Below the pieces are notes generated by a model that saw nothing but the letters and a program-made list of their open reading frames with translations, had not been told where the DNA came from and ran no database searches. Of a stretch of DNA of 64,000 bases, positions 1 through 64,000 are shown piece after piece (within the stretch, counting starts at the first letter, position 1; each line of letters begins with the position of its first letter). This stretch comes from Albidovulum sediminis (lineage in GTDB: Bacteria > Pseudomonadota > Alphaproteobacteria > Rhodobacterales > Rhodobacteraceae): contig NZ_JAOCQF010000005.1 in the NCBI RefSeq assembly GCF_025380365.1, forward strand, positions 62,001 to 126,000, in the 5' to 3' direction. The translations under genes were made by a program, and so were the position numbers.

Positions 1-755
1 ACCTGACGGAGCCTGCCGTCCTTCATGATCGCCACGCGGTCGCCGACGCGCACCGCTTCGGAGAAGTCGTGGGTGACAAAGACCATCGTCTTGTGCAACC
101 CCGCCTGCAGCCGGATCAGCTCGTCCTGCAACTCGCGCCGGATCAGCGGGTCCAGCGCCGAGAACGGCTCGTCCAGGAACAGCAGACCCGGGCCGACGGC
201 CAGTGCACGGGCCAGGCCGACGCGTTGCTGCTGCCCGCCGGACAACTGGGCCGGCAGGCGATCCGCCATCGCGGCAAGGCCGGTCAGCTCCAGCGCGGTT
301 GCGACCGCATGGTCCCGGCTTTCGGCTTTTTCGCCACGGATCTTCAGCGGCAGGGCGACATTGCCCGCCACCGTCAGATGCGGCAGCAGGCCGAAATGCT
401 GGAACACCATGCCCATGTCATGGCGGCGAACCTCGCGCAGTTCGGCCTGCCCCATGCGGGTCAGGGATCGGCCGTCCAGTTCGACATTGCCGAAGGTCGG
501 TTCGACCAGTTGCGCCAGACAACGCAGCAGCGTCGACTTGCCCGACCCCGACAGGCCCATGACGACGAAGATCTCGCCTTCGCCGATATCCAGACTGACA
601 TCGCTCAGCGCGGCAAAGCAGCGGCCGTTGGCGGCGCGGCTTTCCACTTCGTCACGGCTGGCGGCGGGTCGGTCCGCGTTCGGCCCGTATAGCTTCCAGA
701 TCTCGCGGCAGGACAATTTGGTCCGGCGCTGCACTGGGGCGGTGGTCTTCGACAT
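1..755 (-). CDS. proV: Glycine betaine/proline-type ABC transporter ATP-binding protein (3' end outside window)
   Basis: ATPase of a quaternary-amine (glycine betaine/proline/choline) importer acting at the cytoplasmic face of the inner membrane. The ATG at 755 (MSKTTAPVQRR) opens a frame that runs off the left edge. Walker A GLSGSGKST lies near residues 67-75, followed by the signature LSGGQQQR and Walker B LLFLDEPFSALD, then the switch histidine in VFVTHDFSEA. About 250 residues are visible; the family usually has 340-400, with CBS domains at the end, so the C-terminus is missing. It lies 57 bp downstream of the binding-protein gene on the same strand; a permease gene would be expected beyond the edge. 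Substrate is inferred from the neighbouring binding protein and the amine dehydrogenase. Confidence 0.88.
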   Translation of the reverse strand, partial: MSKTTAPVQRRTKLSCREIWKLYGPNADRPAASRDEVESRAANGRCFAALSDVSLDIGEGEIFVVMGLSGSGKSTLLRCLAQLVEPTFGNVELDGRSLTRMGQAELREVRRHDMGMVFQHFGLLPHLTVAGNVALPLKIRGEKAESRDHAVATALELTGLAAMADRLPAQLSGGQQQRVGLARALAVGPGLLFLDEPFSALDPLIRRELQDELIRLQAGLHKTMVFVTHDFSEAVRVGDRVAIMKDGRLRQ

Positions 756-812
756 ATCGGAACTCCTGTCATGCAGGGGCGGCCCGGACCCCAGGGCCCG
801 GGCCGCGTGCCG

Positions 813-1742
813 TCACTGCATCCAGGCCTTCCAGCGCGCCTCATTGGCATCAAGCCATTCGGCAACGACCTTTTCCAAAGGCTCTTTCTCGACATCGACC
901 CTGCGGATCAGCTCGTTGCTTTCCTCGGAAGACAGCTGGAAGTTCCTGATCGCCGTATGCGCCTTCGGCCATTTCTCGGCCAGGCCGGTCCAGGCAGCCT
1001 TCCAGATCGGTCCGGTCGGCTTGCCGCAATCGTAGCGCTCTTCCGAATAGCATTCCGGGGTGAAGGGCGGGAACTCGACATACTCGCCCTCATAGACTGC
1101 CGGCACCCAGTGCGGCGTATAGATCCACAGGATGATCGGCGCACTGCGCTGGTAGGCGGATTCCAGCTCGGCGAACAGGGCGGCATCCGTTCCGGCGTGG
1201 ATCACCTCGAAGTCCAGGCCCAAGGCTTCCACCCGTTCTTCGTCGAACCCGCCCCAGGTCACGGGGGCGCCAAGATACCTGCCTTTCGGCGCAGTTTCCG
1301 GCGTCGAGAAGGCCGCCACGCAGTCAGGCTCCAGCAGGGCCTCCCAATTCGGCAGGCCGGGACAGGCCTCTTTCATGTACAGCGGATACCACCATTCCTC
1401 CTTGGCCTGCATCCCGCTTTCACCCAGGTTCTCGACCTGGCCCGAGGCCACCGCCTCGTTCAGCACATCCGACTGCGTCGTCGCCCAGACCTCCATCGCC
1501 ACATGCAGATCGCCGGACTTCATGCCCACGAACTGGGCCATGGCATCCGCCTGGACATATTCGACGTTCAGGCCCTCGCGTTTCAGCGCCTCGCCCATGA
1601 TCTGGGCCGAGATCAGCTGCCCGGTCCAGTCGTTCAGGACGAACTTGATCGGATCGGCGGAATCCTCGGCCAAAGCGGGTATCGTTCCGGCCACGAATGT
1701 GCCCAGAAACAGTGCCGACAGTGTGGTCAGTCCTCTCTTCAT
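813..1742 (-). CDS. Glycine betaine/choline-type ABC transporter substrate-binding protein (OpuAC/ProX-like)
   Basis: Periplasmic binding protein of 309 residues. The N-terminus (MKRGLTTLSALFLG...PALA-ED) is a typical Sec signal peptide with likely cleavage after ALA. The mature part reads as an OpuAC domain (IKFVLNDWTGQLISAQIMGEAL near residue 33 onwards). Tryptophan-rich stretches such as EVWATTQ and EEWWYPLYM fit the aromatic cage that holds trimethylammonium groups in this family. It lies between the oxidoreductase gene and the ATPase gene, all on the minus strand, suggesting one betaine/dimethylglycine/sarcosine uptake and catabolism operon. The exact ligand (glycine betaine, choline or a related amine) cannot be told from sequence reading alone. 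Confidence 0.85.
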   Translation of the reverse strand: MKRGLTTLSALFLGTFVAGTIPALAEDSADPIKFVLNDWTGQLISAQIMGEALKREGLNVEYVQADAMAQFVGMKSGDLHVAMEVWATTQSDVLNEAVASGQVENLGESGMQAKEEWWYPLYMKEACPGLPNWEALLEPDCVAAFSTPETAPKGRYLGAPVTWGGFDEERVEALGLDFEVIHAGTDAALFAELESAYQRSAPIILWIYTPHWVPAVYEGEYVEFPPFTPECYSEERYDCGKPTGPIWKAAWTGLAEKWPKAHTAIRNFQLSSEESNELIRRVDVEKEPLEKVVAEWLDANEARWKAWMQ

Positions 1743-1795
1743 CGCGATATTCCCTGTTGTGATCCGTTTTTTGTTGGTGGTCTGACTGGTCGTCC

Positions 1796-4243
1796 CTAGC
1801 CCCGGACGCGTACGCCTGCCGGGTCGTAGAGCGGTTCGAGATGCAGTGTCGCGGGCAGGCGTCGGGTGCGGACCTCAAGCTCGTAGGTTCCGGCCAGCAG
1901 GGCCGCATCGTCGTCCAGCCCGTCGTTCGTTCGCAGGTATCCCAGCCCGATCGCACGCCCGACCGTGTGGCCCAGCCCGCCCGAGGACAGCCAGCCGATG
2001 CGCTGGCCGTCGCGATAGATCGTCTCGCGCCCCAGCAGCACGACCGAGGGGTCGGCGCTCAGAGTGACAAGGCGGCGGGACAGCGGCCGATCCCGGGCGG
2101 CCAGCAGGGCGTCACGGCCCAGGAAATCGCTGCCCTTGTCCAGCCGGACGGCAAAGCCAAGCCCGGCCTCATAGGGGGTGAAATCGGGGCCGATGTCGGC
2201 GGACCAGATGCGATAGGCCTTTTCCAGACGCAGCGAGTCGATCGCGCGGTAGCCTGCATTCGCCAGGCCATGGCCTTCGCCTTGCCGGCGGATCGCTTCG
2301 TACAGGGTCAGGGCATATTCGGTCGGAACGTGCAGCTCCCAGCCCAGTTCGCCCACGAAGGTGACGCGGACCGCGATCACCGGCGCGCCGGCGACAAAGA
2401 TCTGCCGGCAGGTGGCAAAGGGGAAGGCCGCGTTCGACAGGTCGCCCTCGGCCAGGGGTTGCAGGATGTCGCGGGACGCCGGGCCCATGACCGACAGGGT
2501 GGAATAGGCCGAGGTCACCTCGGCCACCGTCACCCGCGCATCCGGCCGCAGGTTGCGGCGCAGATGCGTCGCGTCATGCGTGCCATAGCCGGTGCCCGTC
2601 ACCATGTAATAGCGGTTCGGCCCCAGACGGCAGAAGGTCACGTCGGCCTCGATCCCGCCGCGCCTGTTCAGCATCTGGGTATAGATGACCGCCCCGGTCT
2701 TGCGCGCCATGTTGCTGGCGCAGAGCCGTTGCAGCTCTGCCTCGGCGTCGGGGCCCTCGATCATGAACTTGGCGAAAGAGCTCTGGTCGAACAGGCCCGC
2801 CCGCTCGCGCACGGCGCGATGCTCGGCCGCGACATGCGGTACCCAGTTCGGGTGGTCGAAGGTCAGCTCGTCCTGTGGGGCCACCCCTTTCGGCGCAAAC
2901 CAGTTCGGCCGTTCCCAGCCCAGTTTCGCACCGAAGACCGCACCTTCCTCTTTCAGCACCCCGTAAAGCGGGCTGCGCCGCAGCGGACGGGCGGCCGTCG
3001 TCTCAAGATGGGGCCAACCCATCGCATAATGCCCCGCCTGCCCCTCCAGCGACCGCGCCATGACCGTCCGGCGCGAGCGGTGATGACCGCCGAAGCGGCG
3101 GATGTCCGCGCTCCACAGGTCAAAGGACGGCTCGCCCTCCAGCACCCATTCCGCCAGCGCCCGGCCGGCGCCGCCGCCCGAGGCGATGCCGAATGCGTTG
3201 AACCCCGCCCCGACAAAATAGTTCCGCACCTCGGGCGCTTCGCCCAGGATGAACATCCCGTCCTCGGTAAAGGCCTCGATCCCGTTGAACCAAGTCTTGA
3301 CCCCGACCTCGCCCAAGGCGGGAACCAGCTTCATCGCGTTCAGCAGCAGCGGCTCGAAATGCTCGGTGTCCGGCTCCATCAGCTTGAACTCGTGACCGTC
3401 GGGGATGCGCGGCACGTCAAACGGGATGGGGTTGAACTCGTATCCGCCGATCTGCAACCCGCCCACATCCTCCTTGAAATAGGTCAGGAAGTCGGGATCG
3501 CGGATCGTCGGGATGTGACGGGTCAGACCTTCGATCTTCTCGGTCACGAAATACTGGTGATAGGCGGGCTGCAGGGGCACGTTGACCCCGGCCATCCGGC
3601 CCAGCTCCGGTGCCCAGATGCCGCCGCAGTTCACCACCACCTCGCAGGCGATGCGCCCCTGTGCGGTGACGACGGCGGTGACCGTCTCGTTCGCGGTTTC
3701 GATCCCGGTGACCTGGCAATCCTCGATGACGCGCACCCCCTTCATCCGGGCGCCCTTGGCCAGAGCCATGGTGATGTCGCTGGGGTTGCCCACCCCGTCG
3801 CTCGGGACGAAGGCCGCCGACTTGATCCCCGCCAGATCCAGGATCGGCACCATCTTCTGCACGTCGTCCGGGCCGATCATGTCAAACCGCAATCCGAAGG
3901 ACCGCGCCGTCGTCGCCGCGCGTTCGAATTCCGCCTGCCGCGCATCGGTCCGGGCCAATCGCAGCGAACCGTTGCGGACCCAGCCGGTAGCCTGGCCGGT
4001 CTCGGCCTCAAGCCGGTCGTACAGCTCGACCGAATAGCCCAGCAGCCGCGTGATGTTCGCGCTGGACCGCAGCTGCCCGATCGCGCCCGCCGCGTGCCAG
4101 GTCGACCCCGAGGTCAGCCTGTTCCGCTCCAGCAGGACGACATCCGTGACGCCCATGCTGGCCAGATGATAGGCGGTCGAACAGCCTATGATGCCGCCTC
4201 CGATGATGACGATCCTGGCCTGGGTGGGAAATTCGCTGGGCAT
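1796..4243 (-). CDS. Sarcosine/dimethylglycine dehydrogenase-like FAD protein with GcvT folate-binding half
   Basis: 815-residue flavoprotein. The start is taken at 4243 (MPSEFPTQARIVIIGG), preceded by a purine-rich site; an upstream extension to 4450 in the same frame overlaps the kinase gene and looks non-coding. The N-terminal half is a DAO domain with the dinucleotide motif IGGGIIGCSTAYHL and the SGSTWHAAG segment, whose histidine is the covalent FAD site in the dimethylglycine/sarcosine dehydrogenase family. From about residue 440 the C-terminal half resembles GcvT aminomethyltransferase (folate-binding), ending in its beta-barrel domain. Expected reaction: oxidative N-demethylation of a methylated glycine, passing one carbon to tetrahydrofolate and electrons to ETF; etfBA lies 2 kb away. 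The true substrate among dimethylglycine, sarcosine and analogues is not settled. Confidence 0.85.
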   Translation of the reverse strand: MPSEFPTQARIVIIGGGIIGCSTAYHLASMGVTDVVLLERNRLTSGSTWHAAGAIGQLRSSANITRLLGYSVELYDRLEAETGQATGWVRNGSLRLARTDARQAEFERAATTARSFGLRFDMIGPDDVQKMVPILDLAGIKSAAFVPSDGVGNPSDITMALAKGARMKGVRVIEDCQVTGIETANETVTAVVTAQGRIACEVVVNCGGIWAPELGRMAGVNVPLQPAYHQYFVTEKIEGLTRHIPTIRDPDFLTYFKEDVGGLQIGGYEFNPIPFDVPRIPDGHEFKLMEPDTEHFEPLLLNAMKLVPALGEVGVKTWFNGIEAFTEDGMFILGEAPEVRNYFVGAGFNAFGIASGGGAGRALAEWVLEGEPSFDLWSADIRRFGGHHRSRRTVMARSLEGQAGHYAMGWPHLETTAARPLRRSPLYGVLKEEGAVFGAKLGWERPNWFAPKGVAPQDELTFDHPNWVPHVAAEHRAVRERAGLFDQSSFAKFMIEGPDAEAELQRLCASNMARKTGAVIYTQMLNRRGGIEADVTFCRLGPNRYYMVTGTGYGTHDATHLRRNLRPDARVTVAEVTSAYSTLSVMGPASRDILQPLAEGDLSNAAFPFATCRQIFVAGAPVIAVRVTFVGELGWELHVPTEYALTLYEAIRRQGEGHGLANAGYRAIDSLRLEKAYRIWSADIGPDFTPYEAGLGFAVRLDKGSDFLGRDALLAARDRPLSRRLVTLSADPSVVLLGRETIYRDGQRIGWLSSGGLGHTVGRAIGLGYLRTNDGLDDDAALLAGTYELEVRTRRLPATLHLEPLYDPAGVRVRG

Positions 4244-4284
4244 TCCGTATGTTCCTGGATTGATGACGGGGCGCTTCGGGGCGC

Positions 4285-5229
4285 TCAGGGGTGACGGCGG
4301 CGATAGGCCTCGAGGCTGGCCTCGAACCGCCGGCGGTTCATGTCGGCATAGCCCGAGAAACCGGGCGTCTCGCCGGGGTAGAGGGCGCTCATCCCCGCGC
4401 TGACGATGGCGGCGTCGAGGCTGGACGACAGGTCCTGGACGATGCCCCACAGGTATTCGCGCAGGTTGACGATGACCTTGAACAGCCGGAACCGCTCGCG
4501 CAGGGCCTCCGTCACCTCGCCCGCGTAAAGCTCGATGATCCGGTCCTCATGATCAGGCGTGGCGTCGGCATTGGTGGCAAGGCCCGCGACGTCGAACCAG
4601 GGATGGCCAAAGCCGCCATAGTCCCAGTCGATCAGATGCACTCGACCCGCCGTGTCGACCATCGTGTTCTGCGGCACCACGTCGTTGTGGGTAAAGACCG
4701 GGACATAGGGGCCGACCCGCGCCTCCAGCGCGTCGATCACGGGGCCGAGCGCATCCAGCCCGCCGACGGTGCTGCCATGCTGCCGGCAGAAGCGCAGATA
4801 GTGGCGCGAGGCCTGGATCCCGGAGAAGTGCACGATCGCCCCCGAAACGGCCTGTCCGCCCGTGTGCAGCTCGCGCAGGCGCGCCACCCAGCCGCCGAGA
4901 ATTGCCTCGTCGTCGATATCCGCCGCGACCAGCGGCCGCCCGTGGATGAAGTCGGTGACGACCAGCCCCGGCTCGGCGTACACTAGGTGCGGCGTGACGC
5001 CGATATCGCCGGCCGCCCGCATCGCATTCTGGACCGAGGCCTGGACGATCCCGTGCACCCAGATGTCGCCGCCGATCCGCACGACATACTCGCCCCTGTC
5101 GTCGGCGACCACGAAGTTCGTGTTGCACAATCCGCCGATCAGGGGGCGCGTCCGCACCTCGCCGGCAAAGCAGGCCAGCCTGGCGATGCGGGCGAGAGTC
5201 GCGGCGTTCTCCAACAGCTGGTCAACCAT
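4285..5229 (-). CDS. APH/choline-kinase-fold phosphotransferase
   Basis: 314-residue protein of the aminoglycoside phosphotransferase/choline kinase superfamily. The Brenner-type motif HNDVVPQN (catalytic Asp) and the metal-binding IDWDYGGFGHPWFD are both present, in the order and spacing of choline/ethanolamine kinases. ATG at 5229; the stop lies 42 bp before the dehydrogenase start, so the two are probably co-transcribed. Context (betaine-type transporter, methylamine dehydrogenase) suggests an amino-alcohol or related small-molecule substrate, but this is inference. It is the first gene of the minus-strand operon; the DeoR regulator is divergent from it. Confidence 0.75.
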   Translation of the reverse strand: MVDQLLENAATLARIARLACFAGEVRTRPLIGGLCNTNFVVADDRGEYVVRIGGDIWVHGIVQASVQNAMRAAGDIGVTPHLVYAEPGLVVTDFIHGRPLVAADIDDEAILGGWVARLRELHTGGQAVSGAIVHFSGIQASRHYLRFCRQHGSTVGGLDALGPVIDALEARVGPYVPVFTHNDVVPQNTMVDTAGRVHLIDWDYGGFGHPWFDVAGLATNADATPDHEDRIIELYAGEVTEALRERFRLFKVIVNLREYLWGIVQDLSSSLDAAIVSAGMSALYPGETPGFSGYADMNRRRFEASLEAYRRRHP

Positions 5230-5424
5230 GGCGCATATCCCCGGATGCTGTTTCTGGTGCGATTCGCAACATCAATGAAGCCGATTATTGTTGCTCTTAG
5301 CAATAGATAATGTTGCATATGCCACAATTTCTGCGAAGATAGGTCGGGACGTGACATGGTCAAACCAACGCAATCCCGCCCGGCGACCGGCCTTGCGTCG
5401 TGGGGCCAATCATGAAAGTTAGCC
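5230..5424. promoter_or_regulatory. Divergent promoter region between kinase operon and DeoR regulator, with palindrome
   Basis: This AT-richer intergenic stretch separates the two divergent genes. A short perfect inverted repeat TTGCTcttAGCAA lies at 5291-5303, followed by AT-rich sequence. It is a plausible operator for the adjacent DeoR-family regulator, but DeoR sites vary and no second copy was found. Confidence 0.45.
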
Positions 5425-6234
5425 ATGGAACGGGCGGAAAGGATCGGATCTTTGTCTAAGAAGCCTTTGCGTCACAAGGAGATACTTGCGCTGCTGAGCG
5501 AACAGCCGACGCTCCGCATCAGCGAGATCGCGGCCACGCTGAACGTCACGCGCGAAACGATCCGCCGCGACTTTCAGGAACTGACCGACCTCGGTCTGGT
5601 CGACCGGCTTTATGGCGGCGCGCTGTTGCGCCACGGGCCGGAAACCAACGTCGACCAGCGCAACGACCTGCTGGTCGAGGAACGCAAACTGATCGCGCGT
5701 CTCGCCCGGGATCTGCTGGGCGACGCCCAGACGATCATGCTGGGGTCGGGTGCCACCACCGTTCACGCGGCGCGGCAGATCGCCAACGAATGCCAGGACC
5801 TCACGGTAATCGTGCATTCCCTCGGCGTGATCCCCGCGCTTGAAACCAACCCAAGCCTGACCATCGTGATGGCTCCAGGCGTCTTCCACCCCGGCGAGCG
5901 GGCGATGCACGGGGTTCAGACCGTCGAATTCCTTCAACATTACAGCGCCGACTGGTGCATCCTGGGCGCCAGCGGCATCGGGGCCGAGGGCGCGAGCGAT
6001 GCCCTGCTCGAAGGGTCGGACGTCTATCGCTGCATGATCCGGCGATCCGAGAAATGCATGATCCTGGCCGACGGCTCCAAGTTCAACCGCCGCTTTCCGT
6101 CGCGCTATGCCGACTGGTCGCAGGTCAGCGCGCTGGTGTCGGACCGGATGCCGGAAAAGGATCTGGCCGGGGCCATCCGCGCCCGCGGCGCCGAGATCGT
6201 CGTGCCGCAACCCTCAAGACCCGGCGCAGCGTAA
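5425..6234 (+). CDS. DeoR/GlpR-family transcriptional regulator
   Basis: 269-residue repressor-type regulator. Residues about 18-70 form a DeoR helix-turn-helix ([20 protein letters not shown], then [20 protein letters not shown] and YGGALL). The rest is a DeoR sensor domain with the sugar-isomerase-like [13 protein letters not shown] and [16 protein letters not shown] segments that bind phosphorylated ligands in the family. The first ATG is 5425; a TTG at 5452 has a better-placed AGGA and is an alternative. It is divergent from the kinase-dehydrogenase-transporter operon, so control of that operon by a phosphorylated intermediate, perhaps the kinase product, is a reasonable inference. Confidence 0.85.
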
Positions 6235-6385
6235 GGGAAATGCGGCCTCTCAACGCAGATTGTGTCAAGTGCAACATTGCCGGCTGTGGCACTGCACAGA
6301 CCCGGCCAAGCTCGCGCAGGTGGCATGGTCGCAACGGCGCAGCCACGGCCGTGCCCGAAAGGTTCAAAGTCAGGGAGATCGTTTC

Positions 6386-7147
6386 ATGAAGGTGCTGGTC
6401 CCGGTCAAGCGGGTGATCGACTACAACGTGAAGGTTCGGGTGAAGGCGGACGGGTCTGGAGTTGACCTGGCGAACGTGAAGATGTCGATGAACCCTTTCG
6501 ACGAGATCGCGGTGGAAGAGGCGATCCGGCTGAAGGAGAAGGGCGTGGCGACCGAGGTCGTCGTGGTCTCGATCGGCGTCAAGCAGGCGCAGGAGACGCT
6601 GCGCAACGCGCTGGCGATGGGCGCGGACCGGGCGATCCTGATCGAGGCGGCCTCGGACGTGCACACCGACATCGAGCCGCTGGCGGTGGCCAAGCTGCTG
6701 GCCGCGGTCGTCAGGGAAGAAGCTCCGGGCCTCGTCCTGTGCGGCAAGCAGGCGATCGACAACGACATGAACGCGACCGGGCAGATGCTGGCGGCGCTGC
6801 TGGGCTGGTCGCAGGGCACCTTCGCCTCGGAGGTCGCCATCGAGGGCGACCATGCGAAAGTCACCCGCGAGGTCGACGGCGGGCTGCAGACGATCACCGT
6901 CAGGATGCCGACGATCATCACCGTCGACCTGCGCCTGAACGAGCCGCGCTATGCGAGCCTCCCGAACATCATGAAGGCCAAGGCCAAGCCCTTGGCGACC
7001 AGGACCCCGGCCGACTACGGCGTCGACGTGAGCCCTCGTCTCTCGGTCGTGAAGACCGTGGAGCCGGCGGGCCGCAAGGCGGGGGTGAAGGTGGGGTCGG
7101 TGGACGAGCTCATCGCGAAACTGAAAGACGAAGCGGGGGTGCTCTGA
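6386..7147 (+). CDS. etfB: Electron transfer flavoprotein beta subunit
   Basis: 253-residue EtfB ([20 protein letters not shown]...), of full family length. Conserved features include [19 protein letters not shown], the AMP-binding region [23 protein letters not shown] and the C-terminal [10 protein letters not shown] segment. ETF accepts electrons from acyl-CoA and dimethylglycine/sarcosine dehydrogenases and passes them to ETF-ubiquinone oxidoreductase. The ATG at 6388 region (6386-6388) follows a GGGAG site. The stop overlaps the etfA start (TGATG), showing translational coupling. It sits next to the methylamine dehydrogenase cluster, although etfBA serves many dehydrogenases. Confidence 0.97.
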
Positions 7148-8073
7148 TGGCCGTTCTTCTTCTTGCCGATGTCGTGGCTGGCGCGCTTGCCACCGATCAG
7201 GTCGCCAAGGCGCTGACCGCGGTGAAATCGCTCGGCCCGGTGACGGTGCTGGTCGCCGGTCCGGATGCTGCTGCGGCGGCGGCCGAAGCGGCGACGCTCT
7301 CGGGCGTGGCCAAGGTGCTGCTGGCCGAGGATGCGGCCTATGCGCATGGCCTGTCGGAACCCACCGCCGCGCTGGTCGTCTCGCTGGCCGGCGACTACGA
7401 GCATATCGTGGCCGCCTCGGGCGCGCTGTCGAAGTCGGTGCTGCCCCGCGTGGCGGCGCTTCTGGACGTGATGGTGATCTCGGAAGTCCTCGCGGTGCAT
7501 GACGCGACGACCTTCGACCGGCCGATCTATGCCGGCAACGCGATCCAGACGGTGAAGACCTCGGACGCGAAGAAGGTGCTGACGATCCGCACCGCGACCT
7601 TCGACGCCGCCGGCGAGGGCGGCGCGGCCCCGGTCGAGACGGTTTCGGCCTCCGTCGACGGCAGCCTGTCCTCCTGGGTCGAGGACAGGGTCGCCTCCTC
7701 CGACCGGCCCGAGCTGACCTCGGCCGGGATCGTGGTCTCGGGCGGCCGTGGGGTCGGCTCGCAGGCCGACTTCGCGCTGATCGAGAAGCTGGCCGACAAG
7801 CTGAACGCCGCCGTGGGTGCGTCCCGCGCGGCGGTGGACAGTGGCTACGCGCCGAACGACTGGCAGGTCGGCCAAACCGGCAAGGTCGTGGCGCCCGAGC
7901 TTTACGTCGCCGTCGGCATCTCGGGCGCGATCCAGCATCTCGCCGGGATGAAGGACTCCAAGGTCATCGTCGCCATCAACAAGGACGAAGAGGCCCCGAT
8001 CTTCCAGGTCGCAGACTACGGCCTCGTCGCCGACCTCTTCTCCGCAGTGCCGGAAATGATCGAAAAACTCTGA
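7147..8073 (+). CDS. etfA: Electron transfer flavoprotein alpha subunit
   Basis: 308-residue EtfA ([21 protein letters not shown]...). The C-terminal FAD-binding domain is intact: SGGRGVGS, then [38 protein letters not shown] and [15 protein letters not shown]. It starts inside the etfB stop codon, so the pair is made together and forms the heterodimer that holds FAD and AMP. Length is normal. A frame extending upstream to 6739 is only the shadow of etfB. Confidence 0.97.
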
Positions 8074-8505
8074 CCCTGTCCGACTGCACTCCCTGCGGCG
8101 GACTGACTGGCGCCGGACTGCATTCTGCACCCGGCGCCATTTTTCATTCGCAGGACCCCTCGGCTGCATGGCCACGATCCGGCATCCATCCCGGCCCCGG
8201 CTCGCCGACCAAAGCCGCGCGACCTCGGCCGGAACGTCGCCTGCACATGCATAACCGCCCCTTGCGCAACAGGTATTTTCGGAGCTCATCTTGGTGCGTC
8301 ATCGGGGCCGACATGTGTCCGGCCTCATGATGCGGCGTCACGCATGTCGCAGGCCCGTATGGTGTTCGAAGGTCGGGTCCAGATCAAAGTCGCGTGCTCG
8401 AAGGCACTCTGTTGCACAATGGTTCTCCCGATCTTTCTCAAGATTATTGCGCCAAACCGCTCCTTGTCCTCTTCCGCTCCGACGTCCTCGCGACCGACGG
8501 TCGGC

Positions 8506-8574
8506 TTATGCCGCCGTGGCCGGAGACTGGTAGACGCCGCCCCGGGCCATCAGGGCCCAGACGATGCGCGCCAT
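8506..8574 (-). pseudogene. IS110-family transposase, C-terminal fragment
   Basis: The minus strand reads MARIVWALMARGGVYQSPATAA then a stop, which matches the extreme C-terminus typical of IS110/IS1111 transposases (ARxxWALLxRGxxY). Upstream codons do not continue the family sequence, so only this tail remains. It differs from the tail at 8835, so two IS110 copies once lay here or the region was rearranged. Confidence 0.55.
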
Positions 8575-8834
8575 GTGTGGATGCCTCCCGTGTGCAAGGA
8601 GCGTTTGGACCATTCGAGCCTGTGGTCGGGTGCGGTCATGCGTCAGGCCTCTCGTTGCGGCCATTCCCATGCCGCGGGCCGGTATGGTGATGCGCGGACC
8701 AGAACCAGATCACCTTGGCGGGCTTGTGTGCCCCGTGGGTCTGCCTGGTTCTTCTGGCCTGGATCTGTCCGATCATTTGCCCATGCTGGTCCTTGCCCTT
8801 CTCACATCCTGATGGTCCGCCGGTGCCCGCTCTC

Positions 8835-9330
8835 TCAGGCGGTGCGGATCGGCGAACTCCGGTATTCCTCGTTTCTTGTCATCATCGCCCAGAGGCCCCG
8901 AGCCATCTTGTTTGCCAGCGCGATCGCCACGAGCATCTTTGGTTCCTGGCCAGCAGCTGGGTCAGCCATGCGTTCAGCATGCAGCGGGCTTGAGCAGCTT
9001 CGTCCTTTACCTCCAAGAACCGCATGGTCGGGCGCAGCGCAGCCTCGACGATCGCTTCCGCGTCGGCCATGTCGTTTTTTTGGCGCTTCACGAATGGCCT
9101 GACATAGCCAGGCGCGATCAGCGCGAGTCATGGCCCTGCAGCTTCATCTTCCGAGCCCGGTGATGGGCAGCACCCCATGCCTCCCTGGCCACGACATACG
9201 TTGGCTAAGACGCCATGAAGCGTTGGAACTGAGGCCGGGTCAGCTTCTTGCGAAAAACAACAGAGCCATCGGACGCCGCACCGTGGAGATGGAAGACATG
9301 GATGCCTCCTTCCGTTTCCTTGAGCCTCTA
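8835..9330 (-). pseudogene. IS110-family transposase remnant, frameshifted and internally deleted
   Basis: Pieces in order on the minus strand: an N-terminal part near 9230-9310 (VFHLHGAASDGSVVFRKKL, then a stop), AAHHRARKMKLQGHD, then after a frameshift LIAPGYVRPFVKRQKNDMAD and AEAIVEAALRPTMRFLEVK, which is diagnostic for the IS110 DEDD transposase. The sequence then jumps to the C-terminal KMLVAIALANKMARGLWAMM...TRNEEYR with a stop at 8835-8837. The central catalytic region is missing. Stops and at least two frame changes make it non-functional. Confidence 0.75.
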
Positions 9331-9691
9331 CCGCCAAAGTTTGGCACAATGCGATGCCGTCAGGGAGGGAGGCCCACCCCATCACCTTGGCACATCGATA
9401 CCGTCGGGGGGCGGTCACATCATCAAAGCCGTAGTCGGTGACCCATCGTATTCTACGGGATCCTGCGTGAGCCTCTGACTGATTTTCCGCAAAGAACCTG
9501 CGAGCGCACTCGATCTGGATCGTGCTGTGCCCCCTCGGCGACGGGCCAAATCTGGCGTCGCCCTGCGCGCAGGATTGTTGCCCGATTGCATCAATCCACT
9601 TCCGAACGATCCTACCCCCGCCGTTTCTCGCATCACAGACGAGCGAGGCTGCTAGAAATCACAGAAAAACAACCAAGGATCGAGGCAGGTG

Positions 9692-11065
9692 ATGAAACGG
9701 ACATTCACCATTGCGGTGCCCGCCGTGATGCTCGCTTCCTGTGCAGCGGTCGGGCCGGACTATGTCCGCCCGGAGATGCCGCTGCCGACGCAGTTCGTCA
9801 ATGGCAGCAATGCCGCGCTGACCGAGGCCGCGACTGAACGTTGGTGGGGCGGGCTCGGCGATCCGCTCCTTGACGAACTCGCCGACCGCGGCCTGTCGCA
9901 GAATCTTGACATCCGCACGGCGCAGTCCCGCATCCGCCAAGCCGAGGCCGCGCTGCGTCGTACCGGCATGCCATCGCAGATCCGCGGCGACCTGACCGCG
10001 CAGGCCGGTCGCGAGGGTGACGGCGACGGTAATGCCGACGACGTGAGCAGTGGGGCGGCCGATGCGGCCTTCGTGTTCGACCTTGCCGGCGGTGCCCGCC
10101 GCGGGCGCGAGGTGGCGACCGCAGGCCTTGCCGCCGCCGGTTTCGATGCGGGCACGGTCCGGCTCGCCTATCTCGCCGATCTGGCAGATGCCTATGTCGA
10201 TGCCCGCTATTTCCAGAACGCCGCCTGGATCACCCGAAAGGCGATCGAATCCCGCCGCGCCGCGCTCGATCTCGTGACCCGCCAGATCGAGGCCGGAAGC
10301 GCGACCGCGCTCGACGAGGCGCAGGCGCGGGCGTTGCTGCGCAGTGCCGAGGCCGCCCTGCCGACGCTGCAATCCAACTTCGAGGCCAGCGTCTTCCGCA
10401 TCGCCACGCTGCTGGCCGAACCGGCGGCACCGATCCTTGATCGGATGACGCAGGGTGCCGGGCAGCCCACGCCGAAGCGGGGCTCGGCCACCGGCACACC
10501 GGCCGACCTCTTGCGCAACCGCCCCGACATCCGGGCGGCCGAGCAGGATCTGGTGGCCGCGACGGCGGCGATCGGCGTCGCCGAGGCCGATCTCCATCCC
10601 TCGCTGACACTGTCGGGTTCGGTCGGCGCAGGCGACGACGACGACTGGTTCTTCGGACCGACGCTGCGGCTGCCGGTCCTGAACCGGGGTGTGCTGACCG
10701 CGCGGCGCGACGAGGCCGTGGCGCGGGCGTCCGAGGCGGAACTGGTCTGGCGCGGGGCGGTGCTGGGCGCGGTCGAGGAAGTCCAGGTGGCGGCTTCCGC
10801 CACGCGGTACTGGCGCCGCCAGGTCGCTGCGCAGCGGGCGGCAACCGAGGCCAACGACGAAGTACGCGACCTGACGACGCAGGCCTACGAAGGCGGCGAG
10901 ACGGTGCTGACCGACGTGCTCGACGCCGAACGCCGGTCACTCGACAACCGCCTCGCACTCGCCGCCAGCCTGCGCGAACTGAGCAAGAGCTGGATCCAGC
11001 TGCAGGTCGCGACGGGGCGCGGTTGGTCGTACGGGGCGCCTCTTGCCGACCTCCCGCAGGAGTGA
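9692..11065 (+). CDS. Outer membrane factor lipoprotein (NodT/TolC-like efflux or secretion channel)
   Basis: 457-residue outer membrane efflux protein. The signal peptide ends in a lipobox (VMLASC, Cys about residue 17), so it should be lipid-anchored. The VGPDYVRPEMPLPTQF start and the repeated OMF coiled-coil pattern, including LLRNRPDIRAAEQDLVAATA near residue 270, are typical of the NodT subgroup of RND/type I channels. A GTG three bases upstream is an alternative start. It converges with the HlyD and ABC exporter genes, with only 6 bp between stops, and is the likely outer membrane exit for that type I system, although NodT proteins more often pair with RND pumps. Confidence 0.85.
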   Translation: MKRTFTIAVPAVMLASCAAVGPDYVRPEMPLPTQFVNGSNAALTEAATERWWGGLGDPLLDELADRGLSQNLDIRTAQSRIRQAEAALRRTGMPSQIRGDLTAQAGREGDGDGNADDVSSGAADAAFVFDLAGGARRGREVATAGLAAAGFDAGTVRLAYLADLADAYVDARYFQNAAWITRKAIESRRAALDLVTRQIEAGSATALDEAQARALLRSAEAALPTLQSNFEASVFRIATLLAEPAAPILDRMTQGAGQPTPKRGSATGTPADLLRNRPDIRAAEQDLVAATAAIGVAEADLHPSLTLSGSVGAGDDDDWFFGPTLRLPVLNRGVLTARRDEAVARASEAELVWRGAVLGAVEEVQVAASATRYWRRQVAAQRAATEANDEVRDLTTQAYEGGETVLTDVLDAERRSLDNRLALAASLRELSKSWIQLQVATGRGWSYGAPLADLPQE

Positions 11066-11071
11066 CCCCGG

Positions 11072-12415
11072 CTACTGCTCGCGGAAGGCGCGCGCCATAC
11101 TGTCGACGATCGGCCTGGCGATGTACTGGGCGAAGGTGCGATCCTCGGTCTTGATCATGATCTCGACCGGCATCCCGGGCTTCGGCACGAAGCGCAGAAC
11201 ACGCGCCAGTTCCTCGTTCGAGAGCGACACGCGGACGACATAGACCTCGCGCGCGGCGGGCTTTTCGGTGGCTTGTGCGACCGCGTCGGCCGAGATGTAT
11301 TCGACCCTGCCGTTGAGGATCGGCGTGGTGCGCTGGTTGAGTGCGACGAGCCTCACGGTCGCCGTCTGGCCCACCTTGACGCTGTCGATGTCGCCGCGCG
11401 GCACTACCGTCTCGATGATCAGCGGTGCATCGTCGGGCAGGATCTCGGCGATCGGCAGGCCGGTCTCGATGACGCCGCCCGCGGTGTGGTAGTAGAGCCG
11501 CACCACCGCGCCCGAGACGGGCGCCAGCACCTCGGTCCGCGCCAGCACGTTCTCGGCCTTGCGCATCTGTTCGCGCACACTTTCCAGTTCAGCCTGCACC
11601 GCCTCGAGTTCGGTCAGCGCGGCGCGGCTATACTCGTCGCGTGTCTTCTCAAGCTGAGTGTGGAACTTTGCCCGCATTTCGTCCAGCTCGGCCCCCTCTG
11701 CGGCGAGCCGCGCCAGCTGGCCAAGCGCGTCAAGCCGCATCCGCTTGAGTGCAGTCACCGTGTCGCGCTTAGTGAGCCCGGCCTCAAGCAGACCGTCCTT
11801 CGCCTTCAACTCTTCGTCAAAGAGCTGCAACTGGCCGTCGAAGGTGACGATCTGCTGTTCTATCCCGCGCTGGCGGGCATTGAGCGCGTCGATGTTGCGC
11901 TCGATCAGCATGAGGTCGTTGGCAAGGCCGGACACCGCCACCGAGAACGAAAGCCGCTGGCCGTCGACGATGGTCTTCACTTCGGGATCGTCATCGTAGG
12001 CCGCGATTTCCGCGGGCATCGTCAGCACCCGAAGCTCGCGGTGCTGGGCGAGAAGCCGCGCCTCGGTCGCCACGAGGCGGACCTGCCGCAGGAATAGCTC
12101 GCGCTTGTTGGCCAGGGCCAGCGTTTCGTCCAGCCGCAGGATCGGCTCTCCGGCGACCACCGGATCGCCCTCGCGGACGAGGATTTCGTGAATGATCCCG
12201 CCTTCCAGGTGCTGGACGATCTTGTTCTGGCCAGTCGCCACGAAACTGCCCTGTGAGATGACCGCAGCGGCGAGCGGCGCGCGGAAGGCCCAGAAGCCGA
12301 AGCCACCCAACGCGACGGACAACAGCAGGAATCCGAACGCCACCTGACCCCTGATCGAGCGCGGCACATCGGCATACCACTCGGCGGCGTCTGGAATGCG
12401 TGCCACGTCAGCCAT
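11072..12415 (-). CDS. Type I secretion membrane fusion protein (HlyD/PrtE family)
   Basis: 447 residues. A single N-terminal membrane segment (QVAFGFLLLSVALGGFGFWA, about residues 24-43) precedes a periplasmic region with the lipoyl/barrel motif GQNKIVQHLEGGIIHEILVR and a long coiled coil (about 90-290). The C-terminal RTEVLAPVSGAVVRLYYHTA and PGMPVEIMIKTEDRTFAQYI segments are hallmarks of HlyD/PrtE adaptors. The ATG overlaps the end of the ABC exporter gene by 8 bp, so the two are translationally coupled. It would bridge the ABC exporter and the outer membrane channel. Confidence 0.93.
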   Translation of the reverse strand: MADVARIPDAAEWYADVPRSIRGQVAFGFLLLSVALGGFGFWAFRAPLAAAVISQGSFVATGQNKIVQHLEGGIIHEILVREGDPVVAGEPILRLDETLALANKRELFLRQVRLVATEARLLAQHRELRVLTMPAEIAAYDDDPEVKTIVDGQRLSFSVAVSGLANDLMLIERNIDALNARQRGIEQQIVTFDGQLQLFDEELKAKDGLLEAGLTKRDTVTALKRMRLDALGQLARLAAEGAELDEMRAKFHTQLEKTRDEYSRAALTELEAVQAELESVREQMRKAENVLARTEVLAPVSGAVVRLYYHTAGGVIETGLPIAEILPDDAPLIIETVVPRGDIDSVKVGQTATVRLVALNQRTTPILNGRVEYISADAVAQATEKPAAREVYVVRVSLSNEELARVLRFVPKPGMPVEIMIKTEDRTFAQYIARPIVDSMARAFREQ

Positions 12416-14471
12416 CCTTGCCTCCCTGCGTCTGCACCGCCGCCTGCGCCTCGGCGGCGACCTGGCCGCCGGGGGGCGACCGGTCGGCCTGCAGCTTGGT
12501 CAGCACCGCATCGCGCTTGCCGAACAGCGCGATACCGCCATTGGCGATCAGCATGATCTTGTCGACCACGTTCAGGAGCGCCGGCTTCTGGGTGATGATC
12601 ACCGTGGTCATGCCATTGGCGCGGGCATGTTCGATCGCCTTGGCCAGCGCCCTGTCGCCCGCCACGTCGAGGTTCGAGTTCGGCTCGTCCAGCACGAGAA
12701 AACGCGGCTCGCCGAAGAAGGCGCGGGCAAGGGCGATGCGCTGCTTCTGCCCGCCCGACAGTGGCGCGCCATCGGCCGCCACCATCGTCTCGTAGCCCTG
12801 CGGCAGCTGCGCGATCATGTCGTGGACATCGGCCAGCACTGCGGCACGGTGAATCTGGTCGTCGGTCGCATCCTCGCGCATCCTGGCGATGTTCTGCTTG
12901 ATCGTGCCGGGGAAGAGCTGCACGTCCTGCGGCAGGTAGCCGATGTTCTCGCCCATCTGGCGGGGATCCCAGTTCCTGAGATCCATCAGGTCTAGCCGGA
13001 CATTGCCCGAGGTCGGCAGGATCGAGCCCACCAGCATCTTGCCGAGCGTCGTCTTGCCGGCGCCGGAGTTGCCGATCACCGCCAGCGCATCACCGGGATC
13101 GAGCGAGAAACTCAGCCCGTTCAGCACGACCTGCTTGGTGCCGCCCGGCACATAGAGCAGCCGCTCGACGTCGAGCCGCCCCTCGGGGCGCGGCAGGCGC
13201 AGCCGCTCGAACTGATACTTCGACGTGGTGAGCAGGCGGTGGATGCGATCATAGGCGGCGCGGGTCAGCAGGAAGGTGTGCCAGCCCTCGATCGCGCCCT
13301 CGATCGGGGCCAGCGCCCGGCCGGCGATGATCGAGGCGGCGATCACCATGCCGCCGGTCAGCTCGCCATCAAGCGCCAGATAGGCGCCCCAGCCGAGGAG
13401 TCCGACCTGGGTCAGGAGGCGCACCGCCCGCGACACCGCGGCCGCGATGATGTTGCGGTCCTGCGCCCGCACCTGCGCGGTAAGCGAGGCGGCGGTATCG
13501 CGGCCCCAGATCGACACCGCCTCGGGGATCATCGCCATCGCGTTGATCACCTGGCTGTTGCGCGACATCGAATCGAGATGGAGGTTGGCGCGCGACTGCG
13601 CCGCAGTCGCCACGCCGAACGGCCCGGAAGTCACCCGCTGGTTGACGACCGCGATCACGAACAGCACGAGCGCCGTCGCCATCACGATCAGGCCGAGATC
13701 GGGGTGGACGAGATAGATCGCCAGCATGAAGAGCGGCGCGAAGGGCACGTCGAGAAACGACAGCAGCGTGCCCGAGACAAGGAAGCCGCGCAGTTGCTGA
13801 AGATCGCCGAGCGTCTGGTATTCGCGCCCCAACCCGCTGAGCGAGGCATGCGCGGCCGCACTGAGGATCGGTGCGCCGAGCCGGGCCGCGACCTCGACCG
13901 CAGTCCGCATCAGCATGAAGCGCCGCACCGCGTCGAGAATCGCCTGCAGCACGACCGCACCGACGATCACGATGGTAAGCATGATCAGCGTGTCGATCGA
14001 ACGGCTGGTCAGCACCCGGTCGGAGATCTGGAACAGATAGATCGGGATCGACAGGATCAGCAGGTTGGTCGCGCAGGTCAGGACGAAGACGAAGCCGAGG
14101 TTGCGCCTGACGGCGGCGATCCCCTTCTTCATGCTGGCGCCGAAATCCTCGGGCCCCGTCCGGCGGTGGAAGATCATACCCCGACCGCTCCCGCCACCAT
14201 CCGCCTTGCCGGGCACGCGGTCAGGTCGGCGTGGGATCGGGCCGGTCGAACCTTCGACCGTCGCGCCGACGCCCGCCGGCCGGTCGGGCGCGCGTGCCTC
14301 TGCAACTGGTGTCGCCGTCCGCATCTCCGGCCCCAGTATCAGGCGGTCCAATGTCCCGGGCGGCGCGCTACGCCTTGTCGAAAAGACCGGCACCCTCGGG
14401 TTCGCGCCGGGAAGATCCTGTTCATCGATGTGATCCTTCAAGAAACACTCCAGATTGCTTGGGCCGGTCAC
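12408..14471 (-). CDS. Type I secretion system permease/ATPase (PrtD-like)
   Basis: 687-residue ABC exporter half-transporter. An unusually long, proline- and arginine-rich N-terminal tail (about 110 residues) precedes the membrane domain, which begins at FGASMKKGIAAVRRNLGFVF. The nucleotide-binding domain holds Walker A GNSGAGKT, the signature LSGGQKQR, Walker B FLVLDEPNSNLD and the H-loop replaced by a Q-containing TTVIITQKP. The frame starts with GTG at 14471, overlapping the preceding stop (GTGA). An internal ATG (MIFHRRTGPEDFG) would give a conventional length and is an alternative. It exports a C-terminal-signal substrate, probably an RTX-type or large repeat protein not visible here. 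Confidence 0.92.
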   Translation of the reverse strand: MTGPSNLECFLKDHIDEQDLPGANPRVPVFSTRRSAPPGTLDRLILGPEMRTATPVAEARAPDRPAGVGATVEGSTGPIPRRPDRVPGKADGGGSGRGMIFHRRTGPEDFGASMKKGIAAVRRNLGFVFVLTCATNLLILSIPIYLFQISDRVLTSRSIDTLIMLTIVIVGAVVLQAILDAVRRFMLMRTAVEVAARLGAPILSAAAHASLSGLGREYQTLGDLQQLRGFLVSGTLLSFLDVPFAPLFMLAIYLVHPDLGLIVMATALVLFVIAVVNQRVTSGPFGVATAAQSRANLHLDSMSRNSQVINAMAMIPEAVSIWGRDTAASLTAQVRAQDRNIIAAAVSRAVRLLTQVGLLGWGAYLALDGELTGGMVIAASIIAGRALAPIEGAIEGWHTFLLTRAAYDRIHRLLTTSKYQFERLRLPRPEGRLDVERLLYVPGGTKQVVLNGLSFSLDPGDALAVIGNSGAGKTTLGKMLVGSILPTSGNVRLDLMDLRNWDPRQMGENIGYLPQDVQLFPGTIKQNIARMREDATDDQIHRAAVLADVHDMIAQLPQGYETMVAADGAPLSGGQKQRIALARAFFGEPRFLVLDEPNSNLDVAGDRALAKAIEHARANGMTTVIITQKPALLNVVDKIMLIANGGIALFGKRDAVLTKLQADRSPPGGQVAAEAQAAVQTQGGKDG

Positions 14472-15201
14472 GCCAGAACCGATTGCATGACATCGAGACT
14501 GCCACCTTCGCCGGCGACCGGCGGCAGATGTCCGCCCTCCTCATGGGGGGCTGGCGGGTCGATCATGTCGCTGGCGAGAAAGGCCGCGACCGCCTCGCTG
14601 GTGAGCGCGGCGAGCGTGACGCCGTCGGGCACCGCGTCGCTGTCGATCAGTCCCGCCTGGTAGATCAGCGCGTCGCTGTAGACCTCGCCGCCCGCGAGCA
14701 CGGTCGAATCGATCCCCATGTCGGTGATCCGCGCGTCATTCAGAAGCGCGTTCGACCCGGTGGTGACGGTGACCTCGTCGCCGACGCCGGCGACGAAATC
14801 CTCCAGCGCGAGATGGACCTGGTCGGCATCGCCGACATAGCTGCGCTGGTCGATCACGTTCATCTCGATCAGGTCGCCGGTGATGTAGAGTACCGACAGC
14901 ACTTCCGTGCCGGTGAACAGCGGATCGGCGGCAAGCTGCGCCGTGATCGAGGCAGCGCCATGGGCCAGCGCCTCGCCCGCTGCGCGGAAGGTATCGGTCA
15001 TCGCGGTGATGCTGTCGATGCCGGTGGTCGAGATCGCGGCGCTGTTCTGCAGATAGTTGTCGCCGCCGCCGAGCCAGTCCTCCGCCCCGAGCGAGCCGGT
15101 GATGGCATCGCTGTCGAGCAGCACGCTGATCTGCTGGATCAGGTTCATCGTGATCATGCTGCCGCCGACGATGATCAGGTCGTAGTGGAAGCCGAGTTCG
15201 G
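14468..15201 (-). pseudogene. Type I secretion-associated protein, N-terminus removed by transposon 1
   Basis: The open frame continues without a stop through 15157 up to the transposon tip at 15202 (…TELGFHYDLIIVGGSMITMN), so what remains is the C-terminal portion, at least 244 residues. It is Asp/Gly/Ala/Thr-rich with spaced phrases such as ITGDLIEMNVI and VTTGSNALLNDARI, a composition I associate with secretion-linked proteins encoded beside PrtD-type exporters in Rhodobacteraceae. It may be the substrate or an accessory. Its stop overlaps the exporter start, so it was the first gene of that operon. An internal ATG at 15157 could still start a 229-residue product, but the native promoter is gone. 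Confidence 0.7.
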
Positions 15202-15267
15202 TGTCGCGTTGCCGTTAAATATGAGACGCGGTGCGTTGGGCGACATTTCTTGCCCTTAATTGTGAGA
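15202..15267. repeat. Left terminal repeat array of transposon 1
   Basis: Two copies of an 18-bp site in the same orientation: TTGCCGTTAAATATGAGA at 15209-15226 and TTGCCCTTAATTGTGAGA at 15250-15267. The outer one is part of the terminal inverted repeat; the inner one overlaps the end of tniQ. Confidence 0.85.
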
Positions 15268-16107
15268 TTCTGCTGCCAGTGGGGAGGTCCGTTGTCGGGT
15301 GCGTTCCACGATCCGATCAACGGCGACTAACAGGCGCGGTTCCTTTTCGAATGCCGCCAGCAACGCAACCCTTGCAAAACCGTCGATGCCGGCGCTGAAC
15401 ATCACCGCCTTAACCAGCGGGCGCTTCCGGGCCACGGCGATCGCAGCGAGGCAGAACAGTCTCACGTCCGGTCTGGGGCCCTGAAGTGCGAAGGCCGGAT
15501 CCCCGCGGACCTTCTTGAGACCCATTGCAAAACGGGCGGCCCGCATCGCGCGACGGAGATCGACGCTGCCGCTGGACGTGGCTGCTTGCTCGAGCAGCCC
15601 TGCCCCGCTCCGGGCACGACGCAGCAACTTTTCTGGCTGGACCTCGACTTCGGATCTACCAAGGATCGGAAGGAGCCTCTCTCCGCACTTCTGGCAGTCG
15701 AATGCCCAAGCCCGCCGCCAATGCTTCAGCGCGAGGCCAAGTCGTGAGCACCTGGGACAACGCTGGAACGGAACCTGCGCCGTCAGTAGCGCTTCGTTCT
15801 GGGGCAGTGCCGGAAAGATCAGCGACTGGACAAGCGCGGGAGAGACGCGCGCCGCCGCGGCGATCCGTCCAGCGGCTTCGGCGTTGAGTTCGAAGTTAAG
15901 CGTGTCGGCATGTCGGCTGTCCAGACCGACATGCGCCAGAAGTTCGCTGATTTCACAATAATTACTGGCCGCCAGCCGCGCCAGCCAACCGGAGAGGAGC
16001 TCATCCCGGAGTGGCGCGACGGTCTTCGGGAGCGGGCGCAGCGTTACGCTCCCGACTGCTCGAGCCGCCGCTGAGCGGTTGCGTGGCGCGACCAGACCGG
16101 GGTCCAC
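15256..16107 (-). CDS. tniQ: TniQ-family target-selection protein (transposon 1)
   Basis: 283-residue TniQ/TnsD-like protein. The signature LRDELLSGWLARLAASNY lies near residue 33, followed by a zinc ribbon with CPRC and CQKC (about residues 118-143). In Tn7/Tn5053-type elements TniQ guides target choice and couples to the AAA+ protein. The ATG at 16107 overlaps the tniB end by about 64 bp; an internal non-ATG start nearer 16045 is possible. Shorter than the TniQ copies at 28377 and 31061. The stop lies inside the left repeat array. Confidence 0.85.
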   Translation of the reverse strand: MDPGLVAPRNRSAAARAVGSVTLRPLPKTVAPLRDELLSGWLARLAASNYCEISELLAHVGLDSRHADTLNFELNAEAAGRIAAAARVSPALVQSLIFPALPQNEALLTAQVPFQRCPRCSRLGLALKHWRRAWAFDCQKCGERLLPILGRSEVEVQPEKLLRRARSGAGLLEQAATSSGSVDLRRAMRAARFAMGLKKVRGDPAFALQGPRPDVRLFCLAAIAVARKRPLVKAVMFSAGIDGFARVALLAAFEKEPRLLVAVDRIVERTRQRTSPLAAESHN

Positions 16108-16925
16108 TTCGTGATTGCGTCATCGGTGATGCATTCCTCGCCGGAGAGAATGGCATCGATAGACAGATCTTTGACCAGAGCGAAGATCCGCGAGGTCACC
16201 CCGCCGGTCAGTGCAAGGATCTGCTTGAGCGATTTAACCTTCAGATTGGATTTCTTCCCTAGCGGCATCGCCGCGATAAGGGTCTGGATCATGTCCGAGA
16301 ACTCGGCGTCATCGCGCCAGTTCGGCAGGTGGTGCTCGTCCAGCCGCCGGGCAAGCTGCACGTCGCAACGGATTGCATCCACTGCTTCGCTGACCCCGAA
16401 GCAGACCAGAGACGCCTCGAGTTCGTTGCTGAGATAGCGCAGGACATTGAGGAAGCGGCGCTGCTCGCGGTGGGTTCCGGCCAACAGGTTGTGGACCTCG
16501 TCGATCATGATCATGCGAAGCCCGAGATCACGCAGCAGGGCAATCACTCGGACTTCGAGGGCGGCAACGCTCTGTGCGCGGACGCCCAGCGTCGTTGCCG
16601 GCGCGCCGACCGCCGCGAGGATATGCAGATAGAACCGCCGTTCGTCAGGAGCGGGCGGCGCCTGCAGCAAGAGCAGTGGGGTGTGGGTTATGCCCACGGC
16701 CGGGTCATATTCCGGCGCGTATCTGCGCGAGAGGTTCCGGGCGATCATCGTCTTGCCGATGCCCGAAGCACCATGGACGAGAAGGCCTGGCATCCGGGTT
16801 TGCCGCGGCGCGTCGATCAGGCTCTGCAACCTGTCCAGCACCCGCTCTGCGCGGGGAAAGCCGATCCAGATGTCCGATTGAATGAGGGCGATACGACCGT
16901 CTTGCCCAGTTCCCCCTGCCCTCAC
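16044..16925 (-). CDS. tniB: TniB AAA+ transposition ATPase (transposon 1)
   Basis: 293 residues from the GTG at 16925, two bases before the tniA stop; the frame extends further upstream, but that part only shadows tniA. Walker A is HGASGIGKT and Walker B is LRMIMIDEVHNLLAG, followed by the family segment REQRRFLNVLRYLSNELEAS. TniB is the TnsC-like ATPase that assembles on target DNA and activates the transposase. The gene is translationally coupled to tniA and overlaps tniQ. Confidence 0.9.
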   Translation of the reverse strand: MRAGGTGQDGRIALIQSDIWIGFPRAERVLDRLQSLIDAPRQTRMPGLLVHGASGIGKTMIARNLSRRYAPEYDPAVGITHTPLLLLQAPPAPDERRFYLHILAAVGAPATTLGVRAQSVAALEVRVIALLRDLGLRMIMIDEVHNLLAGTHREQRRFLNVLRYLSNELEASLVCFGVSEAVDAIRCDVQLARRLDEHHLPNWRDDAEFSDMIQTLIAAMPLGKKSNLKVKSLKQILALTGGVTSRIFALVKDLSIDAILSGEECITDDAITKWTPVWSRHATAQRRLEQSGA

Positions 16926-16926
16926 G

Positions 16927-18558
16927 TTACCATCGCTCCACCTTGAACAACGGGCGCGACGTATCACCGGTGTCGACCGGGCGCAGCCCCTCGGACGAGA
17001 AATCTGCTGGGGTTGGCCCTTTCGACGCACTGCGTCTTTCGCGGGATCGGCGTTCGGCCTTGGTCAGGATCCGGCTTTCCCCCTCGATCTGCCGTTGCTG
17101 TCGGATCAACTCTGCCAGGACCAGCTCATTAGACCCCGTCTTGCCTAAGGTCCGCGCCATCCTCATGGCCTCGCGATACTCCCACAACGACACCGGCGGG
17201 ATTTCCAGGTTTCGGTAGCGCGCCTCCACGCACCGTCCGCCGTCGAGCTCGACCCAGATCGCGGAGATGTCACGCGGATCGTAGCGCACGACCACCTTCC
17301 CGTCCTTTCGGGCAGCCCGCCCCGCCAGGGCATCCGACCAGTAGCGGATGTCGAACAGATGAATGCCATCCCGCCGAATCTGGCGCTTCTCGCTTGGCAG
17401 GAAGCTCACCCGGAACGCCTCCATGTCGAAGGGAATGTCGCTCGACATTTCCGCGGCCAGCGCCTCCCATTTGGCGACGGGCGTGCAGCCAAGGCTCGAG
17501 TGAACGCTGTTGTTGTAGCGACAGATTTCCAGAACGAACCAGCTGTCAAACTCACTCAGACTCATCGCGGCCTTGGCTTCGGCATCATAGCTGCCCTTGG
17601 CGGCAATGGAGGACTCGGTCGTTCCAGGCAGCAGGTGCACGGCCCCCATCATCGTGCCGATCAGCCGCTCGATGTGACCGCCGAAGTGCGGGCGCGCCAG
17701 GGGCCGGTACGTGAGATCGATCCCCCATTCGGCACAGGCCCCTTGGAAGGTGTTCGACCGGAAATCGCTGCCGTTGTCGACGTGAATGCTGCGCGGCCGG
17801 CCCTGTGCGGGCCAGGGTGCACTACTGCCCAGATCGGCCAGAAGCGCCGCCTTCGGCGCGACGGCCCGGGTCAGACAAAGCGCCACCGAGAGGCGAGACG
17901 GCGCCTCAAGGCTAACGTAGTATCCGGTCACCATCCGCGTGGCGATGTCGATCGTGAGCGTCACCCAGGGTCGGCCGATGGGTTTGCGCTCGAAACTGTC
18001 GACAAGAATGATGTCAGCCAGCGTGTGGTCGACCTGCACGACATCGAGGGGAAGGCCCACCTTCTTCCTGCCGGGCACCGGGCCAAACCTCTGGCGCGCC
18101 GCCTTTGCGCCCTCCCTTGCCCTCATGAGTTCGCGTTCGTCCAGCGCGTCCAGTCGCCGCTGCACCGTCCGGCGCGTTGGCGACTGAAGGCCACGTTCAC
18201 GACAAGCGATGCCGATCTCCTTGACTACGCGCGCCAGGCTGGCTCGCTCCCGCCGCAAATAGTACCGGCGCAGATGGCCTTCGATGAGCGCCTCGACATC
18301 GCCGGAGATAACCGTCGTGCCCGAGCGCCGACCGCGCTTTCGTGCGGCCAGCGCGCTGGTCCGCCCACCATCCTCTGCCAGCCGCCTGATCCAGCGCCAC
18401 ACCGTCGCCCGGCTGACGCCGAGCTCCCAGACAGCATCCCGAACACCACTTTCCAGACTGCCGGCGCCCGCAAGATAGGCTTCCACGAGCGGGCGCAGGA
18501 CCGTGGCCCTGCGATGGGTTTCGGCGCCAACCGCTTCGCCAGGATCCCCGTCCTCCAT
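16927..18558 (-). CDS. tniA: TniA DDE transposase (transposon 1)
   Basis: 543-residue transposase. An N-terminal helix-turn-helix (GVSRATVWRWIRRLAEDGG) precedes the rve integrase core: first Asp in VVQVDHTLADI, second in SIHVDNGSDFRS, and Glu in GGHIERLIGTMMGAVHLLPG. The C-terminal Mu-type beta domain contains GIHLFDIRYWSDAL and YDPRDISAIWVELDG. All three catalytic residues are present. It resembles the TniA of transposon 3 (same GHIERLIGTMMGAVHLLPG run) more than that of transposon 2. It starts just inside the right repeat array. Confidence 0.93.
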   Translation of the reverse strand: MEDGDPGEAVGAETHRRATVLRPLVEAYLAGAGSLESGVRDAVWELGVSRATVWRWIRRLAEDGGRTSALAARKRGRRSGTTVISGDVEALIEGHLRRYYLRRERASLARVVKEIGIACRERGLQSPTRRTVQRRLDALDERELMRAREGAKAARQRFGPVPGRKKVGLPLDVVQVDHTLADIILVDSFERKPIGRPWVTLTIDIATRMVTGYYVSLEAPSRLSVALCLTRAVAPKAALLADLGSSAPWPAQGRPRSIHVDNGSDFRSNTFQGACAEWGIDLTYRPLARPHFGGHIERLIGTMMGAVHLLPGTTESSIAAKGSYDAEAKAAMSLSEFDSWFVLEICRYNNSVHSSLGCTPVAKWEALAAEMSSDIPFDMEAFRVSFLPSEKRQIRRDGIHLFDIRYWSDALAGRAARKDGKVVVRYDPRDISAIWVELDGGRCVEARYRNLEIPPVSLWEYREAMRMARTLGKTGSNELVLAELIRQQRQIEGESRILTKAERRSRERRSASKGPTPADFSSEGLRPVDTGDTSRPLFKVERW

Positions 18559-18592
18559 CTTCTCCGACCGCTGCTTGCCCGCTTGAACGTTG

Positions 18593-18707
18593 TCTCAGCT
18601 TTAGGGGCAAGAATGTCGGAGTTAAAGGCAAAATCTCACATTTAACAGCAAAGCATCGCCATTGATTTTGTTGGGTTTGTCATCTCGCCTTTAAGGGCAA
18701 CGCGACA
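18593..18707. repeat. Right terminal repeat array of transposon 1
   Basis: Four copies of the same 18-bp site, inverted relative to the left end: 18593-18610, 18614-18631, 18634-18651 and 18683-18700 (read on the minus strand, consensus TTGCCcTTAAAkgtGAGA). Spacings are about 21, 20 and 49 bp. The terminal TGTCGCG lies at 18701-18707. The array sits just upstream of tniA and may also let the transposase regulate its own promoter. Confidence 0.85.
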
Positions 18708-18749
18708 GCAAATCGTTCGGTTCCATATCGGCAATCGCTGCAATGCTGC

Positions 18750-21122
18750 TTACAGATCGACCCGGCGCAACCGCAAGGCATTGGTGATCACCGAGACCGA
18801 TGACAGGCTCATCGCGGCGGCAGCGATCATGGGTGACAGCAACATGCCCGTGACCGGGTAAAGCAGGCCAGCCGCGACCGGTACGCCAAGCACATTGTAA
18901 GCAAATGCAAAGAATAGGTTCTGTTTGATGTTGCGCAAGGTTGCGCGTGCCAGCTTGCGCGCGCGGACGATGCCCATCAGGTCGCCACCCAAAAGAGTGA
19001 TGCCCGCGCTTTCCATCGCGACGTCAGCCCCGGTACCCATGGCAATGCCAACATCAGCAGCCGCCAGCGCAGGCGCGTCATTGACGCCGTCGCCGGCCAT
19101 GGCGATCTTGTGACCTTCACGGCGCAACTGATCGATCAGGTCTTTCTTAGCGTCAGGCAACACTCCCGCGCGCACCTCATCTATGCCGAGCTTGCCCGCG
19201 ACCGCTTGCGCCGTGCGTTCGTTGTCGCCGGTTGCCATGATGACGCGCAGCCCCTGAGCATGAAGTTCCTTAATCGCTTGTGCGGTCGACTCCTTGATCG
19301 GATCTGCGACGGCGACGATGCCTGCGAGCACACCGTCGACAGCGATGAACATCGCGGTCTTGCCTTCGGCGCGCAAAGTGTCCGCCTGTGCCTCCGCGCG
19401 CGCGGTGTCCAGGCCCATTTCCTGCATCATGGCCGCGTTTCCAAGCGCAACCGCGCGGCCTGTGACCTTGCCACGCACACCCTTGCCGGTGACCGCCTCG
19501 AATCCCGTAGCCTCTTGCCGGGACGCGCCCTGCGCGTCGGCCCCCTCGACAATGGCTTCGGCCAGCGGGTGTTCCGACCCACGTTCCAGCGCCGCAGCAA
19601 GGGACAACAGGTCGGCAACTACCACGTCCCCCAGCGTCACCGTATCGGTGAGCTTGGGCTTGCCCATGGTCAGCGTGCCCGTCTTGTCGACGATCAGCGT
19701 ATCAACCCCTGCCATCCGCTCCAGCGCCTCAGCGTCTTTGATCAGCACGCCCGCCTGCGCGCCGCGTCCGGCCGCTGTTGTGATCGAGATCGGGGTAGCA
19801 AGACCCAACGCGCAGGGACATGCGATGATCAGCACCGAAACCGCCGAGGCGATGGCAAAGACCAGGGCTGGCTCGGGGCCAAAGATCATCCAAGCCGCGA
19901 AGGCCAGTAGTGCGATCCCAACCACGGTCGGAACAAAGATTGCGGACACCCGATCCGCCAGTCCTTGGATTGGTGCGCGCGATTGGCGCGCGTTCGACAC
20001 CATGGCCACGATCTGAGCCAGAACGGTGTCTGCGCCGACCTTGCCTGCCTCGATAACAAGACTTCCGTTCTTGTTGATCGTGGCCCCGGTCACCGCATCT
20101 CCCGGCCCTTTTTCGACCGGCATCGACTCGCCGGTCAGCATGCTTTCGTCCAAAGATGAATGACCCTCGATCACCACGCCGTCGACTGGCACAGCGTCTC
20201 CGGGGCGCACACGCAGCCGGTCGCCCTCCATGATGTTCTCCAAAGGCGCATCATATTCGGTGCCGTCCGGCAAAATGCGCCGCGCGGTCTTTGGCGCGAG
20301 GTCGAGAAGCGCGCGGATTGCATCGCCGGTGCGTTCGCGTGCGCGCAGTTCCAAGACCTGGCCAACAAAGACCAAAGCCACAATCACCACCGCAGCTTCA
20401 TAGTAGGTGCCAACGCCGTGACCCATCCGGTAGACTTCGGGGAACACGCCAGGCAGGAATGTCGCGACCAGCGAGTAAAGGTAGGCCGCCGCCACTCCAA
20501 GACTGATCAGCGTCCACATGTTGGGCGACCGGTTCACCAGCGAATCCCAGCCGCGTTTGAAGAAGGGAAGTGCCGCCCAAAGGATGATCGGAGTTGCCAG
20601 CGCGAACTCCAGGTAACTTGCCACCTGGTGCCCAATCCAGTTGCGCACCGGCAGAGCCACGAACTCGCCCATCGTCAACACAATCAACGGTACCGCTGCC
20701 GCCGCCGAAATCCACATGCGGCGGGTGAAATCGGTCAACTCATGGCTGGGCTCGTCAGAGGGCAACACCGGCTCCAGCGCCATGCCGCAGATCGGGCAAG
20801 AGCCGGGCGCATCGCGGATGATCTCGGGGTGCATCGGGCAGGTGTACTGGACATTGGCCGGGGCAACTTTCTTACGCCCCGCCGCCCGGCCGGAGGCATA
20901 GAACCATGGATCGGCCTGAAACTTCGTCTGGCACTTGCCGGAGCAGAAATGGAAGTCCTTTCCGCCAAACGCCTCGGTCCGCGTGTCGGGTTTCAGCGTG
21001 ACGGTCATGCCGCAGACTGGGTCGATGGACGTTAGCCCGGTACCACTTTCTGGAACGCCTTGGCCCTCGGGCATATCCGGGTCTGGATGGGCGTGGCTGC
21101 TGTGCAGATCGGTGGGTTTCAT
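18750..21122 (-). CDS. copA: Copper/silver-translocating P1B-type ATPase
   Basis: 790-residue heavy-metal efflux ATPase in the inner membrane. In place of classical HMA domains, the N-terminus has a YHS-type domain (DPVCGMTV ... [12 protein letters not shown], about 34-68) and a heavy-metal-binding segment ([20 protein letters not shown], about 92-111). Then come the actuator TGES, the ion-site [12 protein letters not shown], the phosphorylation site [11 protein letters not shown] and the hinge [20 protein letters not shown]. The CPC motif and the Cys-rich N-terminus indicate Cu(I)/Ag(I) export. It heads the minus-strand metal block, 43 bp from the right tip of transposon 1 (stop side). Confidence 0.95.
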
Positions 21123-21236
21123 AGCGTTCTCCTATCGCGGTCGGCGCCGCGCGAAGGCAGATGCAAAGGCCTACCGACTCACGATGCGCCTTCCCATCAT
21201 TGGAAGGTCAAGCGAAGATTGCAGTTGCGGGTGCAA

Positions 21237-21623
21237 TCAAATTGCCGCAACAAGTTTGGCCAGTAGGTCGCGCACCTGACCTGCGACGGCATGCATTGCG
21301 GGATTGTCGATGGCCTGCATCGACGCCACCGGATCAATCGCACTCACCTCGACCCCGTCTTCGACCTCGCGCAGGATAACGTTGCAGGGCAACATCGCAC
21401 CGACGCGCGGTTCCATCCTGATGGCTTCCATTGCCATCTTCGGGTTGCAGGCCCCTAGAATGCGGTAGGCTGGGATATCCACGTCCAGCTTCTTCTTCAT
21501 CGTTGCCTTGACGTCGATCTCTGTCAGCACGCCAAAGCCGTTATGAGCCAGCGCAGCACGGGTTCTGGCGTCGACCACGTCAAATTCCGCACCTGTGATC
21601 AGCCGGTTGATCGTATAGTCCAT
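21237..21623 (-). CDS. DUF302 domain protein
   Basis: 128-residue protein of the DUF302 family: LTEIDVKATMKKKLDVDIPA, then YRILGACNPKMAMEAI and MLPCNVILREVEDGVEVSAI. No signal peptide, so cytoplasmic. DUF302 proteins often sit beside copper or other metal resistance genes; the conserved Cys in GACNP and LPCNV suggest metal or thiol chemistry, but function is unknown. It lies 114 bp upstream of copA on the same strand. Confidence 0.85.
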   Translation of the reverse strand: MDYTINRLITGAEFDVVDARTRAALAHNGFGVLTEIDVKATMKKKLDVDIPAYRILGACNPKMAMEAIRMEPRVGAMLPCNVILREVEDGVEVSAIDPVASMQAIDNPAMHAVAGQVRDLLAKLVAAI

Positions 21624-21638
21624 CGGGTTTCCTTTCGA

Positions 21639-21758
21639 CTATTTGCGCAGGTATTTGACCAGCGCCGCAATCGCGAGGCCGACCAGCACAAGGGTGACGA
21701 TCATCCAGAGCCAGCCGAAGCCCATTCCAAATCCCATACCGTAGCCGTTCATCTTCAT
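21639..21758 (-). CDS. Small glycine/methionine-rich single-span membrane peptide (39 aa)
   Basis: An ATG at 21758 with a strong AGGAGG six bases upstream opens a 39-codon frame. It begins MKMNGYGMGFGMGFGWLW, followed by a hydrophobic helix (MIVTLVLVGLAIAALV) and a basic end KYLRK. The strong ribosome-binding site, the membrane helix and the position between two metal-linked genes make it likely real. The Gly/Met/Trp N-terminus may contact copper, but that is a guess. Too short for usual gene finders. Confidence 0.65.
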   Translation of the reverse strand: MKMNGYGMGFGMGFGWLWMIVTLVLVGLAIAALVKYLRK

Positions 21759-21780
21759 GGCCTCCTGATCTATGTTGGGA

Positions 21781-21822
21781 TTTCTCCCGCTAACGGGGGC
21801 TTTGCCCAGTTAGCGGGAGAAA
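21781..21822. other. Perfect 14-bp inverted repeat (hairpin)
   Basis: Arms TTTCTCCCGCTAAC and GTTAGCGGGAGAAA enclose a 14-base loop that can itself pair (GGGGC/GCCC). It lies between the EF-hand gene and the small peptide gene. Neither strand has a U-run directly after the GC stem in the usual terminator order, so an RNA-processing or attenuating hairpin is as likely as a terminator. Confidence 0.55.
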
Positions 21823-21831
21823 AAAGGCGGG

Positions 21832-22335
21832 TCAGTTGTTGTCCATCATGCCTTGACCCATGCCCTGCATGTTGCCCTGCTGTCCGCCCATGTGGCTCTG
21901 CATCATTTCTGCCATGGCGGCCATTTCAGCCTCCGTCACCTGCGCATCTCCATCGGCGTCGTGCATCTGAAAGGCACGCACGGTCATCGGTCGGGTGTGG
22001 GCCGCATGCATCACCTCGAATTCCTCCAGCGACAAAGTCCCGTTGACGTCGGTGTCGTAGGTCTTGAGTTCAGACTGAACCCCGGCTGTCATTTCCTCGG
22101 GGCTGAGCGTGCCGTCTTTGTTGGTATCGAATGTGGCCATGGCATAGCTCTGGCCGCCGGCCATCATTCCCATAGCGCCACCCATCATCCCGCCATGCTG
22201 ACCCATCATGCCCATGCTTCCGCCCATCATGCCATCATGCTGCACCTGGCCCTGCTGGGCGACGACCGGTACGGCGACAGCGGCCACGCCAAGGGCTGCA
22301 ACGGCTGCGAGGGCGAATTTTGTCGAACGTTTCAT
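21832..22335 (-). CDS. Exported EF-hand, Met/Gly-rich protein
   Basis: 167 residues with a signal peptide (MKRSTKFALAAVAALGVAAV...VVA-QQ). A methionine/glycine/histidine-rich stretch follows (GMMGGSMGMMGQHGGMMGGA, about 35-60), then EF-hand loops FDTNKDGTLSPEE, YDTDVNGTLSLEE and HDADGDAQVTEAE, and a second Met/Gln tail. Periplasmic calcium-binding EF-hand proteins near copA are common in alphaproteobacteria; the Met-rich parts suggest copper binding as well. It is probably co-regulated by the divergent two-component system at 22517. Confidence 0.8.
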   Translation of the reverse strand: MKRSTKFALAAVAALGVAAVAVPVVAQQGQVQHDGMMGGSMGMMGQHGGMMGGAMGMMAGGQSYAMATFDTNKDGTLSPEEMTAGVQSELKTYDTDVNGTLSLEEFEVMHAAHTRPMTVRAFQMHDADGDAQVTEAEMAAMAEMMQSHMGGQQGNMQGMGQGMMDNN

Positions 22336-22516
22336 TCTGTCTCTCCTGGATCAGATTGCGATGGGTCCAATCTGGGAGCGAGGTGTCCCACAGGTTTGTC
22401 AGGACGATACCTGTTTTGTATCAAACTGTCGCAAGCCAAGGTCCTGAGAGAGGTTTGCGACAATCTTCTGTCCGCAGCACCACCGCGTTCAGCTAGGGTC
22501 GACATCAGGAGACAAG

Positions 22517-23242
22517 ATGATGACCCAGCCGCCGCATATTCTGATCGTCGATGACCACCGCGATATCCGCGATGCGCTGGTGAAGTATTTGGAAAAGAAC
22601 GGCATGCGCGCGACTTCAGCCGCCAACGCCGTCGCAATGGATGCGGCGATGAAGGTGGGTCAATTCGATCTGATCGTGCTGGATGTGATGATGCCGGGCG
22701 AAGATGGTCTGTCGGTCTGCCGACGTTTGCGCGCACAGGGCGACATTCCGATCTTGATGCTGACAGCCCTGGGTGATGAAACTGACCGTATCGTGGGGTT
22801 GGAGGTCGGGGCGGACGACTATCTGCCCAAACCCTTCAATCCGCGTGAGTTGCTGGCCCGGATCAAGGCGATCCTGCGGAGGTCGGACCGTGGGGGCGTC
22901 GTTGGTGGCAGCCTTGCCGGGCACAGATTGGCCTTCGACCGATGGGTGCTTGATACCGACCGCCGGACCCTGACCGACGACAATGGCACGGAGGTCGCGC
23001 TGACAACTGCGGAATTCCGCCTGCTGACGGTGTTTCTGGAACGGCCGCGCTTCGTGCTCAGCCGCGAACAACTTCTCGATCTCACATCGGGTCGCGCCTC
23101 ACAGGTGTTCGATCGCACCATCGACAACCAGATTAGCCGCCTGCGCCGCAAGATCGAGGCCGATTCGGCCAAGCCTGTGCTGATCGCAACCGTCTGGGGT
23201 GGTGGCTACAGCCTTGCCGCAGATGTCAGTGCACTGCCATGA
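22517..23242 (+). CDS. OmpR-family response regulator
   Basis: 241 residues. The receiver domain has the acidic pocket (VDDHRD), the phospho-acceptor Asp in LIVLDVMMPGEDG and the conserved Lys in DYLPKPFNPRELLARIKAIL. A linker leads to a winged-helix DNA-binding domain (LTTAEFRLLTVFLERPRFVL ... RTIDNQISRLRRKIE ... GGGYSLA). A GGAG site precedes two adjacent ATGs (22517 and 22520). Its stop overlaps the kinase start (ATGA). It is divergent from the EF-hand/copper genes, so metal-responsive control of them is likely. Confidence 0.93.
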   Translation: MMTQPPHILIVDDHRDIRDALVKYLEKNGMRATSAANAVAMDAAMKVGQFDLIVLDVMMPGEDGLSVCRRLRAQGDIPILMLTALGDETDRIVGLEVGADDYLPKPFNPRELLARIKAILRRSDRGGVVGGSLAGHRLAFDRWVLDTDRRTLTDDNGTEVALTTAEFRLLTVFLERPRFVLSREQLLDLTSGRASQVFDRTIDNQISRLRRKIEADSAKPVLIATVWGGGYSLAADVSALP

Positions 23243-24642
23243 GCGTACGGTTCCCGACGCTCCGCAAGCTGTTCCCGCAATCTCTTGGCGGGCAGTTGCT
23301 GGTCATGCTGCTTTTGGCGTTGGCCATCACACAAGGGCTAGGCCTGTTGCTGCTGACAGACGAGCGGAACCGGGCGGTTCGCGCTGCACTCGGGCTGGAA
23401 GCGGCAGGGCGCGCCGCGAATGTTGTCTTGCTTCTGGACGGCGCCCCCACTGATCTGCGCATGTCGATACTCCGCGCGGCAAATTCTCCGCTTGTCCGGT
23501 TTGAAGTCGGGCCCGAGCCTGCAGCGTCCCACGACAGCGCCGAGGCGGACATGGTTCTGCGCCAGATCCGCCAGATCCTTGGCGAGCCGGAACGGGAAGT
23601 TCGCGCCGATGTTCATGCGCTTTCTCTCGCGTCCTTGCCATTGCCAGAGGGAGTGCCAGCCAGCATGCGCCCGATGCATGAGGCGATGATGGCGGGGCGA
23701 ACCGACCCCATTGAACTGACGCTGTCGATCCGTCTTGCGGCGGGCGATTGGCTGAACGTGCGCACGATGTTTTACCGCCCTGCCCTGCAATTGACTCCGC
23801 AGGCTCTGCTGCCGGTGGTGTTGATGGCGGTCGCGGTAGCTTTGGTGGCCTGGTGGACTGCGCGGCGCGTCGTCGGCCCGATGCGTGCTCTTGCTGTTGG
23901 CGCCGACCGCTTGGGCCGTGGACTTGATGCCGATCCGCTGCCGATGACGGGGCCATCCGAGGTGCGCGAGACCACGCAGGCCTTCAACCGGATGAAAGCC
24001 CGACTGACCCGCTTCGTGAACGAGCGCACGCACATGCTCGCCGCCCTGAGTCATGATTTGCGCTCGCCGCTTACAGCAATGCGGCTCAGGATCGAAATGC
24101 TGGACGAAACCGAGGATAGCGTACGCCTGAAGGCACTGGTCGAGGAAATGCAGGCCATGGTCGAGGCGACCCTGGAATTCGCACGCGGGGTTGCGCGGGC
24201 AGAACCCGCCGCTGAAGTCGATCTTGCCGCCCTGCTCGCTGATCTGGTCAACGATGTAGGAGGAGATCGGGCCAATCTTGCCCCGTCGTCGCCTCTGCCC
24301 ATTGCCATCCGCCCGCACGCCTTGAACCGCGCTCTAAGGAACCTGATCGACAATGCTGTCCGCTATGGCGGGGTGGCGATGGTTAAGTTGGACCGAACGC
24401 CGGGATTGGCCGTCATCACCATCGCGGACAAGGGCCAGGGATTGCCCGAAGACCAGCTTGAAGCGGTATTTGAGCCGTTCGTAAGATTGGAAGGGTCTCG
24501 CAGCCGAGAAACCGGCGGCGTCGGCCTCGGCCTGGCAATCGCCCGCACGATCATTCAGGCGCACGGCGGGACAGTCGTGCTCCGCAATGTGCCTGCAGGT
24601 GGACTGGAAGCAGTTGTGTGTTTGCCACTCGGTGATGCGTGA
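23239..24642 (+). CDS. Sensor histidine kinase
   Basis: 467 residues. Two membrane helices (about 16-38 and 190-210) flank a periplasmic sensor of roughly 150 residues. Then come a HAMP linker (RRVVGPMRALAVGADRLGRG), the H-box ALSHDLRSPLTAMRLRIEML, the N-box NLIDNAVRYGG and G-boxes DKGQGLPEDQ and GVGLGLAIARTI. It is the partner of the preceding regulator, translationally coupled by a 4-bp overlap. The sensor contains a few His and Met residues, compatible with copper sensing, but the signal is not provable here. Confidence 0.93.
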   Translation: MSVRFPTLRKLFPQSLGGQLLVMLLLALAITQGLGLLLLTDERNRAVRAALGLEAAGRAANVVLLLDGAPTDLRMSILRAANSPLVRFEVGPEPAASHDSAEADMVLRQIRQILGEPEREVRADVHALSLASLPLPEGVPASMRPMHEAMMAGRTDPIELTLSIRLAAGDWLNVRTMFYRPALQLTPQALLPVVLMAVAVALVAWWTARRVVGPMRALAVGADRLGRGLDADPLPMTGPSEVRETTQAFNRMKARLTRFVNERTHMLAALSHDLRSPLTAMRLRIEMLDETEDSVRLKALVEEMQAMVEATLEFARGVARAEPAAEVDLAALLADLVNDVGGDRANLAPSSPLPIAIRPHALNRALRNLIDNAVRYGGVAMVKLDRTPGLAVITIADKGQGLPEDQLEAVFEPFVRLEGSRSRETGGVGLGLAIARTIIQAHGGTVVLRNVPAGGLEAVVCLPLGDA

Positions 24643-24720
24643 TCACACCTCACAAGAGCGCTGAACATTTCCAGGCTATCGAATCCGACCCATAGAAAAA
24701 CCTGTGGTCACATCGGGCCG

Positions 24721-25680
24721 CTAGACCGCTGCACGCCACATTCTGAAACGCCCTTGGCCGGTCACCTCGCAGATCAGCCCGTGCTCCTCCATCCAAGCCA
24801 GGTTTCGCTGAACAGCCGCACGACTGGCGCCGCTCAGAGTCTCGGCCATCGGCGCAGAGACCAAGGGCCATTCGGTCAATGCAGCGCGCAAAGCCGGAGG
24901 CGTACGGCCAGACAAAACTGACATGGCCGTCTCCACCCGAGTGGACCATATTTCGAGATCGTCGAGGTGCCGCATCGCTGCGAGGCATGCGTTGTCCATT
25001 CCGTCCAGCCAGCGGATCAACCGCTCTGCCGGAGGTCCGCCGGCCCGAAGCCCCCCTGCCCCACCCATTGCTACTGGTGCGAAAATCGCACCCTTCCCTT
25101 CGGCTGCAGCAGCTCGGCCTGCCGTGACCGCAGCCTCCATCCGGTCACCATGCTGACCGAGACCTGCCAAGCTCCAAAGGTGAAAGCCCAGACAAGCCCG
25201 GGTGATAGGGTGAAAGTGTCGGGCGGCTCCCATCAAGGCGAGCCAACCATCGGCGCGATCAGTGAAACGCTCGGCGTCATCCGCTATGTTCTCAGGGTCC
25301 CGCCGGTCGAGAAAATCGGCTAGCCCAGCTTCGGGGCCAGGCCCTCCAGTGAGACGTCGAACGGCCCATCCAACACGAGACAGCGCCCCAGAGTCTTCCT
25401 GAGCGCCAGACAGACGAAGCGCGATCCAGAGTGCAAGGCGGTCAGGGCTGACCCGGTCGCCAACGAACCAGCTTAGCTCTGCAGCCTCGATCAGTGCTAA
25501 TCTGTGCCGCCAACCCGATGGCCCGCGTCGCAGACGGTCGTCAAGCGCGCCCAGTCTCCCGGCTACTCGTGCAAGGCGGGCCGCACAACCCGCTTCGGCC
25601 CGGGCCCATGCCGCAACGACTGAGGTTTCGCTGGGTTCAGATCTTGGGCCTGGAAGCAGATAATCAGGTTCCTTATCCAT
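24721..25680 (-). CDS. RHE_PE00001/DUF1612-type plasmid protein with C-terminal HTH
   Basis: 319 residues from ATG 25680 (MDKEPDYLLPGPRSEP), preceded by CAGGA. The helical N-terminal region (LIEAAELSWFVGDRVSPDRL, ALSRVGWAVRRLTGG) and the C-terminal winged-helix segment (MAETLSGASRAAVQRNLAWM) match proteins I know as the RHE_PE00001 or DUF1612 family, common on alphaproteobacterial plasmids near scpB/DUF1403 genes. Function unknown. A longer start at 25716 crosses into the left end of transposon 2, which inserted 15 bp upstream of this ATG and separated the gene from its promoter. Confidence 0.7.
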   Translation of the reverse strand: MDKEPDYLLPGPRSEPSETSVVAAWARAEAGCAARLARVAGRLGALDDRLRRGPSGWRHRLALIEAAELSWFVGDRVSPDRLALWIALRLSGAQEDSGALSRVGWAVRRLTGGPGPEAGLADFLDRRDPENIADDAERFTDRADGWLALMGAARHFHPITRACLGFHLWSLAGLGQHGDRMEAAVTAGRAAAAEGKGAIFAPVAMGGAGGLRAGGPPAERLIRWLDGMDNACLAAMRHLDDLEIWSTRVETAMSVLSGRTPPALRAALTEWPLVSAPMAETLSGASRAAVQRNLAWMEEHGLICEVTGQGRFRMWRAAV

Positions 25681-25694
25681 CGGTCCTGGCAGGA

Positions 25695-25790
25695 ACCACT
25701 GTCGCTTTTCCTTCACGATTTCACTGCGTGGTTTTCACATGATTTCCGCAAGGTACCTCCGGAAGTGGCGCGGGTTTCTGCTTTGCGATT
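25695..25790. repeat. Left end of transposon 2 with target duplication and internal repeats
   Basis: ACCAC (25695-25699) is followed by the terminal repeat from 25700. Related sites with the core GATTTC recur at the terminus (CACGATTTCACTGCG), then at about 25738 (CACATGATTTCCGC) and 25785 (TTTGCGATTTCAATT). They are likely transposase binding sites. Confidence 0.7.
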
Positions 25791-25835
25791 TCAATTTCAT
25801 TATGGACTTCAATAGGTTTTGAAGGGCACGGCGGC

Positions 25836-27497
25836 ATGACAGCACTCAGCAAAGATCGGCCTTTGGAGCGGGCAGCTTACCGCGCTTCAGACGAGGCTTG
25901 GTCGAAGGCGGTTCGGATCGCTCGCGAACTTGACCGGGTTCTCGATGGCGACTTGCCGATGCGGGAGGCTGTCAGCCGGGCAGCGGTGGAACTGCGCCTT
26001 TCGACGCGTCAGGTCTACAATCACCTCGCCCGGTATCGGGAGGACCGCCGTGTCTCGTCGCTTCTTCCTCGGACGAATGGCGCGCGGCGTGCGAGGATAT
26101 CGGCCAGCGTGGAAGCCATCATTTCCGACACTTTGCGAAAGATGTGGCTGCAGCCAGAGCAACCCGATCTCGCGCCCATCGTCGACGAAATCCGTGCGCG
26201 CTGTGACAGCGAAGGGTACAAGCCCCCGTCCTATGTCACTGTGGCCAAGCGGATCCGGCGCGTGTTCACCCCAGAGGAGATCGCGCGGCGGCGGCTTTCC
26301 GGTGGCAAGCATCTTCACCGCCTGAAGCCGCGTCCGGGATACATCCGTGCCGCCCACGCCCTTGAGGTCGTCCAGATCGATCATACCCCGGCCGACATCC
26401 AGTTCGTCGAGGTGATCGACGATCATGGCATCTTCGTTGGCAGACCTTATCTGACCATCGCCGCCGATGTGGCGACGAGTGCCATCATCGGCTTCTGTCT
26501 GACCCTCGAGCGTCCGTCCCGGCTCTCGGTCGCCTTGTGCCTTGCCCACGCGATATGCAGCAAGGATAACTGGCTGGCCGAACGCGGGATCGCGCACCCG
26601 TGGGTGATGCATGGCCGCCCTAAGCAGATCGTCGTGGACTCCGCCAAGGAATTTCAGAGCAGTACCTTTACGAAAGGATGCGCCGACTTCGGGATCACCG
26701 TCCGAACCCGGAACAAGGGCACAGTTCACCGAGGTGGGGTTGTCGAGCGCCTCCTTGGAAAAGTGAACACGGTGCTTCGCTCTCTTCCTGGCAAGACCGG
26801 ACGGTCGATCGCGGATCGCGGCGACTATTCGTCCGATGAGAGGGCAAGTCTGACCTTCGCGGCCCTCGAGCGTTGCATCGCCCTGGCAATCGTCGATCAC
26901 AACCAGACCCAGAACGCGCGCAAGCTGACTGTGCCTCGCCTCGAATGGGAGCTGCGACTTCCACCGACGGACCGGCCGATCGATGATCCTGACCAAGTCC
27001 TGCTCAACTTTCTCCCCCGCACAACACGCCGCATCTCTCCCCAAGGCGTCAGCCTGTTCGCCATCGACTACTTCGAGCAATGGCTTGGGCCTCTCGTCGC
27101 CCGCCGTGACCGGTTGCCACCTCTGGATCTATGCTACGACCCCCGGGACATCAGCCGGATCTACATCGCCGATCCCGACACGCGGATCTGGCGTCCGGTA
27201 AAGCGGCGGGATGGGGTGACCATGCCAATCACCCTTTGGCAGCATGAAGCCGACCGAGCGCGCACGCGAGAGAGCCAACAACGACCGGCGCAGGAAAAGA
27301 CGCTTCTGCGCCGGGAAATCGCGGCGACCGTCGCCGGGGCCAAATCCAAGAAGGCTCACCTGCGGGAAATGACCAGGGCCCGACACGCCGCAGACGCGCC
27401 GAAGGCGTATCAAAATGTCGGGCAGGTTTCGGAGGCGACCCATACCGGACCAGAACCTGACCGACCCCGCCGCGTCTTTCCTGTGGAGACCTGGTAG
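25836..27497 (+). CDS. tniA: TniA-like DDE transposase (transposon 2)
   Basis: 553 residues. The N-terminal HTH (LRLSTRQVYNHLARYREDRR) is followed by the rve core: Asp in VVQIDHTPADIQF, Asp in QIVVDSAKEFQS, Glu in GGVVERLLGKVNTVL. The C-terminal beta domain carries GVSLFAIDYFEQWLGPLVAR and YDPRDISRIYIADPD. It differs from the other two TniA proteins of the window in the Glu-motif region and in having VDSAKEF in place of VDNxxxF, so it belongs to a separate branch. It ends one base before the tniB ATG (…ETW, stop at 27495-27497). Confidence 0.92.
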   Translation: MTALSKDRPLERAAYRASDEAWSKAVRIARELDRVLDGDLPMREAVSRAAVELRLSTRQVYNHLARYREDRRVSSLLPRTNGARRARISASVEAIISDTLRKMWLQPEQPDLAPIVDEIRARCDSEGYKPPSYVTVAKRIRRVFTPEEIARRRLSGGKHLHRLKPRPGYIRAAHALEVVQIDHTPADIQFVEVIDDHGIFVGRPYLTIAADVATSAIIGFCLTLERPSRLSVALCLAHAICSKDNWLAERGIAHPWVMHGRPKQIVVDSAKEFQSSTFTKGCADFGITVRTRNKGTVHRGGVVERLLGKVNTVLRSLPGKTGRSIADRGDYSSDERASLTFAALERCIALAIVDHNQTQNARKLTVPRLEWELRLPPTDRPIDDPDQVLLNFLPRTTRRISPQGVSLFAIDYFEQWLGPLVARRDRLPPLDLCYDPRDISRIYIADPDTRIWRPVKRRDGVTMPITLWQHEADRARTRESQQRPAQEKTLLRREIAATVAGAKSKKAHLREMTRARHAADAPKAYQNVGQVSEATHTGPEPDRPRRVFPVETW

Positions 27498-27498
27498 C

Positions 27499-28380
27499 AT
27501 GGCCGACCATCTCCTACCATCAACCTCAGCGTTGCTCGATGCGGATGCTGCCACCCGCATTGCTCATATTCGGGCGCCACGCTGGATAGGCCATCCCGGT
27601 GCCTCTGCGGCACATGATGCGATGCGGCAGCTGTTGGAACGCCCGCCATCACTCCGTCCACGCGGCTTGTTGATTGCTGGTCCCTATCACAACGGCAAGA
27701 CCATGATCGCCGAACGCTTCGCCGTCGAACATCTGCGCCGTGCCGACCGGCAAAGGGTCTGGGTGATCCAGACCCGGGAGGGGGCAGGCCTGTCGCATTT
27801 CTACGCCAGCATTCTGTCCGGACTGCGCGCCCCGCAAGCTGCCGGCTGGCGTAGCCTGTCCCGCGCCAGCGAACAGGTCGATCATCTTCTCGACAGCGTC
27901 AAGCCGCGCCTGCTCATCTTCGACGAATTCCACAGTGTTCTGCGCGGACGCCGACAGGATGTGAAGGCAATCTTCTCGTTCCTGCGGCGGATCGCACGCG
28001 TGCATGACATCTCGCCCGTGCTTGTCGGCGAAATCGCTGTCTATGATGCATTGCACGACACTGAAGAAATGGGCTCGCGGTTCGATACGGTCGCAGTGTC
28101 ACGGTGGGGATTCGACGAAGACTTCGCCACGCTTCTCGACAGTCTCGAGGCCAGCATGCCGCTTGCGCATGCCTCAAACCTCTCACGACCTCCCCTGGCC
28201 AAAATGATCCATGATCTGTCGGAAGGGCTGATTGGCGAGGTGGTCGACATCGTCACCCGGACGGCGGTGGCAGCTGTTGAGAGCGGTGAGGAAAGGATCA
28301 CGTCCAGCACCGTCATGGCCCTCGGCTATGTACCGCTGTCACGGCGACGGAACTCGGCCTTGCGCCATTCAATGACATGA
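27499..28380 (+). CDS. tniB: TniB-like AAA+ ATPase (transposon 2)
   Basis: 293 residues from ATG 27499 (MADHLLPSTSALLDADAATR); the frame upstream to 27415 is tniA shadow. The family entry ARWIGHP-type phrase reads APRWIGHPGASAAHDAM. Walker A is GPYHNGKT and Walker B is PRLLIFDEFHSVLRG, followed by sensor-like VHDISPVLVGEIAV and an R-rich end. Its stop overlaps the tniQ start (ATGA). Role: target-complex ATPase. Confidence 0.9.
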   Translation: MADHLLPSTSALLDADAATRIAHIRAPRWIGHPGASAAHDAMRQLLERPPSLRPRGLLIAGPYHNGKTMIAERFAVEHLRRADRQRVWVIQTREGAGLSHFYASILSGLRAPQAAGWRSLSRASEQVDHLLDSVKPRLLIFDEFHSVLRGRRQDVKAIFSFLRRIARVHDISPVLVGEIAVYDALHDTEEMGSRFDTVAVSRWGFDEDFATLLDSLEASMPLAHASNLSRPPLAKMIHDLSEGLIGEVVDIVTRTAVAAVESGEERITSSTVMALGYVPLSRRRNSALRHSMT

Positions 28381-29378
28381 CCAGCAGTGCGCAGAGGATC
28401 ACCGTCTCCCCGGCCCGCCGCTATAGAGTGGCCGCGGGGCATCGCTGGCCGGTGGACGTCCGGCCAGCTCCTGGGGAGCTTTTGTCAAGCTGGCTGCATC
28501 GGCTTGCACATGCCAATGGTGTGCCGCCGCGCTATTTTGGAGCGGTGCTCGGGGTGGCCGGCGAGACATGGTCGGCGCAACTTGACCGGCATCTGCCGGA
28601 TTCTGTTCGTCGCTTGCTGCTCGACCATACGGCGATCTGCCCCGACGAGATCGACGGTCTTTGTCTGGCCAACAGTCCACTCTCGACCCTGCGCTTGCGG
28701 CTGCGGACCCGGCCGCAAGATGCAGGGACATCGACGGCGCAGTCCTGTTGGTTGCAGTTCTGTCCCTCCTGCCTGGGGGAAGACGAGGTGCCCTATTTCC
28801 GGCGGAGCTGGACCTTGGCAACCCGCGTGTCCTGCTTTCGCCATGGCTGCCGCTTGCGCGACCGTTGCCCGTCTTGTGGGCAGAGCCTTGCGCCATTTCG
28901 TCAGGCTCGCCTCGTGCCACAACAGTACTGCGCCTTCTGCGACGCCCCTCTCGCAAAACCGACTGGCCCGGCAAGCACGGGCGCCCGGCGCCTCGAGCGG
29001 CTGATCGACGATCTGCTGCGCCTTGATTCCGCTGAGCGCGCGCAGGACGACCGGAAGTCTCTTGCCGTGCAGCTTATGAAACACCCAGTGCCCGTCAGAA
29101 CGGCGACATCAACGGTCCCATTCTTGTCGCATCGGGTTCGCTACAATTTCTTCCAGCGGTTGTCAGAGCGGCAGATCGAGGTAAGAGACCCCACAGAACG
29201 CGGCCCGCTGACCTTCTGGCTCGGGCTGGCCCGCGCCTCCGAAAACCACAAGGGGTTGGTCGGGACGCTCAGAGATCGGCTTGGCGAAACTGTCGGGCCG
29301 GGGCCGGCCTCCTCCTCCAGAGAGCCTGATCTGGCCGCCTTGCTGCGGGCAGCAATCCGGCTTCACCAAAGTCGCTGA
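28377..29378 (+). CDS. tniQ: TniQ-like target-selection protein (transposon 2)
   Basis: 333 residues. The TniQ signature PGELLSSWLHRLAHANGVPP lies at about residue 32. Zinc-binding pairs follow: CPSC in FCPSCLGEDE, CFRHGC, CPSCGQS and CAFCDAP (about residues 125-200). The C-terminal region lacks recognisable domains. Convergent with scpB, with only 26 bp between stops. Probably directs the element to its target class. Confidence 0.88.
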   Translation: MTSSAQRITVSPARRYRVAAGHRWPVDVRPAPGELLSSWLHRLAHANGVPPRYFGAVLGVAGETWSAQLDRHLPDSVRRLLLDHTAICPDEIDGLCLANSPLSTLRLRLRTRPQDAGTSTAQSCWLQFCPSCLGEDEVPYFRRSWTLATRVSCFRHGCRLRDRCPSCGQSLAPFRQARLVPQQYCAFCDAPLAKPTGPASTGARRLERLIDDLLRLDSAERAQDDRKSLAVQLMKHPVPVRTATSTVPFLSHRVRYNFFQRLSERQIEVRDPTERGPLTFWLGLARASENHKGLVGTLRDRLGETVGPGPASSSREPDLAALLRAAIRLHQSR

Positions 29379-29404
29379 TTTCCTGCTGAAGCCTGGCCGG
29401 TCGC

Positions 29405-30013
29405 CTAACCTTCCATGGCCCCCGATGGGCCTGCCAGGCCTGCATCGTCCAATTGCTCGGGGTCTGGCAGGTCGCGCAAGGACTCCATCCCGAAGGCAGC
29501 CAAGAACGCCTCGGTGGTGACGAAGGTATGAGGCGCGCCACGGCGGGGTTCGCGAGGGCCGGTGCCGATCAGGTCCCGCTCGGCAAGTCGGCCGATCAGG
29601 TCACGGCTGATCCCTTTTCCGAAGATGTCCTTCAACCCGTCGCGGCTGATCGGCTGGTGATACGCAATCGCCGCCAGCACGGCCAGATCGTATTCCGACA
29701 GGTTCAGCGCTTGGCCGTCCACATCCGCCGCGGCGCGGATCGCCGGGGCATAGGCCGCGCGCGTGCGCAGCATCCACGCCTTTCCCACCTGTGCCACCTC
29801 ATAGGGTCGGCCTTCCAGATCCACAGCCAGATCCTCGATCAACAGATCGACTGAGGCCCCCTGCCCCACGACCCGCGCCAGATCCTCGCGCGCCACCGGG
29901 GTCGTGCTTGCGAACAGCACCGCCTCGATCCGACGCATCCATTCCCGCCAGCGCAGCTCAGGGGGAAGAACGGCCAATTCGCGGTCAAGTTCTGTGTCCT
30001 CGCGCCGCCCCAT
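29405..30013 (-). CDS. ScpB-like segregation/condensation protein (transposon cargo)
   Basis: 202 residues. Two winged-helix domains typical of ScpB: RIEAVLFASTTPVAREDLAR near residue 28, RPYEVAQVGKAWMLRTRAAY, then LSEYDLAVLAAIAYHQPISR and RDLIGRLAERDLIGTG with the terminal PHTFVTTEAFLAAFG. ScpB normally works with ScpA and SMC in chromosome condensation; here there is no scpA, and it forms a two-gene unit with the DUF1403 gene (2 bp apart). On alphaproteobacterial plasmids I recall this same pair next to recombinase genes. Its position inside the target duplication makes it transposon cargo. Confidence 0.85.
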   Translation of the reverse strand: MGRREDTELDRELAVLPPELRWREWMRRIEAVLFASTTPVAREDLARVVGQGASVDLLIEDLAVDLEGRPYEVAQVGKAWMLRTRAAYAPAIRAAADVDGQALNLSEYDLAVLAAIAYHQPISRDGLKDIFGKGISRDLIGRLAERDLIGTGPREPRRGAPHTFVTTEAFLAAFGMESLRDLPDPEQLDDAGLAGPSGAMEG

Positions 30014-30015
30014 GC

Positions 30016-30903
30016 TCAGACCCCGTAAAGTCGGAACGTGTCCCGCCCTGTCAGTTCGCGCACGGCGCCGAGCGCCACCAGTCGGTCGCAGAGCCGTCGC
30101 GCGGCCCGATCCGACATGAAGGCCAATGCCCCCGGCACCAGCGCATCGCGCGACAGGAACAGATCGACCGCCCGGCCCGCCGCCTTGGCGCGCAGCTTCG
30201 GGGCCACTGCCCGAAGGCGGGCCGCCGCACGGGCCAGATCGCCGGCCAGCGGCAGCGCCTGCCGAACGGCAGAGACAACGGCGCGGTGACAGGCCAGCCG
30301 CAGATCATCGCCCCGCAAGCGTATATCGCGGGGCTTGAGCGTCAGCGCCAGAAGCGGCAGCACATGCGTTGCCCCCAACGCTTTTGCCAACGCGGCATCG
30401 GACAGGATCAGGGCGGCGGCCTCGGCTCGCGGACTATCGGTCAGCACCGCCTCGACGACCTGCGCCGCGCGGTCCACTGGGGTCGGTCCGGTGGCATCAA
30501 GGCAAAGCGCGATCCGCTCTGCCGTTACTCCGTCCAGCGTATTGACCAGATGCGCGACCGAAACCGGCCGCGCCGCCGCGCGTGACCACTGCCGTGCGAT
30601 CCGCCCCGCCGGGCCGGGGTCGTCGCCCGGTCCCGTCAGGTGCAGGGCATCGCGCAAGGCGCCCTGCCCTTCCCTTCGCCCCGCCATCGCAGCGCAGTTC
30701 TCGGCCGCCGTCAGGGCCAGACGATCGCGCCACAGCGCCAGAGGCACATCCCCCGACGCCATTGCCTGACCCAGATGCGCCAGCGCGGCCCCGGACCGGA
30801 AGGCCGCAGCCTCCGGCGGCTCGGACGGCGCAGAGACGATCCAGCCCGGCAGCGGGGGCAGCATCGGCAAGGTTTCCAAAGGCTCGGCGCGCGGTTTTCC
30901 CAT
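30016..30903 (-). CDS. DUF1403 family protein (transposon cargo)
   Basis: 295 residues, DUF1403 by phrases such as AAFRSGAALAHLGQAMASGD, WRDRLALTAAENCAAMAGR, DDLRLACHRAVVSAVRQALP and the end RAARRLCDRLVALGAVRELT-GRDTFRLYGV. No catalytic motif is apparent; the C-terminus looks like a winged helix. It is transcribed ahead of scpB. It is divergent from the tyrosine recombinase in the ancestral arrangement, before transposon 3 inserted. Function unknown; a DNA-binding partner of ScpB is a reasonable guess. Confidence 0.75.
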   Translation of the reverse strand: MGKPRAEPLETLPMLPPLPGWIVSAPSEPPEAAAFRSGAALAHLGQAMASGDVPLALWRDRLALTAAENCAAMAGRREGQGALRDALHLTGPGDDPGPAGRIARQWSRAAARPVSVAHLVNTLDGVTAERIALCLDATGPTPVDRAAQVVEAVLTDSPRAEAAALILSDAALAKALGATHVLPLLALTLKPRDIRLRGDDLRLACHRAVVSAVRQALPLAGDLARAAARLRAVAPKLRAKAAGRAVDLFLSRDALVPGALAFMSDRAARRLCDRLVALGAVRELTGRDTFRLYGV

Positions 30904-30981
30904 GTCGGCAGCTTATATTGTGACGGCGCTTTCTGCCAGAGAAATGCACCTATAGCGCCGCAGCTTTGTCGGCTCCACAAT

Positions 30982-31006
30982 GTCCAATAAGATTGCATTA
31001 TCGGAC
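30982..31006. promoter_or_regulatory. Imperfect palindrome between DUF1403 and the recombinase
   Basis: GTCC-N-ATAA ... TTAT-N-GGAC over 25 bp (30982-31006). It lies in the original divergent promoter region between the DUF1403 gene and the recombinase start, so it is a candidate operator. Half of it (GTCCGATAATG on the minus strand) is identical to a repeat inside the right end of transposon 3. Confidence 0.5.
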
Positions 31007-31060
31007 GTAAAGACGATAGGGTCACAAGCATGACCTGTCGTTTTAGTTTCATGGGTGGAT

Positions 31061-32116
31061 TCACCCGAAATCAGCCCTCTCGCCTTCAAAGTTTCCACTT
31101 AATCGGTGGACCGGGCTCTTGCTCAATCTCTGGACTCCTCGTTTGCCCCGGTCAGCATGGGGCATTCCTTTGCAGATCGCTGACGCCCGTTCCTGGCTCA
31201 GATATCGTGTCGGCGCGACGCGCCTGAACAATCTGGAGGCCGCCTCCGGCATCGTGCCGTCTGAAACAAGCGCAGCTCCAAACAAGTCCTGCAGCACAAC
31301 TAGCGTCAGCGCACGCCACCGAACCGGAAGGCGCCTCAGCGGCGCGGGTGTGCCCACGACGGCCCGGACCTCGAAAGGGCAATGCCATCCGGGTTGGTCG
31401 AACCAGAGCGCCAAGACCGGGCGGGCCGCGTCCACACGATCAAGCGGCGCCCACAAAGTGCGAATTGCCTGCTCGAGAGGTGCGCGAAGATCCGCGCACC
31501 CTCTGACGATCCGTCCGGCCTGCCGTTGCAGACCGAAGACTGTTTTGGCGAATTCGGCGGCCGAACGAACCGCCGCCGCCCCTCCCCTTCCGGTGAGTTG
31601 ACCATCGCATTTACGGCAGAATGGGCGCAACCGGCCGTCGCGTATTCTGAACGAGATCCGCAGATGGCATCCACAGCCGGGGCAGCGATCCCGCAGCATT
31701 TCTGTGTGCGCCGGGCAGACGATCTGTTCCGCCAGCCGCCATTCCGCCCGTACGTAGGCGTCGCGCCCTGCCGCTAAATCGGCATCGAAACAGGCAAGGC
31801 AAGCCGGAACTGTTCCCCTCGCCCCCTCGAAGAACCAGTCCGGCGGGCGTTCGGTGTATCTGGATTTCAGAGACAGGCGTTCAAGACGCGCGGAATCGAT
31901 CCGACAACCCCGCGCCCAAAGCCTGAGCAAACCGCGATCGGGGCATATATCGTCGATCTTCCGCAAATCCGGGGCGCGGCCCCCCTGCCCTACCAGATAG
32001 GCTGTTAGCCCCGGCACCTCCAGATCATAGCGGGCGGCGACCCGTGCCATCCAGGAGGAGAGCAATTCATCCCGAAACGGGCGCGGTGCAACGGGAAGCC
32101 GGATCGCCGCTGTCAT
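31061..32116 (-). CDS. tniQ: TniQ-family target-selection protein (transposon 3)
   Basis: 351 residues. The signature FRDELLSSWMARVAARYDLE starts at about residue 14. Zinc pairs: CLACFD, CPAH, CPGCGCH and CRKCDGQ (about 108-188). The C-terminal extension is about 70 residues longer than in transposon 1. The ATG overlaps the tniB stop (ATGA). The stop is only 25 bp from the left tip of the element, so the termini are very compact. Confidence 0.88.
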   Translation of the reverse strand: MTAAIRLPVAPRPFRDELLSSWMARVAARYDLEVPGLTAYLVGQGGRAPDLRKIDDICPDRGLLRLWARGCRIDSARLERLSLKSRYTERPPDWFFEGARGTVPACLACFDADLAAGRDAYVRAEWRLAEQIVCPAHTEMLRDRCPGCGCHLRISFRIRDGRLRPFCRKCDGQLTGRGGAAAVRSAAEFAKTVFGLQRQAGRIVRGCADLRAPLEQAIRTLWAPLDRVDAARPVLALWFDQPGWHCPFEVRAVVGTPAPLRRLPVRWRALTLVVLQDLFGAALVSDGTMPEAASRLFRRVAPTRYLSQERASAICKGMPHADRGKRGVQRLSKSPVHRLSGNFEGERADFG

Positions 32117-33048
32117 GCCGAAACCTGGGGTTGCAGAGTTTGACGCGAGCGACGGCGATTGCTTTGCGTCATCGACACCAGCGGCAGCACCAGATCATCC
32201 CCGAAACTCTCGGCGTCGAGTCTCTCCCGGCCAGAGTGAACGGCTGCTTCCGCCGCGGTCTCGATCAAACGGAGTATGCGCGCCGTTACACCAGAGGTCA
32301 GCGCATGGACCCGTGCCCTGGTCGCGGGGCCCGTCAAATCGGACGGCTCGCGCAGCGGCAGGATGTGCCCGAGGCTTTTCAGCAGTCCGGCAAAGGCGGC
32401 ATCGTTCTTCCAGGGCTTGAGGTGAAACGCTTCGAACCGTTCCGCCAATTGCGCATCCGTCAGCAGCGCCTGACGGGCAAGGTCGGTCCCTGCGCAGACC
32501 AGGGGAATCCGCAGATCGTTAGCGAGGAACCTTATGGCATTAAGGAAAATTCGCTGCTGCCTGTATGTGCCGGCCAGCATGCCGTTCACCTCGTCGAGAA
32601 TGATCATCTTCGCCCCGACCGTGCGCAGCAGCGCGCGGCAGACATCCTTCTCGCGGGCCAGTGTGCCCCCGGCCATTGCCGGCGCGCCCATGCTGGACAG
32701 CAATTCGCGGTAAAGGTCCCGTTCGAGCGGTTCGGATGGCACTTGAGCAACCACCACTGGACGACGATCAACACCGGTCACCTGACAGAACTTTGGCGGG
32801 TGAGCGCGCTCGAACTTGCGGACAATCTTGGTCTTTCCCATGCCCGTGTCGCCATAGATCAGCAAACAGGGCATCCGGTCACGGGCTGGGTAGGTCAGCA
32901 GGTTTTCCAGGCGCGCGAGCGCCAGGCCAGCCTGATCGAAGCCGATCCAGCGGTCGGCCCGGATCCAGGCGATACGCTCGTCATCCGGGAGCCCCGCGAA
33001 CTTCCGATACGCCGGATCGAGATGCGGGCACCCCCCTGCTCCGCTCAT
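32113..33048 (-). CDS. tniB: TniB AAA+ ATPase (transposon 3)
   Basis: 311 residues from ATG 33048, whose ATGA overlaps the tniA stop and has GAGG seven bases upstream; an ATG at 33054 is too close to that site. Walker A is YGDTGMGKT and Walker B AKMIILDEVNGMLAG, followed by YRQQRIFLNAIRFLANDLRI. The entry phrase IAWIRADRWIGFDQAGLALA is a TniB hallmark. All parts needed for the target-site ATPase are present. Confidence 0.9.
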   Translation of the reverse strand: MSGAGGCPHLDPAYRKFAGLPDDERIAWIRADRWIGFDQAGLALARLENLLTYPARDRMPCLLIYGDTGMGKTKIVRKFERAHPPKFCQVTGVDRRPVVVAQVPSEPLERDLYRELLSSMGAPAMAGGTLAREKDVCRALLRTVGAKMIILDEVNGMLAGTYRQQRIFLNAIRFLANDLRIPLVCAGTDLARQALLTDAQLAERFEAFHLKPWKNDAAFAGLLKSLGHILPLREPSDLTGPATRARVHALTSGVTARILRLIETAAEAAVHSGRERLDAESFGDDLVLPLVSMTQSNRRRSRQTLQPQVSA

Positions 33049-34688
33049 GACCATTCCTCCACTTCGAACGTGGGCACATCGAGGATGTCGCAGGCTTCCG
33101 CGTGATCGGGGATACTTTCTTCGATCGCGGCGAGCTCGACGCCGGACAGCGCCCTGTCGCGCCGTTCTGTGAGCCGTCTGGCCTCCCGGGTTTTGCCGGT
33201 TGCGGCATCGACAAGGGCCCTTTGCTCTTCGATCACTGCGAAAATCAGCGTTTCGTCCTCAAGCGACCGCCCCCGCTCCCTCAAAACCACCTGTGCGCGG
33301 CGATGCTCGGCCAAGGTGATCGGAGGATGGCGCAGATCGGCAAACCGCACCGGGTATCGCTGACCATCCGGCAATCGCACGAACACCCTCGAGAGATCGC
33401 GCGGATCGTAGGACACACGCAACTGCCGGTCGCCTCTGCCCGCCCAAAGGCTCAGGATATCGTCCCAGTACCGTAGGCCGAAGAGATGGATGCCATCGCG
33501 ACGCACCATGCGTTCGACACTGGGCAGAAAATCGATCCGGAACCCTTCCAGGTCGTATGGCTGCCGCAGAGATGTGTCACGCCGCGCATAGGCCTCCTGC
33601 CAGGCCGCAAGGGGCGGAATGCCGAGGGACCGATGGCGCTCAGCATGGTAGCGGGTGATTTCCAAGGCGAGCCAGCGCTCCAACTCGTCCAGCGTCATGG
33701 CCGATCTGGCGGCCGAGTCATACTCGCCGCGATCCTGAGTGTTGCTGAAGGTCGATCCGGGTAGCAAATGCACGGCCCCCATCATCGTGCCGATCAACCG
33801 TTCGATATGGCCACCGTAATGTGGCGCGCCGATCGGACGATATTGTAGCGAAATCCCATGTTCTTCAGCACCGCGCCGCAGTGCCTTGGAACGAAACTCC
33901 TTGGCATTGTCGACATGAATGGTCTCGGGCATTCCCGCTGCGGGCCAGCTCGCATCGATGCCCAGGCTTTCAAGCCAATCCAGCTTCGGTTGAACCAGGT
34001 GCTGGATGACAAGTGAGACAGACAAAGCGGACGGTGGCTCCAGTGTCAGATAGAACCCTGCAACCATGCGGCTCGCGACATCGATGGCCAACGTCAGCCA
34101 GGGCCGCTGCAAGGGCTGACGTTGCGCCCGATCCACGATGATGACATCGACCAGCGTGTGATCAATCTGGACCACCTCGAATATCCCGTCGACCTGATAG
34201 GTGCCAGGAACCGGCCGATAAAAATGGCGCGCAGCCTTCGCCCCTTCTCGGGCGGCAACCAGCTCGGCCGGATCCAATGCCGCCACACGGTCCCGCAGCG
34301 TGGTCCAGGACGGGGCACGCAGGCCCCGCTGACAGCAAAGCCTGCGCACCTCTTTTTGCAGGGCATGGATGCTCGGCTTCTGACGTGATTTGAAGAAGCT
34401 CGCGATCGCCTCAGAAATCAGCACTTCGATCTCGTCCGGCAGCCGGCGGCGGCCCGCTGGGGATCCCGCTTGAGCCGTCAGCAAAGAACTGGTGGCTGGG
34501 CGCGCCTTATAAGCACGGATCAGTTCGTAGATGCGTGATCGCTTAAGCCCAAGGTCCCGGCAGGCTGCGAGGACGTCCGCTCGGCTTGGGCTAGCTTTGC
34601 ACGCAAGTCGGCGAACCACAGCCTCCCGTGCAACTGCCCGTTCCCATGCGGCATCGCCAACGCCGAAGATGTCTGTTCGGTCCGACAT
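33045..34688 (-). CDS. tniA: TniA DDE transposase (transposon 3)
   Basis: 547 residues from ATG 34688 (MSDRTDIFGVGDAAWERAVA); a TTG at 34700 is a poorer choice. HTH region LGLKRSRIYELIRAYKA; rve core with Asp in EVVQIDHTLVDV, Asp in TIHVDNAKEFRS and Glu in GGHIERLIGTMMGAVHLLPG. The C-terminal beta domain has GIHLFGLRYWDDILSLWAGR and YDPRDLSRVFVRLPDG. Catalytic triad complete. The promoter region overlaps its own end repeats (34680-34805), allowing autoregulation. Confidence 0.92.
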   Translation of the reverse strand: MSDRTDIFGVGDAAWERAVAREAVVRRLACKASPSRADVLAACRDLGLKRSRIYELIRAYKARPATSSLLTAQAGSPAGRRRLPDEIEVLISEAIASFFKSRQKPSIHALQKEVRRLCCQRGLRAPSWTTLRDRVAALDPAELVAAREGAKAARHFYRPVPGTYQVDGIFEVVQIDHTLVDVIIVDRAQRQPLQRPWLTLAIDVASRMVAGFYLTLEPPSALSVSLVIQHLVQPKLDWLESLGIDASWPAAGMPETIHVDNAKEFRSKALRRGAEEHGISLQYRPIGAPHYGGHIERLIGTMMGAVHLLPGSTFSNTQDRGEYDSAARSAMTLDELERWLALEITRYHAERHRSLGIPPLAAWQEAYARRDTSLRQPYDLEGFRIDFLPSVERMVRRDGIHLFGLRYWDDILSLWAGRGDRQLRVSYDPRDLSRVFVRLPDGQRYPVRFADLRHPPITLAEHRRAQVVLRERGRSLEDETLIFAVIEEQRALVDAATGKTREARRLTERRDRALSGVELAAIEESIPDHAEACDILDVPTFEVEEWS

Positions 34689-34809
34689 GGCTAAAACCAA
34701 GAAAATGGTATCTTGTGTCCGATAATGAAATTAGAATCCAGAAATGAAACAAGAACATGAATACAATGATATCAGTGCGTTAGAGTCCATCAATGGAACA
34801 AGAACGACA
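34680..34809. repeat. Right-end repeat array of transposon 3
   Basis: Four similar 21-bp sites in one orientation: 34680-34700, 34717-34737, 34736-34756 and 34785-34805, consensus GTCCRNMAATGRAANNARAAC, followed by the tip GACA. The single recognised counterpart at the left end lies at about 31040-31061. They are probable TniA binding sites. Confidence 0.75.
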
Positions 34810-35905
34810 GACCGAAACGCCCGAGAAATCGCCTTCAGAACCCCCGGAACGTCCCGATCGCCATGAGCGGGACGACAGCGCTGATACGGAGCGCGACACG
34901 ATCGCCCCGCCCTCCCATGTCGCTGGCTCGGGCACGCTCGACCGCCTGGTCGAAACGGCGCGTGACTATGCGCGTCAGGCGGCGTCGGAGAACACGCTGA
35001 AGGCCTACACCAAGGATTGGGCCCACTTCGCGCGCTGGTGCCGGATGCGTGGCGCGGACCCTCTCCCCTCGTCGTCCCAGCTGATCGGCCTCTACATCGC
35101 CGATCTGGCAGCGCCGAGCGGCAAAGCACCTGCCCTCTCGGCCTCCTCTATAGAACGGCGGCTGTCTGGCCTGACCTGGGGCTATGCGCAGCGCGGAGAG
35201 CGGCTCGACCGCAAAGATCGGCACATTGCCAGCGTCCTGGCTGGCATCCGCCGCAAGCACGCACGGCCACCAGCACAGAAAGAGGCCATTCTGCCGGAAG
35301 ACCTGCGCGACATGCTGGCAACCCTCCCCCACGATTTGCGCGGCCTGCGCGACCGGGCGATCCTGCTGATCGGCTTTGCTGGTGGCCTGCGTCGGTCCGA
35401 AATTGTCAGCCTCGACCACGGCAAGGATGACACGCCTGACTCCGGCGGCTGGGTCGAGATCTTGGAGGACGGCGTGCTCCTCACCCTGCGCGGCAAGACC
35501 GGTTGGCGCGAGGTCGAAATCGCCCGCGGCTCATCAGATCAGACCTGCCCGGTCCATGCCCTGACGCAGTGGCTGCATTACGCAAGGATCGACTTCGGCC
35601 CGATCTTCGTCGCCACGTCACGCAACGGCCTGAAAGCTACGAGCGAGCGGTTGTCCGACAAGCACGTCGCCCGGCTGATCAAGTCCTGCGCCCGCGAGGC
35701 CGGGCTACGCCCTGATCTGCCTGAAGCCGAGCGCGTGCGGCTGTTCTCGGGCCATTCCCTGCGCGCAGGCCTTGCCAGCAGCGCGGAAGTTGATGAGCGC
35801 TACGTTCAAAAGCAGCTTGGTCATGCCAGCGCAGAGATGACCCGCCGATACCAGCGACGCCGCGACAGGTTCCGGGTGAACCTGACCAAGGCCGCAGGCC
35901 TGTAA
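34793..35905 (+). CDS. Tyrosine site-specific recombinase (cargo of transposon 2)
   Basis: 370 residues. The SAM-like N-terminal DNA-binding domain (SENTLKAYTKDWAHFARWCR) precedes the catalytic domain with Arg in FAGGLRRSEI, Lys in LRGKTGWREVE, HSLRAG box, GH in LGHASAEM and the nucleophile Tyr in TRRYQRR. The first codons (MEQERQ) are encoded by the right terminus of transposon 3; the native start was evidently ATGACCGAAACG, split by that insertion. Translation therefore lacks its native promoter and ribosome site. It may resolve cointegrates of transposon 2, as TnpI does in Tn4430; that is inference. Confidence 0.85.
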   Translation: MEQERQTETPEKSPSEPPERPDRHERDDSADTERDTIAPPSHVAGSGTLDRLVETARDYARQAASENTLKAYTKDWAHFARWCRMRGADPLPSSSQLIGLYIADLAAPSGKAPALSASSIERRLSGLTWGYAQRGERLDRKDRHIASVLAGIRRKHARPPAQKEAILPEDLRDMLATLPHDLRGLRDRAILLIGFAGGLRRSEIVSLDHGKDDTPDSGGWVEILEDGVLLTLRGKTGWREVEIARGSSDQTCPVHALTQWLHYARIDFGPIFVATSRNGLKATSERLSDKHVARLIKSCAREAGLRPDLPEAERVRLFSGHSLRAGLASSAEVDERYVQKQLGHASAEMTRRYQRRRDRFRVNLTKAAGL

Positions 35906-35984
35906 GCCCCCTGCCCTTCCGTCGAGCCTTTGCTGAAATGCCAAGCTCCAACCAGACCGCTCAGGTTTCAGCTAATCGCTTCAA

Positions 35985-36014
35985 TTGAAATCGGGAACCA
36001 AACGCGACAACCAC
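35985..36014. repeat. Right end of transposon 2 with target duplication
   Basis: The sequence TGAAATCGGGAACCAAACG then CGACA ends at 36009 and is the inverted counterpart of the left terminus. It is followed directly by ACCAC at 36010-36014, the second copy of the target duplication. Confidence 0.88.
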
Positions 36015-36404
36015 AGGTCGTCTTCGGACGCCTGTTCTCTTCCCTCGGGATCGCCGAGGGCTTCGTCAGGACTATCAGGCAGAACAGTGAGGTAGGGCTT
36101 CATATGTGCAAAATACGACTATTATGCAAACTACCCAAGGGTTTTCTGTGGGGCTGCATTTGCTCCTTATATAGTACGCGCGCGCGGTGTCCGTGGAGAG
36201 CGCTCTAGTCGCGTACAGCGCATGGAAACGAAGGGGTTTCCAGCGATCAGCACCACACAGCGTACCCTTGCATTCGTTTACAAACGGTGGTTTACAATCA
36301 GCACGTATTGCAAGAAAATACTAAATGAAAACAATATATTGTACAAGTTCCGCCGCACGCTGACTGAAAGGATTGGTCGCTCATCTAACCTATGCCGGGA
36401 GTAT
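36010..36404. other. AT-richer intergenic stretch right of transposon 2
   Basis: It begins with the ACCAC target copy and should include the original upstream region of the DUF1612-type gene. It contains a short perfect inverted repeat GGAAACgaagggGTTTCC near 36224 and AT-rich runs (36300-36345). No coding frame looks genuine. A promoter is expected here but none was placed with confidence. Confidence 0.45.
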
Positions 36405-37133
36405 TTATGCTGCGGTCCCAACTGTCGTGGGTCCGGTCAGGGGCACGGGCGGGCTGTCGAGGCGTGCGGACCAGTCCTCGACCCGCCGCACCTCGATCCG
36501 GCGCGCTGCGAGCCGCCTCCAGCTTTCGGGCAGGCCCTCAAGCGCAGCAAGGCCGCCAAGGGATGCGAGATCGAGGGTGTCGCGGTAAAGCACCTGTGCC
36601 ACACGGGCGAGTGGCCAGGCGGGGTTCGACCGGGCGGTCAGACGCGCCTCAAGGCCTGCATGAAGGCTCCCGGCTTCGATCACGCGGAAGTACCAGCCGG
36701 TCCGGCCGGTGTCCTGTACGCGGCGCGCCATATCGGGCACTCCAAAGCGCAGGTTCAGCTTCCAGCAGGGCTGCCGCCCCTGGCTGACCTCGAGCAGAAC
36801 ATCGCCCAGTCGCCACCGGTCGCCGAGGCAGATGTCGGCCTCTGTCGCGCCCTCGACCACCAGGTTCTCGCCGAACGCCCCGGGCCGAAAGCGCTCGGCG
36901 CGCTCGGGCTGTTCCTCTGCCCAGACCGGGTAATGAGCCACGGCATAGGCGTGAATCGCCTTGTCCGGCCCGCCGTGATGGCGCGGGTCGCCCTGCGTGT
37001 CTCCTGCAAGGCCCGTCGTGGAGGCCATGGTCGGACCCTCGACCACGCGCTTGTCGATGGCCGAGGGCTGGCCCTGAGGTCCAAAGGGGCGCGCAGGACC
37101 GATGCGGACTTCTCGAACGCGAAAGACGGTCAT
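36405..37133 (-). CDS. MOSC domain protein (YiiM-like)
   Basis: 242 residues. MOSC features: VVEGPTMASTTGLAGDTQGD near residue 30, HHGGPDKAIHAYAVAHYPVW, FRPGAFGENLVV and the cysteine of SQGRQPCWKLNLRFG, the conserved sulfur-carrying Cys of the family. A C-terminal YiiM-type 3-alpha domain follows (NPAWPLARVAQVL). MOSC proteins handle molybdenum cofactor sulfur or reduce N-hydroxylated compounds. Last gene of an operon of overlapping genes (ATGA with the amidotransferase). Confidence 0.85.
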   Translation of the reverse strand: MTVFRVREVRIGPARPFGPQGQPSAIDKRVVEGPTMASTTGLAGDTQGDPRHHGGPDKAIHAYAVAHYPVWAEEQPERAERFRPGAFGENLVVEGATEADICLGDRWRLGDVLLEVSQGRQPCWKLNLRFGVPDMARRVQDTGRTGWYFRVIEAGSLHAGLEARLTARSNPAWPLARVAQVLYRDTLDLASLGGLAALEGLPESWRRLAARRIEVRRVEDWSARLDSPPVPLTGPTTVGTAA

Positions 37134-37825
37134 GCGCCCACCCCGGTCTCGGCCAGCCAGCGATGGAACATTGCGCGCGCCGCCGTTTCCAGCCGCAGGC
37201 CATGGCGCGCCGTGTCTGCGCGCAGACCGGTGACCCCGATCCCGGACGTGGCCGCGATTTCCAACGTATGTCCGACGAGCCAGGGCTCGATCCCCTGCGC
37301 GCCAGCCTCGGCGTGAAACTGGAGCGCGAGGGCGCGCGGGCCGGGCGCAAAGGCCTGGGTTGCGCAGGCCGCGGTCGCGGCAAGGCTCGGAATTTGCGGC
37401 GGCAGATGGCAGACCTCGCCGTGCCAGTGCAGGACGGGAATGCCATCAAGTGCCTCAAGCGCGCTGGCCCGGCCCGCTGCCGTCAGCTCAACCGGCGCCC
37501 AGCCGATCTCTTTCGCCGGACCGGAGCCGACCGTGCCGCCGATGGCGCAGGCCATGATCTGCGCTCCGAGACAGATCCCGATGGTCGGTCGGCCCATCGC
37601 GATCCGGGTCCGGGCGAGGTCAATCTCGCGCCGCAGGAAGGGGTAATCGGCGGCGTCGTTCACGCTGATCGGCCCGCCGAGCAAGATCACCAGATCGGCG
37701 TATTCCGCCTCATCAGGAATTGCCCAGGCTGGGCAGGTGCGCAGGGCAATGCCACGCTCGGCAAGGACCGGCTGCAGCAATCCGGCGTCCTCGAAGGCCA
37801 CATGGGTGATTGCGATCGCGGTCAT
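37130..37825 (-). CDS. Class I glutamine amidotransferase (GMP synthase-like)
   Basis: 231 residues from ATG 37825; the longer frame is a shadow of the next gene. GATase fold with the nucleophile in GICLGAQIMACAIGG, the histidine in ALQFHAEAG and the matching acidic residue nearby. ILLGGPISVNDAADYPFL and WHGEVCHLPP are typical of free-standing GMP-synthase-like amidotransferases, some of which hydrolyse gamma-glutamyl conjugates. Overlaps both neighbours by 4 bp. Substrate unknown. Confidence 0.85.
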   Translation of the reverse strand: MTAIAITHVAFEDAGLLQPVLAERGIALRTCPAWAIPDEAEYADLVILLGGPISVNDAADYPFLRREIDLARTRIAMGRPTIGICLGAQIMACAIGGTVGSGPAKEIGWAPVELTAAGRASALEALDGIPVLHWHGEVCHLPPQIPSLAATAACATQAFAPGPRALALQFHAEAGAQGIEPWLVGHTLEIAATSGIGVTGLRADTARHGLRLETAARAMFHRWLAETGVGA

Positions 37826-38286
37826 TCCAGGCTCTCCTTCACTAACGCCATCAGTTCCGCACCAAGTGCAAGGTCGCCGATCTGTCCGAAGTGGCGCGCG
37901 CGCATACGGCCCGCGCGGTCGAACAGCACCAACGAAGGTGTGCCTTGCAGGCCCCAGGCCTCCATTGTGCGCGGAAGCGCGCCCGTCCCGGGGGCATCGA
38001 TGGCCACGGGGAAACGGATGCGCCATTCGTGCAGGAAGGCGGCCAGCGCTTCGGCACTGTTCGCCGCATGGTGCTCGAACACTGCATGCAGGCCGATCAC
38101 GGCGATCTCGGCGGGGTCGAAGGTGGCGGCGATCCGGCCTGCCTGCGGCAGACCGTGCATCACGCAGCCTGGGCAAAGCATCTGGAACACCTCGACTGCC
38201 AGCACCCGGCCGCGGAAATCCGCCAGCGACAGGGGGCCGTCGGTGTTCAGCCAGCGCGCAACGTGGAAAGAGGGGTCTTCGGTCAT
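37822..38286 (-). CDS. TlpA/redoxin-like thiol protein
   Basis: 154 residues with a thioredoxin fold: LADFRGRVLAVEVFQMLCPG then CVMHGLPQAGRI, giving a CPGC redox motif (about residues 38-41), cis-Pro region LQGTPSLVLFDRAG and the helix EIAVIGLHAVFEHH. No signal peptide, so probably cytoplasmic, unlike most TlpA proteins. Likely a thiol reductase or peroxidase working with the Trx-like protein and MOSC protein in the same operon. Confidence 0.8.
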   Translation of the reverse strand: MTEDPSFHVARWLNTDGPLSLADFRGRVLAVEVFQMLCPGCVMHGLPQAGRIAATFDPAEIAVIGLHAVFEHHAANSAEALAAFLHEWRIRFPVAIDAPGTGALPRTMEAWGLQGTPSLVLFDRAGRMRARHFGQIGDLALGAELMALVKESLE

Positions 38287-38340
38287 GATCCTGGCCCTGT
38301 CGGATGGGATCGGGGCGACGGCAGGCGCCGCCCCGACGAC

Positions 38341-39093
38341 TTACTGGTTCACACGCCCCGGCAGGCTCAGATCGCCCGAGGCCACATCGAAGACGTCCGT
38401 GACGCACAGGAGCGGCGCATGGACGTTTGCGTTGACGCGCAGGCCGGCCGTCACCCCGTCGAAGCTCGCCGCCTCGACCAGGCCGACCTCGGCGAAGGGC
38501 ACGCGCACCTCGATCGTCTCGGCGCTGACAACGGGTTGCCAGCCGGGGCTGTCGATCAGAAGCGGCAGCCCGGGCCAGGTCAGTGGCAGGCGCGGCGACG
38601 CGCCTTCGGGGATGTCGATCACCTTCAGCGCGCCCGGACCGCAGGCCTCGTCGGGGCCGAGCACGACCCAGTGGCTGTGCCAGAGGTCGCCGTCGTTGCC
38701 GCGGTCGCCATCGCCGTTCTCGTCGAAGAGCGGCGTGTCGTCGAAGTCGGGATGCGCCGTCGCCGCCAGCGCGAGGATCCCCGCGCCGGGATCGAAGCCC
38801 ACCGTGCCGGCATCGAGGCTGGTCGGCCAGACATAGGCAAAGACTTCCGACCCCGCCAGCACGCCGGTGGGCGCCGGCCGCGCCTCGCCCGCGACACCCG
38901 AGACCGCCATGTGGAAGACGGCGACGTTGCCCTCGGTCGTGATCCGGGTGTGGACGATGTCGAAGGGAGCAAGCGTGGCGTTGCCGCCGTCGGCCGCGAA
39001 GCCCCCGCTGTGGTCGTGGCTGCCGTCGGCCAGCGCGGCAAGGGGAAGGGCGACGATCAGCGCCGCGGTGCGTAGCGTGGTCCGGGCCATCAT
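38341..39093 (-). CDS. Exported protein of unknown function
   Basis: 250 residues with signal peptide (MMARTTLRTAALIVALPLAALA-DG). A His-rich start (GSHDHSGGF) and a beta-rich body follow, with an acidic segment FDENGDGDRGNDGDLWHSHW (about 120-140) resembling a calcium-binding loop, and LPLTWPGLPLLIDSPGW. I do not recognise the family. It overlaps the Trx-like gene by 4 bp, placing it in the redox operon. Metal binding by the His/Asp-rich parts is plausible only. Confidence 0.7.
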   Translation of the reverse strand: MMARTTLRTAALIVALPLAALADGSHDHSGGFAADGGNATLAPFDIVHTRITTEGNVAVFHMAVSGVAGEARPAPTGVLAGSEVFAYVWPTSLDAGTVGFDPGAGILALAATAHPDFDDTPLFDENGDGDRGNDGDLWHSHWVVLGPDEACGPGALKVIDIPEGASPRLPLTWPGLPLLIDSPGWQPVVSAETIEVRVPFAEVGLVEAASFDGVTAGLRVNANVHAPLLCVTDVFDVASGDLSLPGRVNQ

Positions 39094-39335
39094 GCCGCCC
39101 CCTTCACGTCGGTCAGCGCGGCGCCGAAGTTGATGTGCAGGGGCACGCCCCCGATCACGAGCGCGGGCACCGAGGCGACGCCTGCGGCCTCGGCCTCGGC
39201 TATGCGGGCGCGGTCGGTGCCGAGGTGGACGATCTCGACTGCGAAGCGTGACGGGTCGAGCGCCGTGGCGAGATGCCGTTCTGCGTCAAGGCAGACGCTG
39301 CATCCGGCGTGGTAGAATGTGGCTTTCTGTGGCAT
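39090..39335 (-). CDS. Small thioredoxin/glutaredoxin-like protein
   Basis: 81 residues with redox motif CSVC (FYHAGCSVCLDAERHLATAL), a cis-Pro segment ASVPALVIGGVPLHINFGAA and the length of glutaredoxin-like proteins. First gene of the operon 39335 to 36405, in which consecutive genes mostly overlap by 4 bp. Probably supplies reducing equivalents or senses thiols for the group. Confidence 0.8.
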   Translation of the reverse strand: MPQKATFYHAGCSVCLDAERHLATALDPSRFAVEIVHLGTDRARIAEAEAAGVASVPALVIGGVPLHINFGAALTDVKGAA

Positions 39336-39379
39336 GGTCAGGTGTCTCCTGTCTTTTCCATAGGCGGAGTGGACAACAA

Positions 39380-39413
39380 GGACGCCTCGCCCGTTGCCGC
39401 GGGCGGGGCGTCC
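39380..39413 (-). terminator. Hairpin after the MarR gene
   Basis: GGACGCCtCGCCCG and its near-complement GCGGGCGgGGCGTCC form a GC-rich stem with a short loop. On the minus strand it is followed by TTGTTGT. It separates the MarR gene from the redox operon downstream. Confidence 0.5.
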
Positions 39414-39424
39414 GGCTTTGTGGC

Positions 39425-40045
39425 TCAGGCCGCGTCAAACCGCCGCCACAACGCGGCGGCCTCCTCGGCCAGGGCCGCTTCGTGTTCGCCGCAGTCGAGG
39501 CGCAGGCTTGCGTCCCCGAAGGCGGCATCCACAAATGCGCAGTGATGGGGGTGGTCCGCATTGGCATGCACGCGCGGCCGGAAATGGCGGCAGGTCACGC
39601 ACATCCGCTGCACCGGGATCGCCCGGGCCTCTTGCAAGGTGCGGATGATCAGGGTCAGCGCCCGCAAAAGCGCGGCCTGATCTTGCGACGGCAAAGCGGC
39701 CAGTGCGCCCTGAACCGCCGTCGGTGCGGCAGTCAGTTTTTCGGCGAGGCACAACCCCGCTTCGGTCGGCAGCAGCCGTTGCGCGCGCCCGTCCTCCGGG
39801 TCGGGCAGGCGCAGGGCCAGACCCTTCGCGACCAGCGAGGAAATGGAATCGCTTGCACTGGCGGCGGACACGCCAAGATGCGCTGCAATGTCGGCGGGGC
39901 GCGCCGATTGCCGGGCGATGCGGGTCAGGATCTCGGCCTGGGCCGGCACAAGCCCCAGCTCGCCGGCCGATTGCCAGAGCCCGGCTCGCAAAGCGGATGT
40001 TATCCGGCCCAAGGCGAAAAGGATCTGCGTGTCAGGGGTTTCCAT
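39425..40045 (-). CDS. MarR-family regulator with Cys/His-rich C-terminus
   Basis: 206 residues. The winged helix (AEILTRIARQSARPADIAAH, LGVSAASASDSISSLVAKGL, DGRAQRLLPTEAG) is typical of MarR. The C-terminal tail adds CVTCRHF, a PHHC and a LDCGEH (about residues 150-195), which could bind a metal or react with oxidants. It lies directly upstream of the redox operon, whose genes it may control, and a palindrome sits just before its own start. The Cys-rich tail suggests redox or zinc sensing; this is inference. Confidence 0.85.
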   Translation of the reverse strand: METPDTQILFALGRITSALRAGLWQSAGELGLVPAQAEILTRIARQSARPADIAAHLGVSAASASDSISSLVAKGLALRLPDPEDGRAQRLLPTEAGLCLAEKLTAAPTAVQGALAALPSQDQAALLRALTLIIRTLQEARAIPVQRMCVTCRHFRPRVHANADHPHHCAFVDAAFGDASLRLDCGEHEAALAEEAAALWRRFDAA

Positions 40046-40062
40046 GGTGCCGCTATCGATTC

Positions 40063-40079
40063 AATTAGGAATCCTAATT
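40063..40079. promoter_or_regulatory. MarR-type operator palindrome
   Basis: AATTAGGA-A-TCCTAATT, perfect 8-bp arms around one base, 18 bp upstream of the MarR start codon. Size and symmetry fit MarR operators, so autoregulation is likely. Confidence 0.65.
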
Positions 40080-40188
40080 ATATTAGACATGGCGCTTTGA
40101 CAACCTCCATTCCTGCGCCAGGCCCTTTTTCGGAACATATCACCGTGTCGTGACTTGTTTTGTGTATGTGCGTGCATAATATGGCAGT

Positions 40189-40782
40189 ATGACAAAGAGG
40201 CAGATCTCTATCGGTCGCCCGCGCAGCTTTGAAAAGGACGAAACGCTTGACCGCGTTATCGCCCTGTTCTGGTGCCGCGGGTTCGAGACCACCAGCTACA
40301 GCGATCTCGAGGCCGCGACCGGGTTGCACCGGCAGAGCCTGCGCTATGCCTTTGGCGACAAGGCGGAGCTGTTCCGGCGGGCGCTTGATCGCTACGCGCG
40401 CCGCAAGACAGCAGAGATTCTGTCCGCTCTCGAAGGCGGAGAGACACCCCTTGCAGGCTTGGCGGAAGCTTTCCGTATCTGGGCTCGGGATGCCGGGACC
40501 AACGGTTGCCTTGTCGTCAATACCCTGGCCGAAAAGGGACCCTCCGACCTCGCTGCGCTCGACGCAGCGCGGCTTGCAACCTCACGGCTGCACGAAGGAT
40601 TCGAGGCAGCTTTTCGCAAGGCCCAATCCCGGGGCGAGATACGGTCTGACGTGCCCCCTGCCCTGCTCGCGGCACAGGCCGTTGCCATCGGGGACGGGAT
40701 GATGGTCCACAGCCGCGGCCTCGCCTGCACAGTTTCTCCGGATGGCCTGCTCATGGCCTTTCTCCGCCTCCTGAAACCCTGA
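40189..40782 (+). CDS. TetR-family regulator
   Basis: 197 residues. The N-terminal HTH reads GFETTSYSDLEAATGLHRQS then LRYAFGDKAELFRRALDRYA. The C-terminal ligand domain contains TNGCLVVNTLAEKGPSD with the Cys typical of the AcuR/YdeS-type TetR subgroup (C-terminal domain TetR_C_16-like). It lies 73 bp upstream of the SMR efflux gene on the same strand and probably regulates it. Confidence 0.88.
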   Translation: MTKRQISIGRPRSFEKDETLDRVIALFWCRGFETTSYSDLEAATGLHRQSLRYAFGDKAELFRRALDRYARRKTAEILSALEGGETPLAGLAEAFRIWARDAGTNGCLVVNTLAEKGPSDLAALDAARLATSRLHEGFEAAFRKAQSRGEIRSDVPPALLAAQAVAIGDGMMVHSRGLACTVSPDGLLMAFLRLLKP

Positions 40783-40855
40783 CTCCCGGAACGGTCATGC
40801 CCCGGGCTACACGCGCATGCCATTCTTGCACGATCAGTCACAAAAGGAACACACC

Positions 40856-41173
40856 ATGGCCTGGATCTATCTTGGAATTGCCGCCGCCTTCGAAGTCACC
40901 TTCGCACTCAGCATGAAGTATTCCGAGGGGTTCACACGGCCCGTCCCCACCGTCGTCACCATCATAGCGGTCATCGGCGGCATCACCTTCCTGACGCTGG
41001 CGATGAAGACGCTTCCGGTCAGCGTGGCCTATCCGATCTGGACGGCGGTCGGTGCCTTGGGCACCGTGGCGCTTGGCGCGGCCCTGCTGGGGGAATCGCT
41101 AAGCCTTCTGAAGGTTGCATCCGTCGCGGCCATCGCCGTCGGCGTGGCAGGTTTGAAGGTCAGCACCCTGTGA
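40856..41173 (+). CDS. Small multidrug resistance (SMR) efflux protein
   Basis: 105 residues with four membrane helices. The SMR signature starts AWIYLGIAAAFEVTFALSMK, where the membrane-embedded Glu of AAFEV (residue about 13) is the proton/substrate site. SVAYPIWTAVGALGTVALGA and SLLKVASVAAIAVGVAGLKV follow. ATG 40856 with AAAAGGA upstream; the frame from 40817 is an extension without function. Most like the SugE/EmrE class, exporting quaternary ammonium or guanidinium compounds as a dimer. Confidence 0.92.
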   Translation: MAWIYLGIAAAFEVTFALSMKYSEGFTRPVPTVVTIIAVIGGITFLTLAMKTLPVSVAYPIWTAVGALGTVALGAALLGESLSLLKVASVAAIAVGVAGLKVSTL

Positions 41174-41203
41174 CCTAAAACCCTGTCGGGGCGTCGCACC
41201 GTG

Positions 41204-41794
41204 TCAAGGCCCCGACAGCGTTTCGATATGGGTTGCCGTGATGAGGTCGATGGTGTCGCGCGGAAATCCGGCGCGAACCAGGACGCGAAGCCCGACATAG
41301 GCCGCCAGCGTCGCCTTCGCCTTCTTGTCGACGGTGCTGACGCTCCACCCCCGGTCCGCCGCCGCATCGGCCAATGCCACCTGCAGGCCCTGCTCGATGG
41401 CCATGAACATGGCAAGGACACGTTCGCGCGTGTTGCCGTCACTAGCGGCCCTGTCCACCGCCGCATTGCACAGAAAACAGCCCCGCCGGTCATCGCCATC
41501 GCGCAACGCCGCAGCCGGGGCTTCGAGGAAGTGGGTGACCCGGGCCAGACCCGGGCCAGTTCCGGCATCCGCCAAAGCCTGCGCGGCAGGCTGGACGACC
41601 CGGTTGTCGTAAAGGTCGAGCGCTGCAAGCCAGACCCCCTGTTTCTCGCCATAGGCCTTGTAAAGGCTGCCACGCGACAGCCGCATGGCGTCCAGAAGGT
41701 CGGCAAGCGACACCTCCTCATACCCGCCCGACCAGAACAGCGCCATCGCGCGTTCGGTTGCCTCGTCCATCTGAAATTCGCGCGGTCGTGCCAT
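41204..41794 (-). CDS. TetR-family regulator
   Basis: 196 residues. HTH: YEEVSLADLLDAMRLSRGSL then YKAYGEKQGVWLAALDLYDN. The C-terminal domain has RRGCFLCNAAVDRAASD, the Cys-containing motif of the subgroup that often controls oxidoreductase and DoxX/DUF417 genes. Divergent from the DUF417 pseudogene and the AhpD-like gene, which are its probable targets. Tail-to-tail with the SMR gene. Confidence 0.88.
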   Translation of the reverse strand: MARPREFQMDEATERAMALFWSGGYEEVSLADLLDAMRLSRGSLYKAYGEKQGVWLAALDLYDNRVVQPAAQALADAGTGPGLARVTHFLEAPAAALRDGDDRRGCFLCNAAVDRAASDGNTRERVLAMFMAIEQGLQVALADAAADRGWSVSTVDKKAKATLAAYVGLRVLVRAGFPRDTIDLITATHIETLSGP

Positions 41795-41946
41795 CGGAAG
41801 GCCTCCTTGGGTCAGCCTACAGGTAAGAAACCGGTTGGTCCAGAACTCACGGAAACGTGCGCGACAGGTTGTAGACCGAATGGTTCCTAATCTCTATATC
41901 CCGTTCATCGCCACCGAGCGACCGCTTCGAAATCAGGGAGTTTCAG

Positions 41947-42432
41947 ATGACCGACCAATCCGTTCCATCTCTTGCCGCCTACGGGCAATCCTTCAGCAGT
42001 TCCGGCCGGACCATCGCCGTCTTCGGGCTGGCCTTTGTCTTTGCCGCGATCGGCCTGATGAAGTTCACCGCCTACGAGGCCGAGGCGATCTAGGGTCTTG
42101 TCGCGTCGAGCCCGCTGCTGTCCTGGCTCTATGGCCTGTTCGGAGTCCGAGGGCTGGCCGCGGCCATCGGTGTCGTCGAGGTTTCGGCCGCTATCCTCTT
42201 GGCACTCCGCCCCTGGTCGGCCCTTGCCGGTGCCGCCGGGGCGGCGGCGATCTCTGCCACGCTGGTCACGACCCTGACATTCCTCTTCACCGCCCCGGGC
42301 TGGGAGCCGAGCCTTGGCGGATTTCCCTTCCTGTCCGTCGTGCCCGGTCAGTTCCTGATCAAGGACCTGCCGCTTCTGGGCATCGCGCTCTGGGCGCTTG
42401 GCGATGCGCTCTCAGACCTGCGGCGCGGCTGA
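41947..42432 (+). pseudogene. DUF417 (YkgB-like) membrane protein with in-frame TAG
   Basis: A 162-codon frame with several membrane helices (TIAVFGLAFVFAAIGLMKFT, GLAAAIGVVEVSAAILLAL, AAAISATLVTTLTFLFTAPG) and the DUF417 phrases FTAYEAEAI and PFLSVVPGQFLIKDLPLLG. Codon 49 at 42091-42093 is TAG, directly after EAEAI where the family continues EGL; a single G-to-T change in GAG explains it. The remainder is intact and in frame, so the lesion is recent. No good restart codon follows. Confidence 0.8.
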
Positions 42433-42502
42433 CCTGCGCCCCGTTCCATCGCCCTGATCCGAACCGTTCTTCAACCCCCAACACACCAGAAGGAAACCAG
42501 AC

Positions 42503-43054
42503 ATGTCCCGTATTTCCCCCGTCGATCCCGCAACTGCAACCGGTCGCGCCAAGGACCTGCTCGATGGCGTTCGCAAGAGCATCGGCATGACACCGAACCT
42601 GATGCGCGTCATGGCGCAGGAACCTGCCGTCCTTGATACCTATCTCCAGATCGGCGCAGCCCTGGGCAAGGGCAGCTTCGACGCCCCGACCCGCGAGGCC
42701 ATCGCCCTTGCAACCGCCGGAGCCAACGCCTGCGGCTACTGCGCCTCGGCCCATGTCGCGATCTCCAAAGGGATGAAGGTGCCGCACGACGAAATCCTTG
42801 CCCGTCTTGGCGGTTCGTCCTCGGATTCCAAACTTGCGGCCCTGCTTGCCTTTGCGCGCAATATCGTCGCCACACGGGGCGAGGTGGCAGATGCCGACCT
42901 AGCGGCTGTGCGCGCCGCTGGTGCGACGGATGGCGAGATTGTCGAGACGGTGGCGAACGTCGTCGCGAACATCCTGACCAACTACATCAACCACGTCGCC
43001 AGGACCGAGATCGATTTTCCGCAGATCGACCCCTCAGTCCATCGCGTCGGCTGA
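42503..43054 (+). CDS. AhpD-like carboxymuconolactone decarboxylase family protein
   Basis: 183 residues. The CMD core contains AIALATAGANACGYCASAHV with the redox CxxC-xxx-H motif (about residues 72-80) and a Glu upstream (TREAIAL). This identifies a peroxidase-related AhpD-type enzyme rather than a true decarboxylase. AAGGAAACCAGAC precedes the ATG. It follows the DUF417 gene on the same strand and would detoxify peroxides or act as disulfide reductase. Confidence 0.88.
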   Translation: MSRISPVDPATATGRAKDLLDGVRKSIGMTPNLMRVMAQEPAVLDTYLQIGAALGKGSFDAPTREAIALATAGANACGYCASAHVAISKGMKVPHDEILARLGGSSSDSKLAALLAFARNIVATRGEVADADLAAVRAAGATDGEIVETVANVVANILTNYINHVARTEIDFPQIDPSVHRVG

Positions 43055-43382
43055 CGCCGTCTGCGCCTGATACCCGGGGCCGACCAAGTCGGTCGGCCCG
43101 GGCTTCCAGTTGCGCGCAAGAATGAAAGTTCTGCCGCATGGTCGGGACATCACCTTACTGGGCTATCCCTGGTCCGAAGTGTCTGCAAAATCGTGCCGAA
43201 AATATTTCATGCTTTTCAATTTATTAGCATCATTAACGCGCAAAATATTGCACTAATGCACACTACTGGCAGTTTCAAGTTTCTGGATGTACACCCGCGA
43301 TAAGTTCGCCTTATCATGGGTGTTGATCTGGGCGCAGAAAGGGGGCATTCTGGCTTGAGAAATCTGTGCGAGATACCCCGGA
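43055..43382. other. AT-rich intergenic stretch
   Basis: Between the AhpD-like gene and the toxin gene. The middle (about 43195-43260) is unusually AT-rich for this replicon. No coding frame, repeat or RNA was recognised. It may be a junction between acquired blocks. Confidence 0.4.
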
Positions 43383-43817
43383 TCAATGGTCGGAAACAGC
43401 GCCCAGCAGCGACATCCCGGGGAGGCCTGCCGCCTTGCGGTCAAAGGTGACCGTTGCCTGGCAACCGGCCCCCTGCCCTGCCAGCGCGATCATCTGGTCG
43501 GCAAAGCCGGGACCGCCCTTGCGATAGCGATCCACGGCAATCGCGGCACGATCTGCGGCCTCGATCACCACCTCGCGCGCCTCCATCAGACCGTCGAGAG
43601 CCCGGGCGATGTCTGGTCGCAGCAAAGCGTAAGCGCGCTCCAAGACCCAGACCAACTCGATCAGCACCTCGCGGCAGATAAAGCCTGGTGCCCCTTCGGT
43701 AAAGGTCGCCATCAGGTCTTGCGCGGCCTTGGCCTGTGCGACATCGTCCTGCACCAAAAAACGAACCAGGACATTTGTATCAAGCCCGGTCATAGGCACC
43801 GAAGTTTGGGACGTCAT
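43383..43817 (-). CDS. PIN-domain toxin (VapC-like)
   Basis: 144 residues. Acidic PIN residues are in GLDTNVLVRFLVQDD, the central VLIELVWVLERAY, the GPGFADQMIALAGQ segment and TVTFDRKAAGLPG. VapC toxins are Mg-dependent RNases that usually cut tRNA or rRNA. The start overlaps the antitoxin stop (ATGA); an internal ATG (MTGLDTNVLV) at 43793 is an alternative start. Confidence 0.88.
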   Translation of the reverse strand: MTSQTSVPMTGLDTNVLVRFLVQDDVAQAKAAQDLMATFTEGAPGFICREVLIELVWVLERAYALLRPDIARALDGLMEAREVVIEAADRAAIAVDRYRKGGPGFADQMIALAGQGAGCQATVTFDRKAAGLPGMSLLGAVSDH

Positions 43818-44053
43818 TGGCCAGAAGCGCCATTGGCAATCGCCTCTTCGATCTCTTCAAGTGTCGCCCGCTTGTCGGTCCGGTCCTTCAGCAAGCCTGC
43901 CAATTGCATGACGGGCCTGCTGCGCACCAGTCGGACTTCCCCACCGTCGAGGATCATGTACCGAACCCGGTCACCCGGGTGCAGTTTGAGGGCCGTACGC
44001 ACGTCCTTCGGCAGGGTGGTCTGGCCCTTGGTCGTGACGGTCGATTCCTGCAT
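43814..44053 (-). CDS. AbrB/MazE-type antitoxin (VapB-like)
   Basis: 79 residues from ATG 44053, preceded by TTGGAGG. The N-terminal SpoVT-AbrB domain reads STVTTKGQTTLPKDVRTALK then LHPGDRVRYMILDGGEVRLV. The acidic C-terminal part (LEEIEEAIANGASG) should wrap around the toxin. It is the first gene of the pair and represses the promoter in this family. The unit stabilises the replicon. Confidence 0.9.
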   Translation of the reverse strand: MQESTVTTKGQTTLPKDVRTALKLHPGDRVRYMILDGGEVRLVRSRPVMQLAGLLKDRTDKRATLEEIEEAIANGASGQ

Positions 44054-44125
44054 GGTGTCCTCCAAGGAGAATTATTTGAGCTCCTTACAGATAGCGATTT
44101 CGCCTTACTTCTGCAAGGTGCAGGC

Positions 44126-45169
44126 ATGAGTGTGCTCGCCTTGCCTGCCTATGCGCAACTCTCCGACGCGGATGAGGCGGCGCTCACCGATCTCTACCGT
44201 CGCGGCACACCCGCCAACACGCTGCGCGCCTGGGAACGGGATCTGGCCTATATCGCGGCCTGGAAGATGGCCTCCTTCGGCAGGCCGCTGAATTGGCCCG
44301 AGGATGAGAAGGTCGCGCTGCGATTCATCCTTGATCACGCGCAGGACCTGACGGAAAAGCAGGGGGTTGCGCAGGATGTGGCGATGGAGTTGATCGCCAT
44401 CGGGTTGCGGCGCGAGCTGACCTGCCCTTCCCCGGCGACGCTGGACCGCCGGATCGCAAGCTGGCAGGCGTTCCATCGGATGCGCAATCTGCCCTCGCCA
44501 TTCTCGTCGCCTCTGGTGCAGCAGGCGCGACAGAAAGCCCGGCGCGCCAATGCCCGGCCCCGTGTCCCGAAATCTCCCAAGCCAGTGACCCGCGACATTC
44601 TGGAAGCGCTGCTGGCCTCGTGCGACGACAGCCATCGCGGTATCCGCGACCGTGCCATGTTGATGTTGGCCTTTGCGTCCGGCGGCCGGCGGCGGTCGGA
44701 GGTGACGGCTCTGAACGTCGAAGATGTCGGACTTGAAGATTTCGCCGCCAAAGGTCTTGTCTGGCTGCGCCTGCTGGAGACCAAGACCACAAATAGGGAT
44801 CAGGCTCCGCGCCTGCCGATGAAGGGACGAGCAGCCCGTGCTCTGGTGCATTGGCTGGACGTGACAAAGCTGACCAGCGGCCCGCTGTTTCGTCCCGTCT
44901 CCCTTTCCGACCGCCCCCTCCCCCGCCGCCTTGCCTCTGACGCGCTGCGGACGATCCTGCGACGCCGGTTGGTCTTAGCGGGTCTGCCGGCGGACTTCGC
45001 CACACCGCACGGCCTGCGTGCCGGATTCCTCACTCAAGCCGCTCTTGACGGAGCCCCTCTGGCCGCCGCGATGAAGCTCTCCTTGCACCGCTCTGCCGTG
45101 CAGGCCCAGAAGTACTATGCCGATGTGGAGATCAGCGAGAACCCCGCGACCGACCTTCTAGGTGACTGA
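44126..45169 (+). CDS. Tyrosine recombinase/integrase
   Basis: 347 residues from ATG 44126 (MSVLALPAYAQLSDADEAAL); the frame upstream to 43817 shadows the antitoxin. N-terminal core-binding domain (TPANTLRAWERDLAYIAAWK), then catalytic Arg in SGGRRRSEVTAL, HGLRAGFLTQ box, the second His replaced by LHRSAVQAQ context and Tyr in QKYYADVEI. It is similar in plan to the recombinase at 34793. The next gene is a serine recombinase, 58 bp downstream. Confidence 0.87.
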   Translation: MSVLALPAYAQLSDADEAALTDLYRRGTPANTLRAWERDLAYIAAWKMASFGRPLNWPEDEKVALRFILDHAQDLTEKQGVAQDVAMELIAIGLRRELTCPSPATLDRRIASWQAFHRMRNLPSPFSSPLVQQARQKARRANARPRVPKSPKPVTRDILEALLASCDDSHRGIRDRAMLMLAFASGGRRRSEVTALNVEDVGLEDFAAKGLVWLRLLETKTTNRDQAPRLPMKGRAARALVHWLDVTKLTSGPLFRPVSLSDRPLPRRLASDALRTILRRRLVLAGLPADFATPHGLRAGFLTQAALDGAPLAAAMKLSLHRSAVQAQKYYADVEISENPATDLLGD

Positions 45170-45227
45170 CTTTGCAGGGAAACGGTCGTTTATTGGCGCT
45201 ATCCGAAACTGCAAACGGCCTGTTTTG

Positions 45228-46112
45228 ATGCCCCTGATCGGCTATGCGCGCGTCTCGACCGAAGATCAGACCACCCTGCCCCAGTCACAGGCCCTGAAAT
45301 CGGCAGGCTGCGCGGATATCCATGAGGAACAAGCCTCGGGCGGAAACCGCGCGCGGCCGGTGCTGGCCCGCGTGCTGGAGCGGATCGGCAAGGGCGACAC
45401 GCTGGTCGTTGTGCGCATCGACCGCCTGGCGCGGTCGCTGTCGCATCTGCTGGAGGTGATTGAACGGCTGGAAGCCAAGGGCGCTTTCTTCCGCTCGCTG
45501 ACCGATCCGATCGACACGTCCTCGCCGCAGGGCAAGTTCACCTTGCAGGTCCTGGGTGCTGCGGCCGAGTTCGAGCGCGCCCTCATCCGCGAACGCACCA
45601 AGGCGGGGCTGGCATCGGCGCGCAGCAAGGGGCGGATCGGTGGCAATCCAGGCTTGCGCGCCCGCGATCCCGCGGCGCTGCGCAAGGTGCGGCTGGCGCG
45701 ACACGACGGCTATATGGAACGGCTACATGAAACCGCACTGGACTGGGTGCCGCACGTGCGCCGCCTGCGGCCCGACATGCCTTGGGAAGACGTGCTTCGC
45801 ATCATCAACGCCCCCCTGCCCCGTGAACGCCAATGGACGCAAAGCCGCCTCCTGCGCGCCGTGAATGCGTATGTCCGCGACAGCTTCTTGCCCGAAACCG
45901 TCGTGGGCCGTGCCGGTCGCCGCGAAACCGACGACCGCCTGCCCGCCATCGTCGCCGCCATCAAGGGCGCGGATCCCGACATCACGCTTCAGGCGATCTG
46001 CACCCGGCTGGAAGCGATGCGCGAGCGTACGCCCCGTGGGCGAACAAGCTGGCAGCCCTCGTCAGTGAAGATGCTGTTGGAGCGGGCTGAGAGGTTGGGG
46101 CTGCTTGAGTGA
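45228..46112 (+). CDS. Serine recombinase (resolvase family)
   Basis: 294 residues from ATG 45228. The resolvase domain has the nucleophile in LIGYARVSTEDQTT, LVVVRIDRLARSLSHLLEVI, SPQGKFTLQVLGAAAEFERA and LIRERTKAGLASARSKG. The C-terminal ~150 residues are longer than in Tn3 resolvases and carry HTH-like segments. It may resolve dimers or cointegrates. A 60-bp upstream gap holds AAACGgtCGTTT and GCAAACGGCCTGTTTTG, possible recombination subsites. Confidence 0.88.
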   Translation: MPLIGYARVSTEDQTTLPQSQALKSAGCADIHEEQASGGNRARPVLARVLERIGKGDTLVVVRIDRLARSLSHLLEVIERLEAKGAFFRSLTDPIDTSSPQGKFTLQVLGAAAEFERALIRERTKAGLASARSKGRIGGNPGLRARDPAALRKVRLARHDGYMERLHETALDWVPHVRRLRPDMPWEDVLRIINAPLPRERQWTQSRLLRAVNAYVRDSFLPETVVGRAGRRETDDRLPAIVAAIKGADPDITLQAICTRLEAMRERTPRGRTSWQPSSVKMLLERAERLGLLE

Positions 46113-46372
46113 TGAAGTTGTTGGAATCGACCGCGCGATTCTGAAGATCGTCGTTACGCAGGCGTCCATAATACATGTTGTGGCCACGACATCACAGGCC
46201 ACGAACTGTTGAAGTTACCTGCGAACACGGCTACCCAAGGTATTGATACTTAACGACTTTATCTCGTCAGAAATAGGCCATCTCAACGCTTCTAGGCCGC
46301 TCAACAGTTCGGGCTGGATTTAATCGCGAAAACTGTTAAGGTCTACAAAACAATAAAGACTTGAGGGCAGTG
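46113..46372. promoter_or_regulatory. Promoter region of the repABC operon
   Basis: 260 bp of AT-richer sequence without a gene, upstream of repA. It contains several short inverted stretches (TGTTGTGGCCACGACA at about 46177-46192, which is a near-perfect palindrome, and AACAGTTCG/CGAAAACTGTT) that may be RepA/RepB binding sites. The operon promoter should lie here. Confidence 0.5.
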
Positions 46373-47554
46373 ATGAGCGGGATACGGGCCTCTCAAAGAT
46401 TCGACGTCATGTCCAAGCGGCTAGGTAGCCGGTTGCGTGAACATGCGCAGGAAACCTTCCCACCGGATGCCCAGAAGGGTCTCCGTCGTTTCACGATGCG
46501 TGAAGCGGCCGATCTCCTTCGGATCAACCAGAACACCTTCCGCCACCATGTGTCAAACCTCGAGGGCTTTCCCGAAGGCATCCTTGAGGGTGGCAACCGC
46601 CGCAGCTTCTCTGCCGAAGAAATGGTCGAGGCCCAACGCGTCCTTCTTGAGACGGGCAGGATCAAGCCCGATGAGCACCCTCACAGAAGAGCCGGCGAAG
46701 CGTGCCAGGTCGTGACAATCTTCAACCTGAAGGGCGGGTCCGCAAAAACGTCGACCGTAGCTCATGTTGGTCAGCTACTGGGCCTTCGCGGCTATCGGGT
46801 CTTGCTGATCGACCTCGACAGCCAGGCAAGTCTGACAAACCTGTTCGGGGTGACCCCTGAACTCGATCCGGACATGCCGACCTCCTATGATCTGATCCGG
46901 TCGGAAGGGCCCCTGCCCGCCTCAGATATCATTCGCAAGACGAACTTCCCGACCGTGGATCTGATCCCGGCCTCCATGGACATCATGGAGTACGAATTCG
47001 AAGTCGCATTAAGCTTCCGACACGGTGCAACCACCTTCCACAGCCGGATCCGCGAAGCGCTTGAGCCTGTCCTGGACCGATATGACGTAGTGATCTTCGA
47101 CACCCCGCCTCAGCTGAATTTCTCGGTGATCTCCGCCCTCTTTGCTTCCACCGGGGTCCTGATCCCGCTCAACGCGTCCATGCTCGATGTCATGTCCCTT
47201 GCGAGCTTCCTCGGCATGGCGAGCAACCTGATGGGCGTCGTCGAGGCGCATGCCCCTGAACACGGCCTCAACTTCGTGAGGGTCCTGATCACGCGCTACG
47301 AGAACACTGACGGTCCACAGGTCCAAATCTCGTCTCTGCTTCGGACGGTTCTTGGCGATGCGGTCCTGCCGGCCGAGTTCCTGAAGTCGACTGCCGTAGG
47401 TGATGCCGCAAACACTCAACAGAGCATCTTTGAGGTCGAACCTCGCGACGTGAACCGCAGAACCTACGAGCGTGCGATCGAGTCCGTTTCGCGCGTGACC
47501 GACGAAGTCGAACGCGAAATCCTCAAGGCATGGGGGCGTAGCCATGGCGCGTAA
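46373..47554 (+). CDS. repA: RepA/ParA-type partition ATPase of repABC
   Basis: 393 residues from ATG 46373 with GAGGG upstream; the TTG at 46361 is less likely. N-terminal HTH (RRFTMREAADLLRINQNTFR) precedes the deviant Walker A FNLKGGSAKTSTVAHVGQLL, then LIDLDSQASLTNLFG and VVIFDTPPQLNFSVISALF. RepA forms ATP-dependent gradients with RepB to segregate plasmid copies and represses the operon. Overlaps repB by 11 bp. Confidence 0.95.
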   Translation: MSGIRASQRFDVMSKRLGSRLREHAQETFPPDAQKGLRRFTMREAADLLRINQNTFRHHVSNLEGFPEGILEGGNRRSFSAEEMVEAQRVLLETGRIKPDEHPHRRAGEACQVVTIFNLKGGSAKTSTVAHVGQLLGLRGYRVLLIDLDSQASLTNLFGVTPELDPDMPTSYDLIRSEGPLPASDIIRKTNFPTVDLIPASMDIMEYEFEVALSFRHGATTFHSRIREALEPVLDRYDVVIFDTPPQLNFSVISALFASTGVLIPLNASMLDVMSLASFLGMASNLMGVVEAHAPEHGLNFVRVLITRYENTDGPQVQISSLLRTVLGDAVLPAEFLKSTAVGDAANTQQSIFEVEPRDVNRRTYERAIESVSRVTDEVEREILKAWGRSHGA

Positions 47555-48473
47555 GGTCTTTGGAGACTCACTCAAAAACGCGATGGGCAATGCTGCAACG
47601 CCGGACGAAGGTGTCGATCTGGATCTGAGGCGCACGAGCCCGACGGTTGCTCGTGCGCAAGCATCTGTGCTCGAGGAAGACAAGCACGCCACGCGCCTGA
47701 TCGACCCGAGCACTGTTCGGATGTCCGCGGTCATGGATCGTATCGATCCGAGCGATGGCCTCGAGGAACTTGTGTCCTCGATCCGGGAGCATGGGCAAAA
47801 GGTTCCCATTCTTGTCCGCCGAACCCAGGATGGCGCACTTGAGATCGTCTATGGACGCCGCAGGCTTCTCGCCTGTCGTGAGCTTGGTCAGAAGGTGCGG
47901 GCCACGGTCATGGAAATGACCGAAGAGGAAGCTCTGATCGCCCAAGGCGTTGAAAACAATGCCCGCCAAGACCCCTCGTTTATCGAGAGGGCTCTGTTCG
48001 TCGCCGGGATCATTCGAGAACTTGGGAAAACAGACGAAACGCGCAAGAACGCCCAGACCATCGCCTATCGGGCGCTCCAGATCGATGAGTCTCTCGTCTC
48101 TCGGATGAACCGTATCGCGACGGGTATTCCAATGGAGATGATTCAGGCCATCGGACCTGCACATGGCGTTGGTCGGAGGGTCTGGGAGAAGCTTTTCAGG
48201 CTGTGCGAGAAGGACGTCTCGAGAGCCAAGGAAGTCGCCCGCGGAATCCCCCGTACCTTGCCTGGCCCAGACCGACTTGACGCAGCGGTTACGCTGCTTA
48301 CGGCCACCAAGGCAACTCCGCCCAAGGCTGAGTCAGATGAGCGCGTGAAGATCGGCCGCAAGGGCAACCGCATCACCATCGATGTGGACGCTGACCTTGC
48401 CCCGCGCGTCGAAGATGCCATCCGAAAGCTGATCGGCGAGCTTCTTGACCGCGGTCAAGACGGCCCAACCTGA
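47544..48473 (+). CDS. repB: RepB/ParB-type partition protein of repABC
   Basis: 309 residues. The ParB nuclease-like fold has LVSSIREHGQKVPILVRR, IVYGRRRLLACRELGQKVRA and EEEALIAQGVENNARQDPSF. An HTH follows (ALQIDESLVSRMNRIATG). It binds centromere-like parS palindromes, one of which overlaps its own 3' end. Start ATG 47544 lies inside repA. It is the second gene of the operon. Confidence 0.94.
   Translation: MARKVFGDSLKNAMGNAATPDEGVDLDLRRTSPTVARAQASVLEEDKHATRLIDPSTVRMSAVMDRIDPSDGLEELVSSIREHGQKVPILVRRTQDGALEIVYGRRRLLACRELGQKVRATVMEMTEEEALIAQGVENNARQDPSFIERALFVAGIIRELGKTDETRKNAQTIAYRALQIDESLVSRMNRIATGIPMEMIQAIGPAHGVGRRVWEKLFRLCEKDVSRAKEVARGIPRTLPGPDRLDAAVTLLTATKATPPKAESDERVKIGRKGNRITIDVDADLAPRVEDAIRKLIGELLDRGQDGPT
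48443..48460. repeat. parS-like palindrome 1
   Basis: TCTTGACCGCGGTCAAGA, perfect 18-bp palindrome within the last codons of repB. The core fits the repABC parS pattern TTNNCNGCNGNNAA. Confidence 0.85.
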
Positions 48474-48481
48474 CAACCCCG

Positions 48482-48503
48482 TGTCTTGACCGCGGTCAAG
48501 ACA
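48482..48503. repeat. parS-like palindrome 2
   Basis: A perfect 22-bp palindrome with the same 18-bp core (TCTTGACCGCGGTCAAGA), extended by TG/CA pairs, just after the repB stop. Confidence 0.85.
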
Positions 48504-48544
48504 TCAAGAGCAACGAGCAGAAAACGAAAGGAGGACCGGCTAGA

Positions 48545-48650
48545 AAAGGAAAGACCCCCCGAAAGCGGTGCTTCCGAAGGGCCTCAATCAGTCTCGACAC
48601 CTGATTGATACCCCCAAAACGAATCGAGTTCAACACCGCTCGCGGTGACC
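48545..48650 (-). ncRNA. Candidate counter-transcribed incompatibility RNA in the repB-repC gap
   Basis: In repABC plasmids a small antisense RNA encoded between repB and repC limits RepC. Here the gap holds CAATCAG...CTGATTG (48585-48607) and CACCGCtcGCGGTG (48639-48652). On the minus strand a GC-rich foldback (48558-48582) is followed by a T-rich run TCTTTCCTTTT, as expected of its terminator. Limits approximate; no promoter was fixed. Confidence 0.45.
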
Positions 48651-48676
48651 GGGGAAGCTTTTTCTTCCGAAACACC

Positions 48677-49789
48677 ATGAGACATGTCACTCAAGCACGA
48701 ACCGCCTTGGCGGAACAGTCAGCTATTGCCTGCCCTAACCCCTACGACATCCTGGGACCAGTACGGGTTCTTCGGAAAGACCTGAGCCTGGCGAGCAACG
48801 ACATCACCGTACTGACAGCGCTCATCAGCTTTCTCCCGCGCGCCCAGAGTCCCAACGGAGGTGAAACACAGTGCAAGCTGACCGTTGTGTTCCCCTCCAA
48901 CGCCTCCTTATCAGAGCGCGCAAACGGCATAGATGAGAGAACGCTTCGTCGCTGCCTGGGGCGCCTTGAGGCTGCGGGACTCATCCAGCGGAAGAGTTCG
49001 GCGAACGGCAAACGTTTTCCCCTCCGCTACAGGGGCATCATCAGGGATGCGTTTGGGATCGACTTGGGTCCGCTATTGCAGAGCCACGACGCTCTTGCAG
49101 CCAGAGCATCGAAGGTCACGGAAGAACGTGAACACCTTCGCTCCCTCAGGGCAGAAGCGCTTGCGCTGCGCGCATCCCTCCTTGATGACGAGCACATCGA
49201 TGAAGCACGGCTGTCTGCACTGGGAACGATCAGAAACCTGCTTCGTCGAGCAACCCTGACTGCCGACACAGTCTTGCAAATCATCGCTGGCCTCCGCGAG
49301 CTCCGAGCCAACGCCGCGCAGAGCTACGGAGAGTGCCACGGTTCAAGCGCTCATGCGGACCAAATACAATCACACGGCCAAGCCTTCAGCGGTGGGTGCG
49401 CGAGCGAAATGTCCGCCAGGAACGGACAAAATGACCGGCAGATAGAGTCTGTAAAAAAAGAACATATAAAGAAAGACACGCACGTGAAGCAGACCAACGC
49501 TTGCCAAAGCGTTCGGGGACCGACCATGAACCGAGACCCTGCAAAAATGGCCTGGACGGACTTTTCACATGTCGCGGACTTCTTTCCAGACCCCCCGCGA
49601 ACAAGCGAAGCACTGAACCGCATTCTCTTCGATATCGGTCGATTGCTTAGAATACACCAAGAAAAGCTGATGCGTGGTCTCGAGAGGGCTGGGGCTGGAC
49701 GACTTCTACTGATCTTGGATTACCTGTTGGGGAAGGGAGAAGAGATCAGGCAGCCCGAGGCATACTTTGAAACGGTCATGCGGGCATAG
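48677..49789 (+). CDS. repC: RepC replication initiator
   Basis: 370 residues from ATG 48677. The diagnostic RepC N-terminal block is present: LTALISFLPRAQSPNGGE, VVFPSNASLSERANGIDERT and LRRCLGRLEAAGLIQRKSSA-NGKRFPLRY. A long helical part follows (about 160-230), and a C-terminal domain with WTDFSHVADFFPDPP. RepC is the only initiator of repABC plasmids and binds the origin within its own gene. A frame from 48605 is longer but lacks a ribosome site. Third gene of the operon. Confidence 0.93.
   Translation: MRHVTQARTALAEQSAIACPNPYDILGPVRVLRKDLSLASNDITVLTALISFLPRAQSPNGGETQCKLTVVFPSNASLSERANGIDERTLRRCLGRLEAAGLIQRKSSANGKRFPLRYRGIIRDAFGIDLGPLLQSHDALAARASKVTEEREHLRSLRAEALALRASLLDDEHIDEARLSALGTIRNLLRRATLTADTVLQIIAGLRELRANAAQSYGECHGSSAHADQIQSHGQAFSGGCASEMSARNGQNDRQIESVKKEHIKKDTHVKQTNACQSVRGPTMNRDPAKMAWTDFSHVADFFPDPPRTSEALNRILFDIGRLLRIHQEKLMRGLERAGAGRLLLILDYLLGKGEEIRQPEAYFETVMRA
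49449..49476. other. AT-rich tract within repC, probable origin core
   Basis: A run of A/T-rich sequence (TCTGTAAAAAAAGAACATAT and following AAAGAAAGA) stands out in an otherwise GC-rich gene. In repABC replicons the replication origin lies in an AT-rich segment in the middle of repC, so this is the candidate oriV. Confidence 0.55.
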
Positions 49790-49806
49790 AACAACCAGCT
49801 TGCACT

Positions 49807-49824
49807 TCTTGACCGCGGTCAAGA
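49807..49824. repeat. parS-like palindrome 3
   Basis: Third identical copy of TCTTGACCGCGGTCAAGA, 18 bp after the repC stop. The three copies flank repC on both sides. Confidence 0.85.
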
Positions 49825-49876
49825 TCGACGAAGAGAGGAAAAGGTTGGGGGTTTGAGGGGTGACGGTGAGTGAGAT

Positions 49877-49916
49877 CGGGAGAGTGGCTTCCGGCGCCCG
49901 TCGTGGAGAAGATCTG
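49877..49916 (+). promoter_or_regulatory. Leader motif copy A (before ParB-like gene)
   Basis: CGGGAGAGTGGCTTCCGGCG then CCCGTCGTGGAGAAGATCTG ends at the ATG. 31 of the first 36 or so positions match copy B at 55549. It can fold as GGGAG/CTTCC and contains the ribosome site GGAGAA. Confidence 0.65.
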
Positions 49917-52121
49917 ATGACGAAAGTTGTCCAGAACGTCGTCCTGTCCCCATCGCGGGACATCCCCTTCGACAAGCTCGTGCTGAGCCAGTCCAACGTG
50001 CGGCGCATCAAGGCGGGTGTGTCTGTCGAAGAACTGGCCGAGGACATCGCCCGGCGCGGCTTGCTGCAGAGCCTGAACGTCCGGCCGGTGCTTGATGCCG
50101 ATGGGGTCGAGACCGGCATGTTCGAGATCCCGGCCGGCGGTCGCCGCTTCCAGGCGCTGTCGCTGCTGGTGAAGCAGAGGCGGCTGGCGAAGACTGCGCC
50201 GGTCCCCTGCATCGTGCGGGATGTGGCGTCGGAGATTCTGGCCGAGGATGACTCGCTGGCTGAGAACATGCAGCGCGTATCCCTGCACCCGCTCGACCAA
50301 TTCCGCGCTTTTCAGGCTCTGCGCGAGAAGGGTCAGGGTGAGGAAGCGATCGCGGCGGCCTTCTTTGTCACCCCGCAGATCGTGAAGCAGCGCCTGAAAC
50401 TTGCTTCCGTGGCCCCTGCCCTGCTCGAGGTCTATGCCGAGGATGGCATGACGCTGGAACAGTTGATGGCCTTTACGGTGAATCCGGATCATGCGCGTCA
50501 GGTCCAGGTTTGGGACGCAGTGAAGAGCTCCTGGAACAAGGAGCCCTATGCGATCCGGCGCATGCTGACGGAGACCTCAGTCCGGGCTTCGGATCGCCGC
50601 GCGGTCTTCGTCGGTGTCGATGCCTATGAGGCAGCCGGCGGTGTCGTCCTGCGCGATCTCTTCCAGGGCGACGATGGTGGCTGGCTGGAGGACCCTGCCC
50701 TGCTCGACCGCCTGGTCTCCGAGAAGCTCCAGGGGGAAGCCGAGGCGCTTTCCTCGGATGGCTGGAAGTGGATCGAGGTGGCGACCGACCTGCCCTACGG
50801 CTACAGCCACGGCCTGCGGCGCCTGGCCGGTGATCCCGCGCCGATGACGGACGAGGAAAGCGCGGCCCATGCGACGCTCCTTGAGGAGTATCGAGCGCTG
50901 GAAGCGGAGTATTCCGGCCAGGACGAATATCCCGAGGAGATCGATGCCCGGCTCGGCCAGCTCGAGATGGCGATGGAAGCATTCGAACAGAGGCCGCTGA
51001 TTTACGACCCAGCCGAGGTTGCGCGCGCGGGCGTCTTTGTGACGCTGGATCGGGACGGCAGTATCGAGATCTATCGTGGATACGTTCGGCCAGAGGACGA
51101 GCCGCGCGAGGAGACCGCGGTCCAGGATGGCGATAGTCCGGATGCCATGGGGCAGGGGGGTGATGCTGGTGTTTCCAGTTGGAACCCGTCGGCGACCTCC
51201 GCTGGCGGCACCGTCATCACCTCGGGCGGTCACCCGATCGGCGCGGACTCGTCCGAGGAGGACGACGACGGAGCGCTGAAGCCGCTGCCCGAGCGGCTGG
51301 TCATGGAACTGACCGCCCACCGCACCTTGGCGCTGCGGGAGGCCATCGGGCGGTCGCCGGACGTCGCGCTGACGCTCCTGCTCCTGAAGCTGGTGACGGA
51401 CACCTTCCGCACCTCCTCTGCGACGGGCAGCTGCCTCGAAGCCTCGGTCCGCCACGTCTACATGTCGGCGCAGGCACCGGACCTGAAGGACAACGTGGTG
51501 GCGAAGCTGGTCGACGAGCGTCACGCAGCTTGGGAGGCCGATCTGCCCCTCGGGGATGATGCCGCGCTCTGGGACTATCTGTCCGTTCTCGATCAGGGCA
51601 GCCGTCTCGCCCTTCTGGCGCATTGCCTCAGCTTTGGGATCAACGCGCTCCATGAGAAGGTGAACCCCTATGGGGCTGGCATCTCGGCCACTGGACTGAC
51701 CCGCCGCATGGCGCATGCCGATCTCGTGGCGCGCGCGGTGGATCTCGACATGGTCGAAGCGGGCTGGGAGCCCACGGTCGATGGATATCTCAACCGTGTG
51801 CCGAAGGCCCGGATCCTCGACGCTGTGCGCGAGGCGAAGGGGGAAGGGACTGCGCAGCTTCTCGATCACCTCAAGAAGGGCGAGATGGCCACCGAAGCCG
51901 AGCGGCTTCTCAGGGGCAGCGGTTGGTTGCCAGAGGTCCTGCGCCGGGCCGATCTGGTCGCACTCGACGGCGAGGCGATCGCAGAAGGGCAGGGGGCAGA
52001 CATCGGTGATAAGGCCCGGATGGAAGCTGACTCCGACGACGCAGCCGGAACCATCGATCTCCCGGCTTTCCTGACGGCCGATCTGCCGAACAGCGACGCG
52101 TCGATGCTGGCTGCAGACTGA
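49917..52121 (+). CDS. Large ParB/Spo0J-type nuclease-fold plasmid protein
   Basis: 734 residues from ATG 49917. Residues about 10-200 form a ParB N-terminal domain: PFDKLVLSQSNVRRIKAGVS, VEELAEDIARRGLLQSLNVR, PAGGRRFQALSLLVKQRRL, LAENMQRVSLHPLDQFRAFQ, and an HTH (EEAIAAAFFVTPQIVKQRLK). The remaining 500 residues are a family-specific C-terminal region. Such proteins are common on alphaproteobacterial plasmids and ICEs, apart from the partition ParB; their role is not known. It starts a long plus-strand accessory block and carries the shared leader motif. Confidence 0.85.
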   Translation: MTKVVQNVVLSPSRDIPFDKLVLSQSNVRRIKAGVSVEELAEDIARRGLLQSLNVRPVLDADGVETGMFEIPAGGRRFQALSLLVKQRRLAKTAPVPCIVRDVASEILAEDDSLAENMQRVSLHPLDQFRAFQALREKGQGEEAIAAAFFVTPQIVKQRLKLASVAPALLEVYAEDGMTLEQLMAFTVNPDHARQVQVWDAVKSSWNKEPYAIRRMLTETSVRASDRRAVFVGVDAYEAAGGVVLRDLFQGDDGGWLEDPALLDRLVSEKLQGEAEALSSDGWKWIEVATDLPYGYSHGLRRLAGDPAPMTDEESAAHATLLEEYRALEAEYSGQDEYPEEIDARLGQLEMAMEAFEQRPLIYDPAEVARAGVFVTLDRDGSIEIYRGYVRPEDEPREETAVQDGDSPDAMGQGGDAGVSSWNPSATSAGGTVITSGGHPIGADSSEEDDDGALKPLPERLVMELTAHRTLALREAIGRSPDVALTLLLLKLVTDTFRTSSATGSCLEASVRHVYMSAQAPDLKDNVVAKLVDERHAAWEADLPLGDDAALWDYLSVLDQGSRLALLAHCLSFGINALHEKVNPYGAGISATGLTRRMAHADLVARAVDLDMVEAGWEPTVDGYLNRVPKARILDAVREAKGEGTAQLLDHLKKGEMATEAERLLRGSGWLPEVLRRADLVALDGEAIAEGQGADIGDKARMEADSDDAAGTIDLPAFLTADLPNSDASMLAAD

Positions 52122-52187
52122 TCTGAGCCATCCGGGGGCGGGGCAACCCGCCCTCACTCTCACAAAATACAGCAATATCAATATGAT

Positions 52188-52207
52188 GAATGCGAACGCT
52201 CGCATTC
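52188..52207. promoter_or_regulatory. Inverted repeat before the 157-aa gene
   Basis: GAATGCGAacgcTCGCATTC, perfect 8-bp arms, 14 bp upstream of the next start codon, after an AT-rich stretch. Candidate operator. Confidence 0.55.
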
Positions 52208-52220
52208 GGGATGAGGAATC

Positions 52221-52694
52221 ATGTCTGCAAAAACCATCATCGACACAGCGCCTCTCGGGGCGCTGATCCGCTATACCGACGGCAGCCCGAAGCCGCCGGC
52301 CCGGTTCACCAAGAAACTTGCGGCCTGGGAGCGCTCGAACGGCGTCGGCCGTCTCGTGAAGAAGGAGCCGCCACGGGTTTATCCGACTTGGACCGCTCCG
52401 GCCTCCTTCACGCTCCATGAGGGGAACTTCTCCTCGGACGGGGTGATCCTGGTCACCATCATGCGCAGTCATTCGGCCGACAGCCGTCTGATCTTCGAGG
52501 TGGCCGAGGAACCGAAGCCCGGCCAGGTGCGCGTGCTTCTGGACTTCGGTGGTAACACCGAGCTGCTGCATCTGGCGGAATCCGTTACCGCAGCCGAGCT
52601 ATGGATTGCGCGGGAGGGCTACAGCAACGCGCGGATCGAAATCGTCGACGCCGAGGACGGCGATAGGGAAGAGGGCGCGGACTTGGCCGCCTGA
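52221..52694 (+). CDS. Conserved plasmid protein of unknown function (157 aa)
   Basis: Basic N-terminal half (PPARFTKKLAAWERSNGVGR) and an acidic end (VDAEDGDREEGADLAA). No signal peptide or membrane helix. I recognise the general pattern as one of the small proteins following ParB-like genes on alphaproteobacterial plasmids, but no domain or function can be named. ATG 52221 follows GAGGAATC. Independent promoter suggested by the palindrome. Confidence 0.65.
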   Translation: MSAKTIIDTAPLGALIRYTDGSPKPPARFTKKLAAWERSNGVGRLVKKEPPRVYPTWTAPASFTLHEGNFSSDGVILVTIMRSHSADSRLIFEVAEEPKPGQVRVLLDFGGNTELLHLAESVTAAELWIAREGYSNARIEIVDAEDGDREEGADLAA

Positions 52695-53082
52695 GCCCTG
52701 ATAAGGCGTGAGGGGCCTGCCGAAGGGCGGGCCTCTCATCAACCACACCCTCGTCCCGCTATGACGCGGGGCGCCAGAGGATCCATCCCACAATACGGAG
52801 GCCTTCAACCACGAGCCAGCCCAGGAGGCTGGCGGCGTCAAATGCATCGGCGGGACAACAGGCTCCAATCGTCAGGGCACCATCCCCCGCTCGCCATTCC
52901 CTTCCTTGCCCCGAATCCCGTCTTCGAGATCAACCCGCGAGGGGTCGGACTATGGGCAAGCCCGTGCCGCCGGGTGGATTCGGACGAGCCGAACGCACCC
53001 GGTGATGTCAGCCAGTCTTCGGGCCTGCGGGGTCCTGTCGCGCGGGGGATGGTCCCTCGCCTCCAAGACAGGAGCCAATCAG
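52695..53082. other. Intergenic stretch with hairpin
   Basis: 388 bp without a convincing gene. A foldback at about 52708-52737 (GAGGGGCCTGCC...GGCGGGCCTCTC) may terminate the preceding transcript. Nothing else recognised. Confidence 0.4.
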
Positions 53083-53247
53083 ATGTCCCGCAAAGATGCA
53101 CACGCCTTCGCCGCCTCCCTCGCCGCCACGCTCATGGTCTCGATCGTCGTCTTTCAGGCAGGGGATGGATCCTTCGGCGCTGTCCCCGCCGATGAAATCG
53201 ACGGCGACGAGGTTCAGGTGATCGCTGAGGTCGATCCGTGGGCGTAA
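53083..53247 (+). CDS. Small membrane-spanning peptide (54 aa)
   Basis: An ATG at 53083 with AGGAG nine bases upstream. MSRKDAHAFAASLAATLMVS then a continuing hydrophobic IVVFQAG, and an acidic tail (PADEIDGDEVQVIAEVDPWA). One N-in membrane helix is predicted by eye. A hairpin at 53267-53296 follows the stop. Function unknown; too short for standard calls. Confidence 0.55.
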   Translation: MSRKDAHAFAASLAATLMVSIVVFQAGDGSFGAVPADEIDGDEVQVIAEVDPWA

Positions 53248-53266
53248 GGCCCACGGTTTCTCCTGA

Positions 53267-53296
53267 GGCTCGGAGGCGGAGCGAAGGCTCCGAGCC
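53267..53296 (+). terminator. Hairpin after the 54-aa gene
   Basis: GGCTCGGAG ... CTCCGAGCC, perfect 9-bp arms with a 12-base loop, 19 bp after the stop. No strong U-run follows. Confidence 0.45.
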
Positions 53297-53443
53297 GGGC
53301 CTTTCGCCTGTCTGCCATCCCGGGCCGACAGGCAGAATGAGCCGACGACGGTCGGCACGCCAAATGGGCGATCACCGTTGCCCCTGGGGAGTTGCGATCA
53401 CCTGATTTTCGACGGCGGATTGGCCATCCCCACGTCGCTGCCT

Positions 53444-53761
53444 TTAGATAGCGAGCAAACCTGGGTCTTTGCCCGCATTGACGTGATCGGCGAACCACTG
53501 CGGTTTCCGGCCACGGCCAGACCAGGTGACAGCCGCATTCTCAGGGTGTCGATACTTTGCCACGGCCAGCGCACGGGTGGCTTTCACCTCGGCACCGATC
53601 AGATCAGCCAGAGAGTAGCCCATCTCTTTGGCGATTGCGTCCAGCTTGGCGCGAGCTTCGGCCTTATGACGGTCGTCGTAGGTGGAAATCGCCTTGGCGA
53701 GGTCTTTCTGCATTTGCCGCAGTTCTTTGATCGACATCGCCTCGAGATTGAAATCAGCCAT
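53444..53761 (-). CDS. H-NS family nucleoid protein
   Basis: 105 residues. The N-terminal oligomerisation helix (MSIKELRQMQKDLAKAISTY ... HKAEARAKLDAIAKEMG) leads to the C-terminal DNA-binding motif KYRHPENAAVTWSGRGRKPQ-WFADHV, the H-NS signature. Plasmid H-NS-like proteins silence AT-rich acquired genes. It is the only minus-strand gene between the rep operon and the AbiE pair. Confidence 0.92.
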   Translation of the reverse strand: MADFNLEAMSIKELRQMQKDLAKAISTYDDRHKAEARAKLDAIAKEMGYSLADLIGAEVKATRALAVAKYRHPENAAVTWSGRGRKPQWFADHVNAGKDPGLLAI

Positions 53762-54183
53762 TGGGCCCTCGTGTCCTGAATGATGCGTCCGGGATAGTCG
53801 TCAGGTCGCAACATCGCAACTCCCACGGAGGTCACCGCGATAGGGCAGGGGGATAAGGTTGGCTTGAGCCGCTGGGTCGGCGGTTTCGCAAATGCCTCAA
53901 CCAAGTTGCCTTTGTCAGGAAGGCCGAGTTCTACGAGAGCCCCAGGTCGCTCCCATCCCCGGTGCCATCCCTTCGACTGACAATCCCCTAAGCCTGTTCG
54001 GCCTCTGGCGCGCAACCCCGCGTCAGTCCGGGCCGTGTTGCCCCATTGGGGCTGCCCGCTCCACCCCGGCCCTCTGGAGGTTTCCGGTCGCCGTTCCGTC
54101 TCCCGTGCACACCTCAGCCGACAGGCTTTTTCCGGGTCTTGTCGAAGGGACGGTCCCAGGGACAGGAAACACAGGAGCTTATC

Positions 54184-54588
54184 ATGCAGAACATCGTCAT
54201 CCTCGCCGGCAACATCGGTCAGAAGCCCGAAGTACGCTCGACCCAAAGCGGCACGAAGATCACCAACTTCACTCTAGCTACCTCGAGGCCACGCGTCTCG
54301 GAAGGTCGCGTGATGCGCGACGAGAACGGCTACCGGGTCATGGACACCGAATGGCACCGCATCACCTGCTTCAACGGTCTCGGCAAGACCGTCGCAGAGC
54401 ACTGCGAGAAGGGCATGAAGGTCCTTGTCCACGGCCGCATCCACTACACTAAGTGGACCGACGCGACCGGCACTGACCGCTACGGCTGCGAGATCATCGC
54501 CGAGAAGGTCGACTTCCTGAGCCGCCCGAAGTCGGCCGAGAACGAAAACCCCGAACTGGTCGACCGCGACGACGAGGTCCCGTTCTGA
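54184..54588 (+). CDS. ssb: Single-stranded DNA-binding protein
   Basis: 134 residues: MQNIVILAGNIGQKPEVRST, ITNFTLATSR, DTEWHRITCFNGLGKTVAEH, KVLVHGRIHYTKW, ending in the acidic tip DDEVPF that recruits partner proteins. The OB fold is complete; the linker is very short compared with chromosomal SSB, as in plasmid SSBs. ATG 54184 with CAGGAG upstream; longer frames are shadows. A GC hairpin (54611-54632) follows. Confidence 0.95.
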   Translation: MQNIVILAGNIGQKPEVRSTQSGTKITNFTLATSRPRVSEGRVMRDENGYRVMDTEWHRITCFNGLGKTVAEHCEKGMKVLVHGRIHYTKWTDATGTDRYGCEIIAEKVDFLSRPKSAENENPELVDRDDEVPF

Positions 54589-54645
54589 GGAAGGGGGTCT
54601 CCCCCTCGGGCCCGGCGGCGAAACCCGCCGGGTTCGGCCGATCTC

Positions 54646-54812
54646 GGCCGAGGCTGTGTGAAAACTCGCTCGAGCATAGGCGGCTGCGGAACGATGTACT
54701 CCCACAGGCGCAGCTACGAGATTTCGTTCTGCAGTGGGCCGTTGCCCACAAAATTCCAAGGAAACTGTTCTCCGCAGATACTCAAAATCTGAGTTCTCAC
54801 ACGGCCTCGGCC
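54646..54812. repeat. MITE-like element with 22-bp terminal inverted repeats
   Basis: GGCCGAGGCTGTGTGAAAAC-TC at 54646 and, inverted, GGCCGAGGCCGTGTGAGAAC-TC ending at 54812; 20 of 22 match. The 167-bp element has no coding capacity. The GGCTGTGTGAAAACTC start resembles known IS ends, so a transposase in trans may mobilise it. Flanking duplication not obvious. Confidence 0.6.
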
Positions 54813-55548
54813 CTAAGCGGCCTTTCTGTCCCAGAGAGCCGTCATCCGACTTAGAAGTGAATGGCCTGTGCTGTATTTCGCGCAAGTTCGATCTACTATC
54901 AGGTCAGAAGGGCAAGTTAACGAGAGCCCTCTTTCACTTTCCCTTTGGGGGCTTGCTAGATTTGCTTGGTTTGAGGGACGGTGTATTCCCTGGTGTGGTT
55001 TTGTTATCCCGGCGGCGCTGATCCGGTTTCCCTGTTGATTTTGCTATCGGCTTTGGTCCTGGTTTAAGTGCCATGAATGCTATCCTTCTTTGGTTCAAGA
55101 AAATTAAGCCTGCGCGTACCTTCTTCCTTAGGACACAGCAATACTGTGAAACTGTCCGCACGAGTTCTGGCTGAAGTCAAGGCTGAATGGATATTCATAC
55201 AGTACCAATACTCCACGAAAATCGGCAGGCGGGGCCGGAGGCAGTTTGCCTCACTGTATCTATGAACGGCGGTGCGGGCGATCGGGTTGCGTCTGGACGA
55301 AGATTCTGAGCGCCTGCTGTCGGCCTGGATTGGCGTCAGCTTCGGGCCGAAGTGCCGATTGCGGGGAGGTGGAATGCATGACGAGGATGTCCGCTGTCTG
55401 AGTTGCCCGACCTGTCCAAGGCGTCGCGCCGTGCGGCCGCTTCCTGCGGTTTGCTGCCTTGGTGACAAACGCGGCGAACGGCAACTCCCCGTCCGTCGGG
55501 TCCCGTAGAGTAAGAGGAGTGCCGGTTTCCCGGTGACGGGTTGAAGGC
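54813..55548. other. Long stretch without a firm gene
   Basis: About 735 bp, AT-richer than its neighbours around 54900-55230. Only a weak 46-codon frame (54934-55074, minus) has a ribosome site. No repeat or RNA fold was identified. Confidence 0.4.
54934..55074 (-). CDS. Possible 46-aa basic peptide
   Basis: ATG 55074 has AAGGA eight bases upstream. MALKPGPKPIAKSTGKPDQR and a Lys/Pro/Ser-rich remainder. Low complexity, no homologue recognised. It could be a chance frame in an AT-rich stretch; included because of the ribosome site. Confidence 0.25.
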   Translation of the reverse strand: MALKPGPKPIAKSTGKPDQRRRDNKTTPGNTPSLKPSKSSKPPKGK

Positions 55549-55588
55549 TGGGAGAGTGGCTCCCGGCGCCCGTCGCGGGAGATGTCCG
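55549..55588 (+). promoter_or_regulatory. Leader motif copy B (before DUF932 gene)
   Basis: CTGGGAGAGTGGCTCCCGGC then GCCCGTCGCGGGAGATGTCC-G before ATG 55589. GGGAG pairs with CTCCC. It is almost the same as copy A. Confidence 0.65.
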
Positions 55589-56788
55589 ATGGGCGTTGTG
55601 GAAGTCATGGACCCGGTCGCACCGGTTCGGGCTGGTGGCTGGAAGGTCGATGTGAGCCGGGGTGAACGGAACGGGCGTGTGTCGTCCGAATGGTTCAACC
55701 GGCCGGATGACGAGCGGTATCTCTCGCTCGACGATCTCTGGGCCAATGTGAAAGGGCGGTCCGAGCGCAGCCGCAGCCGTGTGGTGCAGACGGCGGACAT
55801 CCGCGTCGAGGCCACGCGCGACAGCGCTGAACGGCTGCATCTGGTTCTACCGAAAGCACATGAGCCCGTTGCGCCCACGCACTGGGCCTTCGGCCAACTC
55901 GCCAACATCGTCGGTGCCCCGGCCTCCTACCTGCGGCAGCTGCCCGCACCGCTGGCGGCGATCAACCTGCAGTATGGCCTCTCCAACCACCGCGCCGAGC
56001 AGGTGAAAACCTTCGAGACGGAAGATGGCCGGACCGAACTGCGCGCCGTGACTGGCCCGGACTATGGCCGCATCCATGACCATGAACTGGTTGAAGCGGT
56101 GCAACGCATCGCGGGCAATGGTACGGGCGACACGCGCTGGAAGGTGCCGGGCGTGCTCGACTGGTCGACTGGGGTCTACAACCCCGATGTCGAGATCAGC
56201 CGTGATACGACCACGCTCTATGCCTCGGACCGCGATATATTCCTGTTCCTCGTCGACGATCACAACCCGATCGAGGCGGGCCGCCTGCCCGACGGCTCCC
56301 CCGATCTCTACTTCCGGGGCTTCTATTGCTGGAACTCCGAGGTGGGTGCTAAGACCCTCGGAATGGCGAGCTTCTACCTGCGGGCGGTGTGCCAGAACCG
56401 GAATCTCTGGGGCGTCGAGGATTTCCAGGAGATCACCATCCGCCACTCGAAATACGCGGCCTCGCGCTTTTCCCAAGAGGCGGCCCCGGCGCTGACGCGG
56501 TTCGCCAATTCCTCGCCGCAGGGCTTCGTGAACGGCATCAAGGCGGCGCGGCAGCAGATCGTGGCGCGCACCGACGAGGATCGGGATGACTTCCTGCGAA
56601 AGCGCGGTTTCTCGAAGGCCGAGTCCGGCAAGATCATCGAGAAGGTGCTGATGGAGGAGGGCCGCCCGCCCGAAAGCATCTTCGACTTCGTGCAGGGCAT
56701 CACGCGGCTAGCGCGGGACAAGACCCAGCAGGATGTCCGTCTGGGCATGGAGGGGCGCGCCAAGAAGCTCCTCGACCGGGTCGGCTGA
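55589..56788 (+). CDS. DUF932 domain plasmid protein
   Basis: 399 residues from ATG 55589 (MGVVEVMDPVAPVRAGGWKV); codons upstream belong to the leader. DUF932 phrases: HWAFGQLANIVGAPASYLRQ, LRAVTGPDYGRIHDHELVEA, DIFLFLVDDHNPIE, GFYCWNSEVGAKTLGMASFY and CQNRNLWGVEDFQEITIRHS. The family is frequent in phages and plasmids near SSB and anti-restriction genes; biochemical role unknown. Confidence 0.85.
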   Translation: MGVVEVMDPVAPVRAGGWKVDVSRGERNGRVSSEWFNRPDDERYLSLDDLWANVKGRSERSRSRVVQTADIRVEATRDSAERLHLVLPKAHEPVAPTHWAFGQLANIVGAPASYLRQLPAPLAAINLQYGLSNHRAEQVKTFETEDGRTELRAVTGPDYGRIHDHELVEAVQRIAGNGTGDTRWKVPGVLDWSTGVYNPDVEISRDTTTLYASDRDIFLFLVDDHNPIEAGRLPDGSPDLYFRGFYCWNSEVGAKTLGMASFYLRAVCQNRNLWGVEDFQEITIRHSKYAASRFSQEAAPALTRFANSSPQGFVNGIKAARQQIVARTDEDRDDFLRKRGFSKAESGKIIEKVLMEEGRPPESIFDFVQGITRLARDKTQQDVRLGMEGRAKKLLDRVG

Positions 56789-56876
56789 CTCGGTGCCGGA
56801 GGCTCTGGTTCCTCCGGCCACTTTATTGCCAAACTGGATTGCTACCTGCCTACAGGATCAAGTTGGGCGAAAAAGT

Positions 56877-57377
56877 ATGGATACTATCGATTGGTCTGAT
56901 CGCGCGTTCTACGATGATGGCGAATGGGTTTCCTGGTCAGAAATTGACGAGCAGCTCCGCTACAAAGAGTGGGGAGCAAAATACCCCAACGCCATCCGAT
57001 CAATGATCCCCTACTTTGAAGACCTGATATCGCTTGCGGAAAGCTATCACCGGGAGACGGGTCTTCATCTCGCCGTCTACGGCGACATCGGTGAACTTTT
57101 CGGCGCGATCACCTACGGCATCAAGCTGAACAAAACCTACGCTCAAGGTGCTGACGGGAGACTTGGCAACGACCACGTCGAAGTGAAAACGATTACCCCC
57201 TTCAAGACGAAGGATGTCGTGGTGGTCGATACCGCCGGGAACTTCAACAAGTTGCTCGTGGTCAAGATCAACGAGGATTTCCAGGTATCAGGTCGAATGA
57301 TTGACCGAAAGGATTTGCCTAAGCGGCAAGGTCGATACCTGCGTGTCCGATGGAGTGATTTGCCGCCGGCAAGTTGA
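56877..57377 (+). CDS. Conserved hypothetical protein (166 aa), possible nuclease-like fold
   Basis: From ATG 56877 (MDTIDWSDRAFYDDGEWVSW). The part GDIGELFGAITYGI and NDHVEVKTITPFKTKDVVVV contains an E-V-K after an acidic residue, reminiscent of PD-(D/E)xK folds, though the catalytic Asp is not certain. C-terminal RYLRVRWSDLPPAS. Base use is less GC-rich than its neighbours, suggesting separate acquisition. I do not recognise its family with confidence. Confidence 0.65.
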   Translation: MDTIDWSDRAFYDDGEWVSWSEIDEQLRYKEWGAKYPNAIRSMIPYFEDLISLAESYHRETGLHLAVYGDIGELFGAITYGIKLNKTYAQGADGRLGNDHVEVKTITPFKTKDVVVVDTAGNFNKLLVVKINEDFQVSGRMIDRKDLPKRQGRYLRVRWSDLPPAS

Positions 57378-57435
57378 GCGGTTTCTGTCGCTCCTTCGAG
57401 GAAGAGTGCGGCGGTTTTGTCTTTGACGGATGAGG

Positions 57436-57473
57436 CGGGGAGAGAGGCTTCCCGCGCCGTCGGAGATTTCCGC
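57436..57473 (+). promoter_or_regulatory. Leader motif copy C
   Basis: CGGGGAGAGAGGCTTCCCGC then GCCGTCGGAGATTTCCGC before ATG 57474. GGGAAG-type pairing (GGGGAG.../CTTCCC) is conserved relative to copies A and B, and the GTCGGAGAT part aligns. Confidence 0.55.
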
Positions 57474-57992
57474 ATGTTCGACTTGCCCATGTCCATCCAC
57501 CCGACCACCGGCGTGCGGGGCGCCCCGCCGGGCTTTCCGTCAGGCGACATCGACCCCAATCCGCCCTTCGCGCTGACCCTGTCGCGCTGCGCACCGGCCG
57601 ACCTGCTGTCGGGCCGGGCCGCCCCGCTTGTCCTCGACCGTTTCGCGACTCTGGCCGAGGCCATGCAGGATGCGATCCAGTATGCCGAGGGGATGACTCA
57701 GGATACCGAGCCCCAGCTTCTGGCGATCCTCGACCGCGACGAGCGCCTTGTGCTGGCCGGGGTCGCCAGCGACGGCGCCGTCGCCTGGTGTCACCCAGTG
57801 ACCAGCGCGGTCGAGGCACGCGGCATGGTGACCGAGGCGAGCCAGCTGCGTGCGCAGGCGGGCCGCGCTGCTGCCTGGGGTGAGCCCGGTCTGGCGCAGC
57901 AGCTGCGCCACCGCGCCGATCTTCTGGACGGGCGTCTCGTCGATCCGCTCTGGCGCGCCTTCGCCGCCCGGGCGCTGCAGATCGCGGCGTGA
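57474..57992 (+). CDS. Conserved plasmid protein of unknown function (172 aa)
   Basis: From ATG 57474 (MFDLPMSIHPTTGVRGAPPG). Contains FALTLSRCAPADLLSGRAAP and FATLAEAMQDAIQYAEGMTQ, then a helical C-terminus. No motif of known function. It carries the leader motif and lies between two other unknowns. Upstream frame codons belong to the leader. Confidence 0.65.
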   Translation: MFDLPMSIHPTTGVRGAPPGFPSGDIDPNPPFALTLSRCAPADLLSGRAAPLVLDRFATLAEAMQDAIQYAEGMTQDTEPQLLAILDRDERLVLAGVASDGAVAWCHPVTSAVEARGMVTEASQLRAQAGRAAAWGEPGLAQQLRHRADLLDGRLVDPLWRAFAARALQIAA

Positions 57993-58033
57993 CGCCCAAG
58001 AGACAGAGGAGGGCAGGGGGATTTGGAGCTGTT

Positions 58034-58094
58034 CCGGGGGAGAGAGAGATTGCCCCGACCGGCTCCGATCCTTTCCCTCTACCGGAGATTCCCG
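58034..58094 (+). promoter_or_regulatory. Leader motif copy D (divergent version)
   Basis: CCGGGGGAGAGAGAGATTGC, CCCGACCGGCTCC and, next to the ATG, ACCGGAGATTCCCG. The GGGAGAG start and CGGAGATTYCCG ribosome context are shared with copies B and C; the middle is longer and different. Confidence 0.4.
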
Positions 58095-58589
58095 ATGAAC
58101 CTAACAGAACCCACCCTCGCGCCGCCGATGGCACCCTCGACCGTCGACATGGCGCAGATCTTCGCGGCGCATGCCGCGCGCGCGGCGCGGATCGAAGCCT
58201 TGCGCCCCGGCAACAAGGATCGCCTCTTTGACGGCCTGATGGCCGCCGGCATCACCCATGTCACTGTAACCTTCGACGGTGCCGGGGACAGCGGCCAGAT
58301 CGAAAGCATCGGTGCCTGGTCCGGCGAGACCGCGGTCGAGTTCCCCGCGACGGAGATCGAATATGCCGCGATCACCTGGGACGACCCAGAGGTGGAGATG
58401 CGGCAGCTCTCACTGGAGGATGTCGTCGAGCAGCTTGCCTTCGACTTCCTCTCCGACACGCATGGCGGTTGGGAAAACAACGACGGTGCTTACGGCGAGT
58501 TCTGCTTCGACGCGGCGGCCCGCTGCATCCACCTCGAGTTCAATGAGAGGCTTGAAGCGAAGTCGAACAATGAGGGCGCAAATGCCTGA
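58095..58589 (+). CDS. DUF6878-like conserved protein
   Basis: 164 residues from ATG 58095. Phrases FDGLMAAGITHVTVTFDGAG, then DTHGGWENNDGAYGEFCFDA and a terminal LEFNERLEAKSNNEG match a small family I recall as DUF6878, found on alphaproteobacterial plasmids and phages. No known function. Its stop overlaps the next gene start by 8 bp. Confidence 0.7.
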   Translation: MNLTEPTLAPPMAPSTVDMAQIFAAHAARAARIEALRPGNKDRLFDGLMAAGITHVTVTFDGAGDSGQIESIGAWSGETAVEFPATEIEYAAITWDDPEVEMRQLSLEDVVEQLAFDFLSDTHGGWENNDGAYGEFCFDAAARCIHLEFNERLEAKSNNEGANA

Positions 58590-59226
58590 GATCATCTGCA
58601 CGACGGTCTACCAGTTCCCCGAACTCTCGGACGCCGCCAAGGAAAAAGCGCGTAGTTGGTATCGCGAACTCGGGCCCCATGACGACTGGTGGGACGCGGT
58701 CTACGAGGACTTCGAGCGGATTTGTGAAATCCTCGGCATCCACCTGAAGACCACGCCCGTCCGCCTGATGGGCGGCGGCACCCGGCAAAAGCCTTGCATC
58801 TGGTTTTCCGGGTTCTGGAACCAGGGCGACGGGGCCTGCTTCGAGGGCTATCTCAGCCATGCCAAGGGCGCGGCAGCGCGCACACGGGACTATGCCCCGA
58901 CAGATGCTATGCTGCACGGGATTGCTGACCGGCTGCATGCTATCCAGCGGCGGAACTTTTACCAGCTCGTCGCCGAGGTCAGCCACCGCGGCCGCTACTA
59001 CCACGAGTACACTATGTCGGTGGACGTCACCCGGGACAGTCCAACCTGGCAGCCGCTCACCGAGGACGCCGAGGAAATCTTGACCGAGGCTCTGCGGGAT
59101 ATGGCCCGCTGGCTCTACCGCCAGCTTCAGGCCGAGTACGACCACCTCACCTCGAAAGAGGCCATCGAAGAGGGGATCATTGCGAACGAGTATACCTTCA
59201 CGGAAGTGGGACTGCGCTTCGGGTGA
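58582..59226 (+). CDS. Conserved phage/plasmid protein (214 aa)
   Basis: From ATG 58582 (MPEIICTTVYQFPELSDAAK). EKARSWYRELGPHDDWWDAV and YEDFERICEILGIHLKTTPV resemble a family widespread in phages and mobile elements, sometimes labelled as antitoxin-like, with unclear support. Tryptophan/aromatic-rich centre CIWFSGFWNQGDGACFEGYL. Overlaps the previous gene, so translated with it. Function unknown. Confidence 0.7.
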   Translation: MPEIICTTVYQFPELSDAAKEKARSWYRELGPHDDWWDAVYEDFERICEILGIHLKTTPVRLMGGGTRQKPCIWFSGFWNQGDGACFEGYLSHAKGAAARTRDYAPTDAMLHGIADRLHAIQRRNFYQLVAEVSHRGRYYHEYTMSVDVTRDSPTWQPLTEDAEEILTEALRDMARWLYRQLQAEYDHLTSKEAIEEGIIANEYTFTEVGLRFG

Positions 59227-59295
59227 CTGGGTCGTATGACACAGACGGGGAAGATAGCTGTGATGCCTCGCGCTTGACGCCCGCAACATCTCCCA

Positions 59296-60198
59296 TCACC
59301 AAGGCAAGGACGTGTAGAGGTCGCGCATAGCGGCGAAACGGGCTTTAAACGGGGGCAGGTTGCCGATCTCCAATGCGAGCGTGTCCCACTCAGCCTCGGC
59401 GCGTTGCTTGATTTCTGGCTCGTCCATGGAACTTCGCTGCGCGTCGATTCCCCGGTTGCGGCATTTCTCGATGAGCGTGGCCAATATTGTGGCTTTGTCA
59501 CTGGCGCTAAAATCGTGGCCGTCGATCAGGAAGGCGATGTCGTAGACGTCCTGCCGACGATTGCGCTTTCGTACTGGCTGTTGGAGCAGCGCGCGGAACT
59601 TTTCGGCGACCAATTCGTGAATGGTGAAGGCGCGGACAGCCACGCCTGCACCTATCAGGTTCAGCTCCTGAAAGTTATAAACGTGATCGCGGAAGCTGAT
59701 TTCGACATCGAGGACCCGGCTTGCTTTCCCTTCGACCAACTTGGTTGCTTCCGCTGTGCCACGCTTGGCAGAGCCAATACGTACGCGCAGCGCAGGAAAG
59801 GCATGGTCTTCAAAGTTTTCGGCACGGGGCATCTTCTTGACAGACTGCACCTGACACAGAAGGTCGAGGTAGCCAAGCGTGATCGCAGTTTTCGGCAACA
59901 GGTCGTTCAGCTCCGGGGCGAGCTTCTCGGCTAGATAGGCAGGTTCCACCATCGAAGTGAAATCAACATCGCCCGTGACCCTGATGCTCTTGAATGCCAG
60001 CGCCATGGCCGCCCCGCCTTTCAGCACCAAGTTCGCGTGCAAGCTGGGGGCAAGCCCGATAGCGGTCAGGACGATTTCGGTTACCTGCCGATCGCGGTAG
60101 CGCGTGGGGTCGGCGCGCGATGCCTCAACCCATGCCCTAACATCGACATCAACGATGTCGAACTCCAGATCACGTGGTTGTTCATCGGCCTCAGACAT
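59296..60198 (-). CDS. AbiEii-type nucleotidyltransferase toxin
   Basis: 300 residues. Nucleotidyltransferase core: LVLKGGAAMALAFK, then RVTGDVDFTSMV with the catalytic acidic pair, and HELVAEKFRALLQQPVRKRN-RRQDVYDIAFLIDG, the AbiEii signature. Toxins of this class add nucleotides to tRNA acceptor ends and give phage defence or plasmid stabilisation. It overlaps the antitoxin stop by 8 bp. Confidence 0.9.
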   Translation of the reverse strand: MSEADEQPRDLEFDIVDVDVRAWVEASRADPTRYRDRQVTEIVLTAIGLAPSLHANLVLKGGAAMALAFKSIRVTGDVDFTSMVEPAYLAEKLAPELNDLLPKTAITLGYLDLLCQVQSVKKMPRAENFEDHAFPALRVRIGSAKRGTAEATKLVEGKASRVLDVEISFRDHVYNFQELNLIGAGVAVRAFTIHELVAEKFRALLQQPVRKRNRRQDVYDIAFLIDGHDFSASDKATILATLIEKCRNRGIDAQRSSMDEPEIKQRAEAEWDTLALEIGNLPPFKARFAAMRDLYTSLPW

Positions 60199-61072
60199 TG
60201 ATTGAAATCATCCAGCGCTCAGAGAATTCAGGCGCATACTCGGCATCAGGGTCGAGCTTCCGTGATCCACCCCTTTGGGCAAACTTCTCCCAGTTGTGCA
60301 GTGCTGGGTGATCTATGTCCATGACCTCAGACAAGATGTAGCCCGCGCGAACCTTTACGATCTTGACGTCGAGTTGATCTATCGCGGCAGTAATTTCCTG
60401 AACCCATTGGCTTGCTTCATTCTCCCAAACGTCCAAAACGTGGTGCATGCCTCCGCAGAGGCTGGGTTCAGTCAGCATGTCAGCAAACGTTTGGCCTATC
60501 GAAGTGATCCTGGTCTCTTCCCCGCTTACTCGGGAAGGTGTCCAAGGATGGCTGGACACATGCACGACAACCGGACGACGGCGGATCGTGTCTCTGAAGC
60601 CCGGTCTGTTTAAGATCGGGCTCTCGAGCCGCTGAACTTCGGGCAGATCGCGTAAAGCGCGCTCGCTCCTAAGAGCGTTCCAACGGTCGCGCTTGGGGGT
60701 TGTGAGGTGCAAGGCTTGTGGGCTTCGATCTGACAGGCCGTATCTCTGCATGGCTGAAAGGTGTGAAACGTAGGCGAACGGGTCTGCGATGCAGGCTACT
60801 TCTTCAGCTGATCCGGCCCGGGTTGCTTGCGTCACACGCCATACGCCGGAGGTAAAGTCAGAGTCAGAAACCAGTGCTCGTCGCGCTTCGAGCCGACGAA
60901 TCGCGTTCTTTGCCCGCAGTTGGTCCCAGTAATGTGGCATCCGCTTCAGCGGCTCATTCTTCCAAGCCTTGCTGTGGAACAATTGATGGCCAAGAACATA
61001 AAAATCATAGAAGGTGACCACAGGTAAGTCTCTGGCCAGCAATACATTTTCAAGGCCGTCGGAAAAATTCAT
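60191..61072 (-). CDS. AbiEi-like antitoxin/regulator
   Basis: 293 residues. Winged-helix-type N-terminal region (LRAKNAIRRLEARRALVSDS), ADPFAYVSHLSAMQRYGLSD, a typical AbiEi middle motif, then a C-terminal domain (TRITSIGQTFADMLTEPSLC, GGMHHVLDVWENEA). It is paired with the downstream nucleotidyltransferase. AbiEi binds operators to repress the pair. The ATG at 61072 has no ribosome site because the palindrome at 61075-61119 lies immediately upstream; leaderless or coupled translation is possible. Confidence 0.8.
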   Translation of the reverse strand: MNFSDGLENVLLARDLPVVTFYDFYVLGHQLFHSKAWKNEPLKRMPHYWDQLRAKNAIRRLEARRALVSDSDFTSGVWRVTQATRAGSAEEVACIADPFAYVSHLSAMQRYGLSDRSPQALHLTTPKRDRWNALRSERALRDLPEVQRLESPILNRPGFRDTIRRRPVVVHVSSHPWTPSRVSGEETRITSIGQTFADMLTEPSLCGGMHHVLDVWENEASQWVQEITAAIDQLDVKIVKVRAGYILSEVMDIDHPALHNWEKFAQRGGSRKLDPDAEYAPEFSERWMISINV

Positions 61073-61074
61073 CT

Positions 61075-61119
61075 GCAGTGCCTATCCATATGTCCTTAGG
61101 ACATATGGATAGGCACTGC
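61075..61119. repeat. Perfect palindrome 1 before the AbiE pair
   Basis: Two perfect 21-bp arms around a TTA loop: left arm starts GCAGTGCCTATCC and ends ATATGTCC, right arm is its exact complement. The core TATGTCC-TTA-GGACATA is shared with the second copy at 61169. It starts two bases upstream of the antitoxin ATG. Confidence 0.9.
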
Positions 61120-61168
61120 GTCATTGTCAAGGGTTCTACTGACATCAGGTTGAGTCAGATTTAGATAC

Positions 61169-61213
61169 GGCATCGGTAGCTGTATGTCCTTAGGACATAC
61201 AGCTACCGATGCC
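61169..61213. repeat. Perfect palindrome 2 before the AbiE pair
   Basis: Two perfect 21-bp arms around TTA: left arm starts GGCATCGGTAGC and ends TGTATGTCC. Only the inner TATGTCC and a few positions agree with palindrome 1, yet both are fully self-complementary, so self-complementarity itself seems conserved. Confidence 0.9.
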
Positions 61214-61273
61214 AGAAGTAAACACCAGAGACTAGCAACCGAGCTTAGCGACGAGCAATCTCGCCGGACCCAG

Positions 61274-61570
61274 TCACTTGTTCCCATCGATCCACTTGGA
61301 CATCAGCCCCTTGTCGCGGAAACACTCATCCGGCACGGCGCGCCGCTTGATCCGCGCGAGCTTCTCCGCGAAGGCCACCTGCTTCGAGGTCGGCAGCCGG
61401 TCCATGTCGGATACTGGCTCCAGCTGGGCCTGCGCATCGATCCAGGCACTCAGGGACCGGCGGTCCTGCTGAACTTCCCAGGGCAAGAGTGTCTGGTTGC
61501 GCAAGGCGAGCGAGCGCGCATAGGCGATCTGCTTGGGTGTCGCGGGCAGGGCGTGTGTGATGCTGTCCAT
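61274..61570 (-). CDS. Small conserved plasmid protein with repeated motif (98 aa)
   Basis: 98 residues with two similar halves: TPKQIAYARSLALRNQTLLP (about 11-30) and TSKQVAFAEKLARIKRRAVP (about 61-80). SLSAWIDAQ and MSKWIDGNK end each half. This looks like an internal duplication. AGGGAG lies seven bases before ATG 61570. Function unknown; divergent from the methyltransferase-helicase gene. Confidence 0.7.
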   Translation of the reverse strand: MDSITHALPATPKQIAYARSLALRNQTLLPWEVQQDRRSLSAWIDAQAQLEPVSDMDRLPTSKQVAFAEKLARIKRRAVPDECFRDKGLMSKWIDGNK

Positions 61571-61649
61571 CGGGAAACTCCCTTTCTGGCTTGGCCTTCA
61601 ATATAGAACATAACCGGAACAAATTCAAGCCAAGCGACCGCACTGCGTC

Positions 61650-61747
61650 GGTTCGAGAGGGAGAGGATGGCTGGGAGAGATCAGGCCTGAGGGTGCCCAA
61701 GAGAGGGCGTCCGGGCCTGTCTCTGTCCCTCATTCCGGAGTTTCACG
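61650..61747 (+). promoter_or_regulatory. Leader region E before the methyltransferase-helicase gene
   Basis: GGCTGGGAGAGATCAGGCCT, GGGTGCCC and AGAGGGCGTCC, then TCCGGAGTTTCACG before the ATG. It shares GGGAGAG and the CGGAGNTTYCNCG start context with copies B-D, but the middle differs. The long G/C-rich foldbacks (GGGCGTCC..., GGCCTGAGG...) suggest structure. Confidence 0.4.
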
Positions 61748-64000
61748 ATGACCTATCTCGTGCCTGTTGCGCCTCCCGTTCCTGTTCCATCGCGGGATCG
61801 CGCGCCTGCAATCCTCGCCGTCGCCGAAGCGCTGCAGCCCGATCTGGCGAAGGGGTTCCAGATCGACGCGCTGCGTCTGCGGCTTGAGATGGAGCGCGCC
61901 TTTGGCGGCTCCGATGCCGATGGCGCCTGGGACTGGAAGCTGGCCTATGAGGCGGGCGAAGCTGCACTCGTCCTTTTCCTGCGGAAATTCGGCCGTGCGC
62001 TCCTGGCCCGGGCCGGTTCGACTGCAGCGATGCTGCCGGTCCTCGCCAAGGTGGCGGGCCTTTTGCCCACACACACCCGGCGCTCGGAAGAGATGGAGCG
62101 CTACCAGCAGTTCTCGACGCCGCTGCCCATGGGGCTGGCGGCCCTTGCCGCCGCGCAGATCACGCCCCGCGATGTGGTCCTCGAGCCTTCGGCTGGGACC
62201 GGGCTTCTGGCAATCCTCGCCGAAATCTCGGGCGGCAGTCTTGCGCTGAACGAGTTGGCCGAGACCCGTGCCGATCTCCTGCGCCTTCTCTTTCCGGATC
62301 GTCCCATCACCACCATCGATGCCGCACAGATCGACGATCATCTGGACGCGGCCTCGCGCCCGAGCGTCATCCTGATGAACCCACCGTTCTCGGCCGTGGC
62401 CAATGTCGAAGGCCGGACGACCGAGGCGACCGCGCGGCATCTCCGCTCGGCCCTAGCACGCCTCGCGCCCAGAGGTCGGCTGGTGGCAATCACCGGGGCG
62501 GGTTTCTCGCCGGATACGCCGACTTGGTCCGAAACCTTCGGTCGACTGACCGAGACCGCCCATCTGGTGTTCACCGGCGCGGTATCGGGGGCCGCCTTCG
62601 CCAAGCATGGCACCAGTTTCGAGACGCGGATTTCGGTCTTCGACAAATGCCGCGGCGGGGAAAGGGGTGGCATCACCACCGATCTGGCTCGCCCAATGTC
62701 TGCTGACGTGGCGAGCCTTCTGTCGCGGATCGTGGCCGAGGTCCCGCCGCGCCTCGAGCTGGATGCGGCCGTCGTTGCGCTTTCCCAGCCCGCTTCCCCT
62801 TTCCGGGGAATTCCTGCCCGTCCGTCCGGCCTTGCCGCTCGAAACCTGCGGACAACGCCTTCCGCCAGGACGGCAGTAAGCGTCGGCGCTTTGGATGCCG
62901 AAGACCTCGCCTACACCCTGCGCGAGATGGCAGACGATCTCGGTGCCGCACGCCTATCCGACGCCATCTACGAAACTTTCCGTCTGCAGGCGATCGACAT
63001 CCCCGGCGCCGCACCGCACCCGACAAAGCTGGTCCAGTCCGCCGCCATGGCCTCGGTCGCACCCCCAAGACCCACCTACCGCCCGAAACTGCCCGCCGCC
63101 GTCCTGCGCGATGGTCTGCTCTCCGACGCCCAGCTCGAGACCGTGATCTACGCGGGCGAGGCGCATTGGGCGCATCTGGCTGGATCATGGACTGTAGATG
63201 AGACCGGAGACTTGGTCTCCGCTGCTCCTGACGATGCCGCTGACGCCGTCCGCTTCCGTCGCGGCTTCTTCCTTGGCGATGGCACCGGGGCGGGCAAAGG
63301 CCGCCAATCCGCTGGGATCCTGCTCGACAACTGGTGCCAGGGTCGGCGCAAGGCGCTCTGGATTTCGAAGAGCGACAAGCTTCTCGAGGATGCGCAGCGC
63401 GACTGGTCTGCCCTCGGCCAGGAGCGGCTTCTGGTGACGCCGCTGTCGCGCTTCGCGCAGGGTCGCGACATCCCGCTCTCCGAGGGCATCCTCTTCACCA
63501 CCTATGCGACGCTGCGGTCGGAAGAACGCGGCGCCAAGAAATCCCGCGTCGACCAGATCGTCGACTGGCTCGGGTCGGATTTTGACGGGGTGATCCTCTT
63601 CGACGAAAGCCACGCCATGGCGAATGCCGCCGGGTCGAAGGGCGAGCGCGGCGATACCGAAGCCTCGCAGCAGGGCAGGGCGGGTTTGCGCCTGCAGCAC
63701 AGGCTGCCGAATGCCCGTGTGGTCTACGTGTCAGCCACGGGGGCCACGACGGTCCACAACCTGGCCTATGCACAGCGGCTCGGTCTGTGGGGCGGGGAGG
63801 ATTTCCCCTTCGCCACGCGCGCCGAGTTCGTCGAGGCCATCGAAGCCGGCGGTGTCGCCGCGATGGAGGTCCTGGCCCGCGATCTGCGGTCGCTTGGCCT
63901 CTATACCGCCCGGTCGCTCTCCTATGACGGCGTCGAATACGAGATGCTGGTGCATGCGCTGACCCCTGAGCAGCGCGGCATCTATGATGCCTATGCAGGG
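61748..64000 (+). CDS. Methyltransferase-helicase fusion (strawberry-notch-like), 3' end outside window
   Basis: 751 residues visible from ATG 61748 (MTYLVPVAPPVPVPSRDRAP); no stop before the window edge. An adenine-type methyltransferase fold comes first: motif I DVVLEPSAGTGLLAILAEIS near residue 140 and motif IV SVILMNPPFSAV near 215. Then a strawberry-notch/SNF2-type ATPase with FFLGDGTGAGKGRQSAGILL (Walker A, near residue 515) and GVILFDESHAMANAAGSKG (Walker B). Such fused proteins are frequent on alphaproteobacterial plasmids; roles in anti-restriction or DNA processing are proposed only by context. Confidence 0.85.
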   Translation, partial: MTYLVPVAPPVPVPSRDRAPAILAVAEALQPDLAKGFQIDALRLRLEMERAFGGSDADGAWDWKLAYEAGEAALVLFLRKFGRALLARAGSTAAMLPVLAKVAGLLPTHTRRSEEMERYQQFSTPLPMGLAALAAAQITPRDVVLEPSAGTGLLAILAEISGGSLALNELAETRADLLRLLFPDRPITTIDAAQIDDHLDAASRPSVILMNPPFSAVANVEGRTTEATARHLRSALARLAPRGRLVAITGAGFSPDTPTWSETFGRLTETAHLVFTGAVSGAAFAKHGTSFETRISVFDKCRGGERGGITTDLARPMSADVASLLSRIVAEVPPRLELDAAVVALSQPASPFRGIPARPSGLAARNLRTTPSARTAVSVGALDAEDLAYTLREMADDLGAARLSDAIYETFRLQAIDIPGAAPHPTKLVQSAAMASVAPPRPTYRPKLPAAVLRDGLLSDAQLETVIYAGEAHWAHLAGSWTVDETGDLVSAAPDDAADAVRFRRGFFLGDGTGAGKGRQSAGILLDNWCQGRRKALWISKSDKLLEDAQRDWSALGQERLLVTPLSRFAQGRDIPLSEGILFTTYATLRSEERGAKKSRVDQIVDWLGSDFDGVILFDESHAMANAAGSKGERGDTEASQQGRAGLRLQHRLPNARVVYVSATGATTVHNLAYAQRLGLWGGEDFPFATRAEFVEAIEAGGVAAMEVLARDLRSLGLYTARSLSYDGVEYEMLVHALTPEQRGIYDAYAG

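Follow-up and report, generated by a model that had tools for sequence, protein, structure and literature searches.

The 64,000-nucleotide stretch of Albidovulum sediminis DNA analyzed here (the window) probably contains two TniABQ transposons, one inserted in the other and each located at a plasmid site-specific recombination locus. The anatomy of the elements, their ends, the empty sites, and the recurrent one-sided insertion of the nested element (TniABQ2) can be read from the sequence, as can split-duplication junctions of the cointegrate type, the foreign leader in the window, and partner exchange at a recombinase core site. Within the same explanation, and with the same degree of confidence, the outer element (TniABQ1) is likely a TniABQ transposon of the replicative kind, with a plasmid-type recombination module serving for resolution. 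The initial annotation had described a single 10.3-kb transposon and assigned the 6.6 kb behind tniQ to cargo. Two nested elements, each at a plasmid recombinase locus, were found instead, and a further set of tniQ, tniB, and tniA, with ends of its own, occupies the minus strand of region 31061–34700; the 6.6 kb are therefore not wholly cargo.

Limits and gene content of the two elements

TniABQ1 extends from 25700 to 36009 (10,310 bp, or 6,536 bp once TniABQ2 is subtracted), as delimited by its ends and target duplication, an empty site, and a sister copy. The left terminal repeat TGTCGCTTTTCCTTCACGATTTCA (25700–25723, plus strand) and the right terminal repeat TGTCGCGTTTGGTTCCCGATTTCA (35986–36009, minus strand, outer base 36009) match in 20 of 24 positions, a value that 24-mer pairs drawn at random from the window did not reach in 200,000 trials. 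Both are flanked by the duplication ACCAC (25695–25699 and 36010–36014). The comparison with an empty site, which the initial annotation had proposed, led to the Tabrizicola piscis plasmid NZ_CP034329.1 (L149), where the site is uninterrupted; it is 96% identical to window positions 36294–36009 and 94% identical to 25699–19450, and its two aligned pieces overlap at the insertion point. With these repeats, duplications, and empty site, the firm limits claimed for a TniABQ transposon hold. The sister copy on contig C19 of the same genome (72% DNA identity, gene order and ends alike) is devoid of the nested set and lies in a homologous target with a duplication of its own, CCACA, which bears out the claim that scpB, DUF1403, and the recombinase travel inside a TniABQ element. 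Ten distinct loci could be read on both flanks of TniABQ1: the 5-bp duplications match in four (window, C19, L044, L042), and the flanks are unequal in six (L026, L141, L137, L102, L109, L092).

The gene identities given initially were confirmed by Pfam. On the plus strand, TniABQ1 encodes the DDE transposase TniA1 (25836–27497; Mu-transpos_C 4.8e-12, rve below cut-off), the AAA ATPase TniB1 (27499–28380; TniB 3.7e-45), and TniQ1 (28377–29378; TniQ 1.4e-23). These are followed on the minus strand by a plasmid-type scpB (29405–30013; 7.1e-33), which shares 39% identity over residues 24–193 with a copy on contig C11, and by the DUF1403 gene (30016–30903; 9.5e-78), whose product shows a weak C-terminal HTH_13 match below its cut-off. 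A candidate recombinase core site, GTCCGATAA-TGCAATC-TTATTGGAC (30982–31006, minus strand), has a 7-bp spacer and a dif-like shape. The tyrosine recombinase gene (34793–35905, plus strand; Phage_integrase 1.2e-14) encodes the motifs GLRRSE, LRGKT, HSLRAG, LGHAS, and RRYQR; the protein is XerC/XerD-like, with matches below the curated cut-offs. After removal of the nested element, TniABQ1 is a 6.5-kb unit with the order tniABQ-scpB-DUF1403-core site-tyrosine recombinase.

TniABQ2 (31036–34809, minus strand, 3,774 bp) was delimited by terminal repeats common to L073, L083, L091, and L107. It comprises tniQ2 (31061–32116; TniQ 4.7e-11), tniB2 (32113–33054; TniB 1.6e-66), and tniA2 (33045–34700; Mu-transpos_C 8.7e-16, HTH_Tnp_Mu_2), all on the minus strand. 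No resolvase of its own was detected, the family-matched open reading frames of 31036–34809 being tniQ, tniB, and tniA only. In the window, TniABQ2 is inserted exactly at the start codon of the tyrosine recombinase gene: the start and the first residues (MEQERQ) are donated by the element end, and the native codons begin at 34810. The ATG of this end reads into the recombinase frame at three loci (window, L083, L107) and is out of frame in L073, L091, L143, and L145.

Insertion of TniABQ2 next to the core site

A scan for TniABQ2 gave eight places in seven of 380 genomes, the eighth place being a 3.8-kb contig without readable flanks. In all seven places with readable flanks, the element is situated 5′ of DUF1403, with a further Tni set separating the two in L144, and the recombinase lies on the opposite side in five of them; none was seen there in L135 and L147. 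Nitrobacter, Aminobacter, Rhizobium, and Shinella plasmids likewise have the element in the gap between recombinase and DUF1403 (four of five records examined); the record of Rhizobium sp. N324 has neither gene beside TniABQ2. At all loci with both sides seen, TniABQ2 adjoins the core in a single orientation. The near end is 29–31 bases from the core in 17 of 18 measurable loci. Of the 27 loci examined, this count omits L144 and L178, whose closest end is that of a different Tni lineage (an assignment made from the end alone in L178), L079 with a decayed end, L028, L180, and L182 without the core pattern, and L179, L181, and L183, where the stretch is without DUF1403. The fixed spacing was considered as proof of targeting and was demoted to support, because the leader between element and core can be passed on by inheritance.

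Instead of the core, TniABQ2 could read some 5′-terminal sequence of the recombinase gene, comparable to the attachment gene of a Tn7-like element, the core being a mere neighbor. This is possible, though we rate it on the unlikely side. Three insertions placed directly at the start codon (window, L083, L107) agree with it, and the recognized feature would have to be near the leader. However, the recombinase 5′ ends and leaders are highly variable and the core is nearly invariant; on a 259-kb contig of genome G311, moreover, TniABQ2 lies inside the recombinase gene, 54 bases from the core instead of 30, and the ends of the other Tni lineage in L144 and L178 are 44–45 bases away from it. We infer that TniQ2 senses the core in its recombinase-bound form.

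The recombination module and the target of TniABQ1

As far as the sequence tells, alphaproteobacteria possess the scpB-DUF1403-core-recombinase set as a recombination module of plasmid type. Matches to the DUF1403 protein were obtained in 552 of 72,556 plasmid records; the term DUF1403 was not found in the literature searched. Of 99 readable loci, 84 have the dif-like palindrome ahead of DUF1403, 71 of these 84 at an identical distance from it; the pattern, which was derived from the same loci, occurred in none of 9,900 shuffles. L031 and L033 agree completely over 300 bp of their DUF1403 sides, and beyond the core, where the switch falls, their identity is 42%. The initial guess of a role in cointegrate resolution is strengthened by the conserved core and this partner exchange; the tyrosine recombinase would perform the resolution, and ScpB and DUF1403 may be accessory to the exchange.

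The set had been regarded as cargo of the transposon. The right terminal repeat was found in 15 of the 23 rows holding both tniA1 and the recombinase (14 distinct, because L026 and L142 represent one plasmid), and every time at one of two fixed spacings behind the recombinase, in two lineages; in the window, its outer end is 107 bp beyond the final recombinase codon. The set therefore behaves as a core part of TniABQ1, and its description as cargo is not supported. Related tniABQ genes next to other scpB-DUF1403 pairs, which the initial annotation had suggested looking for, were seen in 11 of 14 scanned TniABQ1 places, where the pair adjoins tniQ1; of the remaining places, two break off within tniB and continue into a different Tni set, and L132 has no scpB-DUF1403 within 992 bp. 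That the set is a passenger of TniABQ1 with no role in transposition thus appears improbable, given the fixed spacings, its presence in most scanned places, and the prediction that tniABQ elements without TnsA require a resolvase (parts of PMC8649781). What speaks for a passenger is that the two are separable: tni fragments occur next to otherwise resident sets, and 54 of 80 fetched DUF1403 loci hold the set without a trace of tniABQ1, so that it also exists as resident DNA. Sets free of tniABQ and repeats, named initially as the finding that would count against transposon-borne travel, hence occur elsewhere, but the copy in the window is enclosed by the ends. The interpretation of the set as the resolution part of TniABQ1 has parallels in clades 2 and 3 of the Tn7-like elements, which are likewise devoid of tnsA and have a serine or tyrosine resolvase as a predicted core part (sections of PMC8649781). 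'ScpB' has no occurrence in the text of that paper, and a plasmid recombinase core is not given as a target in its sections consulted. The module resembles Xer/dif and single-recombinase systems in that a XerC/XerD-like recombinase adjoins a palindromic dif-like core, and differs in its 7-bp spacer, the single recombinase, and the constant company of DUF1403 and ScpB.

The target of TniABQ1 is the 5′ end of an HTH gene divergent from a plasmid serine recombinase gene. The insertion splits this gene, a feature missing from the earlier description: its 3′ part (24721–25716, minus strand, weakly RHE_PE00001-like) is fused to the element end, and its detached first 30 codons (to ...EDDL) are located at 36010–36103 on the minus strand, according to the alignment with the intact genes of L149–L152 (end coordinate counted by hand). 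On the reverse strand, the left repeat provides the split gene with an in-frame GTG start. Start-codon donation was rejected as a rule. The element end supplies an in-frame start in 15 of 20 distinct junctions with a target 5′ end, which are not independent, because the insertion point itself recurs; in the other five, an ATG is formed at the joint (L009, L140), the start is in another frame (L136), or there is none (L109, L132). The count leaves out loci with a different flank (L032, L050, L054, L137, L141), with a contig stopping at the repeat (L034, L133), or with no left end found (L035, L040, L070, L077, L134, L139). A common family of DUF1403 and the target HTH gene was also discarded (profile comparison probability 9%), the weak HTH_13 match being their sole common feature.

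At four of four intact loci, the insertion point of TniABQ1 is in the adjoining gene, about 262 bp away from the position presumed for the serine crossover; in L102 and L109 the distance is 45–60 bp. A serine recombinase follows the right end in eight of 15 right-end rows (L042, L137, L009, L109, L102, L035, L077, L092) and lies 9 kb past it in the window; none was seen in six other rows, two of which end there. The end of TniABQ1 nearest the target recombinase gene is the one away from tniA. In the Tn5053/Tn402 family, the end away from tniA is termed IRo, and the resolvases whose res sites these elements hunt are serine enzymes. TniABQ1 shares with this family tniA, tniB, and tniQ, the 5-bp duplication, and related inverted ends, but carries a tyrosine recombinase and its core without a serine TniR/res. 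As described in parts of PMC7765201 and PMC11406308, Tn5053/Tn402 elements are res site hunters; like the elements found here, they combine tniABQ and a 5-bp duplication with insertion at plasmid resolution loci and with nesting inside a carrier transposon, in their case in its res, and they carry tniR-res (PMC7765201). TniABQ2 differs from them in having no resolvase of its own and in being located at the core of a tyrosine recombinase instead of at a serine resolvase locus. Furthermore, its tniA end faces the target recombinase, whereas IRo is nearest the resolvase gene in Tn5053/Tn402 (PMC7765201, in part).

Cointegrate-type junctions and the leader of the window

L104 represents an empty site of TniABQ2; at a threshold of 1e-30, tniA2 had no match in its genome. 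Its alignment with L145 extends over 7,540 bp (100% identity) and that with L143 over 3,190 bp (99.97%), and the two alignments overlap by TGGGG; the L143 alignment contains one mismatch, which falls within the core spacer and corresponds to the base of the partner. The TniABQ2 copies of L143 and L145 are 99.7% identical and form direct repeats on the single 259-kb contig, with the 5-bp duplication divided between them, as in cointegrate-type junctions. The presumed cointegrate is a single assembled contig, and a misjoin between the near-identical 3.8-kb copies is possible; the TGGGG duplication would hold as a simple insertion even then. The distance of 54 bases between this insertion and the core, in place of the usual 30, also weighs against the overall explanation.

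In the window, the 29-bp leader between TniABQ2 and the core (31007–31035, minus strand) is foreign to its lineage. The leader matches L033 in 15 and G475 in 26 of 29 positions, and the DNA on both sides of TniABQ2 and leader is 99.8% identical to L033. An ordinary 5-bp duplication was rejected, with only GGTC common to both sides, which led to a model of leader exchange. A foreign leader within near-identical outer DNA is what core-site resolution of a cointegrate by the plasmid recombinase should leave behind, and the window is the one case in which such a scar is clear.

It is highly improbable that TniABQ2, instead of being a mobile hunter, has long resided in the recombinase-DUF1403 gap and was passed on together with the module and often lost, since, despite the constant place and orientation, the similar spacing, and the lack of duplications in compared loci other than the four common bases of the window and the split one of G311, this is contradicted by the duplication and near-identical empty site of L104, by the close match of L033 around the copy in the window, and by the recombinase tree, on which 11 bearers need 11 changes. 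This was a quick tree with many open forks, calculated from 80 rows with matches over 200 aa; 104 loci were supplied for the trees and 102 classed (L132 and L154 were dropped, with no or a weak DUF1403 match), and L157 was scored as a non-bearer under the 60% limit despite carrying a 56% relative.

For a mobile TniABQ2, the following course is probable. Being without a recombinase, it would insert next to the core of a tyrosine recombinase and join two core-bearing plasmids in a cointegrate, which the plasmids' own recombinase would part by core × core exchange. The resolved recipient would then consist of its own recombinase gene, TniABQ2, the donor leader, and its own DUF1403 side, with no matching duplication. 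That TniABQ2 in this way outsources both target finding (to the recombinase-core complex) and cointegrate resolution (to core × core exchange), with the leader swapped and no duplication left, is a proposal for and against which we see about equal weight. If true, each jump depends on, and probes, the core compatibility of two plasmids, replicative transposition would be completed by an outside enzyme with a readable scar, and the scpB-DUF1403-recombinase set would gain a likely site and job.

Recognition of a tyrosine recombinase core would mean that Tni targeting reads a second, unrelated recombinase family. A hunter of such a site looks new, none having been found in the literature searched. 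TniQ of Tn6022 similarly finds its site through a protein related to tyrosine recombinases, TnsF, but TnsF is transposon-encoded and inactive, and the marker of TniABQ2 would be the plasmid's own enzyme; TniABQ2 would make testable the idea that Tn7-like elements whose TniQ is short may recruit their target selectors in trans (parts of PMC10293859). A half core arm inside TniABQ2, GTGTCCGATAA (34715–34725, plus strand), was considered as a resolution site of the element itself and rejected, as it is absent from the Nitrobacter, Aminobacter, Rhizobium, and Shinella copies; it is present in the Rhodobacterales copies of TniABQ2 compared.

Two TniABQ transposons, one within the other

The stretch 25700-36009 is read here, from its sequence, as two nested TniABQ transposons, each located at a plasmid recombinase locus. 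This reading includes a testable and, if right, surprising use of a plasmid tyrosine recombinase. The initial annotation described a single 10.3-kb element, and its limits hold: the terminal repeats, with outer bases 25700 (left) and 36009 (right), agree at 20 of 24 positions, and ACCAC stands outside both. The interior was misjudged, as a second tni set with its own ends is present. Minus-strand tniQ, tniB, and tniA genes (31061-34700) occupy the gap between the DUF1403 gene and the tyrosine recombinase gene, and the ends of this nested element (TniABQ2, 31036-34809), TGTCGTTTTAGTTTCAT and TGTCGTTCTTGTTCCAT, recur near-identically in the same gap of the loci L073, L083, L091, and L107. The locus L033 shares the recombinase and DUF1403 sides with the window at 99.8% identity on either side of the nested element. 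Because this alignment is interrupted only by the 3,774-bp element and the adjacent leader (31007-31035), the 10.3 kb resolve into a 6.5-kb unit (TniABQ1) with a 3.8-kb unit inside. Near tniA2, the sequence GTGTCCGATAA (34715-34725) equals one arm of the module's core site and is kept with small changes in nested-element copies from Rhodobacterales.

A site without the outer element, which had been proposed as a check, was found on the Tabrizicola piscis plasmid L149. It aligns to 36294-36009 at 96% and to 25699-19450 at 94%, and both pieces overlap at the duplicated bases. The split target gene encodes an HTH protein (weak NCBIfam match to RHE_PE00001, far under the cut-off) and is broken past codon 30, between EDDL and WFLPGP. 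A sister copy on contig C19 of the same genome has tniABQ, scpB, DUF1403, and the recombinase in the same order, lacks the nested set, and sits in a homologous target gene with the duplication CCACA, offset by one base. Partial outer copies with the same left flank were located at C16:11.8 kb and C18:0.1-0.3 kb. Both flanks were readable in 10 distinct loci, being equal in four (window, C19, L044, L042) and unequal in six (L026, L141, L137, L102, L109, L092). On the Gemmobacter fulvus plasmids L026 and L141, GCCGG is the right flank of one outer copy and the left flank of the other; their other flanks do not pair.

The recombinase module and its place in the outer element

The scpB gene follows DUF1403 in 101 of 102 classed loci. 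Of 99 readable loci, 84 have a palindrome, GTCCGATAA-TGCAANN-TTATYGGAC (the candidate dif-like core, 30982-31006 in the window), ahead of DUF1403, and its distance from DUF1403 is identical in 71 of these 84. The palindrome occurred in none of 9,900 shuffled stretches, which exclude composition only, the pattern having been taken from the same loci. The recombinase resembles XerC/XerD with scores below the curated cut-offs, and among PDB structures it weakly matches XerD and a XerC-like enzyme. It has the motifs expected around catalytic residues. Comparison of close pairs revealed partner switches at the core; in L031, the DUF1403 side is 100% identical to the window, the recombinase is different (62%), and the changeover lies at the core. 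We take scpB, DUF1403, core, and recombinase as a putative plasmid dimer- and cointegrate-resolution system, in which we infer some role for ScpB and DUF1403.

The initial annotation regarded this module as cargo; reading it as a constituent of the outer transposon fits better. In 390 genomes of the order, tniA1 was detected at E <= 1e-150 in 11 genomes and 14 places. Related tniABQ genes adjoin other scpB-DUF1403 pairs: tniQ1 lies next to such a pair in 11 of the 14 places. No scpB-DUF1403 was found within the readable 992 bp by tniQ1 in L132, and two places end inside tniB, with another Tni set beyond. Of the 23 rows that have both tniA1 and the recombinase, 15 showed the right terminal repeat, at two fixed distances behind the recombinase (eight and seven times), 4 bases apart. 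Among the other eight rows, the contigs of L033, L103, and L139 end before it, L031 has an exchanged recombinase, and in L037, L050, L070, and L138 the repeat was not found either. PMC8649781 already predicts serine or tyrosine resolvases as core parts of the tnsA-less Tn7-like elements described there.

Traces of tniA1 or tniQ1 accompany 36 of the 102 classed loci. Among 80 DUF1403 loci fetched from genomes, many of them cut off by contig ends, 54 had no TniABQ1 trace, and 40 without such a trace had both the recombinase and a rep gene within the fetched stretch. Fragments of tniA1, tniB1, or tniQ1 lie by otherwise resident modules in L036, L039, L049, L052, L058, L070, and L103, as if the transposon had brought the module and then decayed. 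A third TniA lineage occurs at 16933-18531 and at C16:15965-17566, with equal score and identity in two places on the same contig; in C16 and L134, a set of this kind lies past the truncated tniB1.

Insertion sites of both elements

In the intact relatives of the target gene (L149-L152), the gene is divergent from an annotated serine-type recombinase (Pfam Resolvase match tested on L151), 226-244 bp apart, and three of the four stretches include rep genes. A AAACGACCGTTT-type palindrome between both genes is common to all four (one base differs in L150) and is likely the serine-recombinase crossover. The insertion point lies 262 bp from this presumed crossover in all four intact loci. Five of nine outer insertions (window, C19, L042, L137, L035) lie at 263-274 bp, L102 and L109 at 45-60 bp, and L092 far away; no distance was obtained for L044. 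This is similar to Tn5053-type hunting, yet the outer element sits mostly beside the recombination site, not within it. An 8.9-kb segment (36294-45180) missing from L149 is bounded by direct repeats of the presumed crossover (36282-36294, 45180-45192), has a tyrosine integrase match close to its right end (44189-45049), and is probably an integrative element with the plasmid's res crossover as attachment site.

The tniA2 scan yielded eight places in 7 of 380 genomes. All seven with readable flanks are on the DUF1403 5' side (in L144 separated from it by a different Tni set), and five of them have the recombinase on their other side. Plasmid relatives (57-68% identity), some with extra genes alongside, occupy the same gap in Nitrobacter, Aminobacter, Rhizobium, and Shinella; in a fifth opened record, Rhizobium sp. 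N324 (54%), no recombinase or DUF1403 was annotated nearby. Wherever both were seen, the tniA end faces the recombinase. Of 27 loci examined, 18 allowed the spacing between near end and core to be measured, and it is 29-31 bases in 17 of them. On the recombinase tree, the 11 bearers of the nested element need 11 changes. A further Tni lineage (about 44-49% to TniA2 or TniA3) occupies the gap in L028, L053, L140, L144, and L178, the last assigned from its end alone; in L144 and L178 its end is 44-45 bases away from the core, and in L053 and L140 it abuts an apparent remnant TniABQ2 end. On a Haematobacter plasmid, the recombinase gene is split by a Tn3 transposase gene around codon 57-60.

In the window, the nested end provides the recombinase with an in-frame ATG and MEQERQ. 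L083 and L107 have such a start too; L073, L091, L143, and L145 have no in-frame start from this end. The outer end offers the target gene an in-frame start at 15 of 20 distinct junctions. Such start supply may reflect the survival of harmless insertions.

A probable cointegrate and its possible resolution

One 259-kb contig of genome G311 contains two nested-element copies (each 3,765 bp, 99.7% identical, same orientation), both with repABC genes in their neighborhood. The locus L104 (Ruegeria sp. R14_0), whose genome gave no tniA2 match at 1e-30, is 100% identical to the recombinase flank of one copy over 7,540 bp and 99.97% to the DUF1403 flank of the other over 3,190 bp. Both matches overlap in TGGGG, which is present at each of the G311 junctions. 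This arrangement reads as a replicative cointegrate with one repeat of the duplication at each copy. Two simple insertions joined in error would look identical, with insertion still evident. The sole mismatch in the 3,190 bp falls in the core spacer, carries the partner's base, and reads as a small trace of core exchange.

From a replicative cointegrate, the plasmid recombinase would resolve the two replicons by core x core exchange, leaving the recipient with its own recombinase and DUF1403 sides plus the element and the donor's leader, and without the duplication. The window, one case for which we found no simpler account, fits such a product: its 29-bp leader matches L033 at 15 of 29 positions, the first six being the bases around the start codon, and G475, another genome of the family, at 26 of 29.
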